Assembly: GCA_020348925.1 (NCBI GenBank)
Contig: CP070758.1
Location: forward strand, 2,842,306-2,906,305
DNA length: 64,000 nucleotides
Direction of reading: 5' to 3'
From: Gemmatimonadota bacterium
GTDB lineage: Bacteria > JBHIER01 > G020348925
Every line of letters begins with the position of its first letter. The stretch's first letter is position 1. A program made the position numbers and the translations under genes. Shown in pieces: positions 1-64,000 of the stretch. The notes beneath the pieces are model-generated. The model did not search any database and was not told the origin of the DNA. It was given only the letters and a program-made list of their open reading frames with translations.

Positions 1-1421
1 GCAACATGTTGCCATTGGTCAAGAACGAGCGAGCTCTCAGGAGTATTTGCATAACATAATGTCCCGTCGCTGTGCCTCAGTTGGAGAAGCAGACTGTGAG
101 GATGATAGGCAAGGTATGAGTCAAGGAGCTGGATCGTAATACTGTTCTTGTCAATCACCTTACCAAGTCCGAACGTCAGGAAATTTCCCCAGCCCGCGGG
201 ATTGATCCAGGCTTCCATGGTCAATGCATCTGTCAGATGCAGAGACGGTGTAGCAGGACACGAAACAGAGCTTATGACACCGTCAAAAAGAATGGCGCTT
301 TCCCCGTCGAATACACGGACATGCTCTTCACGAGTTTTAGTGTGAGAAAGCGAATCGTTCGATACTTCCAAGCTGACGGTATAGACTCCGGGTTGGTCGT
401 AAACCCAACTTGGATTCTGTTCGTAGGAATCGACCGTTCCATCTGTATCAAAATCCCAGGCCCAGGATGTGACAGGCAAATATTGAGTCGAACCATCTGT
501 GAATTGTACTGTCAGTGGTGCATGGCCTGTCTTGGATTCTGCCGGAAAATTTGCGAAGAAAGGTTTCATCGTCGGACTGAAGGTCGTGGAGAAAAGCATT
601 TCAGTAAAGAGAAGTGCATCGGGATGGATGTCAACAATCTGCGCGCTGATGCTCGGTATGTTTGGATAAATAGAGATGAAATCCGCAGCCGGTATATGAA
701 GTCCAATAATCTGTTTTGGACGAAAATGCGTCTCGATGAAAGGTTCCAGAGCGGAGTTGACCAGGAGCCAATAGGGAATAAGGGCCAGGTCTATGTCCTT
801 ATCCTGGAGATCGAAACCGTCAAAATCGTCCAGTGTGGTGTAGGCATCGTCAAGATGCAGAACTTTTTTACCGTCAATCGTCACCAGGAAACACACATTT
901 TCAAGAGTTGCATCGGGATAGAAGTGTTGGACGCGCATGATTTCTATCTCGACACCCATTCGAGTGACCGTCGTGTCCTGAAAGAGAGCGAGAGCGATCC
1001 CCTCGACTCGGTCCTCGATGGCGGCAAAGTCCGCAAATTGTAAGCTCAGCTCGTGTACGGTTTGCGCAGGGGCGATGAAATGCGCATTCTCGTTATGGAG
1101 AAGGTGCCGGCCGACGGACTGGGCATGAAAATGATCAGGATGCAAGTGCGTTGAAAGAACGAGGTCTATTGAATTATAAGGGGGGCTTGCCGTTTCGATC
1201 TTCTCCTGCTCATCGTCAGGAAGATCGACATAGTTTGGAGATCCGTCGCGATAGAGTCCGTCGATTAAGATCTGCGTTTCATGTGATGTTATTAAGACAC
1301 CTTCATTTGCAATGTAAGTGATCTCAAACTCGTTGGCGGTAGCCTGTGTTCTTGCCTCCTGTGTGAGTAAGATTCCTGAAACCATCAGGATTAACAGCAC
1401 AAAACCGACAAAAGTCTTCAT
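1..1421 (-). CDS. Secreted metallo-beta-lactamase-fold protein with PKD and LamG-like domains (3' end outside window)
   Basis: I translated this by hand: the frame is open from an ATG at 1421 to the window edge (473 codons, no stop). A GGGAGGTGG ribosome site precedes the ATG. Residues 1-21 form a signal peptide. Residues 30-290 are a metallo-beta-lactamase fold with the H-x-H-x-D-H motif at H92, H94, D96 and H97, a histidine at 166, and HLDD at 189-192 where its paralogue at 4488-7244 has HLGD. A PKD domain follows (about 295-375), then the start of a LamG-like jelly roll. The paralogue continues with thrombospondin type 3 repeats, a dockerin and a T9SS tail, so the same is expected here. 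The fold resembles UlaG/YtnP-type hydrolases; the substrate is unknown. The G-to-D change at a metal motif may alter activity. Confidence 0.85.
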   Translation of the reverse strand, partial: MKTFVGFVLLILMVSGILLTQEARTQATANEFEITYIANEGVLITSHETQILIDGLYRDGSPNYVDLPDDEQEKIETASPPYNSIDLVLSTHLHPDHFHAQSVGRHLLHNENAHFIAPAQTVHELSLQFADFAAIEDRVEGIALALFQDTTVTRMGVEIEIMRVQHFYPDATLENVCFLVTIDGKKVLHLDDAYTTLDDFDGFDLQDKDIDLALIPYWLLVNSALEPFIETHFRPKQIIGLHIPAADFISIYPNIPSISAQIVDIHPDALLFTEMLFSTTFSPTMKPFFANFPAESKTGHAPLTVQFTDGSTQYLPVTSWAWDFDTDGTVDSYEQNPSWVYDQPGVYTVSLEVSNDSLSHTKTREEHVRVFDGESAILFDGVISSVSCPATPSLHLTDALTMEAWINPAGWGNFLTFGLGKVIDKNSITIQLLDSYLAYHPHSLLLQLRHSDGTLCYANTPESSLVLDQWQHV

Positions 1422-1505
1422 GATGATCCACCTCCCTATAATTCGGAATACCGATTGAACTGGATCTGCAGCGTCCTTCGGTCTGAAGAAACCACGCTTG
1501 AAATA

Positions 1506-4436
1506 CTATTTCAGCAAAACCATCGATTTTGTCTTAGAGAAAACATCCGTCTCCATCGAGTAAAAATAAATTCCTGAGCTCACTTTCTGCCCTTGGTTGT
1601 CCGTGCCGTTCCATGTGATTTCATGATAGCCGGCTGATGTTTCGCCCTCTCTGAGCTTTTTCACAAGCTCACCCTTGATGTTGAATACGGCCAGCCGAAC
1701 ACGCCCAGACCGTGGGAGCGCAAACCGAATCGTCGTCTCAGGATTGAAAGGGTTCGGATAGTTTTGTGCCAGAGAAAACTCTCGGGGGATCCGCGCCTCG
1801 GCCTTGATCAACGCCATAAATGTTTCAAATTCATCTCTTGCAAGATACCGTTCCAACGACTCGCAAAATTCTATCACCTCCGCATTCATCACAGGCCTCG
1901 AAACCGACGGGGCGCATGCGCCAAGGCCCAGTATGACGTTGATGATACCCAGAGCATCCAGAATGTCCACACCCCCGTCACCGTTGCAGTCGGCCCGGGC
2001 CAATGGCCCTCCGACGAGAGGGCTGGAGACTAAAATGTGGTTTACGACCGCCAGCACATCCAGCACATCGATTTCCCCGTTACAATCCAGATCACCCCGC
2101 TCTACAGCACTCTGCTCCGGATTGTACGCACCGGGGCAGTTGTCCTCCACACACATATTTTCCGGATATCCAGGATCGCCGTACCCGTCACCATCGCTGT
2201 CCGTGCACGTATCGCACACGTCACCGATGCCATCACCATCACCATCCGTCTGATCCGGATTGACCTCTTCAGGACAATTGTCGCAGACATCTCCGAGGCC
2301 GTCGATATCTGTATCCTCCTGGGCAGGATTGTAGTCGCCGGGACAGTTATCCTCTGAATCGAGGACTCCGTCCTCGTCGTGATCCGCTGAAGCCGGCTCC
2401 AGATGCAGACCCTGGATCCAGGTGATTTCAAACGCTGTTCCGCCATTGCCATTTCCCGAATGGTCTGTGATGGCTGCACCGCTGCCTTCATTCAGTTGCC
2501 AGTAAACGACGAGCCCCGGTTCATTTCCCACGAGGTATGAATTCATGCCGGATAAAATTTCATCCTCTGTCCGGGTAATATTCCACAGACGGACTTCCTC
2601 CAGATTCCCCTCAAAGGCAAGATTGCCATCGGAATCATTGCCGATTACAAAATCGCTGGCGCTGTTGTCCATAAGAGGACCTGATGGTTGAGGGGATTGA
2701 GACAGAATCTGTTCGACACCATCGAGATATATCGTGATGTCACTGGTTGTTCCGTCATACATCACAGCCACGTGCTGCCAGGTATCGAGATCAATAGAAC
2801 CCTCAGGTGTGGTTGCAAGACTGAGGGAGCCACTGGCATGGGTCAGTTGAAAGGCCAGGCTGTTATCGTTGTAAGCAGGATGTGACTCTATGAGGTAGAG
2901 GGCAAACAGCTCTTTATCAAAAACTCTTCCGAAACCGAGATTGAACATTTCCCCCCAGCCAGTGGGATACATCCAAGCCTCGAAGGTCAGGGCCTCGGTA
3001 AGATTCAGAGAGGGTGCTGCCGGACACGACAGAGAGCTGTTGGAGCCATTGAACTGGAGGGCGCTCTCACCGTCGAACACCCGGATATAATCTTCGAGGA
3101 TCTGTGTATAGGTATCCGTTCCGTTTGTAACTTCCAACGAAACGGAGTAGATTCCGGGTTCGTTATACGTCCATCCCGGATTCTGCTCCTCGGAATCTAT
3201 GGTCCCATCGTTTTCGAAATCCCACGCCCAGGACGTAACGGGCTGGGGGGCACTTGACAAATCGGTGAATTGAATGGTCAGCGGTGCGTGACCTGAAGTC
3301 ACATGTGTTTGGAAATAAGCTCCGTAGAGTCTGTTCTCCCACCATGCAATTTCGTTTCTATCCATTGATGCCACCAAGATATCCACATCGCCATCGTCAT
3401 CGAAATCCAATGCGCTGGGATAACTCCCACCATGAAATTCCTCTGAAATGGAGTGCTGAGTGAAGACTCGATCCCCGGCATTTTCCCACCACCTGACAGC
3501 ACCGGCTCCTCTGGAGGCACCCAGAATATCAATATCGCCATCTAAGTCAAGATCTGCGGCATAAATCCCTCGGGCTCCCTGGAAATTTTCACCAATGAGG
3601 TGCTGTGTGAAGGATTGACTTCCTGTGTTCTCATACCACGCAACCTGTCCGATAAAACAAATTGAGCAGGCCAGGTCAATGTCACCATCATGATCGATAT
3701 CCTCGGCGTAAACGGATGTGGGCCCCTGCACACCGGCTCTCACAATATGCTCCTCGAAGACTTGGTTGCCTGTATTCTCGAACCATAAAATTTGAAAGGA
3801 TCCTGGTCCTGTTCCCACTATATCAATATCACCATCCTGATCCATATCCTTGGGATAGAGGCAGCTGGCTCCGGTCCAATTTGTCTTGAGAATATGCTCG
3901 GTGAAACTCCGATCCCCATCGTTCTCGAACCATGCAGCCTTTGCAGTCTGACATGCGGTTACGAGCAAGTCCGTATGACCATCATCATTGATGTCTTCAG
4001 CGCAAACATAATTTGGCTGTCCCCAGCCGCTTACTATCGTATGTTGGGTTATGAAGTTCTGATTTCCATCATTTTCCCACCAGGCTAACGTATCGCAGCT
4101 AAAACCTGCACTCACCACATCAACATCACCGTCGGAATCCAAATCGACCCCGCATATCCCCTTGGGACCCCTGAAACTATCGGTAATAATATGTATGGTG
4201 AATTTTCGGTTTCCATCGTTCTCCCACCAGGCGATACTATTGGCCCTCAGAGCCGAACCCAGCACATCGATGTCCTCATCACCGTCCATATCTACGGCCA
4301 CGGCATGCCAAGTATAGTTAAAGTCATTTGTGATTGTGTGCTTCGAAAAGAGAAGTTGCGGAGAACTGGAGGTGGCACACAGAACCAATAAGATTGAACT
4401 AAAACATGCGACAGAACACACCGAGAGCCTTTTCAT
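1506..4436 (-). CDS. Secreted FG-GAP/PKD/LamG/TSP3/dockerin protein with T9SS tail
   Basis: The 976-residue product is predicted to be exported and handed to type IX secretion. After a signal peptide (1-27) come seven FG-GAP/VCBS repeats with Asp-rich calcium loops such as DLDLDGDIDILG (about 40-375), a predicted seven-bladed propeller. Then follow a PKD domain (375-453), a LamG/concanavalin-like domain (455-678), thrombospondin type 3 calcium repeats (680-775), a two-repeat dockerin (777-845) and a type A sorting domain with QNYPNPFNPETTIRF (885-976) ending in MVLLK. The ATG at 4436 has a GAAAGGAGCGAC ribosome site. Its last 500 bases are nearly identical to the next gene. The domain order supports a role in surface adhesion or carbohydrate binding, but no enzyme active site is visible and the ligand is unknown. 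Confidence 0.88.
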   Translation of the reverse strand: MKRLSVCSVACFSSILLVLCATSSSPQLLFSKHTITNDFNYTWHAVAVDMDGDEDIDVLGSALRANSIAWWENDGNRKFTIHIITDSFRGPKGICGVDLDSDGDVDVVSAGFSCDTLAWWENDGNQNFITQHTIVSGWGQPNYVCAEDINDDGHTDLLVTACQTAKAAWFENDGDRSFTEHILKTNWTGASCLYPKDMDQDGDIDIVGTGPGSFQILWFENTGNQVFEEHIVRAGVQGPTSVYAEDIDHDGDIDLACSICFIGQVAWYENTGSQSFTQHLIGENFQGARGIYAADLDLDGDIDILGASRGAGAVRWWENAGDRVFTQHSISEEFHGGSYPSALDFDDDGDVDILVASMDRNEIAWWENRLYGAYFQTHVTSGHAPLTIQFTDLSSAPQPVTSWAWDFENDGTIDSEEQNPGWTYNEPGIYSVSLEVTNGTDTYTQILEDYIRVFDGESALQFNGSNSSLSCPAAPSLNLTEALTFEAWMYPTGWGEMFNLGFGRVFDKELFALYLIESHPAYNDNSLAFQLTHASGSLSLATTPEGSIDLDTWQHVAVMYDGTTSDITIYLDGVEQILSQSPQPSGPLMDNSASDFVIGNDSDGNLAFEGNLEEVRLWNITRTEDEILSGMNSYLVGNEPGLVVYWQLNEGSGAAITDHSGNGNGGTAFEITWIQGLHLEPASADHDEDGVLDSEDNCPGDYNPAQEDTDIDGLGDVCDNCPEEVNPDQTDGDGDGIGDVCDTCTDSDGDGYGDPGYPENMCVEDNCPGAYNPEQSAVERGDLDCNGEIDVLDVLAVVNHILVSSPLVGGPLARADCNGDGGVDILDALGIINVILGLGACAPSVSRPVMNAEVIEFCESLERYLARDEFETFMALIKAEARIPREFSLAQNYPNPFNPETTIRFALPRSGRVRLAVFNIKGELVKKLREGETSAGYHEITWNGTDNQGQKVSSGIYFYSMETDVFSKTKSMVLLK

Positions 4437-4487
4437 AATGTCGCTCCTTTCTCAAAAGTGAAACTTAGAGAAACGGTTCTCATAGAA

Positions 4488-7244
4488 CTATTTTAACAGT
4501 ATCATCTTTTTCACACAGTGGTAGTTTTTCGTCACCAACCTGTAAAAATAGACACCCGAGCTTACTGCCTGACCTTGCTCATCCGTGCCGTTCCATGTGA
4601 TTTCATGATAGCCGGCTGATGTTTCGCCCTCTCTGAGCTTTTTCACAAGCCCACCCGTGATATTGAATACGGCCAGCCGAACACGCCCAGACTGTGGGAG
4701 CGCAAACCGAATCGTCGTCTCAGGATTGAAAGGGTTCGGATAGTTTTGTGTCAGAGAAAACTCTCGGGGGATCCGCACCTCGGCCTTGATCAACGCCATA
4801 AATGTTTCAAATTCATCCCTTGCAAGATACCGTTCCAACGACTCGCAAAATTCTATCACCTCCGCGTTCATCACAGGCCTCGAAACCGACGGGGCGCATT
4901 CGCCAAGACCCAGTATGACGTTGATGATACCCAGAGCGTCCAGAATATCCACGCTCCCATCACCGTTGCAATCGGCCCGGTCCAAGGGCCCACCGACAAG
5001 AAGGCTGGAAGCTAAAATGTGGTTTACGATGGCCAGCACATCCAGCACATCGCTTTCACCGTTACAATCCAGATCACCCCTCTCAACTGCACCCTGCTCC
5101 GGATTGAATACATTGGGACAATTATCCTCCTCACAGGTATTGGCTTCATACCCCGGATCGCCGTACCCATCGCCATCGCCGTCCGTGCACGAATCGCACA
5201 CATCACCGAACCCATCACCGTCATCATCCTCCTGATTCAGATTTACATCATCCGGACAATTATCACAGACATCACCAACAATATCCCCATCCGCATCATC
5301 TTGATCAGGATTATAGTCATAAGGACAGTTGTCCTCAGAATCAGCCACTCCGTCCTCATCACGATCCACTGATGCCGGATTCAGATGCACACCTTCTCTC
5401 CATGTGGCATCAATCACCGTCCCGTTATTTCCAAAGCCGGAATGATCCTGTGTTATCTCCCCGCTGCCTTCGTTCATCTGCCAGTTCCCGACCAGCCCGG
5501 ACTCATTTCCCAACAAGTAGTAATCCAGATTGACAGCGACTTCCTCATCGGACCGTAGAATATTCCAGATTCGAACTTCGTCTATTATGCCATGAAAAGT
5601 TGCGCCGAGATCCGCGGAATTGCCGATGAACAAATCTTCTCCACTGTTGTTTTCGATATCGCCTGAGGGTCTCATGATGTGGCTGACGGTCTGTTCAATA
5701 CCGTTTATGTACATCGTGACAACATCTTCCCCATTGTACGTCACGGCAATATGCTGCCATTCGTCCAGGACAATTGACGCTTCTGGAGTATTCGAATAAC
5801 TTATTACACCGTCGGCGTGTGTAAGTTGGAAAACCAGACTGTGATCGTTTAAGGAAAGATAAGAATCCACGAGATACAGGGAAATATATTTTTTGTCAAG
5901 CACTCTTCCGAGTCCAAGAGTTTCAAATTCTCCCCAGCCGGAAGGATTGATCCAGGCTTCGATGGTCAATGCATCCGTGAGATTCAGGGAATGTGTGGCC
6001 GGACACGAAACATAACTATGCTCACCATCAAACAGAATAGCGCTTTCACCGTCAAATACATGGACATAATCTTCACGAATTTTAGTGTGAGAAAGCGAAT
6101 CATTCGATACTTCTAAACTCACAGTGTACATTCCAGGTTCATCGTATGTCCAACTGGGATTTTGTTCATCAGAATCGACCGTTCCATCCGTATCAAAATC
6201 CCAGGCCCAAGATGTTATGCTTAGATGTGTCGTCGAAAAATCTGTGAATTGAATCGTTGCCGGGGCATTGCCTGTTTTTAATTCTGCCTGAAAATTTGCA
6301 TAAAAAGGTTTCATAGTTGTACTAAATATTGTACTGAAAAGGTTTTCAGTGAATAGAAGCGCACTGGGGTGGATATTTTCGATTGCAGCGCTAATGACAG
6401 GCGGCTGTACGAAAGGAGAGGAATCTGAAAGAGGTAGATGTGCCGCTATAATTTGTTTTGGACGAATATGAGTGTCGATAAATGTTTTCAGATTAGAACT
6501 GATTAGGATCCAAAAGGGAAGAATTGCCACGTCAATGTCCCTTTCCTGTAAATCAAATACATCAAAATTGTTTTCCGCGGGATTTGCATCACCAAGATGC
6601 AGAATTTTTTTACCGTCAATAGTAATGAGAAATCCTACATTTTCAATTGGATCTGATGGGTCAGGTAACCAGTGATGCAGGTATAAGATTTCTATCTCAA
6701 CTCCCTCTCGAATGACAGTCGTGTCTTGATTAAAATCTGGAGTAATTCCTTCGACTCGATCCTCGATTGTAGAATAGTCCGCAAATTGTGAATGAAGCAG
6801 TTGTACGGTTTGCAAAGGACCGATGAAATACGCATTCTCGTTATGTATAAGATGCCGCCCCACAGATTGGGAGTTAAAATGATCACCATGGCCGTGCGTC
6901 GCAAGAACGATGTCTATTGAATCATAAGGCGTGGTTGCTGTTTCAAGTTTCTCAAGGTCTTCGTAAGAATGAAAGGGATAATCAGAGCCGAAATTGCGAA
7001 ACAATGCATCAATTAAAATCTGTGTTTCGTGTGAAGTAATGAGTACACCTTCATTTGCAATGTATGTGATTTCAATTGACTGAAACTCGGAATTTCGTTC
7101 CAGTGCATCACGAGAATCTGGAAATGTGGTATTTACAGGATATACTGCAGACTCATCAACGGAAGTCTGTTCTCCAGCCTCTTGTGCCAGGACAATTCCT
7201 GAGAATATTAGGAATAGCAAGATTGCATGGATAAAAGTCTTCAC
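4488..7244 (-). CDS. Secreted metallo-beta-lactamase-fold/PKD/LamG/TSP3/dockerin protein with T9SS tail
   Basis: The 918-residue product starts at a GTG behind GAAGGTGG. It has a signal peptide (1-20), then a metallo-beta-lactamase fold (about 55-300) with H117, H119, D121 and H122 in ATHGHGDHF, D219 in HLGDA and H269 in AAHLP. All the expected metal-site motifs are therefore present, and the family is likely UlaG-like. Next come PKD (315-395), LamG-like (396-618), thrombospondin type 3 repeats (621-715), dockerin (716-785) and a T9SS type A tail (828-918) with YPNPFNPETTIRF. It is a full-length paralogue of the partial gene at 1-1421, with the FG-GAP gene lying between them. A secreted hydrolase held at the surface is a reasonable inference. 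The substrate cannot be read from the sequence. Confidence 0.88.
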   Translation of the reverse strand: MKTFIHAILLFLIFSGIVLAQEAGEQTSVDESAVYPVNTTFPDSRDALERNSEFQSIEITYIANEGVLITSHETQILIDALFRNFGSDYPFHSYEDLEKLETATTPYDSIDIVLATHGHGDHFNSQSVGRHLIHNENAYFIGPLQTVQLLHSQFADYSTIEDRVEGITPDFNQDTTVIREGVEIEILYLHHWLPDPSDPIENVGFLITIDGKKILHLGDANPAENNFDVFDLQERDIDVAILPFWILISSNLKTFIDTHIRPKQIIAAHLPLSDSSPFVQPPVISAAIENIHPSALLFTENLFSTIFSTTMKPFYANFQAELKTGNAPATIQFTDFSTTHLSITSWAWDFDTDGTVDSDEQNPSWTYDEPGMYTVSLEVSNDSLSHTKIREDYVHVFDGESAILFDGEHSYVSCPATHSLNLTDALTIEAWINPSGWGEFETLGLGRVLDKKYISLYLVDSYLSLNDHSLVFQLTHADGVISYSNTPEASIVLDEWQHIAVTYNGEDVVTMYINGIEQTVSHIMRPSGDIENNSGEDLFIGNSADLGATFHGIIDEVRIWNILRSDEEVAVNLDYYLLGNESGLVGNWQMNEGSGEITQDHSGFGNNGTVIDATWREGVHLNPASVDRDEDGVADSEDNCPYDYNPDQDDADGDIVGDVCDNCPDDVNLNQEDDDGDGFGDVCDSCTDGDGDGYGDPGYEANTCEEDNCPNVFNPEQGAVERGDLDCNGESDVLDVLAIVNHILASSLLVGGPLDRADCNGDGSVDILDALGIINVILGLGECAPSVSRPVMNAEVIEFCESLERYLARDEFETFMALIKAEVRIPREFSLTQNYPNPFNPETTIRFALPQSGRVRLAVFNITGGLVKKLREGETSAGYHEITWNGTDEQGQAVSSGVYFYRLVTKNYHCVKKMILLK

Positions 7245-7329
7245 GATAATCCACCTTCATTCGAAAGTTAAAATGTGTTGATTTAGGTTTGCTGCGTGCC
7301 CTCTGACTCCAGTACATATGGTTGAAACA

Positions 7330-10300
7330 CTACTTCAAAAGGACCATTGATTTTGTCTCGCGAAAAGCTTCTGTTTTTATGGAATAGAAGTACACTCCTG
7401 AACTCACCTCTTGACCTCGTTCATCTGTGCCGTTCCAAATTACCGAATGATATCCCGCAGTTTTTTCAACGTCCACAAGCTTTCTGACACGTTCGCCCGT
7501 AATATTGTAAATTGCAAGTTGGACGTGTGAAGCTTGAGATATACTGAAGGAAATGGTTGTCTCTGGATTGAAGGGATTAGGATAGTTCTGAGAGAGATAA
7601 TACACTGCAGGAACGGACGCTTCTTTAATCAGATACATAACCCTGCCAAAGTCATCGGCTGGGAGGTAAGACGCCAACGACTTCAAAAACTCCATCACTT
7701 CAGTGGTGAGCACTGGTTTGGAGGTTCCCAATGCACATTCACCCAAACCCAGAATCACATTTATAATACCCAGAGCATCCAGAATATCCACACCCCCGTC
7801 ACCGCTGCAGTCGGCTCGGTCCAAGGGCCCACCGACAAGAAGGCTGGACGCTAAAATGTGGTTTACGACGGCCAGCACATCCAGCACATCGATTTCCCCG
7901 TTACAATCCAGATCACCCCGCTCTACAGCACTCTGCTCCGGATTGTATGCACCGGGGCAGTTGTCCTCCGCACAGACATTTTCCGGATATCCAGGATCGC
8001 CGTACCCGTCACCATCGCTGTCCGTGCACGTATCACACACATTCCCAAGACCATCGCGGTCAGCATCCGATTGATCCGAGTTGTAGTCGTCCGGACAATT
8101 GTCGCAGACATCCCCCACACCGTCACCCTCAACATCCATCTGCTCAGGATTGTATTCATCCGGACAGTTATCCTCGAAGTCAATTACCCCATCTTCGTCA
8201 CTGTCCGTTGTGATAGGATCCAGGTGAACGCCTTGTCTCCACATGGCGTCCACAACAACCCCGTCATTCCCTTTGACAGAATTGTCCACAAGGGCTCCAC
8301 CGCTCCCCTCGTTCATCCTCCAAGAGCCGACCAATCCCGTCTCATTTCCGTATGCGAAGCAATTCATATACTCCTGAATTTCTTCCGGGGTACGGACAAC
8401 ATTCCACAGGCGAACCTCATCGATGAGGCCGTCGAAGGTCCAGCCGAGATCCTCAGAGTTCCCGATGATGAAATCGTTTGTACTGTTGTCTCGAATGCTG
8501 CCTGCGGGTGGAATGGTATGGGACACCGTTTGCTCGGTACCATTGATATACATCCTGACCGCATCTTCGCCATTGTAGGTGACGGCGATGTGCTGCCACT
8601 CGTCGAGCGCAATGGACTGTTCAGGAGTGTTCGAATAACTGGCTGAATAGCTTTCGTGAATAAGCTGCAACAGGAGACTTTGCGTATTATGAGTAAGGTA
8701 GGAATCGACCAGGAAAAGCGATACATTTCTTTTTTCGATAACTTTTCCCAGACCAAAACCGGGAAATTCGCCCCAGCCGGCAGGGTTGATCCAGGCCTCG
8801 ACAGTAAAGGCATCGGTGATGTTCAGGGATGGTGTGGCCGAGCACAGCGCATAGCTGTTTATTCCATCAAACAGGAGAGCGCTCTCACCGTCAAAAACAT
8901 GAACATACTCCTCAAAGACCCGTGTTTCGGCGAGCGACCCGGAGGAGACCTCCAATGTCACTGTGTAAATTCCGGGCTCTTCGTATATCCAGCTCGGGCT
9001 CTGTTCATCCGAGTCAACGACCCCATCGTTATTGAAATCCCAGCTCCACGAGACGACGCTCCCGAGGGATAAATCCTGAAAATTTACCTCCAAAGGTGCA
9101 TGACCGGTGAGGGGTTCGGCAGCACAGTTTGGAAAAAGACTTGAGATCTTCAGGAGCCACACATCAAACCGGCCTGCTCCAAAAGAGCCCGTGTGTCCCG
9201 TAATAATGTAACTCCCGTCGCTGGCCTCACAGACGGAACTCCCCCAATCAGGTCCAGGGCCGCCAAAGATCTTACTCCATGTTTCATTTCCCTCCGCGTC
9301 CGTTTTGATGAGATAGACATCATTTCCCGTCTCAACGGACTTCGTCGCCCCACAAACAAGATAGCCACCGTCGGTCGTTTCACAGACCGACCGCCCATAG
9401 TCATAGTAAGTGCCCTCACCGAATTCTCTTCTCCACTCTTCATTTCCCTGAGCATCGGTTTTTATGAGGTAGACATCGAGCAACTCTCCGAATAGAATAT
9501 CGGTCTGCCCGGCGAGGATAAAACCTCCATCCCTGGTCTCTTTGACACAATTGACCGAATCAAAATAGTAGTGATGGAACGTCCTGGTCCACTCCTCATC
9601 CCCGTTCGCATCCGTCTTTATGAGATAGATATCCCGATCACCAAAAGTACCCTGAATATTTGAAATGGTCGAACCCGCAATCAGGAGTCCGCCATCCCGT
9701 GTCTCAATGACAGAATGAGCGAACTCGGACAAATACCCGGTGAATGTCCTTGTCCAGACAGTCCCACCGTCGGCATCCATCTTTATCACATACACGTCCT
9801 GGTTCTGCGACTCAAACGATTTCGTATAGCCACAGATCACGAAGCCGCCATCACTCGTCTCGCAGACGGATTTTCCCACATCCATATGTTCGTCACCGAA
9901 GGTACGGGACCATTCCTCGTTTCCCTCGGAATCCGTTTTGACCACATATACGTCCCGCGCGCCGGCCCCGTATGACGTCGTATATCCCACAGCAATAATT
10001 CCGCCATCGCTGGTCTGACAGGCTGAGTAGCCGTAATCCCAACCGGATCCGCCGTACGTCTTCGACCACTCCTCATTACCCTCGACATCCGTCTTCACTA
10101 GATACAGATCACAGTTTCCCGCACCATACGAGTAAGTATACCCACAGACGAGAAAGCCTCCATCGCCGGTCTCGCAGACGGACCTGCCACCCTCCAGGCT
10201 GTTGCCGCCGAAGGTTTTGGTCCACAGGGCATCATCGTGGGTAAAAACATCTCTTTTTTTCAAAACGGCTGCCCTCTCACTCTCACCTCTAGGTTTGAGG

Positions 10301-10920
10301 TTGCCGTGTAAATGTTCATGTACCCTGGCCAGGGCCTCGCAATTTTCCCAACTGAAGGAATCACCCATCATGCTGGTGACAACATTTCCATCGATGACAG
10401 GTGTTGTTCCACTCACGTATGTAGCCCCTGCGGTCGCGTACTCATTTTGGTACGTCGGACTGCCCGTTACGCGTCTGCCATCGATCACACCGGCTGCAGC
10501 TAAAACCCGCACAGCCGGACAAAATCCGGCCACGACAAGGCCCGATTGAGCTGCTTCTCCAATAAGATCCAATGCGTCCTGACTGGCTAAAAGATCCGCG
10601 CAGGCGTCATTACCTCCGCCTGACATGACTGCCACGATATCATAGTCGGCAACATCCGTAATATCGGAAACAAGGATATCCACGGTAAGGGCAGGAGCCC
10701 CAAGGGGTCCCCCATACACAGGGCACGCTGCGACCGTCTCTGTAATTCCTGCGAGTGTAACATCCCACCCGAAGAGCTCGAAGTCATCCCTATCAAGATG
10801 ATAATTGGTTCCGTAATTACTGGGTATCAAGATCAAGATATTGACATCCTGCCCGAGCGCCCCGCGGATGAACGTTACCGTTAGAAAAACACAGAGAGTT
10901 GAGATGAGCTCTTTTTTCAC
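7330..10920 (-). CDS. Secreted DJ-1/PfpI, seven-repeat propeller, PKD/LamG/TSP3/dockerin protein with T9SS tail
   Basis: I start this at the GTG at 10920 (1196 residues) because GGAAGGAGG lies just upstream and a signal peptide follows at once (VKKELISTLCVFLTVTF). An upstream start at 10977 adds 19 residues in front of it. Residues 25-190 resemble DJ-1/PfpI, with the nucleophile-like cysteine at 134 in GFCPAVRVLAAAG; the residue after the cysteine is Pro where many members have His. Residues 232-597 hold seven repeats of about 52 residues (W-[ST]-[KR]-x-F-G... SDGGFLVCGYT... DVYLIKTD), a predicted propeller. PKD, LamG-like, thrombospondin type 3, dockerin (about 1000-1063) and a T9SS tail (1107-1196) complete it. 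The catalytic role of the DJ-1 part is unproven. Confidence 0.86.
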   Translation of the reverse strand: MKKELISTLCVFLTVTFIRGALGQDVNILILIPSNYGTNYHLDRDDFELFGWDVTLAGITETVAACPVYGGPLGAPALTVDILVSDITDVADYDIVAVMSGGGNDACADLLASQDALDLIGEAAQSGLVVAGFCPAVRVLAAAGVIDGRRVTGSPTYQNEYATAGATYVSGTTPVIDGNVVTSMMGDSFSWENCEALARVHEHLHGNLKPRGESERAAVLKKRDVFTHDDALWTKTFGGNSLEGGRSVCETGDGGFLVCGYTYSYGAGNCDLYLVKTDVEGNEEWSKTYGGSGWDYGYSACQTSDGGIIAVGYTTSYGAGARDVYVVKTDSEGNEEWSRTFGDEHMDVGKSVCETSDGGFVICGYTKSFESQNQDVYVIKMDADGGTVWTRTFTGYLSEFAHSVIETRDGGLLIAGSTISNIQGTFGDRDIYLIKTDANGDEEWTRTFHHYYFDSVNCVKETRDGGFILAGQTDILFGELLDVYLIKTDAQGNEEWRREFGEGTYYDYGRSVCETTDGGYLVCGATKSVETGNDVYLIKTDAEGNETWSKIFGGPGPDWGSSVCEASDGSYIITGHTGSFGAGRFDVWLLKISSLFPNCAAEPLTGHAPLEVNFQDLSLGSVVSWSWDFNNDGVVDSDEQSPSWIYEEPGIYTVTLEVSSGSLAETRVFEEYVHVFDGESALLFDGINSYALCSATPSLNITDAFTVEAWINPAGWGEFPGFGLGKVIEKRNVSLFLVDSYLTHNTQSLLLQLIHESYSASYSNTPEQSIALDEWQHIAVTYNGEDAVRMYINGTEQTVSHTIPPAGSIRDNSTNDFIIGNSEDLGWTFDGLIDEVRLWNVVRTPEEIQEYMNCFAYGNETGLVGSWRMNEGSGGALVDNSVKGNDGVVVDAMWRQGVHLDPITTDSDEDGVIDFEDNCPDEYNPEQMDVEGDGVGDVCDNCPDDYNSDQSDADRDGLGNVCDTCTDSDGDGYGDPGYPENVCAEDNCPGAYNPEQSAVERGDLDCNGEIDVLDVLAVVNHILASSLLVGGPLDRADCSGDGGVDILDALGIINVILGLGECALGTSKPVLTTEVMEFLKSLASYLPADDFGRVMYLIKEASVPAVYYLSQNYPNPFNPETTISFSISQASHVQLAIYNITGERVRKLVDVEKTAGYHSVIWNGTDERGQEVSSGVYFYSIKTEAFRETKSMVLLK

Positions 10921-11400
10921 CTTTCCCTCCTTCCCCGTGAGGACGGACGTACCGAATGTATCCACAAAGGACTGCAACTATGCTCAGAAAATACAGATAT
11001 ATAAGATTGATTCTTCAACATCTGGGACGGTGTGCTTCTGGTTATTACAGATATTTATTTGTCTGCAAGGTTTCGGTTGCAAAACGTGTGCCACTACACA
11101 TTCCGTTAAAAGTTATAAAAAATCTTGCTTTGAGCACAACGATTTACAAGGACTCAACAGATGGGACTTGTCAGACACACCCTCCTATTCTCTCGAATGG
11201 GGGCGCACAGAATTGCACGTCTCAAGAGGAATCATTTTGCATTCCGAGGATAATTGCACGTAATCGTCTCCTTTGAAGGGTGAGAACCGTCGGGTGCAAG
11301 GCGAACCGTGCAGTTCTCATCAATTCATTCCAAAGAGGATGGGGACCGTCCGCTCAATAACATGATGTCTTCTAAGACCGCACAAGATTGTATGACTCAA
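10921..11400. other. 480-bp intergenic region with a small hairpin
   Basis: No convincing gene is seen. The right part lies downstream of the 11401-13671 gene and the left part carries the ribosome site (near 10925-10933) of the 7330-10920 gene. TGAGAAC at 11281-11287 pairs with GTTCTCA at 11313-11319 around a GC-rich loop, a possible structured RNA or terminator. There is no clear T-run, so the terminator reading is weak. The stretch could also be the degraded remnant of a lost C-terminal sorting domain, since the upstream gene lacks one, but I cannot read such a remnant. Confidence 0.4.
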
Positions 11401-13671
11401 TTAAGGTTGACACGTGCCAATCCCGAGCACGACGTTCACAATCCCCAAAGCGTCCAGTATGTCCACACTCCTGTCAGCGTTGCAGTCGGCTCGGTCCAGA
11501 GGATCACCGGCCAGTGGGGTCGAAGCTAAAATATGGTTTACGACGGCCAGAACATCGAGGACATCGATCCCGCCGTTACAGTCCACATCGCCTCTGTCGA
11601 CAGGCGCCTGATCGGGATTGTACACGTAGGGGCAATTGTCCTCCTGGCATTCGTTGGTCGGATACCCCGGATCGCCGTATCCGTCGTTGTCGGTATCCAT
11701 GCATGCATCGCACACATCACCACTGCCGTCACCGTCACCATCGACCTGATCCGGATTGGCCTCTTCAGGGCAGTTGTCGCAGACATCGCCAATGGTGTCA
11801 TCGTCCGTATCGTCCTGATCCGGATTAGGGTCATGGGGACAATTGTCCTCGAAGTCGAGAACCCCGTCCTCATCAGCATCCGTCGTCGCAGGATTGAGGT
11901 GAACCCCCTGAATCCAGGCTACATCGGTCAATGTGCCGTCATTTCCATACGTTGAATAATCCGAAATTGTTTCGCCGTTGCCCTCGTTCATCTGATAGTA
12001 GCCGACCAATCCTTGCTCCATTCCAGACAAATATGAGTCCATAGTGGCCTGGATCTCCTCCCCGGTTCGCACGATATTCCAGATTCGAACCTCATCGATG
12101 ATGCCGTCGAAGGTGAATCCGCTATTGGCATCGCTTCCTATCACGAGATCATCTGTGCCGTTATCGGCGATATCTCCCGAGGGTGACGGATTGTGTATCA
12201 GTGTCTGCTCCACGCCGTTGATGTATATTCTCATTTGGCTCGTCGTACCATCGTACGTCACGGCCACATGCTGCCATGCGTCAAGAACAAGAGATTGTTC
12301 GGGTGTTATCGAAAAACTGACGGGGCCCTGAGAGTGCGAGAGCTGAACGGCCAAGCCGCGATCGTTGAAAGCAGGATGGGATCCAATAAGCATGAGAGAG
12401 TATTTACCTTTATCGACCACCCTTCCAAATCCAATGCCCTGCACTTTTCCCCAGCCGGAGGGATTGATCCAGGCCTCGACGGTCAGTTTATCAGTACAAT
12501 TCAAGGATGGTGGGGCTCCGCACAGGGCGACGCTGTTGTCGCCATCGAACTGCAGAGCGCTCTCGCCATCGAAAACACGTATATAATCTTGTGCAGTATA
12601 TGTTCTGTTTATCGAATTGTTTGAAAAGTTCAAACTCACTGAGTAAACACCCGGTTCCATGTATGTCCATACAGGATTTTGCTCGTAGGAATCCGTTGTG
12701 CCGTCAGTATTGAAATCCCAGACCCAGGTGGTTAACGGTGGATCGTAATCTGATCGATCGGTAAAGTGGACCTCCAGTGGAGAGTGGCCTGTTAATGGTT
12801 CTGCATGCATACACGATGGAACTATTGTCACAAGATCCATCCGATTGCCGTTAAAATTTGGAACAACCACGATATTGTCTCGCTTGTTGAACCCAATATC
12901 CGCAGGGCCTTCGTGACCGCTCGAGACCACCTGACGCGGGTCGCTGAACTCGCGATCAAATCGATACACCGAGCCAGTCGACCAGGAAGAGATATATATA
13001 TTCCCCTCATCATCCTGAGTCAGGCCATCGCAAGCGGCTAAATTCATATTCGTCAAAACGGTCAGCGTGGAATCTTGCAGGTTGACAGAGAGAACGGGTG
13101 CACCGGGGCTTGACTCCGATATAACCAGCAACCGATTGTTTCTCCTATCGAACAGGATTCCGTTCGGAGAAGAGAGGCTCGCTGTAACAAAGGTCGAATA
13201 ACTCTGGTCGTTCCTCCGAACCTTGAATATTCTGTCCGTATTGTATTCCGTTACATAGAGATACCCTGAGGTATCCGACGTAATATCGTTTAAGAGTTGC
13301 ATTCCGGTGATATACAGATTGGAAATTGTTTCCCCGGTCGTCAGATCAAATCCAATCAACCCCGCATTAGGACCGGTATTGCATGCGGCATAGAGCGTGT
13401 TTCCCACTATATGCAAGCCAGCGATATTGTGGGCTCCCAAAAAATCGGTGTTGAAGTAACTCTGCACGCCGTCGTTGTCAATCTGAACCACACCTCCATC
13501 CCCCCAGTTCGATACGAGATACCGGTTATTGACCTCATCGAAGACAGCACTTTCAGGATTATTGAGCAGGTTCTGAGGGTATGTATACATCGGAGAGACT
13601 ATAAGAATCAACATCATGATTCCGATGACGACATTTCCTTTCGCTAACAATGTTACTACTGCTTTTTTCAT
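11401..13671 (-). CDS. Secreted SMP-30/NHL-like propeller with PKD/LamG/TSP3/dockerin, no T9SS tail
   Basis: The 756-residue product starts at an ATG behind GAGAGGAGG. After a long signal region (1-34) the head (about 35-290) resembles SMP-30/gluconolactonase or NHL propellers, with phrases such as [17 protein letters not shown] and [16 protein letters not shown]. The shared scaffold follows: PKD (290-370), LamG-like (372-590), thrombospondin type 3 (594-687) and dockerin (690-756). The protein ends right after the second dockerin helix (GIGTCQP) with no YPNPFNP sorting domain, unlike the three complete genes to its left. It may be anchored through the dockerin or may have lost its tail. The enzymatic status of the head is uncertain because metal ligands were not identified. 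Confidence 0.85.
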
Positions 13672-13707
13672 CTCAAACCTCCTCTCTTATGCCACAAGGT
13701 GAAACCA

Positions 13708-16263
13708 TCATCTATATTGAAAGTTACCTCCAGGCTCCAACCGTTCTGAGGCTATTGGTACACACTCGCCAATACCCAGAATCACATTAATCATACCCAA
13801 AGCATCCAAGATGTCCACACCTCCATCACCATTGCAGTCGGCTCGATCTAATGGATCACCTATTAGACGGATTGTACCTAAAATATGATTCACAACGGTA
13901 AGCACGTCCAAAACATCTATGGCGCCTTGACAGTCAATATTACCTATTTCTACTTCAGCCTGATCCGGATTGTACACCTGGGGGCAATTGTCCTCCTCGC
14001 ATTCGTTGGCAGGGAACCCGGGATCGCCGTATCCGTCCCCGTCGGTGTCCATGCACGCGTCGCATGCATCACCGCTGCCGTCATTATCGCCATCGACCTG
14101 GTCCGGGTTGACCTCTCCCGGACAGTTGTCGCAGACGTCGCCGATGGTGTCACCGTCATCGTCCTCCTGGTCCGGATTGTAGTCATTCGGACAGTTGTCC
14201 TCGAAGTCAAGAACCCCGTCCTCATCACTATCCGTTATCGCAGGATTGAGGTTGATACCCTGAATCCAGGCGACGTTAGTCAGTATCCCGATATTCCCGT
14301 GTGCCGAGAAATCCGAACTCGTTTCGCCATTGCCCTCGTTCATCTTCCAATAGCCCACCAATCCAGGCTCCATACCCGACAGGTACGAGTCCATGGTGGT
14401 CTGGATCTCCTCCCCTGTGCGCCTGATATTCCACAGGCGAACCTCATCAATGATGCCATCAAATCCGAAACTGCCGGTGACATCATTTCCGATGACCAGA
14501 TTATGAGAGCTGTTGTCTTCAATCGGACCCGAGGGCGGGATGGATTGAGTGACCACCCGCTCAATGCCATCAACGTACATTTTCACCTCATTGCCCGTGC
14601 CCCTATAGGTGACGGCCACGTGCTGCCACTGGCCGAGCGTGATGGAGGCTTCGGGACTGTTGGAATAACTGATCGTACCATCACTGTGAGTAAGCTGCAA
14701 AACCGCACTGTGGGGGTGCATCCCCAGGTACGAGTCGACGAGGTAGAGAGAGATGTGATGCTTATCGATCAATCGACCCAGGCCGAAGTTGAGGAAATTA
14801 CCCCAGCTCGAAGGATGAACCCAGGCTTCGACGGTCAGCTCATCCGTCAGGTTGAGGCTCGGGGTGGCGGAGCAGAAGGCATGGCTGCCCTGACCGGTAA
14901 ATTCGAGAGCACTCTCCCCGTCGAAGACGCGGACATAATCGTCAGAGCTCTTCGTATATTCCAACGTATCGCTCGAAATGTGGAGAGATACCGTATAGGT
15001 GCCCGGGTCTTCGTAGGTGAAGAACGGATGCTGCTCCTCGGCGTCGATGAGGCCGTCACTGTTGAAATCCCATCTCCAAACAGTGATAGGCTCCATGACA
15101 ATGGAGGCATCAGTGAATTGGACACCCAGGGGGGCATGACCTGTGATCGGATCGGCCTGAAAGTGGGCTCCGATGAGGTCGCTTTCCCACCATTCGATTC
15201 GATTGCAGTCGTTTCCGGCTCCCAGGACATCCGGATCACCGTCCCCGTCCACGTCGGCCACATAGACATCGCTGGCACCATCAAAGGCGCCCCCTGTAAC
15301 GGAGTGCTCAATGAAAAGGTGTTGACCGTTGTTTTCCCACCATTTGATATCGTCGGACGTCTCCCCGGCGCTGAGGATGTCAATGTCGCCATCATTATCC
15401 ATATCCGCCGCATACACGGAAGCGGCACATCGTAAATTGTCCGTGAGCGTATGCATGGTGAAGTTCTGGTTTCCGTTGTTCTCCCACCAGGCGACGGAGC
15501 TGCCGCAGGCCGCACCCAGAATATCGATGTCATCGTCGCCGTCCACATCCGTCGCGTACACCCAATGTGCCCAGGGAAAGGGAAAAAAGTGCTCTGTGAA
15601 GTTCTGGGCCCCGTCATTTTCCCACCAGAGGATGCCGCCGGAGGCCGTATACGATGCGCCATACACCTGAACAATACTCTGTTCGTCCTTCAGGGCATAG
15701 ATGCAGGTGCCGCGAATGCGGGGAGAAATGGCGTGGTCGGTAAAGTTCTGATTTCCGTCATTTTCGAACCAGACGAAATCCTCCTCCCAGTTCGAACATA
15801 GCACATCGATATCCAGGTCTCCATCCACATCCGTTGCATAGATCGTGTGGGGTTCACCGTAGCTGTCGGAAATCAGATGCTCGGTGAATTGACAATCTCC
15901 ATCGTTCTCCCACCATGTGACCCTGTCCGGATGAAAGGCTGCACTGACCACATCAACATCGCCATCTCCGTCGATGTCGGCAAACTCGACGGTCCGAACA
16001 GTATCGTAATCCTCGCTCAGGGCGTGCTCGATGAAGTTTTGATTGCCGTCGTTTTCCCACCACTTGACACCCTCGTCCACATATGCCCCCCCAATAACAT
16101 CCACATCTCCGTCCTGATCCAGATCGACGGCCCGCACCGTCATGGTCACGTCAAAGTTTTCTCCGATGATGTGCTCAGTGAAGGCTATTTCCATAGCCTT
16201 GACTGAGGAGGTGGTCAGGGTCACAACCAAGCTGAGAATAATACCTTGAAATATCCTGTTCAT
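13708..16263 (-). CDS. Secreted FG-GAP/PKD/LamG/TSP3/dockerin protein, truncated after dockerin
   Basis: The 851-residue product is closely related in architecture to the 1506-4436 gene. It has a signal peptide (1-23), six clear FG-GAP repeats plus a degenerate seventh at the fourth position (the DEQSIVQVYG segment) over about 25-357, PKD (361-444), LamG-like (446-671), thrombospondin type 3 (674-767) and dockerin (771-839). It then ends in a short tail, ASERLEPGGNFQYR. Paralogues with a T9SS domain continue from a similar linker (for example QAERISPEVLAYF in the 34529-37174 gene), so this looks like loss of the sorting domain just past the dockerin. The ATG at 16263 follows AAAGAGAGGGAACG. 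No catalytic residues are seen; a binding role is inferred. Confidence 0.85.
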   Translation of the reverse strand: MNRIFQGIILSLVVTLTTSSVKAMEIAFTEHIIGENFDVTMTVRAVDLDQDGDVDVIGGAYVDEGVKWWENDGNQNFIEHALSEDYDTVRTVEFADIDGDGDVDVVSAAFHPDRVTWWENDGDCQFTEHLISDSYGEPHTIYATDVDGDLDIDVLCSNWEEDFVWFENDGNQNFTDHAISPRIRGTCIYALKDEQSIVQVYGASYTASGGILWWENDGAQNFTEHFFPFPWAHWVYATDVDGDDDIDILGAACGSSVAWWENNGNQNFTMHTLTDNLRCAASVYAADMDNDGDIDILSAGETSDDIKWWENNGQHLFIEHSVTGGAFDGASDVYVADVDGDGDPDVLGAGNDCNRIEWWESDLIGAHFQADPITGHAPLGVQFTDASIVMEPITVWRWDFNSDGLIDAEEQHPFFTYEDPGTYTVSLHISSDTLEYTKSSDDYVRVFDGESALEFTGQGSHAFCSATPSLNLTDELTVEAWVHPSSWGNFLNFGLGRLIDKHHISLYLVDSYLGMHPHSAVLQLTHSDGTISYSNSPEASITLGQWQHVAVTYRGTGNEVKMYVDGIERVVTQSIPPSGPIEDNSSHNLVIGNDVTGSFGFDGIIDEVRLWNIRRTGEEIQTTMDSYLSGMEPGLVGYWKMNEGNGETSSDFSAHGNIGILTNVAWIQGINLNPAITDSDEDGVLDFEDNCPNDYNPDQEDDDGDTIGDVCDNCPGEVNPDQVDGDNDGSGDACDACMDTDGDGYGDPGFPANECEEDNCPQVYNPDQAEVEIGNIDCQGAIDVLDVLTVVNHILGTIRLIGDPLDRADCNGDGGVDILDALGMINVILGIGECVPIASERLEPGGNFQYR

Positions 16264-16441
16264 AGCGTTCCCTCTCTTTAAGAAGTTGTTTCAAAGGTAA
16301 CGGGATTCGGATACGTTCGGAAGGGTCTGCGGTTCGACCGGAATCCTTTTTCTATTTTGATCACTGTCAAAAAACGGTTGAAAACTCCGGTTGTACAATT
16401 GCGTTTTAGTAACTCATGTTAGCGAAACGAAGCGGCGTTTA

Positions 16442-18760
16442 CTACTTGTTTGAAAATGATGACGAACATTCGCCCGTCCCGAGAACGACGTTCACAATAC
16501 CCAAGGCATCGATAATATCGATGTCTCCATCTCCGTTACAGTCCGCCGCCCAGATCTGCGAGGATGACGGTTGCATCACACCCAGAATGATATTCACGGC
16601 CGCCAACACATCCAATATGTCTGTCCCACCATCCTGATTGATGTCCCCCCGGCTGGGAACGTAGCTGAACCACTGGAGTGCATTCCTCAACAATGTCCCT
16701 CGAACCTCATCATCATGTCCAGTCATGGCTCGAATACGCGCAAGCTCCAGGGCGAAATAGACAATTTTGTAAGCCCCATCGTACTTGATAGCAGCAGCTT
16801 CGCCAGAAATTTGATAGGTAAGTACCGGACTCGCTCCTTCCCGCGGGGCAATAACGCTGGGAGAGCTTTGATTCTGGTCCATGGGGAGAAAGGTAAAACC
16901 GCCGGAGATCGGATCGCCTGCAACTCCATACAAAAACGTCTCCTCATTGGAATCATTGATATACTCGGCATGGAGGTAATTCGCATAGAAAGCCGCGTCA
17001 GTTGCTGAACCATCCTCGACCAGATCGTACCCGATGTTCGATCCGGCTATCAGCAGATTTCCTCCCCCATCCAAAAATCCGGCTACTGCGGACTGCTCCT
17101 CGCCGGTCAACGTACTCTCCCGGTCATCCCCCGTAAACCAGACAACGGCCTCGTACTCCAGGAGCGTCTCCGTCATCGCCCCACCAGACAGCCACACATC
17201 CCATACAATCGGATAGATCTCCTTCGTCCTCAAAGCTTCCACGTAGACTTCCTCATACGCCATGCCACCATCATCATCCACCAGCAGAACCGTTGTGGTC
17301 CCGATGATGAGCTCGAAGCTCGCGGTCGCTTCATAACCGCCGTCTGCCGAAATATCCAGATGAAATAGAGTCGGATGCGCAGCAGTCCCAGAACCGACGG
17401 AGAAAGAAAAGGGATCGTCCTCGTTATCGGCGCTCCCATCTCTGGGCAGGTCAGAGAAATTTGCGGTCCCTGTTATAATCTGGACATCCGGATCATCCGC
17501 AGTGAGCGTAGCCGAGACCCCTGTGGCATCTAACCGCGAATTGCTGAAGATCACGATGAGATCGACCGTCTCTCCCCCATCGGCCCGACCATTGTTATTC
17601 CCCTGGCTGTCATCGATTCTGTATGCGGAGAACCGTATCAATGGAGCATCGAAGAGAGAATATACCCGTGCTCCCATATCCGCCCTCGTGCCATCCGGGT
17701 CCAAGGGACTCTCAGGGTCGCCGGAATCGATACACGGGGAATTCTGGGAGAGGTTATAGTCGGCGTCCTCGAAGCGGGGATCGGCCTCAATATTCCCAAC
17801 TCCGGGATAGCCGCCCTCAATATCACTGTATATGATATTCACGTCACCCGCTATCTGCCCCCCCTGGATCTGGGTATTTCCCCAGATGATATTATTACGC
17901 GCAGTTATGGTGGTCACCAAGCCAAATATGGAGATGGCCCCTCCGTTGGTGGCCGAGGAGTTTTCAACAATGGTGTTATTCTCAATGACAATCGGTGCCG
18001 GGCCATTTCCGATCACCCACTATGCACCACCCCCATAGCTCTGTCCGGCCGTATTTTTGCACATAATGTTTCCCCGAATCCTACCTCCCGAATAATCGGT
18101 GACCATCCCGGCCCCGTAAAGGGCAATATTAGATGCGATAACATTATTGAGAATAAGGGGATTGCCATAGTAACAGAGCAGCCCGCCACCCTGGGCACCT
18201 TCGACACCGCTCATATTTGTCACCTCGTTATTGATAATGATGTTGTCCCGAATGGTGGGAGAGGATTTATAGGTCAAAATACCACCCCCCGCACGAAATG
18301 TCATGTGAGCATACAGATCGTCATGCCACCTCGTGCCACGGCCGCCAGTGAGTGTAAACCCTTGTAACACAGCAGAGGAATCTTCCCCGGAGCACATGAC
18401 CACGCAACTGGCCGAATCGGGGTTCGTGGGACTGCTGCCATCGATGATCGTCGTTTCGACGAAATTGGCATCTCCCGTAGTCACGAAATGGCTGGCAACT
18501 ACAATATTTTTACCGATAAAGTTTACATTTTCAACATACGTACCGGGAGCGACCAAAACAGTATCGCCATCCGCAGCCGCTGCAATTCCACTTTGGATCG
18601 TGGGCCGATCATCAGGAACATGAATCACCGTTCCCAGAACATTCGTGTTCAGGAGTAAAAGTACCGACACAAAACCAATGACATTTTTGGAAACCTGACA
18701 CGCATAAGCGTTCATACAGATCCCAACTCGACGCGCACTTCCCACAAGAATCTTTCTCAT
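16442..18760 (-). pseudogene. Beta-helix/dockerin surface protein interrupted by an in-frame TAG
   Basis: Two open segments, 18760-18020 (246 residues) and 18019-16442, lie in the same frame and are split by one TAG codon at 18022-18020. Across the stop the translation reads QSYGGGA-stop-WVIGNG. The intact paralogues at 31778-34411 and 34529-37174 read FGGGGVWLAGDG and FGGGGIWLYSVG at the same place, so a codon for a small hydrophobic residue became TAG. No frameshift is needed. The first part has a signal peptide and the start of a right-handed beta-helix. The second holds the rest of the helix, a CARDB-like domain, a glutamine-amidotransferase-like fold (TTVLLVDDDGGMAYE) and a dockerin, ending without a T9SS tail. 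It is a probable pseudogene unless the amber codon is read through. The ATG at 18760 has a strong AAAGGAGG site. Confidence 0.82.
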
Positions 18761-19254
18761 GACAACCTCCTTTCCGGTTTGAAAGTTTCAGATGAAATTC
18801 AGGATCAACCTGAAAAAATCGGCCCGAAGTTATAAAAAACCGAAGTGCCTTGTCGACCAATTTTAGAAAGTCGGACGTTTTTTTGAAAAAAAGGAGGTAA
18901 AAAAGGTTGGTGAATTATTTGGAGGGAGGTTCCTACATTATTGAAGATGCAGAAAATCTGTCAATCTATATTCCTTTTCAGATTGGGGAATCTTCCGCTC
19001 TTTATTTCAATCTTATATGGAGCTGAGCTGAGCGTTCTATCAGACCAGCGTACCGGATGTGTCATTCTGAACAGAGCAACGCGACGTGAAGAATCTCACT
19101 CACAAGGCAAGAGATTCTTCGCCCGATAAATCGTTCTCAGAATGACATCTAAGTCGTATCGATTGCAAAGAATCACTCAATTTATATTGTATTTTATTAA
19201 GCCCTGTGTCTCTGCATCTTTGTGGCGAATGATCCGGGCTGAAAACATGAAAAA
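18761..19254. other. 494-bp intergenic region, promoter side of the beta-helix gene
   Basis: The left end carries the AAAGGAGG ribosome site of the minus-strand beta-helix gene. The middle (18880-18960) is A-rich with short purine tracts. The right part contains a long palindromic element (listed separately at 19060-19147) and then the 3' side of the AraC-type gene. No supported coding sequence was found on either strand. Confidence 0.6.
19060..19147. repeat. 88-bp nested palindromic repeat element
   Basis: TGTCATTCTGA at 19060-19070 is the exact inverse of TCAGAATGACA at 19137-19147. Inside them GAAGAATCTC (19088-19097) is the inverse of GAGATTCTTC (19111-19120). The nested arms form a cruciform typical of dispersed palindromic (MITE- or REP-like) elements. 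Weaker, shortened lookalikes occur at 28532-28567 (AGATTCTCC...CCCAGAATGA) and 39291-39316 (AGTTCTCTTCGCTGAGGAAG), also between genes. No open reading frame lies within it. Confidence 0.75.
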
Positions 19255-20388
19255 TCAGTTCTGATTTGATTTTTTGAACTCACTTGGAGTCATTCCGGTC
19301 TGTTTTTTGAATACCTCGTTAAAGGTCGATTTTGAATTAAAGCCAACCTCGTACAGGATTTCCAGTATCGTCATGTCATTATTCGTCGGCTCCATCATGA
19401 GGCGTTTTGCCTCTTCAACTCTATAATTATTTATAAAATTAAAAAAATTCTGATTGAAGGACGTGTTGATAACCCGTGAGAGATGCCAACTGGGAATGGA
19501 CAATTTCTCGGAGAGATCGTCGATGGTTAATTGTGGTATGAGATAGGGTTTCTGGGTCTCCATAAAATTCTTCAGTTTTTCTATATACTTTTGAATATCG
19601 GTTTGAGGTAGCCCTGAGTTCGCATACTTTTGTTTTCCCTCTATTCCCGAGAATATTTTCAGTTGATGTAAACCTTTAATAACCAAGATCGTTGTAAAAA
19701 CGAGAAATATCGTTATCGAGAATAAATCCATGATACTGGTAACAATACCTACATGTGCATTCAGAAGGCTCAGCGTGCTCCTGGATACGACGAATACCCA
19801 GTGCAAAGAAATAAGGACCAAAAGAGATACAACCCAATGTAAGTTGATCCTCTCCAGCGATGAATACAAATTCTTCAATTTTGTCTGATAGATATAGACT
19901 GTACGGAGCATGGCGACGATGTAGAAGAATATCTGGACAAAATTGGCAGTCCAGAACATTTTCCAAAAGTGGGAGACGAACGTATTTTGCAGAACGGTCA
20001 ATTCCACAGCCGATGGTGAGGATTGAATCTGACTCCGGATTATGGCCAAAATGACAATACCAGCAAAGGGAATGAAATGAACCGCATCTTTCCTTCTTAG
20101 CGAAAAATCTCTGTAGCACAGAGATTTTATATAGAAATAGAGCCAGGGTGCCAGCAGGAAAAACGCCGAACAGCTCACGTAATAGACGGATCGAAAATTC
20201 TCAAAGGAGAGGATCCAGAAACGAAATGAGAACCATCGGACCATCAAAAACGATTTTGACAGCAAAAAAGCCACGAGCAGATTTTTGTTCGATCGCTTTC
20301 CACCATGCTGTCTCAGTATCACAACCGCCAACAATATCAACAGAAAGCCGGCTGTTGTGAGAACAATATCTGTAAGCAGCGCAATCAT
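19255..20388 (-). CDS. Membrane-anchored AraC-family transcriptional regulator
   Basis: The 377-residue product has about six or seven hydrophobic membrane segments in residues 1-240 and a cytoplasmic C-terminal AraC-type double helix-turn-helix (about 275-375). The latter includes LSIPSWHLSRVINTSF in the first helix-turn-helix and the family signature ILYEVGFNSKSTFNEVFKK followed by GMTPSEFKK. This layout, a polytopic sensor fused to an AraC DNA-binding domain, is common in Bacteroidetes-like bacteria. The signal sensed is unknown. The ATG at 20388 follows TAGGAG. It stands alone on the minus strand between the beta-helix gene and the phosphatase operon, so its targets could be either neighbour, which is inference. 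Confidence 0.9.
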   Translation of the reverse strand: MIALLTDIVLTTAGFLLILLAVVILRQHGGKRSNKNLLVAFLLSKSFLMVRWFSFRFWILSFENFRSVYYVSCSAFFLLAPWLYFYIKSLCYRDFSLRRKDAVHFIPFAGIVILAIIRSQIQSSPSAVELTVLQNTFVSHFWKMFWTANFVQIFFYIVAMLRTVYIYQTKLKNLYSSLERINLHWVVSLLVLISLHWVFVVSRSTLSLLNAHVGIVTSIMDLFSITIFLVFTTILVIKGLHQLKIFSGIEGKQKYANSGLPQTDIQKYIEKLKNFMETQKPYLIPQLTIDDLSEKLSIPSWHLSRVINTSFNQNFFNFINNYRVEEAKRLMMEPTNNDMTILEILYEVGFNSKSTFNEVFKKQTGMTPSEFKKSNQN

Positions 20389-20822
20389 AGGCAGAAGCTC
20401 CTATGAATTTCTTCGATGATGAATCATTCAAACCATGATTGAAATATTGATCATTATTATGGCATTTTCAGTTGCATTTTATTCTTCGTGCTTGGCCGGC
20501 AAAAAATATATTGGATTTTTACACTATTACAATCTTCTTATCTCAAGAAATAATCAATAGGATCCCGAAAGAAAGGACCAGTTTTTCACATTGGACAACA
20601 GACAACGTCGAAAAGTTACAAGGGTCAGAGGTGCGGAGATGCAAGGGAGCAGGGAAGTGAATACGGAAACGGGAAACTGGAAGGCGAATGAGCGAAGGAA
20701 CAGAGGAGGGAATGTGCATCGATGTGACAACGGAGGTGGGAAAATGGAGACCGGTCTCGGGATGAGGGAAAGCCGAATGCACAATTCCAGTGGCTCGACC
20801 CTAGCCACTCCTTCCGAAAACA
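20389..20822. other. 434-bp intergenic region, purine-rich
   Basis: This separates the AraC-type gene start (ribosome site TAGGAG near 20398) from the phosphatase stop. The stretch 20590-20780 is dominated by GGGA, GGAA and GGAG runs of low complexity; open frames there on both strands look like composition artefacts. No promoter could be assigned with confidence. Confidence 0.5.
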
Positions 20823-22466
20823 TTACCGGATATTTAAAACTTTCCCGTCAACAGTATTTGGATATGGCACTCCAGCCATATGAGCCAAAGTTGGAGCGAT
20901 GTCGATGGTCCTGGCGGGCTCTTTTGAAACACCCGGTGAGATCCCTTTTCCCATGAAAATGATGGGCACTTCCTGATCGTACCAATACGAAGAGGCGTGG
21001 GCCGATCGGGCTGTATAGAGTTGAGCGTTCTCAACAAACTCCACGATCAGGCCGTAATTGCCGGGATGTTTCGGACTGACATTGCCCCTGAGAATTTCAT
21101 CCGTCCACAATGGAAAAGTCGTTTTCAAACCAGGTATAAACGTATTCCTGTATGATTTCAGGATATGATCTGCCGGACCGTTTCCGGCAAGGTCATCCGG
21201 CGTCATGGCTCTGGCAATGAAATCGGACTTTTCAAGCTCCCGGGCAATGCGGGACGGGAGTGCCTCTTCGGGACCGGAATAATTGTCGATAAAATTTTCT
21301 ATTTCCGAGAGCAGGTTCTTGAGTTCCTCCTGGGCGACCCGCTTCGCCGGTCGCCCCTGCTCGATCTCATATTCAACAATATTCGGTCCTCCGTGGTCAC
21401 CTGTCAAGGCAATGATACAGTTATTTTTTCCCAAAGTCGCATCGAGGAAATCGAAGAATCCTCCCAATTCCCGGTCCAGTCTTACTATAACATCAAGCTG
21501 TTCAAGACTCCTCGGACCAAAGTCATGTCCGATGCGGTCCGTCAATCCAACCGATATGGCCAGAAAATCCGTTGCATTTCGCCCTCCGAGTTCAAGGACT
21601 TGAATACACTCTTTTGCCAGGGCAAAGAGAGCCTCGTTCGCGTACGGGCTGAATCTGGAAAAATATGCATTCACTGTTTGTTGATGTATCTCTTGATAGA
21701 AATCTCCGATATGATGGGGAAAGGTAGTATGAATACCGTCGAATTCGCACGGAGCTTGATCAGGCCTCGCTAAATGCCGAAACGCTTCAGGTACTGAATT
21801 TTCCCATTCCAGTTTTTCTTTATACTCAGGCAAGATCTCATCGTTGAACTTTTCCAGCCAATCAGGGTAATCGTCTCGATAGTAGGTTGATGTCACAAAC
21901 TGACCTGCAGAAGGTTCTATCCAGTAGACATGATTTTGGGATTTGTCGAGCACTGGTTTGCCTCCATAACACAGTGCAGTCGTTGTAATATTTAGAGAAA
22001 CACTCCTGCAATCAGGATCGACACTTTTCATCCAGTCGCCGAGACCCGTAACTTTTGTGATCCTCGGTGAAAAACTCAAAGCATCTGGATAACCAAGGAT
22101 GTGTTCTTCCTCATCAACAAATATCAATTTCCTGTACCCATCCTCGGTAATGATGTCATTTGTCACCACTCCGTGTGTCCTCGGATGAGCGCCTGTATAT
22201 ATTGTGGTATGGCCGGGCCACGACAAGGTCGGCGCGTGATCGACCAGGGCCGTATCGTACCTCCACCCTTGATCCCGCAGTCGTCTGAAACCACCCGTAA
22301 AAACGCTGTCGTACCGTTCAAGATACCCGGCACGGAACTGGTCCAGCGTGATCATAACGACAAGCTTTGGCTTTTCTTTCGCACTGTCCTGTGCACATGA
22401 ATGAAAGAATATCACTACGATAATAGAAAATACTATACGGATAAACGTGATGGGGAAGTATTGCAT
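20823..22466 (-). CDS. Lipoprotein alkaline phosphatase/phosphodiesterase, PafA-like
   Basis: The 547-residue product belongs to the alkaline phosphatase superfamily, type I phosphodiesterase/nucleotide pyrophosphatase branch, and resembles PafA-type monoesterases. A lipobox (FFHSC, cysteine 24) predicts a lipoprotein. Metal and catalytic motifs are present: D42 in ITLDQFRAGY, the nucleophile region APTLSWPGHTTIYTG where S82 sits at the position of the PafA threonine, then D and H in LTDRIGHDFG, DH in TGDHGGPN and a late H in SAHASSYWYDQEVP. It ends with the usual DIAPTLAHMAGVPYP. The ATG at 22466 follows AAGGATTGCT. It starts 15 bases after the stop of the beta-lactamase/M23 gene, so they probably share a transcript. 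It likely releases phosphate from periplasmic or surface esters; the exact substrate is unknown. Confidence 0.9.
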   Translation of the reverse strand: MQYFPITFIRIVFSIIVVIFFHSCAQDSAKEKPKLVVMITLDQFRAGYLERYDSVFTGGFRRLRDQGWRYDTALVDHAPTLSWPGHTTIYTGAHPRTHGVVTNDIITEDGYRKLIFVDEEEHILGYPDALSFSPRITKVTGLGDWMKSVDPDCRSVSLNITTTALCYGGKPVLDKSQNHVYWIEPSAGQFVTSTYYRDDYPDWLEKFNDEILPEYKEKLEWENSVPEAFRHLARPDQAPCEFDGIHTTFPHHIGDFYQEIHQQTVNAYFSRFSPYANEALFALAKECIQVLELGGRNATDFLAISVGLTDRIGHDFGPRSLEQLDVIVRLDRELGGFFDFLDATLGKNNCIIALTGDHGGPNIVEYEIEQGRPAKRVAQEELKNLLSEIENFIDNYSGPEEALPSRIARELEKSDFIARAMTPDDLAGNGPADHILKSYRNTFIPGLKTTFPLWTDEILRGNVSPKHPGNYGLIVEFVENAQLYTARSAHASSYWYDQEVPIIFMGKGISPGVSKEPARTIDIAPTLAHMAGVPYPNTVDGKVLNIR

Positions 22467-22481
22467 AGCAATCCTTGTCCT

Positions 22482-24890
22482 TTAACGGGAGTTTTCTTCT
22501 ATAAAATCCGTGGGATCAAGCCAGCCCAGCTCGGTCGGATAGGCATAGGTATAGCCGGCCGTCCAGCGGTTGTCACTGGCATCGGAGGGGTAATCGTACC
22601 TGCTCCCTGTGCGAATTCCGAAATGAAGATGGGGTTCGAGCCAGTCCACCAGACCACTGATCTCATCACCGTCCCCCAAATAGGCGATAAGCTCGCCTTT
22701 ATAGACAGCACCGCTTCTCTTTTTCCATCTCCTCGTACTCAAATGACCGTATAACGAGTACACCTCAGGAGACTGATGATCGATGGTTATCGTCCATCCG
22801 TAGCCAAGGATCCATCCTGAATGACTGATAGATCCATCGGCAATGGCATACACAGGGGTACCCGCAGCCCCGATAACATCCTCACCGGCATGATACCGGT
22901 TGGTTGGTCTATAAAAGTTGCCGAAATCCTGAGACACTTCATACTCTTCCAGTGGGTACCGGAAAGTTGAAGAAGAATATCCACAGTCGCCTATGTTTAA
23001 AACGACATTCACTAAACCCAAGGCATCCAGAATATTCACATTCCCGTCAACGTTGCAATCGGCCCGGCCACGTGGTCCTCCCATCAATGGATCCGTACCC
23101 AATATGTGATTCACCACACCCAGCACATCCAAGACGTCGATCAAGCCATCACAGGTGATATCACCCCTCTCAGCCTCACCCTGTTCCGGATTGTGGATAT
23201 CAGGGCAGTTGTCTTCATTACAGGTATTTGCGGCGTAACCCGGATCGCCGTACCCGTCACTATCAGTATCAGTACACGGATCGCACTCATCACCGATACT
23301 ATCGTTATCATCATCCCCTTGATCCGGGTTGAAGTCACCTTCACAATTGTCACAGACGTCCCCCAGACCATCCTCATCAATATCTAACTGATCAGGATTA
23401 TGGTCAGCCGGACAGTTGTCCTCTACATCGATGATCCCATCTTCGTCGTCATCATCACACCTGTCACCACGTCCATCACCATCCGAGTCATATTGACCAG
23501 GATTGCTTATTTCTATACAATTGTCGCACACATTGCCAAATCCATCGTTATCCATATCCTCCTGCTCGGGATTGTATACAACAGGACAGTTATCATATCC
23601 TGCGACTATTCCATCCAAATCGTAATCCGAGGCAAAATCGAAGAGCTCATTCGCTATTTCGAGCACGGCCGCATAGCTGAGCCTGTGGTTCGTGGCTGCA
23701 ATCACGCCAGAATTCTCCTGTTTGCTGTAGAACATGAGCGATCCGCCTCCGGTATACCCCCCTATATGTCCCCAAACTACCCTGTCATAGATGCCGTATC
23801 TCCCCCAAAAGATACCCAGGGCCGGTGAAACTTCCGGAAGTTGGATCGTTGTCATCAAATCGACGGTAGAGCTCTCAAGGATTCGGACGCCGTCTATCTG
23901 ACCCCTTTGCATGAAGGCGATGAGGTGGCGTGCCAGGTGAAGTACACTCGTTTTGAGTTGCCCGCAGGGATAGACCGGCAAGCCCAGATACCCGAATGGA
24001 ACGAAGGCGTCACCAATACCTCGATACGGCATGGCGATGGTATTGGTGTCCAGATCTGCCAGAAACCACGACGTCTCCTCCATCTTCAAGGGTGTGAAGA
24101 GGAAATCCCTGCAATACTGGGCAAAGGGAACGCCCGTGATCTCTTCCACCAGATAACCTCCTAATGCAGATCCCACATTACTGTATTCGTATTGTGTCCC
24201 AGGCCTCCAAGGACCAAAGTTATCCTCGGCGCTGTAATAAGCCCCCCCCGGCGTGAGGTAATCCTCCAAGAATTCACCTAACGGGATCGGGGAATCAACG
24301 CCGATAGATTCCACAGCGAGCAGAGCACCCCACTCGTCCATGATACTTGAGGTGTGCGTCATCAGCATCAGAAACGTGATGGGCGTATCAGGAAACTGAG
24401 GATGGATCACCTGGAAGGCTGAAAGGTAGTCATTGATTGTATCGTCAAGTTCAAAAAGATTTTCCTCCCAGAGCTGCATCAGGGCGACGCCGACAACAGT
24501 CTTGGAAATGGAGTACATCTCAAAAACCGTCGTATCGGACACCTCGATGCCTCTCTCGATATTGGCCCACCCATAAGAGCCGGTCCATATGATCTCACCG
24601 TCTTTGATGATGCACGCGGCCAGGCCGGGCAAATTATAATCTTCCATCCTTCCAATGAAACATGAATCCAGGTCCGCCTGGACCGGAACCGCCTCCTCCA
24701 CCTGCAAAGGTTCAACGATGGAATTCCAACCTATATCACGGGTCATATCGACAGGAGAATGGATATTGAAATTCTCGTCTGAATGAATTTTTGAAGACCG
24801 ACTCGTTACCTCATCAGCGAGTCCGAAAAAGAACACGACGCCTAACGAAGTGAGGGCAATTGCTGTGCGACTCATAAGTTTCACAAACAT
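22482..24890 (-). CDS. Secreted serine beta-lactamase-like/TSP3/dockerin/M23 peptidase fusion
   Basis: I start at the ATG at 24890 (802 residues): CGGGAG lies upstream and a signal peptide follows. An ATG at 24916 is the main alternative. Residues about 77-417 are a class C beta-lactamase/serine hydrolase domain with S127 and K130 in the SISK motif, Y and N in YEYSNVGS and HIGGYTGGG as the third box. Thrombospondin type 3 repeats (about 422-573) and a dockerin (575-635) follow. Then, unusually, an M23/LytM peptidase domain (645-795) contains YHAGED, YSLYGHLS and PHLHFGIR, so the zinc-site residues appear intact. A penicillin-recognising head and a peptidoglycan endopeptidase tail in one exported protein suggest action on cell walls, possibly of other bacteria; this is inference. 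There is no T9SS tail. Confidence 0.88.
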   Translation of the reverse strand: MFVKLMSRTAIALTSLGVVFFFGLADEVTSRSSKIHSDENFNIHSPVDMTRDIGWNSIVEPLQVEEAVPVQADLDSCFIGRMEDYNLPGLAACIIKDGEIIWTGSYGWANIERGIEVSDTTVFEMYSISKTVVGVALMQLWEENLFELDDTINDYLSAFQVIHPQFPDTPITFLMLMTHTSSIMDEWGALLAVESIGVDSPIPLGEFLEDYLTPGGAYYSAEDNFGPWRPGTQYEYSNVGSALGGYLVEEITGVPFAQYCRDFLFTPLKMEETSWFLADLDTNTIAMPYRGIGDAFVPFGYLGLPVYPCGQLKTSVLHLARHLIAFMQRGQIDGVRILESSTVDLMTTIQLPEVSPALGIFWGRYGIYDRVVWGHIGGYTGGGSLMFYSKQENSGVIAATNHRLSYAAVLEIANELFDFASDYDLDGIVAGYDNCPVVYNPEQEDMDNDGFGNVCDNCIEISNPGQYDSDGDGRGDRCDDDDEDGIIDVEDNCPADHNPDQLDIDEDGLGDVCDNCEGDFNPDQGDDDNDSIGDECDPCTDTDSDGYGDPGYAANTCNEDNCPDIHNPEQGEAERGDITCDGLIDVLDVLGVVNHILGTDPLMGGPRGRADCNVDGNVNILDALGLVNVVLNIGDCGYSSSTFRYPLEEYEVSQDFGNFYRPTNRYHAGEDVIGAAGTPVYAIADGSISHSGWILGYGWTITIDHQSPEVYSLYGHLSTRRWKKRSGAVYKGELIAYLGDGDEISGLVDWLEPHLHFGIRTGSRYDYPSDASDNRWTAGYTYAYPTELGWLDPTDFIEENSR

Positions 24891-24973
24891 GAAATACTTC
24901 TCCCGATTGGCACTCATAACATCCTTATAACAATGAGCAACTCCGAGTGAGAGGCACTGTGTAAAATGAAGGG

Positions 24974-27205
24974 TCAGTGAACTCCAGATGTGCACTCACC
25001 AGTACCCAATATGACATTTATTATTCCCAGGGCATCAAGAATATTTACACCCCCGTCACCGTTGCAATCGGCCCGGTCAAGGGGACCACCGGCAAGAGGT
25101 GCGGATGCCAATATGTGGTTCACGATTGCCAATACATCAAGCACGTCAATCCCGCCATTACAGTCCACGTCCCCTCTTTCAACAGTTCCCTGATCCGGAT
25201 TAAATACATTGGGGCAATTGTCCTCCTCACACGTATTGGCCGGATAGCCCGGATCCCCGTACCCGTCACCATCGGTGTCCGTGCACGCATCGCAGGCGTC
25301 ACCTGTGCCGTCACCGTCCTCATCCCGCTGGTCGGGATTGAATTCCTCCGGACAATTGTCGCAGACATCGCCCGCATCGTCGCCATCAATATCTTCCTGA
25401 CCGGGATTACGAACATTGGAGCAATTATCGCAGGCATCACCGAGCTCATCACTGTCCGAGTTGTTCTGATCGGGATTGGCCACACCGGAACAGTTATCGC
25501 AAAGGTTGCCGACACCGTCCTCATCGGAATCTTCCTGGCCGGGATTGTTCACGTCCGCGCAGTTGTCACAGGCATCACCGAGCCCGTCACCGTCGGAATC
25601 CTCCTGGCCGGGATTAAACGTGCTCGGGCAATTGTCAACCGGACAGGTCTCCGATTCGTCCGGGATTCCATCTCGATCCGAATCGAGCCCGAAACACAGG
25701 TTCTCCCGACCCTCCACAACAACCACAACCTGATTCGTTGCAACATCAGTATATGTATTCACGATACCCGAGGGCCACTCAACGGTCATGCCTTCGACGA
25801 TTGTAACGTCGTCAAGGCCGAACGTCGCAGTGACATCACTCTGGCTGCGATGGCCGTTATTGGTTCTGATCTCCCGCATCTGTTCAATTCCATTCCCACC
25901 AACAGTGGCATTTACCCTTACCTTTGTCCCGATCCCCGTGGCATTGGACGTCGTCCCGATACACCGCACCTTCAACCAATTTGCCATCTCGGAATCATTG
26001 CGATACAGAAAATTATTCTGATTCTCCCAGTTGGCCAGAAACAGATCCAGATCCCCGTCGCCATCATAATCCGCCGCTCCCACACCTGAAGCATATCCAA
26101 GCCGGTTCACGATCTCGCCCTGCGTAACCCGGGTGAAGTCGCCCTCACCGTTATTCACGTAGAGAAGGCACGGTTGGTAGTACTGGGTGACAAACAGATC
26201 CAGGTTCCCGTCGTTGTCGAAATCAGCCCAGACGCCACTCCCGGAGCGGCCCGGATTGTGCGCCAAAACACTGCCTGTCATCTCACTGAAACCGCCATCA
26301 CCATCGTTTCGAAACAGTTGATCCGCCTCGCCATCCCCACTGTAAGGGCCATTGGCCACAAACAGATCCAGATCGCCGTCGTTGTCGTAATCGCCCCAAC
26401 TGCCTCCGTGGGAAGACCGATTGTCCGCCACAATACTCCCTTCGGTTATTTTCGTGAAGGTGCCGTCGCCGTTATTCATGTAGAGAAAGTTGTTCTGGTT
26501 CGACCTGTTGGCCACAAACAGATCCAGGAAACCGTCGTTATTGTAGTCTCCCCAGCTGGCGCCCAGAGATTCTCCGCCGTCGCTAACGACAGCGCCCTCA
26601 GTCACCTTCTCGAAAGTGCCGTCCCCCCTGTTTCTATAGAGGAAGTTGTTTTGGTTGAAGGCATTGGCCACGAACAGATCCAGATACCCGTCGTTGTCGT
26701 AATCTCCCCAGGCACTGGAAAAGGATGCACCGCCGTCCGTGACAACGGGACCAGCAGTGATCTTGGTGAAGGTCCCGTCGCCATTGTTCATGTACAGGAA
26801 GTTGTCCCGGTCCCGCTGATTGGCCACGAAAAGATCGAGAAAACCATCATTGTTACAGTCTCCCCAACACGGCCCGGAAGAGTAAGGATCATAACTGGCG
26901 ATGTCATTAACGATATCGCCCTCCAGGATTTTTGTGAACGTGGCATTGCCGTTGTTACGATACAAGAAATTTCTCTGGTCCTGCCAGTTGGCGACAAAGA
27001 GGTCAACATTGCCATCGGTGTCGTAGTCTCCCCAGGCAACGCCTGCGGAGATCCCTCCGTCACTGACGACATCCCCGCCCCCTATCCTGACAAAGATTTG
27101 CCCGTGAAGGTCTGGTACTCCCATCAAACTTATTGTCACGAGACACACCGTACTTACCACCATCTGATCAAGGAGATCAGGAACAGCTCTTCTGAAACGA
27201 AACAT
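24974..27205 (-). CDS. Secreted FG-GAP/ASPIC-UnbV/TSP3/dockerin protein
   Basis: The ATG at 27205 (743 residues) is preferred because AAGGAGG lies upstream and MFRFRRAVPDLL begins a signal peptide; the frame extends 51 codons further without merit. Seven FG-GAP/VCBS repeats of the WGDYDNDGYLDLFVAN type fill about 40-400. An ASPIC/UnbV domain follows (GIGTKVRVNATVGG ... QMREIRTNNG ... VEWPSG), then five or six thrombospondin type 3 repeats (DNCSNVRNPGQEDIDGDD) and a dockerin ending in GTGECTSGVH. This is the bacterial CRTAC1-like architecture, usually extracellular and calcium-binding. There is no T9SS tail. The nearest parallel is the gene at 29462-31579. Its ligand is unknown. Confidence 0.88.
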   Translation of the reverse strand: MFRFRRAVPDLLDQMVVSTVCLVTISLMGVPDLHGQIFVRIGGGDVVSDGGISAGVAWGDYDTDGNVDLFVANWQDQRNFLYRNNGNATFTKILEGDIVNDIASYDPYSSGPCWGDCNNDGFLDLFVANQRDRDNFLYMNNGDGTFTKITAGPVVTDGGASFSSAWGDYDNDGYLDLFVANAFNQNNFLYRNRGDGTFEKVTEGAVVSDGGESLGASWGDYNNDGFLDLFVANRSNQNNFLYMNNGDGTFTKITEGSIVADNRSSHGGSWGDYDNDGDLDLFVANGPYSGDGEADQLFRNDGDGGFSEMTGSVLAHNPGRSGSGVWADFDNDGNLDLFVTQYYQPCLLYVNNGEGDFTRVTQGEIVNRLGYASGVGAADYDGDGDLDLFLANWENQNNFLYRNDSEMANWLKVRCIGTTSNATGIGTKVRVNATVGGNGIEQMREIRTNNGHRSQSDVTATFGLDDVTIVEGMTVEWPSGIVNTYTDVATNQVVVVVEGRENLCFGLDSDRDGIPDESETCPVDNCPSTFNPGQEDSDGDGLGDACDNCADVNNPGQEDSDEDGVGNLCDNCSGVANPDQNNSDSDELGDACDNCSNVRNPGQEDIDGDDAGDVCDNCPEEFNPDQRDEDGDGTGDACDACTDTDGDGYGDPGYPANTCEEDNCPNVFNPDQGTVERGDVDCNGGIDVLDVLAIVNHILASAPLAGGPLDRADCNGDGGVNILDALGIINVILGTGECTSGVH

Positions 27206-27392
27206 CCGCCATCCTCCTTCACGTTTTTTCCCCTTGTTCTCAATCTCTGTTTGGGAACGCACAACACAGGGACACTCGGTTTCCATATCAACACTGCTTC
27301 CAAACTGGAGTATGGGAGTAAGCCCAAAGTTTTCCCATCGATATTGACGACCCCGCATCTTTCTCAGAAATACACTCGGGCGCTCTCTCTGA

Positions 27393-28340
27393 TCACTCCT
27401 CGAATTTTTCCGCGTACCGGCTTTGCTCGAGAAACGCCTGATAATCGGTCACGCCAAGGATCTCGCGCACGGCTTTCGACTTGTCGTTCGCATTTGTGCA
27501 ATAGGCTTCGACGATGAGGCTTCCCAGCACATAGCCGACGTGCATTGGCTGCTCCGGATCGCTCGGCTTGCTCCACATCCAGTCCCCGGTCTCCGCACCA
27601 TTCATCTCCTTGCGAAACAAATGCCAGAGCCTTCTCTCATGTTTCAAAGTATAGTCAACGGCTTCATCTTGTGTGATTTTTCCTGTGACGAGATTGGCAA
27701 AAAATTCAGCCGTGCCCTCGCGGATGGATAGACCGAGGAGGTTCTTCTCCGGCCCGAAAAGGGCCTTATACTTGTCGTACCCCACGGCCATGACCTGTTG
27801 AAAATGGACCAATTCATGGATCAGAAGGGTTCTCTTATCTTCAAGCGGTCTCTTCCATTTTTCGACGGAGATGAGTTGTCCCTCCGTTGATCCCGAGCCA
27901 ATACCCCGATAGGCTCCGATCAGAAAATAGGTTCGAGGGAACACGGCGTTCGGAATGAGGCGCTTGAGTTCAACAAAAGCTTCGCGATAGGACGGTTCCT
28001 TGGCAGAGATTAAATCCGGCAAGTCACCGAGAGAGTCATACTTCTCCGGATGCGTTCGGATCGCTTTGACCAATCGTTCAGCCGTAAGATCATATTTCTC
28101 TATGAACATTCGAAGTCCGGGTGTCCCCTTATCCAGATACTCCGATTGAAGGATGGCTACAGAATCGCATCCCGGAGTCAAGAGTCCGTGTGCATGTACA
28201 AAGGTGTGAATATCATCATAGACGAACCGGGCTTGCTGGGGATCCATCGTCAAGTATTCACTCAGCTGGGCATTGGTACCGGGGGAAATCACTCCTGCGA
28301 GTGAAACACAAATGAAGAATACATAGAGAATGCGTTGCAT
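27393..28340 (-). CDS. Secreted zinc metallopeptidase-like protein (HELVH)
   Basis: The 315-residue product has a signal peptide (1-24) and a gluzincin-type zinc motif H175-E176-L-V-H179, with a glutamate-rich helix (REGTAEFF, E208/E212) that could supply the third ligand. This resembles the DUF2268 family of predicted zinc proteases, though family assignment is tentative. There are no accessory domains and no dockerin or T9SS tail, so it is probably periplasmic or freely secreted. The ATG at 28340 has a good AAAGGAG site. It is transcribed toward the FG-GAP/ASPIC gene with a 187-bp gap. Confidence 0.82.
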   Translation of the reverse strand: MQRILYVFFICVSLAGVISPGTNAQLSEYLTMDPQQARFVYDDIHTFVHAHGLLTPGCDSVAILQSEYLDKGTPGLRMFIEKYDLTAERLVKAIRTHPEKYDSLGDLPDLISAKEPSYREAFVELKRLIPNAVFPRTYFLIGAYRGIGSGSTEGQLISVEKWKRPLEDKRTLLIHELVHFQQVMAVGYDKYKALFGPEKNLLGLSIREGTAEFFANLVTGKITQDEAVDYTLKHERRLWHLFRKEMNGAETGDWMWSKPSDPEQPMHVGYVLGSLIVEAYCTNANDKSKAVREILGVTDYQAFLEQSRYAEKFEE

Positions 28341-28581
28341 GTTGATCTCCTTTAGAAACCTTATGAGAATTCAATATTCATCGAATTTGAGTGAGAGAGG
28401 TTGAAGTATATTTTACGTATCACTCCGAGTCTGATTTATCGGGCGAAAAGTCTTCTGCTTCATCGATGAAATGCTTCACTCGGCAGAGCCTGCCTCTCGG
28501 CGAGTAAAAGCATAGAAACTCTCTTGACTCCAGATTCTCCGACTTCGCTTTACTTCACCCAGAATGAATTAGAGGAATAAC

Positions 28582-29064
28582 CTACTTGATAGCACCGGGT
28601 TTCCCCAGAAGTCGACGGAGTATACCGAGCTGGCCCGCATGATAGGCTTCGTGAAACAGTAAAATCGCCAACTGTTCACAGACCGTTCCGTTCTCCACTG
28701 GTTCCTCCAGCTCCTCAGGCGATATGGAGTGTAATTTTGTGAGTAATTTATTCTGAGAAGCGAGGAGATCGGTCAACATCCTCGAGAGTGGCAGAGCCAC
28801 ACTTTCGTCCTTCAGGGGAGCCGAACCGCGGACATACGGAGCGGCTTCCTCTTGGCTCCAGACATGACGCTCGCCAATAATCTTCATAACCTGATTTCGA
28901 GTGGCAACGATGTGACCAAAGACCCAGTTCACGCAGTTGCCAGCCTGCCGAGGCTGAAAGAGACTCTCATCAGGAGTAATTCCTTTTAGATTTTTCTCGA
29001 TCACCATCACGTTGAGACTGAACAGTTTTGAGAGTGTGTCGCTATTCATGAACCTCTTTTCCAT
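28582..29064 (-). CDS. DinB-like family protein
   Basis: I choose the ATG at 29064 (160 residues), preceded by GAGAGGAAA; another ATG at 29049 is equally possible, and an open frame extends to 29232 with no family similarity. The length and the all-helical pattern match the DinB/YfiT-like four-helix bundle. Metal-binding histidines are seen in NWVFGHIVATRNQ and in LFHEAYHAGQLGILRR, the usual C-terminal H-x3-H pair. Members are often thiol-dependent metal enzymes; the substrate here is unknown. It has no signal peptide, so it is cytoplasmic, an exception in this secretory stretch. Confidence 0.83.
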   Translation of the reverse strand: MEKRFMNSDTLSKLFSLNVMVIEKNLKGITPDESLFQPRQAGNCVNWVFGHIVATRNQVMKIIGERHVWSQEEAAPYVRGSAPLKDESVALPLSRMLTDLLASQNKLLTKLHSISPEELEEPVENGTVCEQLAILLFHEAYHAGQLGILRRLLGKPGAIK

Positions 29065-29461
29065 TTTCCTCTCAGCGTACATAATCGTCAAGTGATCTTG
29101 AACCCTCATATCACGCTGAGAGTAAGATTGTATGGACCTCAGCACCGAATCCTGCCATCGTGTCTCGTAGAATAGGATGATATCGCAAAAGTTGTGCCGA
29201 AGGATTTTCTCGAGATTGACTTTAAGATTCATAATTTAATATATGAGATCGGTTTATCAAAAACATTTGAAACGAAAACCGACCTCATGTCAGGTACGGC
29301 ACAGGAAAATGACCAGTTAGGAAGGAAGGATTTTGCACCCTTGACGGACCACTCCAGATATATACACCAAGAAGAGGGAGGCGTATAGTTCCGAGGAAGA
29401 TGGTCTTCAGCCGAACATTTGACCTGTGCAACACCACAAACCATCAATTGCACATCATTCT
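29065..29461. other. 397-bp intergenic region
   Basis: No gene supported. The region sits between the DinB-like gene start and the stop of the FG-GAP/ASPIC gene. An upstream in-frame extension of the DinB gene (to 29232) covers part of it without recognisable similarity. The A- and T-rich stretch at 29228-29280 is the likeliest promoter area for the DinB gene, but I could not fix -35 and -10 boxes. Confidence 0.45.
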
Positions 29462-31579
<2,118 letters not shown>

Positions 31580-31726
31580 GAGATGCCTCCTTGTATATTG
31601 GTAAAACGATGACAAAATTCGCTGACAATCCAAGATCACCACGCAGTGCGACGCATTGGACAATCACACAATATTCTCTTTTATTTTCCTAAGTGTTCGC
31701 TCAGTCCCTATCCCATGTTTTTTCAT

Positions 31727-31758
31727 TGGAGCGTAGCATACCACGATGCTACGCTCCA
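31727..31758. other. 13-bp perfect hairpin downstream of a beta-helix gene
   Basis: TGGAGCGTAGCAT (31727-31739) is the exact inverse of ATGCTACGCTCCA (31746-31758), with a six-base loop. It lies 20 bases beyond the stop of the minus-strand gene at 31778. On that strand the stem is followed by A residues rather than a T-run, so it is not a textbook intrinsic terminator; it may stabilise the 3' end of the transcript. Confidence 0.65.
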
Positions 31759-31777
31759 TTTCGTGAGGGGGAGGTCA

Positions 31778-34411
31778 CTACTTCATCAGAATCATGCTTC
31801 TGGTTGCTGTGTAATCACCAACCGTCAGTCGATAGAAATAGACTCCGCTGGCCACGTCAAACGCACCCCAGGTTACACTATGATATCCCGGTTCTTTCGC
31901 CTCATCAACCAAAGTGGCCACTTCTTGTCCTAAAATATTGTACACTTTCAGGGTAGTGTGAACCGATGATCTCATACCAGATATCTGATATCTGATCTCA
32001 GTAGTCGGATTAAATGGATTCGGATAGTTTTGGGCCAAGTGATACTCAGCCGGAACATGGACCGCCTTCACCAGAGTCATCAGTCTGAGATGATCCTTTT
32101 TCGACAAATAGGCGTCCAGCAGCTGAAGGTATTCAATGACGTCGGAAGAAATTTTAGCCGATCCCATCGGTGGACAGGTGTTCGTTCCGAGAACAAGGTT
32201 TACGATGCCAACCACATCGATAATATCGACGATCCCGTTGGCAGTACAGTCAGCCGCCTCTTCCTGAGTAGGCGATGGTATCAGGTTTCCCAAAATTATG
32301 TTTACGGTGGCCAGCACATCCAAAATATTTACGGCACCATCCTGATTCACATCGGTATTCACAGGAACGTAGGTGAGCCACCTGATGGCATTCTCCAGCA
32401 ACGTCCCCCTGGCCTCATTATTCGTCCCGACAAAGGCATTGATGCCCTCAATTCCGATGGCGAAATAGACGACTTTGTAATCCCCATCGTACTTGATGGC
32501 GGCGGTCTGCCGCGTTGCGAAATAGGTGAGAACAGTACTCGCACCTTCCAGGGGAGCAATAACACTGGGAGAGGTTTGACTCGCATCTATTGGAAGAAAG
32601 GTGAATCCGCCGGAGATAGGATCACCTTCAACCCCATACAGAAACGTCTCCACAATGGAATCACTCACGTATTCGGAGTGCAAATAATCGGTATAGAAGG
32701 TCTGGTCGCTGGCCGAGCCGTCCTCCACAAGATCGCGGCCGATATTCGAACCGGAAACGAGAAGCCTTCCTCCCTCGTCCAGAAAGGCGGCGATGACGGT
32801 TTGCTCATCCGAGGTCAGGCTGGTCTCCCCATCATCCCCTGTGAACCATATTACCGCTTCGTATCGCTGAAGCTCCTCCACTGAGGGACACCCCAACTCC
32901 GAAACACTCCACTCCCCTGGAAAAATGCCTCGCACACCCAAGGCTGACGTATACACGTCCTCCAACGCCACCCCTCCGTCGTCATCCACAAGAAGTATCG
33001 TCGGCGTCCCCACAATAAGCTCGACACTATCGATAATCGCATATCCACCGTCAGCACCCATCTCCACGTAAAATAAACTCGAGTGGCTCACGCTCCCCTC
33101 CCTCACCGTAAAGGAAAACGGATTGCCTTCATTGTCCTTTTGCTCCCCCTGGGCCAGATCACCCAAAGAAGATGTCCCCTGTTCAATTTCAATGTCCGGA
33201 TCATCGTTGAGCAGCGTTACCGTGACGCCTGTGGCGTCCCGGCTCGTGTTCAACACGGATACAACCACATCCGCCGTCTCACCGGCATCGGCTCTCCCGT
33301 TACCATTGCCTTCACTGTCGTCAAGGGTGAACTCTTCCAGCCACAGGTACGGCGCATCGAAATGGTAGAACACCTTCGCCCCCATGTCCGCTCGTGTGCC
33401 GTCCGGGTCCAGGGGACTGTCGGGATCGCCGGAATCGATGCACGGTGAGTCCGGAGACAGATCGTACTCCTCATTGGCAAACAACGGGTCCAGGTCGATG
33501 TTACCAACTCCTTCATGTCCCTGCCCAACATCATTGTAGATGATCTCCGATCCCCCACCGCCGAAGAGCTGGTCACCCGTGCTCTGAGTGTTGTCCCACA
33601 CAATATTGTTGCGCATGAAGACAAGGCTCGAAACCGACAACCCCCCACCTGCTCCGCCTGTGCCACTGCTTGTAGACGAGTTACCCACAATCGTATTGTT
33701 TTCTATTACGGTAAAACCATCACCGGCCAACCACACGCCACCTCCCCCGAAATCCTCCCCCCCACTGTTATCCGCAATGATATTTCTTCTTATGACACCG
33801 TCCGAATAGAACATGACAATTCCGCCGCCGTAACGACCCGCGTTCCCTTCGATGATGTTCCCTACAATCACGGGATCTCCGTCGCCGCTGCGGATACCAC
33901 CACCACCGGCACTTTGGACACCACCGGATACAAGCACCGCTTCATTGTTCACGATATGGTTGTTCCTGATGGTCGGCGCACACAGATCCATGAGGACGCC
34001 TCCACCTTCCCTGTAGTACAGGCCATCATGAAGGTCTTGCCATATGGTGCCTGTTCCTCCGGTCAGAGTGAAACCTTCCAGGACGGTCGTGGCATCCTGT
34101 CCGTAGGCAATGATGACACAACTGCCCGTATCAGGATGAGTCGGACTGCTGCCATCGATGATCGTGTTCCCAATGAATTGCTCATCTTCATCGAGGATGT
34201 AATGGCTGGCGACAACAATATTCTTCTCGAAAATTTTAATGTTTTCCAAATATGTGCCCGGTGCTACGAGAACTGTATCGCCTTGGCCGGCGGCATTGAT
34301 GCCGCTCTGGATAGAAGGTTGATCTCCAGGGACATTGATAATGGTTCCCCCGGCGCAAAACGCCATCAACGTCAGAGAGATCAGCGTCAACGACATAACT
34401 CTTTGGTACAT
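31778..34411 (-). CDS. Secreted beta-helix/amidotransferase-like/dockerin protein with T9SS tail
   Basis: The 877-residue product has a signal peptide (1-22) and a right-handed parallel beta-helix (about 25-330) opening with PSIQSGINAAGQGDTVLVAPGT, a Pfam-NosD/pectate-lyase-like fold with rungs such as NNTIVGNSS. A CARDB-like Ig domain (350-470, DDSEGNGNGRADAGE) precedes a class I glutamine-amidotransferase-like Rossmann domain (470-680, TPTILLVDDDGGVALEDVY). A dockerin (687-743) and a T9SS type A tail (783-877, QNYPNPFNPTTEIRYQI) complete it. The ATG at 34411 follows AAAGGAGG. The beta-helix suggests polysaccharide binding or cleavage, but no catalytic triad was identified. It is the intact counterpart of the broken gene at 16442-18760. 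Confidence 0.9.
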   Translation of the reverse strand: MYQRVMSLTLISLTLMAFCAGGTIINVPGDQPSIQSGINAAGQGDTVLVAPGTYLENIKIFEKNIVVASHYILDEDEQFIGNTIIDGSSPTHPDTGSCVIIAYGQDATTVLEGFTLTGGTGTIWQDLHDGLYYREGGGVLMDLCAPTIRNNHIVNNEAVLVSGGVQSAGGGGIRSGDGDPVIVGNIIEGNAGRYGGGIVMFYSDGVIRRNIIADNSGGEDFGGGGVWLAGDGFTVIENNTIVGNSSTSSGTGGAGGGLSVSSLVFMRNNIVWDNTQSTGDQLFGGGGSEIIYNDVGQGHEGVGNIDLDPLFANEEYDLSPDSPCIDSGDPDSPLDPDGTRADMGAKVFYHFDAPYLWLEEFTLDDSEGNGNGRADAGETADVVVSVLNTSRDATGVTVTLLNDDPDIEIEQGTSSLGDLAQGEQKDNEGNPFSFTVREGSVSHSSLFYVEMGADGGYAIIDSVELIVGTPTILLVDDDGGVALEDVYTSALGVRGIFPGEWSVSELGCPSVEELQRYEAVIWFTGDDGETSLTSDEQTVIAAFLDEGGRLLVSGSNIGRDLVEDGSASDQTFYTDYLHSEYVSDSIVETFLYGVEGDPISGGFTFLPIDASQTSPSVIAPLEGASTVLTYFATRQTAAIKYDGDYKVVYFAIGIEGINAFVGTNNEARGTLLENAIRWLTYVPVNTDVNQDGAVNILDVLATVNIILGNLIPSPTQEEAADCTANGIVDIIDVVGIVNLVLGTNTCPPMGSAKISSDVIEYLQLLDAYLSKKDHLRLMTLVKAVHVPAEYHLAQNYPNPFNPTTEIRYQISGMRSSVHTTLKVYNILGQEVATLVDEAKEPGYHSVTWGAFDVASGVYFYRLTVGDYTATRSMILMK

Positions 34412-34528
34412 AATGCACCTCCTTTGTATACTGTTTGAATATGCACTTTCAATCCCGACGGCCTCTCTCTTAGAAACAATTCATACAAGGATGAATCATT
34501 TCTGCATGAGGTGCAACGAAAAGAATGA

Positions 34529-37174
34529 TCACTTCAGCAGAATCATTCGTTTCGTTGCTGTGAAATCGCCAACCGTTAATTGATAGAAATAGACACCACA
34601 AGCTCTATCACCAGCATCCCAAGTCACCGTATGATACCCTGGTTCTTTCATTTCATCCACTAAAGTTACAACCTCTTGCCCTAAAATATTATAGACTTTC
34701 AGAGTGGTAGAAACTGAAGATCTCCTATCCACTATGTGATATCTAATATCCGTTGTCGGATTAAAGGGATTGGGATCGTTCTGCAAAAGTTGGCATTCAT
34801 TGGGGACAAGTACCTCCCTGACCAGCGCCATGAGCCTCTCAAAATTTTCAACCGAAAAATAGGGTTTCAGGGATCGAAAATACGCAAGAACCTCCGGAGA
34901 AATCCTCTCCGCCTGGATTGAAGAACACGTACCCGTCCCCAGAACAACATTCACAATACCCACGGCATCAAGAATATCCACGGCATCATTCCCGGTGCAA
35001 TCCGCCGCCCAAACCTGTGAGGCCGATGGCTGCAGCACACCCAGAATAATATTCACGGTCGCCAGTACATCCAGGATGTCCGTCCCGCCATCCTGATTCA
35101 CATCCCCCCGGCTGGGAACAAAGCTGAACCACCGCAGCGCATTCTCCATAAGCGTCCCCCGAATCACAGCATCGGTTCCACTCATGGCCTGTATCCGCTC
35201 AAAACCGAGAGCAAAATAGACGACCTTGTGATCTCCATCGTACTTGAGGGCAGCAGTCTGCTGCGTCGTATAATACAAAAGCACAGTACCGGCTCCTTCA
35301 CGAGGGGCAATGACACTGGGAGAAACCTGACCCTGATCCAGAGAGAGAAACGTGTAGTCGCCGGATATGGGATCCCCTGAAACGCCATACAGAAACGTCT
35401 CCTCAATGGAATCACCGACATACTCCGCATGCAAATAATCACTGTAGAAGGCCGCATCGTCAACCGTCCCATCCTCCACCAAATCATACCCTATATTCGA
35501 CCCTGCGATCAGAAGATTTCCACCCCCATCCAAGAATGTTTCCATCACCGACTGCTCCTCCACCGTCAGACTGCTCTCCCGATCGTCCCCCGTGAACCAT
35601 ATCACCGCCTCATATGCCTGGAACTCTTCAACCGGTGGACACCCTAATCGCAACATCTCCCACTCCCCAGGGAAAATGTTCACCGTTCGCAATGCTTCCG
35701 TGTAGACATCCTCGTACGAAGCACCATTATCATCGTCCACCAGCAGAATCGTGGGTGTCCCGATTGTAAGCTCCAGACTATCTTCATTGACATACCCTCC
35801 ATCGGCCCTCATCTCCACATAAAACATACAGACATGACTGACGATACCCGGAGTCACAGAGAATAAGAACGGATTCTCAGTATTGTCAGCACTCTCTCCC
35901 ATCGCCAAAGTACCCAAAGCAGTCTGCCCTTGAAGAATCTCCACATGCGGATCGTCAGTGTCAAGAGTCACACTAACTCCCGTGGCATCAAGGCTTGTGT
36001 TGATGACCGTGACAATAAAATCCACAATCTCACCGGCGTCCGCTCTTCCGTTACCATTGCCCTGGTTGTCATCAAGAGTAAAGCTTTCAAGCCATATGTA
36101 GGGAGTATCCAGATGATAATAAGAAAACGCTCCCATATCCGCTCTCGTCCCGTCCGGATCAAGGGGACTACCGGGATCACCAGCATCGATGCAGGGTGAA
36201 TTTGAGGAAAGAGTGTACCCCGCATCAGCAAACAACGGATTCATATTGATATTGCCAAGACCTTCCCGTCCACCTTGAATATCAGAATAATGAATTTCAG
36301 AACCAATGCCGCCGGAGATTTGTCCCCCGTTTTCCTGAAAATTGTCCCATACGATATTATTGCGGGCGATGACGGTCGTAGCCCAGATCAACATGCCCCC
36401 GCCTGCTCCCCCTTGAGCATACTGACCGGTACCGCCAAAGGATGAATTCCCGATAATAGTATTGTTTTCAACGATAGTCGGGCCGACGGAATACAGCCAA
36501 ATACCCCCTCCACCAAAATCCTCCCCGCCGCCGTTGTCAATAATTAAATTTCTTCGAATAGTACCGGTTGCGTAATTCATGACAATACCGGCACCGTAAC
36601 GCCCTCGGTTCCCCTCAATCACGTTGTTTTCGATCAGAGGATTCCCATCGCCGCACCGAATGCCACCACCTCCCGCACTCGTCATCCCCTGCCTGTTGAT
36701 GGCTTCATTGTCAACGATATGATTGTTCCGAATCGTCGGCGATGACAAGGTGATTAAAACACCGCCTCCCTCTCGATATAAACCCGCACCATGCTCGTCT
36801 TCCCATTTTGTGCCGGTTCCGCCTGTCAAGGTGAACCCCTCCAGTACGGCTGCTGAACCTTCACCGGAAATGATGAGGACACAACTGGCAGTATCTGGGT
36901 GCGTGGAATTACTGCCATCAATAACGGTTGTCTCAATAAAATCAGGATTACCTTCCAAGATGAAATGGCTCGCCACTACTATGTTTTTACCACTAAAATT
37001 GATGTTCTCAAAATAGGTACCGGGTGCGACTAAAACGGTATCGCCGTGCACAGCGGCATCGATTCCTGCCTGGATTGTCGGATGATTATCCGGCACATGA
37101 ATGACGGTTGTCCAGGCGGGCATCGCTATCAGTGCAAAAGAAATCAGTGCGGCAAAAACGACACGTCCAATCAT
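34529..37174 (-). CDS. Secreted beta-helix/amidotransferase-like/dockerin protein with T9SS tail
   Basis: The 881-residue product is a tandem paralogue of the preceding gene on the same strand, 117 bp away. It has the same order: signal peptide (1-22), beta-helix (about 25-335) beginning PTIQAGIDAAVHGDTVLVAP, CARDB-like domain (about 345-470), amidotransferase-like domain (TPTILLVDDDNGASYEDVY), dockerin (685-751) and a T9SS tail (791-881) where the usual NYPNPFNP is NDPNPFNP. The dockerin segment GDVNQDGGTDILDVLATVNI closely matches that of the broken copy at 16442-18760, suggesting common descent. The ATG at 37174 follows GAAGGAATATAT. Substrate and activity are unknown. Confidence 0.9.
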   Translation of the reverse strand: MIGRVVFAALISFALIAMPAWTTVIHVPDNHPTIQAGIDAAVHGDTVLVAPGTYFENINFSGKNIVVASHFILEGNPDFIETTVIDGSNSTHPDTASCVLIISGEGSAAVLEGFTLTGGTGTKWEDEHGAGLYREGGGVLITLSSPTIRNNHIVDNEAINRQGMTSAGGGGIRCGDGNPLIENNVIEGNRGRYGAGIVMNYATGTIRRNLIIDNGGGEDFGGGGIWLYSVGPTIVENNTIIGNSSFGGTGQYAQGGAGGGMLIWATTVIARNNIVWDNFQENGGQISGGIGSEIHYSDIQGGREGLGNINMNPLFADAGYTLSSNSPCIDAGDPGSPLDPDGTRADMGAFSYYHLDTPYIWLESFTLDDNQGNGNGRADAGEIVDFIVTVINTSLDATGVSVTLDTDDPHVEILQGQTALGTLAMGESADNTENPFLFSVTPGIVSHVCMFYVEMRADGGYVNEDSLELTIGTPTILLVDDDNGASYEDVYTEALRTVNIFPGEWEMLRLGCPPVEEFQAYEAVIWFTGDDRESSLTVEEQSVMETFLDGGGNLLIAGSNIGYDLVEDGTVDDAAFYSDYLHAEYVGDSIEETFLYGVSGDPISGDYTFLSLDQGQVSPSVIAPREGAGTVLLYYTTQQTAALKYDGDHKVVYFALGFERIQAMSGTDAVIRGTLMENALRWFSFVPSRGDVNQDGGTDILDVLATVNIILGVLQPSASQVWAADCTGNDAVDILDAVGIVNVVLGTGTCSSIQAERISPEVLAYFRSLKPYFSVENFERLMALVREVLVPNECQLLQNDPNPFNPTTDIRYHIVDRRSSVSTTLKVYNILGQEVVTLVDEMKEPGYHTVTWDAGDRACGVYFYQLTVGDFTATKRMILLK

Positions 37175-37206
37175 ACATATATTCCTTCAGTTCAAGACGA
37201 ATGGAT

Positions 37207-38094
37207 TCATTGAACAGGTCCGAAAATATGTTCGAACTCGCTGCTCTCCAGTATCTCTCGAAGCGAGGCGATAAAATCCGGTGAATTTTGAAAGGGGTGT
37301 TCTCGAAACAGTCTCCGACACTTCGAGGTTAACAAGTTACGAAACCGATGCTGACGTTCCCCAGAAATTGTCTTCACTCTGTACATATAATTTTGTTGAA
37401 ACATGAGGTTTCCAGGATCAATGGAGCCCGAATCTAGGAGTGCTTTCATCTTCCGATCACAGTGACACGGGTTTTCGTCTTGAATGAGCCCACATTTTTC
37501 CCTCATGAAATCGTACAGTTTATTTCGCGCTCTGGAGAGCCTCTGACGGAAAAGATCTCTGCTTATCTCTAAAATTTCACTTCCTATTTTATCACTCACG
37601 CCAAAAACTTCTCCCAGAATGAAGGTCAATCTGAGTTCTCGGTTCAGACAGAGCAACATACCCATCATGCAATGAATATTGATTTCCTCCAAGAGTAACG
37701 GCATATCAACTGGTATTCCGTTCTGATCCGGCATATCCATGTCAGGTGTCCCGTCAATGCTCTCCCAATATTGATCGAAGGAGACCAATTTGTTCTCAGC
37801 GCTACTTTTTTTCATATTCAGTACGTGATTGGTCACTACTCTATAAGCCCACGTGCGAAAGCTGCTTCTTCCCTGGAATGTCGAGAGCTTCGTAATAATC
37901 TTGAGAAGTGCCTCCTGAGCAACATCCTCGGCATCTTGAGGATTGCCGACCATTCTCAAGGCAATGTTGTATATCCAGTTCTGGTGCCTTTCTACGAGTC
38001 TACCAAGGGCGCCTTTATCTCCCTTCAAGGCCGAAGCCACAAGCTCGCCGTCTTGAGAATCCCTCTTCTTATCCTCCGTAAATGGATTTATCAC
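37207..38094 (-). CDS. ECF-type RNA polymerase sigma factor with C-terminal extension
   Basis: The 295-residue protein starts at a GTG at 38094 behind GGGAG. Region 2 is clear (about 20-90: GDKGALGRLVERHQNWIYN, MVGNPQDAEDVAQEALLK, SSFRTWAYRVVTNHVL). Region 4 follows at about 140-200 (LRLTFILGEVFGVSDKIGSE ... RQRLSRARNKLYDFM). A cysteine motif, CGLIQDENPCHCDRK, sits just after region 4, as in several ECF groups, and a further 80-residue extension has no recognised domain. No anti-sigma gene is adjacent. It lies between the CheY-like receiver and the T9SS-exported beta-helix genes, 33 bp upstream of the latter. In Bacteroidetes the ECF factor SigP with PorXY controls type IX secretion, which makes a similar role tempting but unproven. 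Confidence 0.9.
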   Translation of the reverse strand: MINPFTEDKKRDSQDGELVASALKGDKGALGRLVERHQNWIYNIALRMVGNPQDAEDVAQEALLKIITKLSTFQGRSSFRTWAYRVVTNHVLNMKKSSAENKLVSFDQYWESIDGTPDMDMPDQNGIPVDMPLLLEEINIHCMMGMLLCLNRELRLTFILGEVFGVSDKIGSEILEISRDLFRQRLSRARNKLYDFMREKCGLIQDENPCHCDRKMKALLDSGSIDPGNLMFQQNYMYRVKTISGERQHRFRNLLTSKCRRLFREHPFQNSPDFIASLREILESSEFEHIFGPVQ

Positions 38095-38533
38095 TACATA
38101 AACTCCCTAAAAATCAATGTTTCACAAACATTCCACAGATTGCACTTAAATTCAACCACAATCCCTTAGACAAAAATAAAGATACACTGTGACAGATTAT
38201 TTCCAAAGTTTTTCAAAACGTTTCGAACCGGTGTGTCTCAACCTTCAATATGTTCTTTATACAGCCTTGGTAATATTGTCGTAAAGGACAACCCATGAGG
38301 GTACATTTCTGAGAGCTCGTATTGATACCGCATCCGTTTAAGGAGCTCCTGAATAGTAAATCTTAAAAGCAGTCTTTCACAATCGTTTTTTGTGTCCAAT
38401 TTTTAATAATTCTGAACGCAGGAAAAAATTAATTGAGAAAACCTGGTTCTCGGTAAACCACCATTCATATCTTCTCGGGTTAGACTCGGATGGGTTTCAC
38501 TTTCTCTATCATTGAACAAAGGGGTATCTTAAA
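38095..38533. other. 439-bp intergenic region upstream of the sigma factor gene
   Basis: AT-rich and non-coding. It must carry the promoter of the sigma factor gene on the minus strand and the 3' end of the receiver gene. No obvious palindrome or terminator stem was identified, and no supported gene is present. Confidence 0.5.
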
Positions 38534-38899
38534 TTACGAAGGGTGAGTAAGATGTTGCAGTGTTTCGAACACTTTTTCAAACTCACCTGATTTATCAAAA
38601 AAGAAGTCCGCTCCTGCCTCCATGCATTTTTTCCTATACTGAGGATATGGATAGTTCGTCAACATAATTACGACCGGAACGCCGTTCTGCTTTTCGATCT
38701 TTTGAAGCACACCGATTCCATTTTCTCCAGGCATTCGAATATCCAAGATGACAACATCAGGATTCAATTTCTGTATGAGTGTCAGAGCTTCCAATCCTTC
38801 ATGGGCCTGCCCTACTACCTCAATACCTTGCATATCAGACAAGTCCGAACTCAGCAGTTTGCAGAATAGTTCCGAATCGTCAACAATGACAACTTTCAT
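38534..38899 (-). CDS. Single-domain CheY-like response regulator
   Basis: The 121-residue protein is a lone receiver domain. The acidic pocket is D7 and D8 in IVDDSE, the phospho-acceptor D53 is in VVILDIRMPGENG, the switch threonine is T81 in IMLTNYP and the conserved lysine K103 is in FFDKSGEFEKV. There is no output domain, so it probably acts by protein contact or as a phosphate sink. It lies between the NarL-type system and the sigma factor, on the same strand, and may take phosphate from the PAS histidine kinase at 40119-42098. That partnership is inferred from position only. Confidence 0.92.
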   Translation of the reverse strand: MKVVIVDDSELFCKLLSSDLSDMQGIEVVGQAHEGLEALTLIQKLNPDVVILDIRMPGENGIGVLQKIEKQNGVPVVIMLTNYPYPQYRKKCMEAGADFFFDKSGEFEKVFETLQHLTHPS

Positions 38900-39499
38900 A
38901 ACAACAGCCTTTATTTAAGCGCTTTTTGGTGAGCAGGCCTTTAACGAAAGAGACTCCCTCCGTCACTGAGAAACTCACAGAAAGAATCTCTATCAACACG
39001 TCTCAGGCTCCTCACTTTTACGACCATCAGAGCAGACTGGACATCTGAGCAGGCTATGGCAGGTAGAGGGAACATAAGCGGAAAAAATGGTAGGAATTGA
39101 ATAGGTAGGTTACTGTTTTGTCATAACCCATGCCAGTCACCTGCTCAGATTTCCATTGTCCATCTTCATAAAAATTTTGCTTTCTTCTTCAGAGCGCTTT
39201 TATCCAAAGCTCGAGAAAAAAATTAAATCATTCCCAAACAGAAATGCAATCAGAAATACCCTGATTTCTCACTTCGCAAAACCTTACGGGAGTTCTCTTC
39301 GCTGAGGAAGAATGACGGGATCTAAGTCGCTCATTTTTCCGGGAGCTGTATCGGCTGGCATGGAAAGGCAACATTCGGAACAGACCAATTGTTCCATAGC
39401 ATAAATCGAAACTTCGGTTTGTACTTTTGGGTTTGTAATCTTAATCCTATTGCTTTTCGTATTTCGCGCTTCGGATTTCATTCGGTTGCAACTGGGATA
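38900..39499. other. 600-bp intergenic region with a long imperfect stem
   Basis: No gene supported. ATCTGAGCAGG at 39043-39053 pairs perfectly with CCTGCTCAGAT at 39140-39150, and TGGCA (39057-39061) with TGCCA (39131-39135) inside it, giving a 16-bp two-part stem over 108 bases that could be a small RNA or element end. Further right, 39291-39316 resembles the palindromic element at 19060-19147. The region lies downstream of the NarL-type gene and upstream of the receiver gene. Confidence 0.5.
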
Positions 39500-40153
39500 C
39501 TAATTTTCCAAAGAGGTGAGGCCTTCGCGGATGGCAAATTTAACGAGATCGGGGATATTGTGAATGTTTAATTTTTTCATAATTCGCTGTCGATGAGTTT
39601 CAACAGTTTTCACACTGACATACAATAAAGCTGCTATTTCCTTGGTATTTTTTCCTTCAGCAAAAAGCTGAAGCACTTCACGTTCTCTCGAAGTTAAAAG
39701 AGAGAGAGGGGACGTCTCAATCTGTGTTGTCATCTGCACATAATCCTCCACGACCACGCCTGTTATTTTCGGACTCAGATAGATTTGTCCGCCTAATACT
39801 GTCTCGACGGCCTGGGCAAGTTCCTCAAAAGCGCAGTCCTTCAGAAGATACCCGGAGGCTCCTGCTTGCAGCATTCCAGAAACGAAACGCTTGTCAGAGT
39901 GCATGGACAGGGCGATCACTTTTACATTCTGGACTGCATCGAGGATATGACGGGTAGCTTCCATGCCATTCAGATTCGGCATACCGATATCCATAATAAC
40001 AATATCAGGGGTAAGCTCTGCAGCCAGCTGTAGAGCCCTTCGTCCATCTTCCGCTTCTCCGACAACCTCCATTCCGGATTGCTTGTCGAGCAGGCTCCGT
40101 AAACCGTCTCGCACAATTTTATGATCGTCTGCGAGAAGGATTTTCGTCTTCAT
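39500..40153 (-). CDS. NarL/FixJ-family response regulator
   Basis: I start at the ATG at 40153 (217 residues), nine bases after GGGAGG; the frame runs nine codons further up. The receiver domain has D9/D10 in LLADDH, phospho-acceptor D55 in IVIMDIGMPN and a late K in GYLLKDCAFEEL. A LuxR-type helix-turn-helix follows (about 150-215) with SLLTSREREVLQLFAEGKNT and the recognition helix YVSVKTVETHRQRIMKKL. Its start overlaps the kinase gene by 35 bp, so the two are translationally linked. It is the expected partner of that NarX-like kinase and activates or represses unknown promoters. Confidence 0.94.
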   Translation of the reverse strand: MKTKILLADDHKIVRDGLRSLLDKQSGMEVVGEAEDGRRALQLAAELTPDIVIMDIGMPNLNGMEATRHILDAVQNVKVIALSMHSDKRFVSGMLQAGASGYLLKDCAFEELAQAVETVLGGQIYLSPKITGVVVEDYVQMTTQIETSPLSLLTSREREVLQLFAEGKNTKEIAALLYVSVKTVETHRQRIMKKLNIHNIPDLVKFAIREGLTSLEN

Positions 40154-42098
40154 TGCCTTCATCCTCCCTCTCACACCCATCGGATTTCAGAGGGGCTATC
40201 ATAGTGACGTGAGTTCCCTTTCCAGGCTTGGTTTCCACATTGAAACTTCCTCTCAAATGATCTAATCGCTCCCCAATATTGAAAAGCCCAAAACCCTGAA
40301 TCACACCCTCGTGATGTTCCATAACAGACATATCGAACCCAATACCGTCATCCAGAACATCGACTCGAATCGCACCGCGCTCTTTTTGAATGGAGATCTT
40401 CACATGTTGAGCTCGGGCATGTTTGACAACATTGATCAAGAGCTCTCGGACTGCTTGGAAGAGTACGACTCGGATATCGTCGTTCAGCAGTTTCGGCTGC
40501 ATATCATCCTCAAATGAGATCTGGATGCCGTGTCGCTCCTCAATCTGATCTTTCAACCATTCCACTGCCGGCTCAAATCCCAACTCATAAAGAATGGGAG
40601 GACTCAAATTGAAAGTCAATGTTCTTGTCTGGTGAATTGTTTGATCGATCAAATCTTGAATCTCTTCGAGAGAAGTCTGGATCTCTGCTCCGTCGACGGT
40701 CTTTCTCAAGGCACCCAACTTCACCTTCGCAACGGCCAACATTTGGCCGATGCTATCATGTAATTCTGTGGCCAGTTGTCGCCTTTCCCTCTCCTCTGCT
40801 AAGGATAGTTCGGATGCAAGAGAGCGGAGCTGCGCCTGATACACGAGAAGATTTTCCTCGGCTTTCTTGCGCTCGGTAATGTCTGTGAGAAATTTCAACG
40901 TGGCCGGCTTTCCCTCCCATTTGATTTTGACGCCATTGTTCTGCAGCCACCTGATGTTTCCGTCCTTCGTAATCGTTCTGAGATTGTAAACGGATGGCGT
41001 CTCCTCTCCCTTGAGTTTGTTGATATATTTCTCCATAACCATATCACGATCGTCGGGATGCAAGAAATCCACAAAAGGTTTCGAAACCAATTCGGCTGGA
41101 GTGTACCCTAAAATTTCTGACATCTTTGGATTCGTAAGCTTTACGACTCCGTCCTGAGCCACAATGATACCTTCATTCGCGTTTTCGATCAGGAATCGGT
41201 ACTTTTCTTCGGACTCCCTCAACGATTTTTCTGCCAATTTCTGCTCAGTAATATCCACGGCGAGACCGTAAATTCTTTCGATTTCTCCATTCGGCGCACG
41301 TGAGCAAGCCACTGAGATAATCCAATTGACCACTTTTCCATTCTTTCGAATATAACGTTTCTCCAACGAATAGCTGTCAATCTCTCCCCGAACAAGCTTA
41401 TTAAATTGGACCATATCTTTTTCAAGGTCATCAGGATGCGTTAATTCAGTCCAGTGCTTTTTCAGAAGTTCCTCTCTCGTATAACCGAACATATCACACA
41501 TGCAGTCATTGACATCAATCCAATCCCCATGCGAGGTTTCAATCGCAATTCCCACAAGCCCGAGCTCAAAGATTTTTCTGAACTGCTCTTCGCTCTCCCG
41601 CAATGCTTCTTCAACTTGCCGACGCTCAGTAACATCGTTCAGAATGCAGTGCGTCTGTTTAAAATTACCTCTCTCGTCAAATCCAACTCTGCCACTGAAC
41701 GAAACAATAAAGTTGGATCCATCTTTCTTTACCATCTCATACTCCACGCCGTAAATTTCACCCAAAGCTTTAAATTTAGAGAAATTTTTTTTGAAACTGG
41801 CCACTTCTGACGGAGCCATGAATTCACCCAGCCATCTGCCGATGACCTCGTCGCGGGAATATCCAAAGACATCAAGCCACGCCTGGTTAACTTCAATAAG
41901 ACAACCATTCTCATCCAACGATTGATACCCGAGGGGAGCCCTCTCATAGAGCAGTTTGAACTGTTCCTTTCTTTCACGCAAGCTCACCTCTATCCTTTTG
42001 CGTTTTTCCTCAGATTTTTCTAACTCTACAATCCGTTGGCTCATATTATCCAACTCGTGTATCAACTGTAACTTCGTTTTCGTTTCATCTGATTTCAT
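40119..42098 (-). CDS. PAS-domain histidine kinase, NarX/DegS type
   Basis: The ATG at 42098 (659 residues) follows GGGGGTGAAAGTG. There are no clear membrane helices, so it is probably cytoplasmic. An N-terminal coiled coil is followed by three PAS domains (about 40-160, 165-285, 290-405), each ending with a typical ITE or VTE PAC signature, for example DITERKKAEEN. A HisKA_3 dimerisation domain carries the phospho-histidine in ATELHDSIGQMLAVAK, and the HATPase_c domain contains the N-box-like AVRELLINVVKHARA and the G-box DVLDDGIGF. It overlaps the NarL-type regulator gene by 35 bp. The signal sensed by the PAS domains is unknown; no heme- or flavin-binding motif could be recognised. Confidence 0.93.
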   Translation of the reverse strand: MKSDETKTKLQLIHELDNMSQRIVELEKSEEKRKRIEVSLRERKEQFKLLYERAPLGYQSLDENGCLIEVNQAWLDVFGYSRDEVIGRWLGEFMAPSEVASFKKNFSKFKALGEIYGVEYEMVKKDGSNFIVSFSGRVGFDERGNFKQTHCILNDVTERRQVEEALRESEEQFRKIFELGLVGIAIETSHGDWIDVNDCMCDMFGYTREELLKKHWTELTHPDDLEKDMVQFNKLVRGEIDSYSLEKRYIRKNGKVVNWIISVACSRAPNGEIERIYGLAVDITEQKLAEKSLRESEEKYRFLIENANEGIIVAQDGVVKLTNPKMSEILGYTPAELVSKPFVDFLHPDDRDMVMEKYINKLKGEETPSVYNLRTITKDGNIRWLQNNGVKIKWEGKPATLKFLTDITERKKAEENLLVYQAQLRSLASELSLAEERERRQLATELHDSIGQMLAVAKVKLGALRKTVDGAEIQTSLEEIQDLIDQTIHQTRTLTFNLSPPILYELGFEPAVEWLKDQIEERHGIQISFEDDMQPKLLNDDIRVVLFQAVRELLINVVKHARAQHVKISIQKERGAIRVDVLDDGIGFDMSVMEHHEGVIQGFGLFNIGERLDHLRGSFNVETKPGKGTHVTMIAPLKSDGCEREDEGNEDENPSRRRS

Positions 42099-42317
42099 CA
42101 CTTTCACCCCCTAATATACGCTGTAATATTTTCAGGATGTATGGAGTGAAATTCTATCATTGAAAATTTGAAAACAATTCAAAAGAACTGTGATTTCCTC
42201 CGCGATCTCATTCTTTCGCACCTTTCGATTTAAGAACAGAGTCGGGTATTTGGTCCAAATAAGCATGAGAGAACCCTTGAATGGATCTCGTGTCGTAAAT
42301 AAAGCCACAGAATCCGT

Positions 42318-44039
42318 TTACACTTCATCGTTCGTTCTTCTTCTCTCCGTAATATCATGACTGATGACTTGAAAACCCGTCACTCTGTCACCATCTTTCA
42401 ATAAACCGAAATGTGCTTCGACAATACGCTCTGTTCCATCCTTTCGGATGAGATTGACTTCAATATGTTGGTAATGGTTATCTCCATTCAGAATGTCGTT
42501 GATGAACTCCTGATATTTGGGTATATCCTGTGCCTTAAACATACCCATTTCTGAGAAATGTCTTCCGACAATTTCCTCTCTCGAGTATCCTGATATCCTT
42601 CCGACCGCAGCGTTACACGAGGTAATCATGCCCTGGATATCCATTGTTATTATACTGTCTGGAGCCAATTCAAACAGATCTCTATACCTTCGCCTGGAAT
42701 TTTCTATCTCTCTTTCAACCTTTTTGCGCTCGGTGATGTCAATCGTTTGAATAACAACTCCTTTGAATTTCCCTTTACTATCTCTCAATGGTTCCCACGA
42801 GCTTGAAGCATACCAGATCTCTCCGTTCTTTCTGATCGCTTTGTATTCAAAGTTCCTGCCCCTTATTCCCTCACTCAGAGCCCGATCAAAAACCTCTTTT
42901 GCCCGAAGGGCATCATCCTTATGAACCCACCACACGAGTGTACCGACAAGCTCTTCATAAGAATATCCGGTGATCTTTTTACAATTCGGGCTCACATATT
43001 GGTTACGTCCATGCTCGTCTGTTATTATGAGGAGGCTGGGGGCAACCTCAACGATGGTCCGAAAAAGCTCTTCCGACTCCCGCAAAGCACTTTCAACTCT
43101 TTTACGTTCAGAAATATCATGGGCAAAAACGGCCAACCGCTTAACTTCCCCCTGGGCATTAAATACAGGATAGCATGTTTGGTCAAAAATTTTCCCCTCA
43201 CGCTCGTCCTTATAGCGGACGGATTTTCCGGTTCGAACAACTTCATTGGCTCTGGCCATTCTCGATGCTACCAATTTTGGCGGTAAAATATCATAAACGC
43301 TCACACCGACCAAATCCTCGACATTCTGACCCAATCTCTCAGCCGCCACCGTATTCAGAGCAAGGATGGTTCCTTCAAGATCAAGAAGTATTGCTGACTC
43401 TGTGGGGGCATTTAACAGGGCTCGCACTGTTTCCATACTTTCACGCAATGCCCCCTCCGTCTTTTTCCGCTCTTCAACCTCCTGTTCAAGTTCATGTGTG
43501 CGTGCCTTAATAAGCTCCTCAAGATGTTCCCGGTGTTTCTTTAGTTCCCCCTCCATTCGTTTACGCTCTGTAATATCTACAAAGGCACCCATCATACAAA
43601 TGGGCACACCCTTCTCATCAAAAACCATATTCGCCGAAACCTGGACGGTAAACAGCGAACTGTCTCTTCTTCTGGCTACCATCTCACCGGCCCACGTTCC
43701 CCTATTGCGTAACCTCTCCAGAACCTCGGAAGCTTCCACCTGCGCGTGCCAAAAGCTTGTGGCAGGTTCCCCCAGAACATCCTCTTCTTTCTCGCACCTC
43801 CACATTTGTAGAAAAGATTCGTTTACGTAAATGATATTCCCCATAAGGTCAGCGAAAGCAATGCCATTAATGGACGATTCTACAGCGCTATCCTTCATCC
43901 GAATTTCAGCAGCCTCCCAATCGTTACTCCTTTGGGCCGCCATACGATCGTCTTCCCTGGCATCCAGTTCAGCAACCCGCTGGCGGAGTTCCTTTAATTC
44001 TTTAATAAGTTGTTCTTTAGTTTTGTTTTTATCTTTCAT
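42318..44039 (-). CDS. PAS-only multidomain protein lacking a transmitter module
   Basis: The 573-residue product has an N-terminal coiled coil, then a PAS domain (about 50-160), a long coiled coil (KRMEGELKKHREHLEE), and three more PAS domains (about 195-310, 320-440, 445-565). It ends right after the fourth PAC signature (SHDITERRRTNDEV), with no HisKA, HATPase or other output domain. The stop is a clean TAA and the next 219 bp to the kinase gene show no kinase remnant. The ATG at 44039 follows AGAGGG. It may be an accessory sensor that pairs with the histidine kinase downstream, or a kinase that has lost its C-terminal half. It is the leftmost-transcribed gene facing the divergent intergenic region. 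Confidence 0.88.
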   Translation of the reverse strand: MKDKNKTKEQLIKELKELRQRVAELDAREDDRMAAQRSNDWEAAEIRMKDSAVESSINGIAFADLMGNIIYVNESFLQMWRCEKEEDVLGEPATSFWHAQVEASEVLERLRNRGTWAGEMVARRRDSSLFTVQVSANMVFDEKGVPICMMGAFVDITERKRMEGELKKHREHLEELIKARTHELEQEVEERKKTEGALRESMETVRALLNAPTESAILLDLEGTILALNTVAAERLGQNVEDLVGVSVYDILPPKLVASRMARANEVVRTGKSVRYKDEREGKIFDQTCYPVFNAQGEVKRLAVFAHDISERKRVESALRESEELFRTIVEVAPSLLIITDEHGRNQYVSPNCKKITGYSYEELVGTLVWWVHKDDALRAKEVFDRALSEGIRGRNFEYKAIRKNGEIWYASSSWEPLRDSKGKFKGVVIQTIDITERKKVEREIENSRRRYRDLFELAPDSIITMDIQGMITSCNAAVGRISGYSREEIVGRHFSEMGMFKAQDIPKYQEFINDILNGDNHYQHIEVNLIRKDGTERIVEAHFGLLKDGDRVTGFQVISHDITERRRTNDEV

Positions 44040-44335
44040 CTATGTATCCCTCTCAGTCGATGATTCGTAAGATTTTCAGTACGAAAAATCCGTTTATTGG
44101 GAAATTCACATCAATATTATTCTATTTAGGCTTGATTGTCAACTTTTTTCTTGAGGACCTTCATGACACCGACAGAATGAAGATGGCGCGTATATAGGAA
44201 GCACGGTCACGGTGCTCGAGGACCTCATGAAGCCTTCGAAATTATTTCTGTTTTTCAGAACTGGCGTTGAAACAAAATCGGACCAGCCCGTGTCACATAA
44301 TGTAAAAATATTTACATTACACAGAGGAGAGAGCA
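44040..44335. promoter_or_regulatory. Divergent intergenic region at the strand switch
   Basis: This 296-bp stretch separates the leftward PAS gene from the rightward DUF5916 gene and must contain both promoters. GAGGACCTTCATGA (44153-44166) and GAGGACCTCATGA (44218-44230) form an imperfect direct repeat 65 bp apart. A palindrome near the plus-strand start is listed separately. No coding sequence is supported. A 5-bp inverted repeat, AGCAC/GTGCT, lies near 44200-44216. Confidence 0.5.
44298..44319. promoter_or_regulatory. Perfect 9-4-9 palindrome, probable operator
   Basis: TAATGTAAA (44298-44306), a four-base spacer AATA, and TTTACATTA (44311-44319) form an exact inverted repeat that ends only 16 bp before the ATG at 44336 and just before its GAGGAGAG ribosome site. 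The size and AT content suit a dimeric repressor operator, and its position would block transcription or translation initiation. I cannot name the regulator; a Fur-, MarR- or TetR-like protein is possible. Confidence 0.6.
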
Positions 44336-46621
44336 ATGAAAAAATTTTTCCAATCAAACCTAAAATTCTTAATAGCTTATCTCGTTGTGATGTCCATCGC
44401 TGGTGTTGAAATTTCAGAGGGAGTGCCGTCCGCCCCTCTCTCATCTCAAGGAAACACCGGGACAGACGTGGGAACAAATGAAAATCCCTATATCGTCCCT
44501 CGCACCAATGATGATGTCACTATCGACGCTTTCCTTAAAGAGGAGGCTTGGCAAAACGCTCTGGTTATCGATCTCCCCTATGAAACGGATCCCGGTGAGA
44601 ACATTCCGGCCCCTGTAAGAACAGATGCCCTGTTACTGTACGACGAGTCCCATCTGTATATCGGGTTCAAGGCCTACGACCCCGACCCCAAATTGATTCG
44701 GGCGCGGTATACGGATCGAGATCAGATTTGGAATGATGATTATGTGCTCATTTTTCTGGACACCTTCAACGATGAGCGAAGGGCCTTCGCATTGAGAAGC
44801 AATCCCTTCGGAATTCAGGCGGATGATATCCGGCTGCCTAACAGTGAGGCGATTAGCTGGGATGCCATCTACGAATCACAGGGCCGGATTACCGATTGGG
44901 GATATATAGTGGAATTGGCCATTCCCTTTCATCAGCTCCGGTTTCAGCGTAACAAAGAAAACCAGATCTGGGGTATTAACATTATGAGGTTTTATCCGAG
45001 AAGCGTACTTCATGAGTTGAGTGCCGTTCCAATCGACAGAAATAATGACAGCATCCTGTCTCAGTTTATTAAAATCAGAAGCTTTCAAGATGTCAATCCC
45101 GGGCGGAACGTAGATGTTGTTCCTTCAGTAATAAGCGCTCAGACTGACCACCGGCCGGACTTTCCGGAAGGTGATATGAGTAAACTCAGCAGGGATTTTG
45201 AGGCCGGTGTTTCGGTCCGATGGGGTTTCACCCCGAACCTCACGCTCAGTGGAACATTGAATCCCGATTTCTCTCAAGTCGAAGCCGACGCGTACCAATT
45301 GGACATTAACCAGCCTTTTGCCTTATGGTATCCCGAAAAAAGGCCGTTTTTCCAAGAAAGCTCGGACTATTTCACGACCCTGAAAAGTGCTGTCTATACC
45401 AGAGTAATGCGCGATCCCCTGTGGGGGGCGAAACTGACGGGAAAGGAGGACAAAAATACTATCGGTGCTTACATAGTGGAGGATGAAATAACCAACCTGA
45501 TTTTCCCGGGAAATCAGGGATCTTCATCGTCTTCTCTTGATATGAATAACACATCAGCGGTCCTCCGATATAAAAGGGATCTCGGGCGCAGCTATACTCT
45601 GGGGCTGATGGCTACGGATCGGGAAGGAAAGGATTATTATAACCGCTTAATAGGATTGGACGGGGATATTCGTATCACCAATTCAGATCGTCTTCGTTTT
45701 CAGGCATTGGGTTCCAGTACCGCATATCCTGAGAACATCGCAGGTGAATTTGACCAGGACCGTGGTAATTTCAAAGACTATTTCGTTGCTCTGGAGTATG
45801 ACCACAGTGCCCGAAACTGGGGCTGGTGGCTGGATTATGATGATGTAGGTCCTCAATTCCGGGCCGATCTCGGATTTGTTCCGATGGTTGATTACCGGAA
45901 TGTGGAAGGAGGCGTGAATTACACCTGGTATGGGAAACCTGACAGTTGGTGGTCCTATTTCTATCTGAGCAGCGAGCTGAACTATTACGAAGATCATGAC
46001 CACAATCCCCTGATGAAAAACGCTTCACTGAATATCTCGTACGGAGGGATCATGCAATCCCATGCCCATGTTCAGGGCAATACAGTGGAAGAATCGTATG
46101 GCGGCAAAATCTTCAATTTGACGAATTTCAGCTCCTGTCTCGGTCTCAGGCCCACAGGGAACATATGGTTCCACACTCATTTTGTCTGGGGAGACCGTAT
46201 CGATTACACGAATACGAGACTCGGTAACAGATTCCGTTTTGATCCCGAGATCGATCTGAATCTCGGTCGTCACTTGAAACTGGGACTGTATCATCTCTAT
46301 GAACGGATGACCGTGGATTCGAAACATCTCTATACGGCAAATATCAGTCAATTGTCGGTGGTGTATCATCTGAACGTCCGTACTTTGTTCCGTTCAATTG
46401 TCCAGTATGTGGATTATGCCTACAATGTTCAAAACTACACGACGGATATTGACCCGGAGTACCGATATCTCTTCACGCAGTTTTTATTCTCGTACAAGAT
46501 CAATCCCTTTACGGTTTTTTTCCTGGGGTACAGTGATAACCATTTGGGAAACCAATCGTATGATCTGACACAGCAGGACCGGACCTTTTTCGTCAAGCTG
46601 GGATATGCCTGGACACGATAG
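44336..46621 (+). CDS. DUF5916-like outer-membrane protein with CBM9-like domain
   Basis: The 761-residue product starts at an ATG behind GAGGAGAGAGC and has a signal peptide (1-28). Residues about 50-240 form a CBM9/DOMON-like sandwich (DDVTIDAFLKEEAWQNALVI ... YDESHLYIGFKAYDPDP). The rest (about 250-761) is rich in alternating aromatic strands typical of an outer-membrane beta barrel, with the family phrase DFSQVEADAYQLDINQPFAL and PEKRPFFQESSDYF. This matches DUF5916 proteins, common in Bacteroidetes-like bacteria and thought to act at the outer membrane in polymer or peptide handling; the exact function is not established. It heads the rightward run and has its own palindromic operator candidate. 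Confidence 0.9.
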   Translation: MKKFFQSNLKFLIAYLVVMSIAGVEISEGVPSAPLSSQGNTGTDVGTNENPYIVPRTNDDVTIDAFLKEEAWQNALVIDLPYETDPGENIPAPVRTDALLLYDESHLYIGFKAYDPDPKLIRARYTDRDQIWNDDYVLIFLDTFNDERRAFALRSNPFGIQADDIRLPNSEAISWDAIYESQGRITDWGYIVELAIPFHQLRFQRNKENQIWGINIMRFYPRSVLHELSAVPIDRNNDSILSQFIKIRSFQDVNPGRNVDVVPSVISAQTDHRPDFPEGDMSKLSRDFEAGVSVRWGFTPNLTLSGTLNPDFSQVEADAYQLDINQPFALWYPEKRPFFQESSDYFTTLKSAVYTRVMRDPLWGAKLTGKEDKNTIGAYIVEDEITNLIFPGNQGSSSSSLDMNNTSAVLRYKRDLGRSYTLGLMATDREGKDYYNRLIGLDGDIRITNSDRLRFQALGSSTAYPENIAGEFDQDRGNFKDYFVALEYDHSARNWGWWLDYDDVGPQFRADLGFVPMVDYRNVEGGVNYTWYGKPDSWWSYFYLSSELNYYEDHDHNPLMKNASLNISYGGIMQSHAHVQGNTVEESYGGKIFNLTNFSSCLGLRPTGNIWFHTHFVWGDRIDYTNTRLGNRFRFDPEIDLNLGRHLKLGLYHLYERMTVDSKHLYTANISQLSVVYHLNVRTLFRSIVQYVDYAYNVQNYTTDIDPEYRYLFTQFLFSYKINPFTVFFLGYSDNHLGNQSYDLTQQDRTFFVKLGYAWTR

Positions 46622-46696
46622 TTGAGGGTGAAACATTTACGGATCGTACTTGTCTCATGGTGCAGGTCGAAACACTATCACATGGAGGTCAAATTC

Positions 46697-48874
46697 ATGA
46701 TAATGAATAGGATTGTGTTCTCTCTCATAAGGTCCCCGTTTTTATGGACACTTCTCCCGCTACTTCTGCCGCAGATCTCCCACCCCACAACACTACACCC
46801 CATCTCTTTCCAGAAAAGTGAACAGGTCTTTCCGGGTGCGGAAACCTATCAAATTGCCCTCGGCGATGTGGACGGCGACGGTGATCTGGATGCCCTTTTT
46901 GCCAACATGGGGTTCAATTTCAGCGCCCTCTGGCTGAACGACGGCAGCGGGTACTTTGTCAACTCTGGCCAGCTTCTGACTCAGCAGGGGCACGGCGTCG
47001 GACTGGGCGACCTGGACGGTGACGGCGATCTCGATGCCTTCATAACCTGTGCCAACTATGGCAGTAACAACAACTGGTATTTTAAGCCGAGCAAAATATA
47101 CTTCAACGATGGTACCGGTCTTTTTGTTGACTCTGGACAGGATCTGGGTGATACGGAGGACAGCGGAAACGGTGTGCATCTCCTCGATATCGACACTGAT
47201 GGTGATCTTGACGTTCATATTTATTACTATCACCTGGAGTACACGTATTATCACATAATTTATCTCAACGATGGGAACGGACAGTTTTATGAGAGTGACA
47301 TCACCATTCCAAATGGAACGGAGCTGGCTTGGGGCGATCTGGACGGTGACGAGGATATCGACGTGTTTGTGAGGGAGTTCGACGTCGGCTTCCGTACGAT
47401 GACTAATGACGGGCATGGACTTTTTACTGAGCTATGGCAGATATCTGACAGTACGGTCGTGGCCGGTGATGTCGGTCTCGGCGATTTTGACGGAGATGGC
47501 GATCTTGATGCCCTCATTGGAACGGGGAACTGGGAGCGGAACGATTCGACGAAAGTTTTTTTCAACGACGGTACTGGCCGGTTCGAAGAGGGCGGTCAGA
47601 GGCTCAACCCAACGCAGTGGGCAAATTTTCTACTGGGAGATCTGAATAACGATGGTACGGTGGATGCCTTCGTGAACAATATCCTCCTGCCCAACGAAGT
47701 ATGGTTGAACGATGGTCAGGGCAACTTCATCGATTCCGGGCTGCGATTGAGTGGAAATGAACCAAGCAGCAAAGGTTCCCTGGGAGACCTGGACGCCGAC
47801 GGTGACCTCGACGTATTCGTTTCCTATTTCGGACGAGGCTCCAGTTCGGTCTGGTTCAATGAAACGGAGCCCACGGAATTCTCTGGACCGTATGTGGGTC
47901 AGGATCCTCCGGGTCTGACTCCCGAAATATTCGCCCCGGGATTCATATCCACCGACGGAGACCACACCCGCGAATCTGATATCACGTTCTGGCCCGATGG
48001 CCTCGGATGCCTTTTTGCCCGTTACGTCGAGGGTATGTCTGACTATACTATCTATGAGACAAAGGAAGTGGATGGAATCTGGGTCGATCCCTTCGTCTCG
48101 GAGCTCTTTGGCGACTATGATGTGTTCGAGCCGGGAATTTCTCCCGACGGCCAAAAGATCTTCTTCTCGTCTACTACCCTGACGCCACCATCGGGACCAT
48201 CGGGACAGGTGCTGAACATCTGGTACATCGAACAAGCCGACACTGGGTGGAGCGAGCCAATATATTTTGGCTATGATATCTATGCCTCAGCTACCCTTGA
48301 CGGGACAGTCTATTTTACCCAGAGAATCGGGGGAAAAGATCATATCGTCAGAAGGCGCATGATCGGTGGTGAATACCAACCTCAGGAGATCGTCCCTTCA
48401 CCGGTTTATTCCCCATACGAGGACACCCACCCCTGCATCGCTCTTGATGAGAGCTATCTCATCTTCGACTCTGAAGACAGGCCGCGGATCAATGACTGCC
48501 CTCTCTTTATCAGTTTCCGTGATTCTAACGATACATGGACGGAGCCCGTCAATATGGGCAGCCTGATACCCATGAATGCCGCCCTGGCCAGGATCTCCCC
48601 TGACGGGCAATATCTTTTCTTCAAAAGCGAAGGGGATATCTACTGGGTCGATGCCCGGATTATCGAACATCTGAAGCCTCATGAGACCTGCTGTGAGTGT
48701 GCGGACTGTAACGAAGACGGCTCAGTCGATATTTTGGATGCCTTGTGGGAGGTCAACTGCATTCTGGGAATAAATCCGCCACCATGCTCCTGCGACTGTA
48801 ATCAGGACGGGTCCAATGATGTTTTGGATGTCTTATGTATTGTCAATATCATTCTCGAGGGTTTCTGCCCATAA
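46697..48874 (+). CDS. Secreted FG-GAP plus PD40/WD40-like propeller with cysteine-rich dockerin
   Basis: The ATG at 46697 (725 residues) is eight bases after GGAGG; the open frame begins 75 bases earlier without a signal sequence. Residues 1-30 form a signal peptide. Seven FG-GAP repeats (GDVDGDGDLDALFAN to GDLDADGDLDVFVSY) fill about 45-395. A PD40/TolB-like domain follows (PYVGQDPPGLTPEIFAPGF ... PGISPDGQKIFFSS ... RISPDGQYLFFKSEGDIYWV, about 400-660). A dockerin with many cysteines ends it ([40 protein letters not shown]). It combines the two head types found separately in its neighbours, so it may be a natural fusion. There is no T9SS tail and no known substrate. Confidence 0.88.
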   Translation: MIMNRIVFSLIRSPFLWTLLPLLLPQISHPTTLHPISFQKSEQVFPGAETYQIALGDVDGDGDLDALFANMGFNFSALWLNDGSGYFVNSGQLLTQQGHGVGLGDLDGDGDLDAFITCANYGSNNNWYFKPSKIYFNDGTGLFVDSGQDLGDTEDSGNGVHLLDIDTDGDLDVHIYYYHLEYTYYHIIYLNDGNGQFYESDITIPNGTELAWGDLDGDEDIDVFVREFDVGFRTMTNDGHGLFTELWQISDSTVVAGDVGLGDFDGDGDLDALIGTGNWERNDSTKVFFNDGTGRFEEGGQRLNPTQWANFLLGDLNNDGTVDAFVNNILLPNEVWLNDGQGNFIDSGLRLSGNEPSSKGSLGDLDADGDLDVFVSYFGRGSSSVWFNETEPTEFSGPYVGQDPPGLTPEIFAPGFISTDGDHTRESDITFWPDGLGCLFARYVEGMSDYTIYETKEVDGIWVDPFVSELFGDYDVFEPGISPDGQKIFFSSTTLTPPSGPSGQVLNIWYIEQADTGWSEPIYFGYDIYASATLDGTVYFTQRIGGKDHIVRRRMIGGEYQPQEIVPSPVYSPYEDTHPCIALDESYLIFDSEDRPRINDCPLFISFRDSNDTWTEPVNMGSLIPMNAALARISPDGQYLFFKSEGDIYWVDARIIEHLKPHETCCECADCNEDGSVDILDALWEVNCILGINPPPCSCDCNQDGSNDVLDVLCIVNIILEGFCP

Positions 48875-48938
48875 ATGATATGTCTACATAATTCATGCCA
48901 TTGTCAGGAACGACATTTCTCAACTTTGGGAGAACGAT

Positions 48939-50252
48939 ATGAGGAAGAGGCACACGTGTCTCGCGATCCTACCGTTTGTACTGCTTCAGGTATATCAAGC
49001 TGAAACACAAACATACACTACGACCAGGGATTCATCAATCATTTCTTTCATCGACAGTGGTCAGATGCTTGATGATTTTGACTGCCTCGGCATCGAATTG
49101 GGCGATGTCGACGGCGATTACGACCTCGATGCTTTTCTGACGAACGGTCAGGGCTCCAGCAAAGTCTGGCTCAACGACGGACACGGGATCTTTACCGACA
49201 GCGGCCAGAATTTTAGCGGCACTATCGGTCACGGCGTCGCCCTGAATGACCTGGATGCTGACGGAGACCTCGACGCCTACCTTGTCTTCAATGGATCCCA
49301 GGACAGGGTTCTGTTCAACGACGGGAGCGGTACCTTCACCGACAGCGGTCAGCGTCTCGGTAATGCCAATGACTGGGGGACAACGGTCTCCAGCGGTGAT
49401 ATCGACGGAGACAACGATATTGATATCCTCGTCACGAACTATCAGCATCCGAACCGGATATGGTTGAACGACGGGAGTGGCCAATTTATTCCAGGCGACA
49501 CAACCATAGGCGGGACAAACAGTGGCGCCATGCCCCTGGGGGATGTTGATGACGACGGTGATCTCGATGTGCTTGTGACCTATGTCAATAATCCTGACAA
49601 AGTATGGCTGAACGACAGCAACGGACATTTTACTGACAGCGGCCAGAATCTGGGTGGTGTCGAAGGCTGGGGACACGCAGCCCTGGGCGATCTTGACGGC
49701 GACGGCGATCTCGATGCTTTTATCAACAATTCAGTCTACGGAAGTAAGGTGTGGTTGAATGACGGCTCGGGCACATTTACCGAACATGGAGAGTATTTCG
49801 GCGTACATACCGCCAATGTGGTCCTGGGGGATGTGGACCTTGATGGCGATCTCGACGCCTGCACCGTTTTCAGAATGGGACAGAACGATGTCTGGATTAA
49901 CAACGGCACGGGCAACTTTACCTCAGCTGGTCCTCTTTTAGGCGTAAGGGGCGGTCTGCGCGTCTCCCTGGGCGACCTCGACAACGACGGCGATCCCGAT
50001 GCCATTGTCGGAAACGAAGTCGGCTACGGAGGTACGAAGGTTTATCTCAACGAGACAAATGTGACCTGCTGTGACTGTGCGGATTGTAACGAAGACGGAA
50101 CAGTAAATGTCCTTGATGTCATCTCAGTGGTCAATTGTATTCTGGGAATAACACCACTCCCCTGCTCCTGCGACTGCAACCGCGACGGAGCATACAACAT
50201 CCTGGATGGCTTGTGCATAGTGAACGTCATTCTGAATGGTTCGTGCCCATAA
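48939..50252 (+). CDS. Secreted FG-GAP seven-repeat protein with cysteine-rich dockerin
   Basis: The 437-residue product starts at an ATG behind TTGGGAGAAC and has a signal peptide (1-24). Seven FG-GAP repeats with alternating VWLNDGSGTFT segments (for example GDLDGDGDLDAFINN) make a predicted seven-bladed propeller over about 40-370, followed directly by a cysteine-rich dockerin (CCDCADCNEDGTVNVLDVIS ... CDCNRDGAYNILDGLCIVN). There are no PKD, LamG or thrombospondin modules. It is a close paralogue of the genes at 55040 and 56412. It is probably an exported binding protein with calcium-stabilised blades; the ligand is unknown. Confidence 0.88.
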   Translation: MRKRHTCLAILPFVLLQVYQAETQTYTTTRDSSIISFIDSGQMLDDFDCLGIELGDVDGDYDLDAFLTNGQGSSKVWLNDGHGIFTDSGQNFSGTIGHGVALNDLDADGDLDAYLVFNGSQDRVLFNDGSGTFTDSGQRLGNANDWGTTVSSGDIDGDNDIDILVTNYQHPNRIWLNDGSGQFIPGDTTIGGTNSGAMPLGDVDDDGDLDVLVTYVNNPDKVWLNDSNGHFTDSGQNLGGVEGWGHAALGDLDGDGDLDAFINNSVYGSKVWLNDGSGTFTEHGEYFGVHTANVVLGDVDLDGDLDACTVFRMGQNDVWINNGTGNFTSAGPLLGVRGGLRVSLGDLDNDGDPDAIVGNEVGYGGTKVYLNETNVTCCDCADCNEDGTVNVLDVISVVNCILGITPLPCSCDCNRDGAYNILDGLCIVNVILNGSCP

Positions 50253-50310
50253 ACCATTGGTATACTATCTGAAAGAAGAAACCTGAAATCTGAAGGGAGC
50301 GGAGCGCATA

Positions 50311-52281
50311 ATGATCAGGATCTGTGCGATCTTTGAATACATACTCTTGTTACTCATCGTCGTCAGCAGCCAAATCTTCAGTCAACCGAAGTTTACGGAT
50401 CAGGACCCGAACTGCATAAAATTAGGTCAGGAATCTGAGATATTGGAGCCAGCAATCGATTTTTTGGAATATGCCCCTACGATCGACGGTATTCTGGATG
50501 AGACTGGAGAACAATTGCCTCTGAGAGGATTCAACTATGTCAGATTTCATGCTGAAGAAACATTCTCTACCGTGCCCCTTCACTACAGGCTTGGCTATGG
50601 AACGGAATTTTTATATGTATACGTAGAAGTCGATCATGATCAAATGTTTTACAACGACCGTGCCTTCCAGAATGGCGACGGATTTCAAGTGTTAATTGCG
50701 AAACCCCAAAAAAACGATGAGCGTACTGACGAGTTTTATGTCATCGCCTGTTCAGCGGTGAATCGAAAAAATCTTGAATGGACGAAGAGAATCATTTTTG
50801 TCAATAATATTTATAATCTCTTTGTTCCTCTCAGCGAGGACGCAAAAATGGAGTATCATGATACGGGGGAAAAGTTCTCGTTTGAACTGTTACTTCCTTG
50901 GAAGGACATTCCTCCTTTTCATCCCTGGCTATCGGATGATATCGGATTTAACTTAAAATTTGTAAAGGCTTTTCAAGATCAACCCACCAGTGATTATTAT
51001 GTCTATCCTGACCGTGATATGGCACAAGAAAATAAGATGCCTCTGTATTGTCACTTGAAATTTGCCGAGCCTGAGATCGGAAACAATATTCAACATTTTA
51101 TTCAACTGGGTAGAAATCATATTTATGAAGGTGATGAGTTTGGCATCCACATCGTTACATTGACATCGGAGAAAGTGAGGCAAACGGTCAATGTTTCAGT
51201 CTATTCCATTGAAAACGATCTCATCTTGAATACCTCTAAATCATTCTATACACAGCCGGGGCTCGATAGAACCTATTCGAAAATGGATGAGGTTTCTTCT
51301 CTCCCCACCGGACAATACACCATACAATGGGAAACTGCGATTGATGCAGTGAAAGGGGAAGATCAACTGACAATTTTCAATACATTTCATTCAGACGAGA
51401 TCAAATTGCGTCTGAGAAATTCGAGGCATCGGATATCGAAAGGAAGCTATGAGACTCTCTTCTACAGTATTGAAAGAGCACAAGATTTCTTAGCGTCCCT
51501 CAGACCGTATGAATCGGCTCCGAATACACGCGACAGAATTGAGCAATTGGTGAAAAATATCAATAACGCCTCATCAGGAATAGATGTCATTGCAACACAT
51601 ACTGGCGTTCTCAGAAGAGCATTCCAGTCGAAAGTCGACAGCACCTACCAACCGTATTGCGTGAGAATTCCTGAACATATCGATCGCTCACGAAAATATC
51701 CGTTAATCGTATTTTTACATGGGAGCGGATCGGACGAAACGGACTTGTTCGGGTTTTCATTTCTCAATAATGGAGAATGCATTGAATTAGGCCCCTTCGC
51801 CAGAGGTCGCTCGAATTTTTACTGCACCGACAATGCCCAGGAAGATATTGCGGAAGCCATTGATGCGGTCATCGAAAATTATCCGGTCGATACCGACAAT
51901 ATTATTCTCACCGGTTTTTCCATGGGCGGGTACGGTGTCTACAGGACATTCCACGAAACTCCGCACAAATTCAAAGCGCTTGCTGTTTTCTCCGGCCTAC
52001 CGTATTATAGCACGAACACGGAGGTACACCCCGACAGTATCTATACAAATTTTCTCGACGATGAAAAGGCAAAAGTATTTGAAAATACACCGCTGTTCAT
52101 TTTCCACGGAGAGCAGGACAAGAATTGCTCAATATCAAAAACGGAGGAGTTGGTTAAGCTCTTCAAGGATAACGGAGTCCAAGTGACCTACGTCACTGAA
52201 AAGGAGATGGGACATCAACGACCCGATTCACATACAATAGGAAAATACCGTAAATGGCTTGATCAAGTATTAACAGAGTAG
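50311..52281 (+). CDS. Secreted esterase/depolymerase-like protein with DOMON-type N-terminal domain
   Basis: The 656-residue product starts at an ATG behind GAAGGGAGCGGAGC and has a signal peptide (1-25). Residues about 45-260 are a CBM9/DOMON-like sandwich (APTIDGILDETGEQLP ... YRLGYGTEFLYVYVEVDHD). A helical linker precedes an alpha/beta hydrolase domain (about 430-656) with the oxyanion region VFLHGSGSDETDLFG, nucleophile serine in ILTGFSMGGYGVYRT, acid in FHGEQDKNC and histidine in EMGHQRPDSH. This resembles feruloyl or acetyl esterases and PHB-depolymerase-like enzymes. The triad is complete, so activity is likely, but the ester substrate is not known. No dockerin is present, unlike most neighbours. 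Confidence 0.87.
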   Translation: MIRICAIFEYILLLLIVVSSQIFSQPKFTDQDPNCIKLGQESEILEPAIDFLEYAPTIDGILDETGEQLPLRGFNYVRFHAEETFSTVPLHYRLGYGTEFLYVYVEVDHDQMFYNDRAFQNGDGFQVLIAKPQKNDERTDEFYVIACSAVNRKNLEWTKRIIFVNNIYNLFVPLSEDAKMEYHDTGEKFSFELLLPWKDIPPFHPWLSDDIGFNLKFVKAFQDQPTSDYYVYPDRDMAQENKMPLYCHLKFAEPEIGNNIQHFIQLGRNHIYEGDEFGIHIVTLTSEKVRQTVNVSVYSIENDLILNTSKSFYTQPGLDRTYSKMDEVSSLPTGQYTIQWETAIDAVKGEDQLTIFNTFHSDEIKLRLRNSRHRISKGSYETLFYSIERAQDFLASLRPYESAPNTRDRIEQLVKNINNASSGIDVIATHTGVLRRAFQSKVDSTYQPYCVRIPEHIDRSRKYPLIVFLHGSGSDETDLFGFSFLNNGECIELGPFARGRSNFYCTDNAQEDIAEAIDAVIENYPVDTDNIILTGFSMGGYGVYRTFHETPHKFKALAVFSGLPYYSTNTEVHPDSIYTNFLDDEKAKVFENTPLFIFHGEQDKNCSISKTEELVKLFKDNGVQVTYVTEKEMGHQRPDSHTIGKYRKWLDQVLTE

Positions 52282-52341
52282 CTCATGTAGTATTGAGCTG
52301 TTCAATACATACGAGAAAGTGTCGCCACGAGGGAGATCATC

Positions 52342-53823
52342 ATGAAAAGGAGAAGTCATCTCCTGCTTATCGCAGTTTTCATGTTCTTTCCTACATATAA
52401 CTCTCATGCACAACAAATTCATAGAATCCAGGAAGGAGACATCGATTCCCTGACCAATGTTTTCCGGAACATCAGTGAAACGAACTGTACAGGGCTTGAC
52501 GTACAAGATTTCGTTGATCGTGCAACCGACGATAGTGTTGTTGCATGTACTCAGAAACCTGAAGACACTGCCGTCTATTTTATCCAGACGGGTGCGACTG
52601 ACTTTCAGTGTGCCGATTGCAACGGTGACGGTCCGGTGAACATTCTGGATGCCATCACGGAGATCAACTGTATCCTGGGCGTGTCCTCGTCCCCCTGCTC
52701 CTGCGATTGTAACAATGACGGAGCGGATGATGTCCTGGATGTGCTGTGTATTGTGAACATCATCCTCAACGGATTTCATTTCGTTTCGAATCCGAACACG
52801 TCCACCTATCATAATGATGACTATTCCTATAAAGCCGTGGCACAGAATATAACGTGTCGTGAGATCGACTATACTGCAGAACAGATACCCGCATGGCTCA
52901 CATACGATCCCGAGAAGCACGAGGTAATCGGTCTGCCGACGGCCGATAATTTAGGGAATCATCCCGTTCTATTCATTGCGTCGAATGGTCAAGAGGATGT
53001 ACAACAGTCGTTCACGATTAATGTTCAGTTACGGGAAGTCCCCGGAGAATGTTGGGCCAGATATTCCCCGTATGGATGGCCACATGACGGTCAGCCGTTT
53101 CCTTTTCAATGGTGCCAGGTACACAGCGACGGGGCCAATGATGATGTGAAACAGCAGATAGGTGAAATATCGGATCAGAAATTCGACGAGATACTCCAGT
53201 TATTCAACTTTGATGATCTCGAAGATTTTCTCTATCCGCCGGATTACGATTCGATACAAGTTTTCGTCAACCGCTTTCACCCCGAAAATCTCGCGGCCGC
53301 GTATTGGGGTTGTTATATTATCACTATCCGCCCCTCTCATATGGATGAGCGGTGGTATAATTATGCCCTGTATACGGTCAAGCACGAACTGATGCATGTG
53401 TTCGAATTCCTTATTGAAGGAACAGTTAATCTTGGCACAGATGTCTGGTTTCGAGAGGGGATTGCCGTGGATGTCGGCGACGGCTTCGAACCCCGGATAG
53501 ATCTGGATGATTTGGAAGTATGGATCGAACAAAATCAAAACGTATCCGGCCATGGAAACCCCATAGCCATTCATCAGTGGGAAGATTTTCCCGAGGGAGC
53601 GGATATACATTATTACTATGCCTTCTTTGAGCTGACAATGGAATACCTGTTGGATGAAAGAGGACAGGGCAAATCCCATCAGGATGTGTTGAATCTATTT
53701 TATGATATGCGAAATGGGATACCGTTTTCGGCGGCTTTTCAAACTCATTTTGGTATCAGTCTGGAGGAATTTGAAAACCAATACTACGATCTCATGAGGT
53801 CATATCTAAGCGGAAGCAGATAA
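52342..53823 (+). CDS. Secreted gluzincin metallopeptidase with internal cysteine-rich dockerin
   Basis: The 493-residue product has a signal peptide (1-23, cleavage near SHAQQ). Unusually, the dockerin lies near the N-terminus (about 90-145: CADCNGDGPVNILDAITEIN and CDCNNDGADDVLDVLCIVNI). It is followed by a putative Ig (He_PIG-like) domain (about 150-230: PAWLTYDPEKHEVIGLPT) and a zinc metallopeptidase domain (about 235-490) with H348-E349-L-M-H352 and a likely third ligand E372 in WFREGIAVDVGDG. It may be an extracellular protease. The ATG at 52342 follows GAGGGAGATC. Other dockerins in this run are C-terminal, so the order here is distinctive. Confidence 0.87.
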   Translation: MKRRSHLLLIAVFMFFPTYNSHAQQIHRIQEGDIDSLTNVFRNISETNCTGLDVQDFVDRATDDSVVACTQKPEDTAVYFIQTGATDFQCADCNGDGPVNILDAITEINCILGVSSSPCSCDCNNDGADDVLDVLCIVNIILNGFHFVSNPNTSTYHNDDYSYKAVAQNITCREIDYTAEQIPAWLTYDPEKHEVIGLPTADNLGNHPVLFIASNGQEDVQQSFTINVQLREVPGECWARYSPYGWPHDGQPFPFQWCQVHSDGANDDVKQQIGEISDQKFDEILQLFNFDDLEDFLYPPDYDSIQVFVNRFHPENLAAAYWGCYIITIRPSHMDERWYNYALYTVKHELMHVFEFLIEGTVNLGTDVWFREGIAVDVGDGFEPRIDLDDLEVWIEQNQNVSGHGNPIAIHQWEDFPEGADIHYYYAFFELTMEYLLDERGQGKSHQDVLNLFYDMRNGIPFSAAFQTHFGISLEEFENQYYDLMRSYLSGSR

Positions 53824-53850
53824 CACGTACACTTGAAAGGAGACATGCTC

Positions 53851-54978
53851 ATGGGGAAGCACGAAGCAGACATGAAAACGATGGTACTTTTCCTTGCCGC
53901 TGTTACAGTTGTTTTTTCATCCCTCACTCTTTCGTTTTCCCAGACCGGTCCCTATCTGGGCCAGGAGCCCCCGGGAATGGAGCCCGTCATTTTTGTGCCC
54001 GAGTCATTGCGCTCAAATGCCGATTGGTTCTGGCATGGCGCCCCGGCATTCACGCCCGATTTGGAGGAATTCTATCTGGACATCTACATGCCGGCAGATA
54101 ATACAGGCATCCAGGTGAGATTTATGGAAATGATTGAAAACGTGTGGACATCGCCTGAGCCACCTGCCTTTACGGGTTCTGCCGAAGACGCCAGTCCTTC
54201 ATTCACGGATAATGGGAATAAAGTATTCTTCATCTCCGACAGACCAGGCGGGTCGTCCTACGGAGTATGGTCTGCTACTCGAACGGAGACCGGATGGTCG
54301 ACTCCATCCCCGATCAACATTCCCTATCGATCCTCCCTCGGTGGAGGATGGCGGGTTTCGGTTACGCGAGACGAAACCCTCTACATGCGGATGCACGACT
54401 TTGATCTGAATACGGATATGGATATATATCGAGTTAGGAAGATGAACGGATCATACTCTGAGCCTGAGAGACTGGATGACAACGTCAATTCTTCGTATAT
54501 GGATTTGGGCGCATTTATCGATCCGGATGAAAGCTATATTATATTCGCGTCGATCAGACCCGGAGGGTACGGAAATACCGATCTATATATTAGTTTCAGA
54601 CGACCGGGAGACTCCTGGACACCGGCAGTCAATATGGGAGAACCCGTCAATTCAAGTGCGAGTGAAGGCAGTCCGTATGTTTCACCTGACGGACTCTATT
54701 TCTTCTTCCTTTCCAATCGTGAGCCGCAGTATGGAAGAAATCCCTACTGGGTGAGTGCCCAAGTCATAGAAAATCTGAGACCTGACAATACCTGTTGTGA
54801 GTGTGCGGACTGCAGCGACGACGGCTCGATCGATATCATAGACGCCCTCTGGGAGGTCAATTGCATACTGGGTCTCACTCCACCGCCATGCTCCTGCGAC
54901 TGCAATCAGGACGGATCCGACGACGTCCTGGATGTCCTGTGCATTGTAAATATCATTCTTGAAGGGTCTTGTCCTTAA
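53851..54978 (+). CDS. Secreted PD40/TolB-like propeller with cysteine-rich dockerin
   Basis: I start at the ATG at 53851 (375 residues), eight bases after AGGAG; starts at 53833 and 53845 are alternatives. A signal peptide covers the first 35 residues or so. The head repeats PD40-type motifs (GSAEDASPSFTDNGNKVFFI, EGSPYVSPDGLYFFFLSNRE) that form a TolB-like propeller. A dockerin with many cysteines ends it (CADCSDDGSIDIIDALWEVN, CDCNQDGSDDVLDVLCIVNI). The opening GPYLGQEPPGMEPVIFVPES is shared with the genes at 46697 and 57755. The next gene's reading frame overlaps its end by 20 bp but its real start is downstream. Its ligand is unknown. Confidence 0.86.
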   Translation: MGKHEADMKTMVLFLAAVTVVFSSLTLSFSQTGPYLGQEPPGMEPVIFVPESLRSNADWFWHGAPAFTPDLEEFYLDIYMPADNTGIQVRFMEMIENVWTSPEPPAFTGSAEDASPSFTDNGNKVFFISDRPGGSSYGVWSATRTETGWSTPSPINIPYRSSLGGGWRVSVTRDETLYMRMHDFDLNTDMDIYRVRKMNGSYSEPERLDDNVNSSYMDLGAFIDPDESYIIFASIRPGGYGNTDLYISFRRPGDSWTPAVNMGEPVNSSASEGSPYVSPDGLYFFFLSNREPQYGRNPYWVSAQVIENLRPDNTCCECADCSDDGSIDIIDALWEVNCILGLTPPPCSCDCNQDGSDDVLDVLCIVNIILEGSCP

Positions 54979-55039
54979 ATGGCATCGATCATGTTTTTCA
55001 GATATAAGGACTGATTTCTCTCAACTTAGGGAGGATGAT

Positions 55040-56350
55040 ATGAGGAACAGAGACTTATTTTTCGTGATTCTATCACTTTTCCTGTTTCAAGGGCATCAGG
55101 CTGAAACCAAGACATTCAATACGACCCAGGTTTCGCCCGTCATCTCCTTTGTCGACAGCGGGCAGAACCTGGGCGACGGACGAACTTTCTGTATTGTCTC
55201 CGGCGATGTTGACGGAGATGGAGATATCGATGCCTTCGTCACACATTATATCCACGCAAATAAAATATGGTTCAATGAGGGTAGCGGGATTTTCACCGAC
55301 AGCGGTCAGGATATCGGGACGACAACCGGTCACGGGGCCGCCCTGGGAGACCTGGATGGTGATGGCGACCTCGATCTCTTCCTGGTGAACAATCAGGCCC
55401 ATGACAAAGTATATGTGAACGACGGTACCGGCCACTTCGCGGACAGCGGTCAGAACCTGGGAAATGCCGGGGATGCGGGCATTTCCGTAATCCTGGGGGA
55501 CATCGACGGCGACGATGACCTGGACGCCCTGGTGGAAATCTATCAGCAGGAGAGCAAAATCTGGATCAACGACGGCACCGGTACGTTCACCGAAAACGGC
55601 CAGACCCTGGGCGGTGTGGAGAACAGGGACATGGCTCTCGGGGATCTTGATTCGGATGGAGATCTCGACGTCTACGTGACGACCAACGACGCCGGTGACA
55701 GGGTCTGGCTCAATGACGGATCTGGTATATTCACCGACAGCGGTCAGAGCCTGGGGCCATCCGAGGGCGGTGGGCGTGTGGCTTTGGGGGATCTGGACGG
55801 TGACGGAGACCTCGATGCCTTCGTGGCAAATTCAACGCTGGGGAATAATATATGGCTCAACAACGGGTTCGGGATGTTTACTGAATTCGGTCCATACTTC
55901 GGTCAAAGCCAGAGGATAAAGCTCGGGGACGCGGATGGGGACGGGGATCTCGATGCATTCTCCACGCATCGTCAACTGGGCAACGTTGTCTGGGTGAACG
56001 ATGGAACCGGCACCTTCACGTCTCTCGGTCCGATCTTGGGCAGTCAGGAGGGATTGGCCGTCTCCCTCGGGGATGTGGATGGTGACGGTGACCTCGATGC
56101 ATTCATCGGCAGACTTGAAGGCTACGGGGGAAATCGGCTCTATCTGAATGAGACCTATGTCATCTCCTGCCGCGATGCCGATTGCACCGGTGACGGCCCC
56201 GTCGACATCATAGACGCCCTGTGGGAAGTGAACTGCATCTTGGGGCTCAGTCCACCGCCCTGCTCGTGCGACTGCAATCAGGACGGGTCCGATGATGTCC
56301 TGGATGTCCTGTGCATTGTGAACATCATCCTCGATGGTTCATGTCCATAA
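55040..56350 (+). CDS. Secreted FG-GAP seven-repeat protein with cysteine-rich dockerin
   Basis: The ATG at 55040 (436 residues) follows GGGAGGATGAT; the open frame extends 27 codons upstream into the preceding gene, but 436 residues matches its paralogues. A signal peptide (1-22) precedes seven FG-GAP repeats (GDVDGDGDIDAFVTH through GDVDGDGDLDAFIGR) and a dockerin (CTGDGPVDIIDALWEVNC, CDCNQDGSDDVLDVLCIVNI). It has no PKD or LamG modules. It belongs to the same tandem family as 48939-50252 and 56412-57725, so local duplication is likely. Confidence 0.87.
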   Translation: MRNRDLFFVILSLFLFQGHQAETKTFNTTQVSPVISFVDSGQNLGDGRTFCIVSGDVDGDGDIDAFVTHYIHANKIWFNEGSGIFTDSGQDIGTTTGHGAALGDLDGDGDLDLFLVNNQAHDKVYVNDGTGHFADSGQNLGNAGDAGISVILGDIDGDDDLDALVEIYQQESKIWINDGTGTFTENGQTLGGVENRDMALGDLDSDGDLDVYVTTNDAGDRVWLNDGSGIFTDSGQSLGPSEGGGRVALGDLDGDGDLDAFVANSTLGNNIWLNNGFGMFTEFGPYFGQSQRIKLGDADGDGDLDAFSTHRQLGNVVWVNDGTGTFTSLGPILGSQEGLAVSLGDVDGDGDLDAFIGRLEGYGGNRLYLNETYVISCRDADCTGDGPVDIIDALWEVNCILGLSPPPCSCDCNQDGSDDVLDVLCIVNIILDGSCP

Positions 56351-56411
56351 ATGACATTGAGTATCTGATTCAGATAACAGAGACAATTTCACTCAACTTT
56401 GGAAGGACGAG

Positions 56412-57725
56412 ATGAAGAAAAAACACACTTGTCTGGCGGTTCTTTTGGCTTTAATGTTTCAAATATATTATGCTGAAACACAAACATTCATTACAACCCA
56501 GGATTCATCAATAATTTCTTTCGTCGACAGTGGCCAGAGTCTTGATGATCTTGACTGCTTTGGTATCGGGTTGGGTGATGTGGACGGCGATTACGATCTC
56601 GATGCATTTTTGTCCAACGGTCGAGGACCCGCCAAAGTGTGGCTTAACGATGGACACGGGATGTTTACAGACAGCGGCCAGAGGTTCAGTGGCAATGCCG
56701 GACACGGGATTTCCCTGAGAGACCTGGACGGCGATGGAGACCTCGACGCTTTTCTGGTCTTTAACGGCTCAAGTGAAAGGATTGTGTTCAACGATGGGAG
56801 TGGGGTATTCGCCTTCAGCGACCAGCACCTCGGCAATACCAACGACGGTGGGACAACGGCCTCGAGCGGTGATATTGATAATGACCGTGATTTCGATGTC
56901 CTCGTCACCAGCTTTCAACTTCCGAACCGGATATGGTTGAACGACGGAAACGGTCAATTCATCCAGGGTGACCCCACAATAAGCGGTACTGGTAGCGGCG
57001 GGATGCCCCTGGGGGATGTTGATGCGGACGGCGATCTTGATGTGCTTGTGAGCAATGTATACAATCCGGACAAAGTCTGGCTGAACGATGGCACTGGACA
57101 TTTCACAGACAGCGGCCAGAATCTGGGTGGCCCGGAAGGTTGGGGATACGCAGCCCTGGGCGACCTTGACGGCGATGGCGATCTCGATGCCTTCATCAAC
57201 AATTCAGAATATGGAAGCCGAGTGTGGATAAATGACGGTCAGGGCACGTTCACCGAGCATGGAGAATATTTTGGCGAAAACAGCACCTATGTAGACCTGG
57301 GCGATCTGGATCTCGATGGTGACCTTGATGCCTGTACCGTTTACAGACTGGGGCAGAATGATGTCTGGATTAACGACGGCATGGGCAGATTTACCTCCGT
57401 GGGTCCTCTTTTAGGTGTGGGGGGAGGTATGCGCGTCGCTCTGGGAGACCTCGACAATGACGGTGATCTTGATGCTATTGTCGGGAATGAGGTAGGTTAT
57501 GGTGGAACAAAGGTCTACTTCAACATGACAAACGTAACATGTTGCCAATGTTCTGATTGTACCGGAGATGGCCTTGTGGATATCATAGACGCCCTATGGG
57601 AGGTGAATTGTATCTTGGGCATCACGCCCCCACCCTGCTCCTGCGACCCCAATCAGGACGGCTCCGATGATGTCCTGGATGTTTTGTGCATTGTGAATAT
57701 TATCCTTCATGGATTTTGTCCGTAA
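56412..57725 (+). CDS. Secreted FG-GAP seven-repeat protein with cysteine-rich dockerin
   Basis: The 437-residue product starts at an ATG behind GGAAGGACGAG and has a signal peptide (1-22). Seven FG-GAP repeats (GDVDGDYDLDAFLSN to GDLDNDGDLDAIVGN) precede a cysteine-rich dockerin (CSDCTGDGLVDIIDALWEVN, CDPNQDGSDDVLDVLCIVNI; here a C-to-P change is seen in the second loop). It is especially similar to the 48939-50252 product along its whole length, down to VDSGQSLDDLDCFGIGLGDV, so the two are probably recent duplicates. Function unknown; binding is inferred. Confidence 0.88.
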   Translation: MKKKHTCLAVLLALMFQIYYAETQTFITTQDSSIISFVDSGQSLDDLDCFGIGLGDVDGDYDLDAFLSNGRGPAKVWLNDGHGMFTDSGQRFSGNAGHGISLRDLDGDGDLDAFLVFNGSSERIVFNDGSGVFAFSDQHLGNTNDGGTTASSGDIDNDRDFDVLVTSFQLPNRIWLNDGNGQFIQGDPTISGTGSGGMPLGDVDADGDLDVLVSNVYNPDKVWLNDGTGHFTDSGQNLGGPEGWGYAALGDLDGDGDLDAFINNSEYGSRVWINDGQGTFTEHGEYFGENSTYVDLGDLDLDGDLDACTVYRLGQNDVWINDGMGRFTSVGPLLGVGGGMRVALGDLDNDGDLDAIVGNEVGYGGTKVYFNMTNVTCCQCSDCTGDGLVDIIDALWEVNCILGITPPPCSCDPNQDGSDDVLDVLCIVNIILHGFCP

Positions 57726-57754
57726 ACGCAAAGTTTTAACCTGAGGAGACTTTC

Positions 57755-58858
57755 ATGATGAAAGCAACTTGTCTCAGAAGAATTTCATTTGTTGCAGTAA
57801 GTATGTTCATTTTCTTATTCGCTCTCGATAAAACAGTTGCCCAGACCGGACCTTACTTGGGGCAGGAGCCACCGGGATTTACACCTGAGCTGTTTGCGCC
57901 TGAGATTTTTCCGAGAGCGCTTGAACTGCACAGCCCCACCATCTTCTCTCCTGAGGGCACTGAAGTGTACTACTCGCCCATGGACGGACCCCCCAATGAG
58001 ATCATGTATATGCGCATGGAGAGCGACGGTTCATGGACACAGCCTCAACTGGCACCATTTTCATCGGAGTACGGTTCCGGCGATCCCACATTCTCACCGG
58101 ACGGGGAACGACTCTATTTTCTCTCCTGGCATCCCCTGATTGAGGGAGGACCCACAGACAAAGAAAATATCTGGTACGTGCAGAGGCAAGGCGGCTCATG
58201 GAGCGAGCCCCAATCCGTTGGTGATGAGGTCAATCGATACATTGTCCACTGGGAAGTCTCCGTCGATTCAGCGTATAATCTCTACTTCGGGGGAAGCCCG
58301 TTGGACCAGGAGGAGTGGGACATCTATTGCTCAGAGTATGTGGATGGCTGCTACATGGCCCCGATTCGAATGAGCGAATCGATCAACACCGAGCAATACG
58401 AAGCCACGCCCTTCATCGCACCGGACGGGAGCTATCTTATCTTCAACCGCGTAAATATGGTCCAAAGCGGCTATGCCGACCTCTATATCAGTTATAAAAA
58501 TGAAGATGGTACGTGGTCAACAGCGAGGAATGTAGGCGAGACGATAAACACAAACCTTCATGAATTATACCCAGTCGTAACGGTCGATGGGAAGTATCTA
58601 TTTCTCTTGAGCAACAGAGACTATGTCAGTCGAACATATTGGGTCGATGCCCAGGTTCTGTCAGAAGACTTCCGATGTAACAACGCGGACTGCAACGAAG
58701 ACGGCTCGGTGGATGTCTTGGATGCGCTGTGGGAAGTGAATTGTATCTTAGGAACCGCTCAAACACCTTGTGGGTGTGACTACAATCAAGATGGAAAAAG
58801 TGATATTCTGGATGTATTAGGAATAGTGAACATCGTTCTTGAGGGCTTTTGTCCGTGA
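57755..58858 (+). CDS. Secreted PD40/TolB-like propeller with cysteine-rich dockerin
   Basis: The 367-residue product starts at an ATG behind GAGGAGACTTTC and has a signal peptide (1-30). The head carries PD40-type repeats (SPTIFSPEGTEVYYSPMDG, GSGDPTFSPDGERLYFLS, EATPFIAPDGSYLIFNR) after the shared opening GPYLGQEPPGFTPELFAPEI. A dockerin follows (CNNADCNEDGSVDVLDALWE, CDYNQDGKSDILDVLGIVNI) with fewer cysteines than its neighbours in the second loop. It is a paralogue of 53851-54978 and of the second half of the 46697-48874 product. Its partner or ligand is unknown. Confidence 0.87.
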   Translation: MMKATCLRRISFVAVSMFIFLFALDKTVAQTGPYLGQEPPGFTPELFAPEIFPRALELHSPTIFSPEGTEVYYSPMDGPPNEIMYMRMESDGSWTQPQLAPFSSEYGSGDPTFSPDGERLYFLSWHPLIEGGPTDKENIWYVQRQGGSWSEPQSVGDEVNRYIVHWEVSVDSAYNLYFGGSPLDQEEWDIYCSEYVDGCYMAPIRMSESINTEQYEATPFIAPDGSYLIFNRVNMVQSGYADLYISYKNEDGTWSTARNVGETINTNLHELYPVVTVDGKYLFLLSNRDYVSRTYWVDAQVLSEDFRCNNADCNEDGSVDVLDALWEVNCILGTAQTPCGCDYNQDGKSDILDVLGIVNIVLEGFCP

Positions 58859-58921
58859 TCGGTATCCATAACAGGATTCGCTTCATTGAAAACTCATGAT
58901 CTCTCATTCGTGGAGAATACG

Positions 58922-61900
58922 ATGAAATTAAGAAAACCATTTTTTCGAAACCTCATCTCAATAGTGCTCTTAGGACTTTTATGTTTACATGCCCAGCCTG
59001 CAGCATCCCACAATACGAAGAACATCTACAGTACTAAATCGCTTCACATCGATCAGCTTCTCAGTTCCACCTTTCTCGGGGGAACTGGTATGGACGGAAT
59101 GCAATACGTTCCTCATATCGATATGGCCGCTGATGCTGAAGGTAATATTTATGTCGCTGGGATTACGAGCTCCACGGATTTTCCAACCACACCCGGCGCT
59201 TATCAAAGCACCCTCACTGGTTACTATGATATCTTTATCGCCAAATTTGACTCCGATTTGAAGACACTTTTTGCTTCAACGCTGCTGGGTGGAGATGCCT
59301 CAGAGGGAATGCCGAGGATTTGCCTGGGTCGAGATGATCATATCTACATAATCGGCACAACCGGCTCGACAAATTTTCCTACAACGCCCGGTGCTATCGA
59401 CTCGGATTTATCGGGTGATGAGGATTTTTTTGTTGCGAAGCTGAATAGCGATCTCACGACGCTTCACGCCTCGACGTTTCTGGGAGGGGACGGGACGGAG
59501 GAATTCCCCGCTCTGACGATGGATCACAACGGAAACCTCTTCGTCGGAGGCTTAACAACCCATGGAAGTTTTCCAACAACGGTCGGGGCCTTTGATGAAG
59601 GGTACAACGGGGGTAACTCTGATTTGTTCGTGACCAAGTTCGATGCCGAACTGTCAGCAATTCTGGCATCAACATTTGTCGGTGGAACGTATCAGGATGA
59701 AAAATCGGTGAGGATTGCTGCAAATGGTTCGGGAGAAGTATATCTATTGGGTACCACCGGTTCCTTCGATTTTCCCACAACACCAGGCGCCTACGATACG
59801 AGCTTCAACGGACCTCATGAATACGATCGATCCAATCTCGATATCTGTGTTTCCAAACTGAGTAATGACTTGACGACCCTGCTCGCCTCCACTTTTATCG
59901 GCGGCAGCGACTTCGACAGGGCCTACTTCATGACGCTCGACAATAACGGCAACGTTCTTTTGAGCGGTCACATGTCCTCAACGGATTACCCCACCACACC
60001 CGGTGTCCTGGACGATCACCACAACGGTTTCCAGGAAACATTTGTCTCAAGGCTCGACGGTGATTTATCCAACCTTTTAACATCAACATATCTCACCCCG
60101 GACGATATCGGCTTTGGCTATGTCAATGCCATTGGATGCAACGAGGGGGGTGATGTCTGGCTGTTTGGAGTAACCGATCAGATCGGTTACCCTGTGACGG
60201 AAGATGCCTTTGATGATCTCTATAACGGCGGGCAGTTGGATGCCACCCTGATGAAGTTGAGCGGCGATTTCACTGAGATATTGTACGCAACTTTCCTCGG
60301 CGGCAACGGGCGGGATTTGGATAACGCCATGGCCCTGAGCGGAGGTGAGGTTTATCTCGCCGGGTACACCGCCAGCGCCAATTTCCCGGTCACAGACGAC
60401 GGCTACGACCCGGACTATAACGGCGGCGGCAGTGACTGCTATGTAGCCAGATTCACCCTGGACCGGTTCAGTCGCATCACGGCAGGCGATCCGGTCACCG
60501 ATGGTGGATACTCCAATGGTGTGGTCTGGGTCGATTACGACAACGACGATTTTTTAGATCTCTTCGTCACGAACTGGTATGATGCCGGCCAGAGAAACTG
60601 TCTCTATCACAACAACGGTGACGGCACCTTCACAAAAGTAACGGATGGTATCATAGTCAATGAAATCGGCTCCCTTGGCAGCACCTGGGGGGACTACGAT
60701 AACGACGGTGACGTAGACGCCTTCGTGGTGAATCCGGGCTTCGGCAGTGCCGGCGCTACAAATTATTTTTATCTCAATGACGGTGATGGCACCTTCACGA
60801 AAGTGACTGAGGGCATCATAGCCAACGATGTCGCAACCTGGACCAGTGCAGCCTGTGGCGACTACGACAACAACGGCTGGCTCGACCTTTTTGCCGGAAA
60901 TCACTGCCCGCCGAGTGTGTGCCAGGGTGTTTACGTCGGACTCTATCGCAATGATGGCGGTGCATTCGACAAGACGGTCAACGGTGAGATCGGCTTGGTG
61001 GAAGAGGAAGGAAGGGGTGCATGGAGCGATTTCGACGGTGATGGCGATCTTGATCTCTGTATCACGAGACCTCAATTAGAAACCAATACGCTGTGCAGAA
61101 ACAACGGCGATGGAACCTTCACCGAGATCACAACCGGTGTCATTCTCTCCGACAGCTCGGTCGCCTGCAGCTGGGGTGACTACGACAATGACGGTGATCT
61201 CGATCTCTTCATCCCGGGAATCAGGGGTACAAGCCATTCCCTCTATAATAATACAGGAAACGGTGAATTCATCAAAGTTACGGGACAGGAGCTTGTCGAT
61301 GAGAACGGCTGGCACGGCAAAGGGAGTAGTTGGGGGGATTACGACAACGATGGGGATCTCGATCTGATTGTCACCAGTAATTACATTAACGCTCCCCAGT
61401 TTAACGCCCTGTACGAGAACGACAATAACGGAATTTTCACTCGAGTCACCGAGGGACCGATTGCGACCGATTACGAAGCCTCCTCAGGTGCTGCCTGGGG
61501 CGGTTATGATCGTGACGGTGATCTTGATCTGTTTATCGCCAACGTCAATGATGAGAACAACACCCTCTATCGGAATAACGGAAGCGGGAACAACTGGATC
61601 AACGTCAAGTGTGCAGGAACGATGTCAAACAGATCGGCAGTAGGAGCAAAGGTTCGTGTCAAGGCCACTATCAGAGGGATTGGTGTGTGGCAACTGCGTG
61701 AGATTTCAGGGCAGACGGGCATGGCAGCCCAGAACAGTTTGAACGCCCATTTCGGCCTGGGTGACGCCACCGTCATCGACTCGGTCAGAATCGAATGGCC
61801 AAGCGGTATCGTCAGCCTTCTCAAGGATGTCGATGTCAACCAGTTCTTGACCGTCACAGAAGTTATTCCAGGCGACGCCGATGGAGATGGGATCACCGAT

Positions 61901-62146
61901 GAGGATGACAACTGTCCCAATTTTTACAACCCCGACCAGTCCCCCGTCGAGCGCGGCGACATCAATTGCGAGGGCGGCGTCGACGTCTTGGACGTCCTCC
62001 TTGTGGTCAATCACATCTTAGGGATCACTCCTCTGACAGGAGAACCGCTTGAACGGGCCGACTGCAACATTGACGGCGAGATCAACATCATCGACGTCCT
62101 CGGCATCGTCAACACGATCCTGGGCAGCAGCTCCTGCGAGCCGTGA
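58922..62146 (+). CDS. Secreted SBBP propeller plus FG-GAP/ASPIC protein with cysteine-poor dockerin
   Basis: The ATG at 58922 (1074 residues) follows GTGGAGAATACG; an upstream ATG at 58886 adds 12 residues. After a signal peptide (1-29) come seven SBBP repeats (about 45-510), each with a TS or TT turn and FPTTPGAY-like ending, then seven FG-GAP repeats (WGDYDNDGDVDAFVVN and similar, about 520-880), an ASPIC/UnbV domain (VGAKVRVKATIRGIG, IEWPSGIVSL), a single thrombospondin type 3 unit and a dockerin (CEGGVDVLDVLLVVNHILGI ... CNIDGEINIIDVLGIVN). The dockerin matches the cysteine-poor type of the left-hand region, not its immediate neighbours. Two propellers in tandem suggest a large surface binding protein. 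Confidence 0.88.
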   Translation: MKLRKPFFRNLISIVLLGLLCLHAQPAASHNTKNIYSTKSLHIDQLLSSTFLGGTGMDGMQYVPHIDMAADAEGNIYVAGITSSTDFPTTPGAYQSTLTGYYDIFIAKFDSDLKTLFASTLLGGDASEGMPRICLGRDDHIYIIGTTGSTNFPTTPGAIDSDLSGDEDFFVAKLNSDLTTLHASTFLGGDGTEEFPALTMDHNGNLFVGGLTTHGSFPTTVGAFDEGYNGGNSDLFVTKFDAELSAILASTFVGGTYQDEKSVRIAANGSGEVYLLGTTGSFDFPTTPGAYDTSFNGPHEYDRSNLDICVSKLSNDLTTLLASTFIGGSDFDRAYFMTLDNNGNVLLSGHMSSTDYPTTPGVLDDHHNGFQETFVSRLDGDLSNLLTSTYLTPDDIGFGYVNAIGCNEGGDVWLFGVTDQIGYPVTEDAFDDLYNGGQLDATLMKLSGDFTEILYATFLGGNGRDLDNAMALSGGEVYLAGYTASANFPVTDDGYDPDYNGGGSDCYVARFTLDRFSRITAGDPVTDGGYSNGVVWVDYDNDDFLDLFVTNWYDAGQRNCLYHNNGDGTFTKVTDGIIVNEIGSLGSTWGDYDNDGDVDAFVVNPGFGSAGATNYFYLNDGDGTFTKVTEGIIANDVATWTSAACGDYDNNGWLDLFAGNHCPPSVCQGVYVGLYRNDGGAFDKTVNGEIGLVEEEGRGAWSDFDGDGDLDLCITRPQLETNTLCRNNGDGTFTEITTGVILSDSSVACSWGDYDNDGDLDLFIPGIRGTSHSLYNNTGNGEFIKVTGQELVDENGWHGKGSSWGDYDNDGDLDLIVTSNYINAPQFNALYENDNNGIFTRVTEGPIATDYEASSGAAWGGYDRDGDLDLFIANVNDENNTLYRNNGSGNNWINVKCAGTMSNRSAVGAKVRVKATIRGIGVWQLREISGQTGMAAQNSLNAHFGLGDATVIDSVRIEWPSGIVSLLKDVDVNQFLTVTEVIPGDADGDGITDEDDNCPNFYNPDQSPVERGDINCEGGVDVLDVLLVVNHILGITPLTGEPLERADCNIDGEINIIDVLGIVNTILGSSSCEP

Positions 62147-62690
62147 ATTTGTTAGGGTCGTCGCAAGAATGGGTGGACTATCAAACAGCCTATCTCAAAG
62201 AATATCAGATAGAATTACATATTTTTCGAGTTAAGTAACCAAAAGAAAATATACTATCGTCATGCCTTGGCTCTTCAATGCCCTGAAGCCTGAGCCGTTA
62301 GACCGACAGGCGAACGGAGCGGCCGTTTTTTCCGTGTCTGAATCCCCGAGAATCGGGGAAGAGTTTGGAAAAAACAGCGCAATGAGCCTTTGACGGTTTC
62401 GGCGAAGGCTTTGGGCTGGCCTTTCTTTTTGATTCTTTTTCTTTGGCCAGCAAAGAAAAAGAATAGAAATTATGTGACAAACTGAAATATTCCTTCTGTT
62501 TGGCTTTTCATTCACCCCATCGATCCAGAAATCGGTGCATGACCGAATCGAAAGTGAGAAGGCATTCGCATATTCTGCGATGATCCATTTTTCTGTACAA
62601 TACCTGAATACAGTTGACGACCTTCCCGCGAATTCCCTCCTCACTCAAACCCAATATCCTCTAAATCTCAATCGTACCGGATGAAAAACC
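62147..62690. other. 544-bp non-coding, repeat-like region
   Basis: No gene is supported; open frames on the minus strand look like products of repeat sequence. The segment 62260-62470 has the look of a dispersed intergenic element and contains the strong hairpin listed at 62433-62463. The beginning follows the stop of the SBBP gene. Confidence 0.5.
62433..62463. terminator. 13-bp perfect hairpin, possible bidirectional terminator
   Basis: TTCTTTTTCTTTG (62433-62445) pairs exactly with CAAAGAAAAAGAA (62451-62463) around a GCCAG loop. The arms are T- and A-rich, so transcription in either direction could meet a stem with adjacent T-rich sequence. It lies about 290 bp after the last secreted-protein gene, rather far for its terminator, so a repeat-element role is also possible. 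Confidence 0.5.
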
Positions 62691-62691
62691 C

Positions 62692-62720
62692 TTGACTTTT
62701 ACTGAAATGGTGCATATACT
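62692..62720 (+). promoter_or_regulatory. Sigma-70-like promoter
   Basis: TTGACT (62692-62697) and TATACT (62715-62720) are separated by exactly 17 bp, close to the consensus -35 and -10 boxes. It points toward a stretch without a convincing gene before the lipoprotein at 63334, so it may drive a small RNA, a short uncharacterised frame (62791-63003) or the lipoprotein from a distance. Confidence 0.6.
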
Positions 62721-62860
62721 TTCTTGCAATTCACTGGACGAGACAACTGCGGTAAAAGCAACTTGACACACACTTCGTCATTTCTTCGCCATGCATGTGA
62801 TGGAAGAACAGATTAAAGAAGTCAAATCGAACATTATCAGTACACATATTTTGAATCGAG

Positions 62861-62887
62861 AAAATTTGGGGTCAGGCCCCAAATTTT
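62861..62887. repeat. 11-bp perfect inverted repeat, REP-like
   Basis: AAAATTTGGGG (62861-62871) is the exact inverse of CCCCAAATTTT (62877-62887), spaced by TCAGG. Such GGGGTCAGGCCCC palindromes resemble repeats associated with IS200-like/REP transposases in many genomes; no transposase gene is visible here, so it is probably a remnant or a solo repeat. Confidence 0.55.
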
Positions 62888-63333
62888 GGAATTCGCTGAC
62901 AAGCACGGTTACCCTATCGTCTGGGGCGTCATCAAAAGGGGTCAAGTCTCCGTTTAACTCTTATCAACATGGGACCAAGCTTTTTAAAATATTATTGGCA
63001 TAATCTCAAAAGGAACTGACAATAACAACCCTGACAAGATTTTCAATCAGTGTCCGATTCAGGATTGATAAAACGGGTGTTCTTTTGTTGTAAATTAGCC
63101 TATATTATAAAGTGAAGGCGACGGATTCAAGGCCCATAGCATCACTTGGTCCGCGCCTTCGTTCAACAGATTTTATCGGTAAATGAGTTTGATCGTAGGA
63201 GAAATCATTTGCAATCCTTGAACTCTTTCTTTTAGCCAGCATCATAGGATATAATCCGGCTCAACTACGAATAAAATACTTAATGTTGGCGAACCTTCAG
63301 TGGCAATTAAAACGAGTCATAAAAAAACAAACA
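62888..63333. other. 446-bp non-coding region before a lipoprotein gene
   Basis: No recognised gene. GAAGGCG (near 63114) and CGCCTTC (near 63158) could pair in a long-loop stem. A frame at 62791-63003 overlaps the palindrome and has no similarity to a known family. The area is otherwise AT-rich upstream sequence for the lipoprotein at 63334. Confidence 0.4.
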
Positions 63334-63831
63334 ATGATCGCAGGAGCACTCATTCGTATCACATTCATTACTGCTTTAATAGTCTGGGGATGTAATAACA
63401 CAACTTGTCCAAAAGACGAACTCGACTTAAAATCAGAAGCGTTGGATTTTTCTATCAAAGTTATCAAGAGTTATATTGAAAATGATACGACAGCATATAA
63501 AACGTTTCTCCCAGACACTCTGTATTTAATCGAATTCTGGGAAGAGCCGATACCAACTTCTTCGATATCGGTCACTGAAACTTTTTCACAATTTGATTTT
63601 TCAAATTACACGATGGATGATTTTCATAACAATTATTCGTCACAAATATTTGAGTATGACGAATATAAGGACCAAGAGTGGGTAACTCCACTCGAATATT
63701 GGCATCCAGATTTTGAAGATTACCTGTTTGTCGCGACTTTTATTGAAGGTAGTGAAAATTTTATGTTGGACGATTTTCGGGTTTTTGTCGTTACTAAAAG
63801 AAGTGGTGAGTGGAAAATTAGAGCATTGTAA
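63334..63831 (+). CDS. Hypothetical lipoprotein
   Basis: I start at the ATG at 63334 (165 residues), which places a hydrophobic signal and lipobox (TALIVWGC, cysteine at 20) near the N-terminus; an ATG at 63283 adds 17 residues of charged n-region. No clear ribosome site is seen for either. The mature part is acidic and aromatic (DDFHNNYSSQIFEYDEY) and ends with VVTKRSGEWKIRAL, reminiscent of small SnoaL/NTF2-like or DUF4440 periplasmic folds, but similarity is too weak to assign. It lacks a dockerin or T9SS tail. The next gene, also a lipoprotein, follows 74 bp later. Confidence 0.7.
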   Translation: MIAGALIRITFITALIVWGCNNTTCPKDELDLKSEALDFSIKVIKSYIENDTTAYKTFLPDTLYLIEFWEEPIPTSSISVTETFSQFDFSNYTMDDFHNNYSSQIFEYDEYKDQEWVTPLEYWHPDFEDYLFVATFIEGSENFMLDDFRVFVVTKRSGEWKIRAL

Positions 63832-63905
63832 AAGTGTGCGGTTAAACAAAAAAAATGAGCTCATTCTTAAAATGGGATGTGTCCCTGTTTTAGAAAGGAA
63901 AACAA

Positions 63906-64000
63906 ATGCATCATAAAAAATATTGTTCTCTCGTGAGTGCGGCGTTCATCATTGGGGCGCTGAGCATGGGTTTATTAAGTCGTTGTTCGAAAGATCCAAC
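63906..64000 (+). CDS. Partial lipoprotein gene running off the window
   Basis: An ATG at 63906 follows GAAAGGAAAACAA and opens a frame that continues to the window end. The 31 visible residues (MHHKKYCSLVSAAF, then ALSMGLLSRCSKDP) are a basic n-region, a hydrophobic core and a lipobox LLSRC, so the product is a predicted lipoprotein. Function cannot be judged from this fragment. Confidence 0.7.
   Translation, partial: MHHKKYCSLVSAAFIIGALSMGLLSRCSKDP

What the first reader, a model, noticed from the sequence alone, without database searches (positions are those of the whole stretch)
1..16263. One constant C-terminal scaffold with interchangeable N-terminal heads
Six adjacent minus-strand genes share the order PKD, LamG-like, thrombospondin type 3, dockerin (the first is seen only to LamG), but their heads differ completely: metallo-beta-lactamase fold twice, FG-GAP propeller twice, DJ-1 plus propeller, SMP-30-like propeller. 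Hydrolase-like and binding heads are displayed on the same stalk. A head-swapping display cassette of this kind, at one locus, is the best candidate here for an undescribed system.
Basis: partly seen in the sequence, partly recalled or inferred. Interest (0 to 1): 0.75.

Follow-up and report, generated by a model that had tools for sequence, protein, structure and literature searches.

The report
Surface proteins sharing docking tails
Six neighbouring genes encode secreted proteins with different working ends but the same kind of docking end; they are not a private swapping device at one spot but six of about 29 such genes scattered through a genome that carries an unusually large cohesin-dockerin surface-assembly system coupled to type IX secretion.

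Summary
Six adjacent minus-strand genes share PKD-LamG-TSP3-dockerin behind different heads: metallo-beta-lactamase x2, FG-GAP x2, DJ-1+propeller, SMP-30-like.

The scaffold occurs in 29 ORFs (26 full length) at 13 places in the genome, behind at least 13 head types. The six scaffolds of this locus are not one clade (AU p 7e-73). The "constant stalk" is two evolutionary units. PKD-LamG mostly travels with the head. TSP3-dockerin-tail follows the locus, with gene-conversion tracts of 90-98% identity between neighbours. A few re-pairings exist (gene 5). In another phylum related heads sit on PKD-LamG without a dockerin, so the docking end looks like an add-on.

Context: at least 148 dockerins, at least 73 cohesins (including multi-cohesin, T9SS-tailed scaffoldins), SprA, PorV and at least 150 T9SS tails. 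Best reading: components of a very large, cellulosome-like but apparently non-cellulolytic surface complex exported by T9SS, a new variant of a known kind. Cohesin-dockerin binding is untested.

The parts
1..1421 (-). Gene A1 (runs on to window -855): MBL head (708-1325), PKD (315-548), start of LamG; TSP3 and dockerin lie beyond the window edge; no T9SS tail
1506..4436 (-). Gene A2: FG-GAP head (3303-4364), PKD (3081-3299), LamG (2556-3050), TSP3 (about 2127-2387), dockerin (1929-2096), T9SS sorting tail (1521-1760)
4488..7244 (-). Gene A3: MBL head (6432-7073; HxHxDH motif kept), PKD (6060-6272), LamG (5535-6029), TSP3 (about 5109-5366), dockerin (4911-5078), T9SS tail (4500-4742)
7330..10977 (-). 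Gene A4: DJ-1/PfpI domain (10354-10695) plus propeller (about 9148-10242), PKD (8926-9123), LamG (8374-8862), TSP3 (about 7948-8205), dockerin (7750-7917), T9SS tail (7348-7584)
11401..13671 (-). Gene A5: SGL propeller head (12949-13293 best stretch), PKD (12574-12798), LamG (12049-12543), TSP3 (about 11617-11883), dockerin (11437-11592); no tail; scaffold is sister of FG-GAP gene C2 elsewhere (re-paired head)
13708..16263 (-). Gene A6: FG-GAP head (15169-16191), PKD (14926-15168), LamG (14401-14874), TSP3 (about 13969-14226), dockerin (13777-13926); no tail
1548..1847 (.). Gene-conversion tract, copy in A2 (93% over 300 nt to 4530-4829)
4530..4829 (.). Gene-conversion tract, copy in A3
16442..18016 (-). 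Next gene: dockerin behind another head, without PKD, LamG or TSP3
22482..37174 (-). Further dockerin proteins of the window, with or without TSP3 and tail, with other heads (22482-24995, 24974-27358, 29462-31663, 31778-34411, 34529-37174)

Best explanation
The six genes encode surface components of a large cohesin-dockerin assembly. Each protein is made with a secretion signal; those with the tail leave the cell through the T9SS. The TSP3 segment is a calcium-binding spacer, and the two-repeat dockerin plugs into cohesins on T9SS-exported scaffoldins encoded elsewhere in the genome, so that hydrolase-like and propeller heads are gathered at the cell surface, with PKD and LamG as an auxiliary spacer/binding pair. 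Evolution: head + PKD + LamG is an older unit, copied about the genome as whole genes and seen in another phylum without a dockerin; TSP3 + dockerin (+ tail) is a docking and export end that was added and that neighbouring genes keep alike by short gene conversion; head replacement happens but is occasional. Shown: architectures, copy numbers, tree conflicts, conversion tracts, presence of cohesins and T9SS parts. Inferred: the export route of each protein, cohesin binding, direction of the gain of the dockerin, and the function of the heads.
For: Dockerins: at least 148 hits over cut-off. Cohesins: 73 over cut-off against at most 11 in 59 other genomes; multi-cohesin ORFs with T9SS tails; a cohesin matches solved cohesins. 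T9SS: SprA E 1.1e-44, PorV family with 13 or more proteins, at least 150 sorting tails. Dispersed scaffold copies: 26 full length. PKD-LamG follows head (12 label changes, least 10), TSP3-dockerin follows locus (6 changes against 10). Same-locus pairs of different head are more alike in third positions in dockerin (49.9 against 39.8%, p 0.001), TSP3 (p 0.01) and tail (p 0.02), not in PKD or LamG (p 0.32, 0.31). Tracts of 93-98% between A2, A3 and A4. Other phylum: FG-GAP or propeller + PKD + LamG + weak tail, no dockerin.
Against: No binding data; some dockerin-like modules outside cellulosomes may not bind cohesins. Dockerin hits of the PDB are weak (E 0.017). Tail-less genes 1, 5 and 6 have no explained way across the outer membrane. 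The other phylum's six PKD-LamG segments form one clade in spite of two head types, so PKD-LamG does not always travel with the head. Gain of TSP3-dockerin rests on one outside phylum; loss there is not excluded.
Confidence: 0.62

Rival explanations
1. A dedicated head-swapping display cassette at this locus: one scaffold, heads exchanged in place by recombination.
For: Six adjacent genes, four head folds, some head-scaffold conflict: A5/C2 100/99 and FG-GAP not one clade.
Against: Scaffolds of the locus are not one clade (p 6.6e-73); copies are genome-wide; heads correlate with PKD-LamG; no recombinase or inverted repeats found.
Confidence: 0.06
2. Independently secreted adhesins and enzymes whose dockerin-like end acts only as a calcium-binding stabiliser or C-terminal cap, without cohesin docking.
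For: Dockerin-like modules occur outside cellulosomes (Peer et al. 2009 is cited to that effect in PMC8542988); many heads are not carbohydrate-active; no binding evidence.
Against: The same genome holds 73 cohesins, several in multi-cohesin T9SS-tailed proteins, far above 59 other genomes; an abundance of both partners is hard to explain without pairing.
Confidence: 0.22
3. The mosaic pattern (shared tails, re-paired heads) is partly an assembly artefact of repeats in a metagenome-type assembly.
For: The 'single contig' is scaffolded with 100-N gaps, several next to scaffold copies; two ORFs run through or up to gaps (s377, s489).
Against: No N run lies between window -12087 and 64000. Tracts are 90-98% identical, not 100%. 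Another phylum shows the same head-PKD-LamG joins.
Confidence: 0.05

Closest known systems
Cellulosome-like complex proposed for Candidatus Stygibacter (Cloacimonadota), PMC8542988
   Same: C-terminal dockerins on secreted proteins, a multi-cohesin scaffoldin with a T9SS-type C-terminal domain, Gram-negative uncultured lineage
   Different: There a few dockerin enzymes (GH18, GH57, peptidases) and one scaffoldin; here at least 148 dockerins and 73 cohesins, mostly propeller and hydrolase heads, and many dockerin proteins carry the T9SS tail themselves
Clostridial and ruminococcal cellulosomes (e.g. Pseudobacteroides cellulosolvens, 78 cohesins, PMC5590126)
   Same: Numbers of cohesins and dockerins; one docking end behind many heads
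   Different: No plant-cell-wall glycoside hydrolase over cut-off among about 38 dockerin proteins scanned, apart from one LanC-like alpha/alpha barrel with weaker GH88/GH127 matches; T9SS instead of Gram-positive anchoring
FG-GAP/propeller-PKD-LamG proteins of the phylum of G030 (four genomes)
   Same: Same order of head, PKD and LamG; match to scaffold positions 1-309 at E 1e-103 to 1e-111
   Different: No TSP3, no dockerin; only a weak T9SS-like end below Pfam's cut-off
T9SS type A sorting-domain cargo proteins (TIGR04183)
   Same: Genes 2-4 end in this domain over its cut-off; SprA and PorV are encoded
   Different: Genes 1, 5 and 6 lack it

Membership tests
Dockerin type I proteins (PF00404) | Two F-hand calcium-binding repeats, profile match over cut-off | tested here: met
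   29.7-37.7 bits against 22.9 in genes 2-6; both repeats visible in all six sequences, with position 5 of repeat 1 changed to Q in A6
Cellulosome / cohesin-dockerin complex | Multi-cohesin scaffoldins in the same genome | tested here: met
   73 cohesins over cut-off; ORFs with 5, 4, 3, 3 and 2 cohesins, four of the five with a T9SS-type tail
Cellulosome / cohesin-dockerin complex | Dockerin-borne glycoside hydrolases for plant cell wall | tested here: not met
   None found among about 38 dockerin proteins scanned, a sample and not the whole genome; hence not filed as a cellulosome
Cellulosome / cohesin-dockerin complex | High-affinity cohesin-dockerin binding | not testable with these tools
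   needs protein binding assay
T9SS cargo | C-terminal sorting domain (TIGR04183) over cut-off | tested here: met
   Genes 2, 3 and 4 only: 30.8, 35.8, 37.4 bits against 23; genes 1, 5 and 6 do not have it
T9SS cargo | T9SS translocon and PorV in the genome | tested here: met
   SprA_N E 1.1e-44; PorV family up to 264.6 bits
Locus-specific cassette / diversity-generating system | Scaffolds of the locus more closely related to each other than to copies elsewhere | tested here: not met
   One clade rejected, p-AU 6.6e-73
Locus-specific cassette / diversity-generating system | Recombinase, transposase or recombination sites at the locus | tested here: not met
   None among Pfam-scanned neighbours; no inverted repeats of 60 nt or more in window 1-18100

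The most novel reading that the evidence does not exclude
A T9SS-coupled 'docked surfaceome': a bacterium of a phylum with no other held genome has fitted a TSP3-dockerin end onto scores of unrelated surface proteins, gathers them on T9SS-exported multi-cohesin scaffoldins for a purpose other than cellulose breakdown, and keeps the docking end uniform among neighbouring genes by gene conversion while the heads diverge. Tail-less dockerin proteins might leave the cell bound to tailed scaffoldins.
Probability: 0.3. Interest if true: 0.65.

Novelty: new variant of a known kind. Interest (0 to 1): 0.42.

Why it matters
If true, cohesin-dockerin assembly at the scale of the largest cellulosomes exists outside known cellulose degraders, joined to a different secretion route. 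It would make testable what such complexes do when their heads are propellers, peptidases and hydrolases rather than cellulases, and whether gene conversion maintains a common docking specificity. As a head-swapping device at one locus it is not supported.

Tried and rejected
Head-swap cassette at one locus: rejected by trees, dispersal and lack of recombination machinery. Clusters A and B each as one locally made family: rejected (A p 6.6e-73, B p 2e-5; the test of cluster C did not finish). Decayed tails behind tail-less genes: no convincing remnant in 700 nt downstream. Zixibacteria hit L084 as a full scaffold homologue: rejected on reading; it has TSP3 arrays and PKD repeats but not the PKD-LamG-TSP3-dockerin order. 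Peer et al. 2009 is not held. No paper holds both 'dockerin' and 'Zixibacteria'; none on dockerin gene conversion was found. FG-GAP heads of the two phyla: one clade of the outside heads is not rejected (p 0.18), so no head exchange between phyla is claimed. A strict pattern count of F-hands over 74 dockerins (22 matched) was too rigid to be informative and is not used. No structure prediction was run; the domain assignments did not need it.
Full report
OBSERVATION. The six ORFs exist as described. Pfam gives metallo-beta-lactamase heads in genes 1 and 3, FG-GAP in 2 and 6, DJ-1/PfpI followed by a propeller in 4, SGL in 5, then PKD, Laminin_G_3 and Dockerin_1. Gene 1 was completed from the genome (the window is G000:C1:2842306-2906305): 758 aa, ending in TSP3-dockerin. 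TSP3 is weak by Pfam in several genes, but gene 5's scaffold matches thrombospondin-2/COMP repeats (down to 2.9e-26).

HOW FAR IT SPREADS. A profile of the scaffold (12 copies, 59-71% identical to the first) finds 26 full-length copies in the genome: six here (A), six about 60 kb away (B, 2917501-2939474), three full plus one partial at 4.30 Mb (C), two full plus two partial at 1.49 Mb (D), and nine single places. About 17 further proteins have TSP3-dockerin alone, and many more the dockerin alone. The 29 scaffold ORFs carry at least 13 head types: FG-GAP x9 (plus a divergent FG-GAP head in D1), DJ-1+propeller x3, transglutaminase-like x3, MBL x2, two kinds of S41 peptidase x2 each, three esterases, SGL, PD40, a penicillin-acylase-like head (by inspection only) and one with a MAM-type domain.

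HEAD VERSUS SCAFFOLD. On the scaffold tree the head label needs 13 changes (least possible 11; shuffled mean 19.4, none of 200 as low), so heads and scaffolds are mostly inherited together. But FG-GAP scaffolds as one clade are rejected (p 8.9e-5), A5_SGL is sister to C2_FGGAP at 100/99, and clusters A and B as clades are rejected (p 6.6e-73 and 2e-5). Splitting the scaffold resolves this. In PKD-LamG the head label needs 12 changes (least 10) and the locus label 10. In TSP3-dockerin the head label needs 15 (21 of 200 shuffles as low, so no clear signal) and the locus label only 6. At DNA level, same-locus pairs with different heads exceed other pairs in third-position identity in the dockerin (49.9 against 39.8%, p 0.001), TSP3 (p 0.01) and tail (p 0.02), but not in PKD (p 0.32) or LamG (p 0.31). 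Tracts are visible: A2/A3 tail 95-98%, A2/A4 start of dockerin 97%, B4/B6 94-95% in parts of TSP3 and tail, and A2/A3 93% over 300 nt. Caveats: the permutations treat pairs that share genes as units, p-values are not corrected for the number of segments, and all this is from one genome. Reading: whole genes move and duplicate with head + PKD + LamG; the docking/export end is evened out among neighbours by gene conversion; occasional re-pairing happens.

OUTSIDE THIS GENOME. No held genome shares the phylum (all are 'same domain'). The closest PKD-LamG relatives are in four genomes of one other phylum (G030, G059-G061): five with FG-GAP heads and one with the propeller that in gene 4 follows the DJ-1 domain (37-39% identical to A4 and s088 over about 376 aa). 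All end in a T9SS-like tail below Pfam's cut-off in the four scanned, and none has TSP3 or dockerin; G030 has no dockerin at all. So head + PKD + LamG exists without docking, which suggests that TSP3-dockerin was added in the lineage studied, though loss elsewhere is not excluded. That phylum's six PKD-LamG segments form one clade in spite of two head types, so re-pairing or homogenisation occurred at that scale too.

MACHINERY. The genome has 73 cohesin hits over cut-off, against at most 11 in 59 other genomes. Five cohesin ORFs were read: 5 cohesins + dockerin + tail; 4 + tail; 3 + tail; 3 + TSP3; 2 + PKD + tail. One cohesin finds solved cohesins in the PDB (2xdh, 1.7e-4). SprA, 13 or more PorV-family proteins and at least 150 sorting tails show a T9SS with many substrates. 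In about 0.56 Mb read, chosen around scaffold and cohesin loci and so not a random sample, 67 ORFs have a dockerin by my profile: 33 with a tail, 32 ending at the dockerin, 2 internal.

FUNCTION. Most likely these are surface proteins docked on T9SS-exported scaffoldins. The MBL heads keep the metal motif (THLHPDH and THGHGDH; TM1162-type hydrolases) and the DJ-1 head keeps the cysteine that aligns with DJ-1 homologues, so catalysis is possible; substrates are unknown. Export of tail-less members is unexplained; riding on a tailed scaffoldin is a guess.

KNOWN OR NEW. Cohesin-dockerin complexes with a T9SS-type domain on the scaffoldin were proposed for Candidatus Stygibacter (PMC8542988). Cohesin numbers like these are known from the largest cellulosomes (78 in Pseudobacteroides cellulosolvens, PMC5590126). 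A 2024 survey of cellulosome displayers (PMC11557425) speaks, in the one passage read, of Bacillota and a planctomycete relative. I file this as a new variant of a known kind: cellulosome-like, not a cellulosome, since plant-cell-wall glycoside hydrolases were not found in about 38 dockerin proteins scanned and binding is untested.

Noticed in passing
window 44336-62146 (+): A second run of dockerin proteins on the plus strand with FG-GAP or PD40 propeller heads and mostly weak dockerins (several just under Pfam's cut-off), plus an S9 peptidase and a CBM9-like protein.
   Followed up: partly
window 22482-24995 (-): One protein joins a class C-type beta-lactamase fold (PF00144), TSP3, dockerin and an M23 peptidase domain.
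   Followed up: no
L012:7000-7300 (window coordinates about 91000-91300): The cluster B copy of the DJ-1+propeller gene is split in two ORFs by a single in-frame stop codon; the frame reads on as propeller repeat. Pseudogene, sequencing error or a real split is open.
   Followed up: partly
window 64000 edge; L161, L163-L166, L168-L170: The one-contig genome is scaffolded: runs of 100 N lie next to several scaffold copies (one directly after the window's end) and one run of 3528 N near 5023295. ORFs s377 and s489 look chimeric at such gaps (glycogen phosphorylase and guanylate kinase starts).
   Followed up: partly
L167:9989-11707 and L169:8590-10995: Dockerin-bearing proteins with a Porphyromonas-type peptidyl-arginine deiminase domain and with a LanC-like barrel.
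   Followed up: no
G000 genome-wide: No held genome of the same phylum; 13 or more PorV-family proteins, more than one T9SS shuttle would suggest.
   Followed up: no
L172:7100-12742, L173:9733-13458, L174:6677-11794: Cohesins in scaffoldin-like ORFs alternate with HYDIN/ASH-type Ig domains, a spacer that I did not look for in known scaffoldins.
   Followed up: no
L170:10084-12738 and L168:8688-12254: InhA-type MAM domains sit between head and PKD in the transglutaminase-like group and in s489.
   Followed up: no
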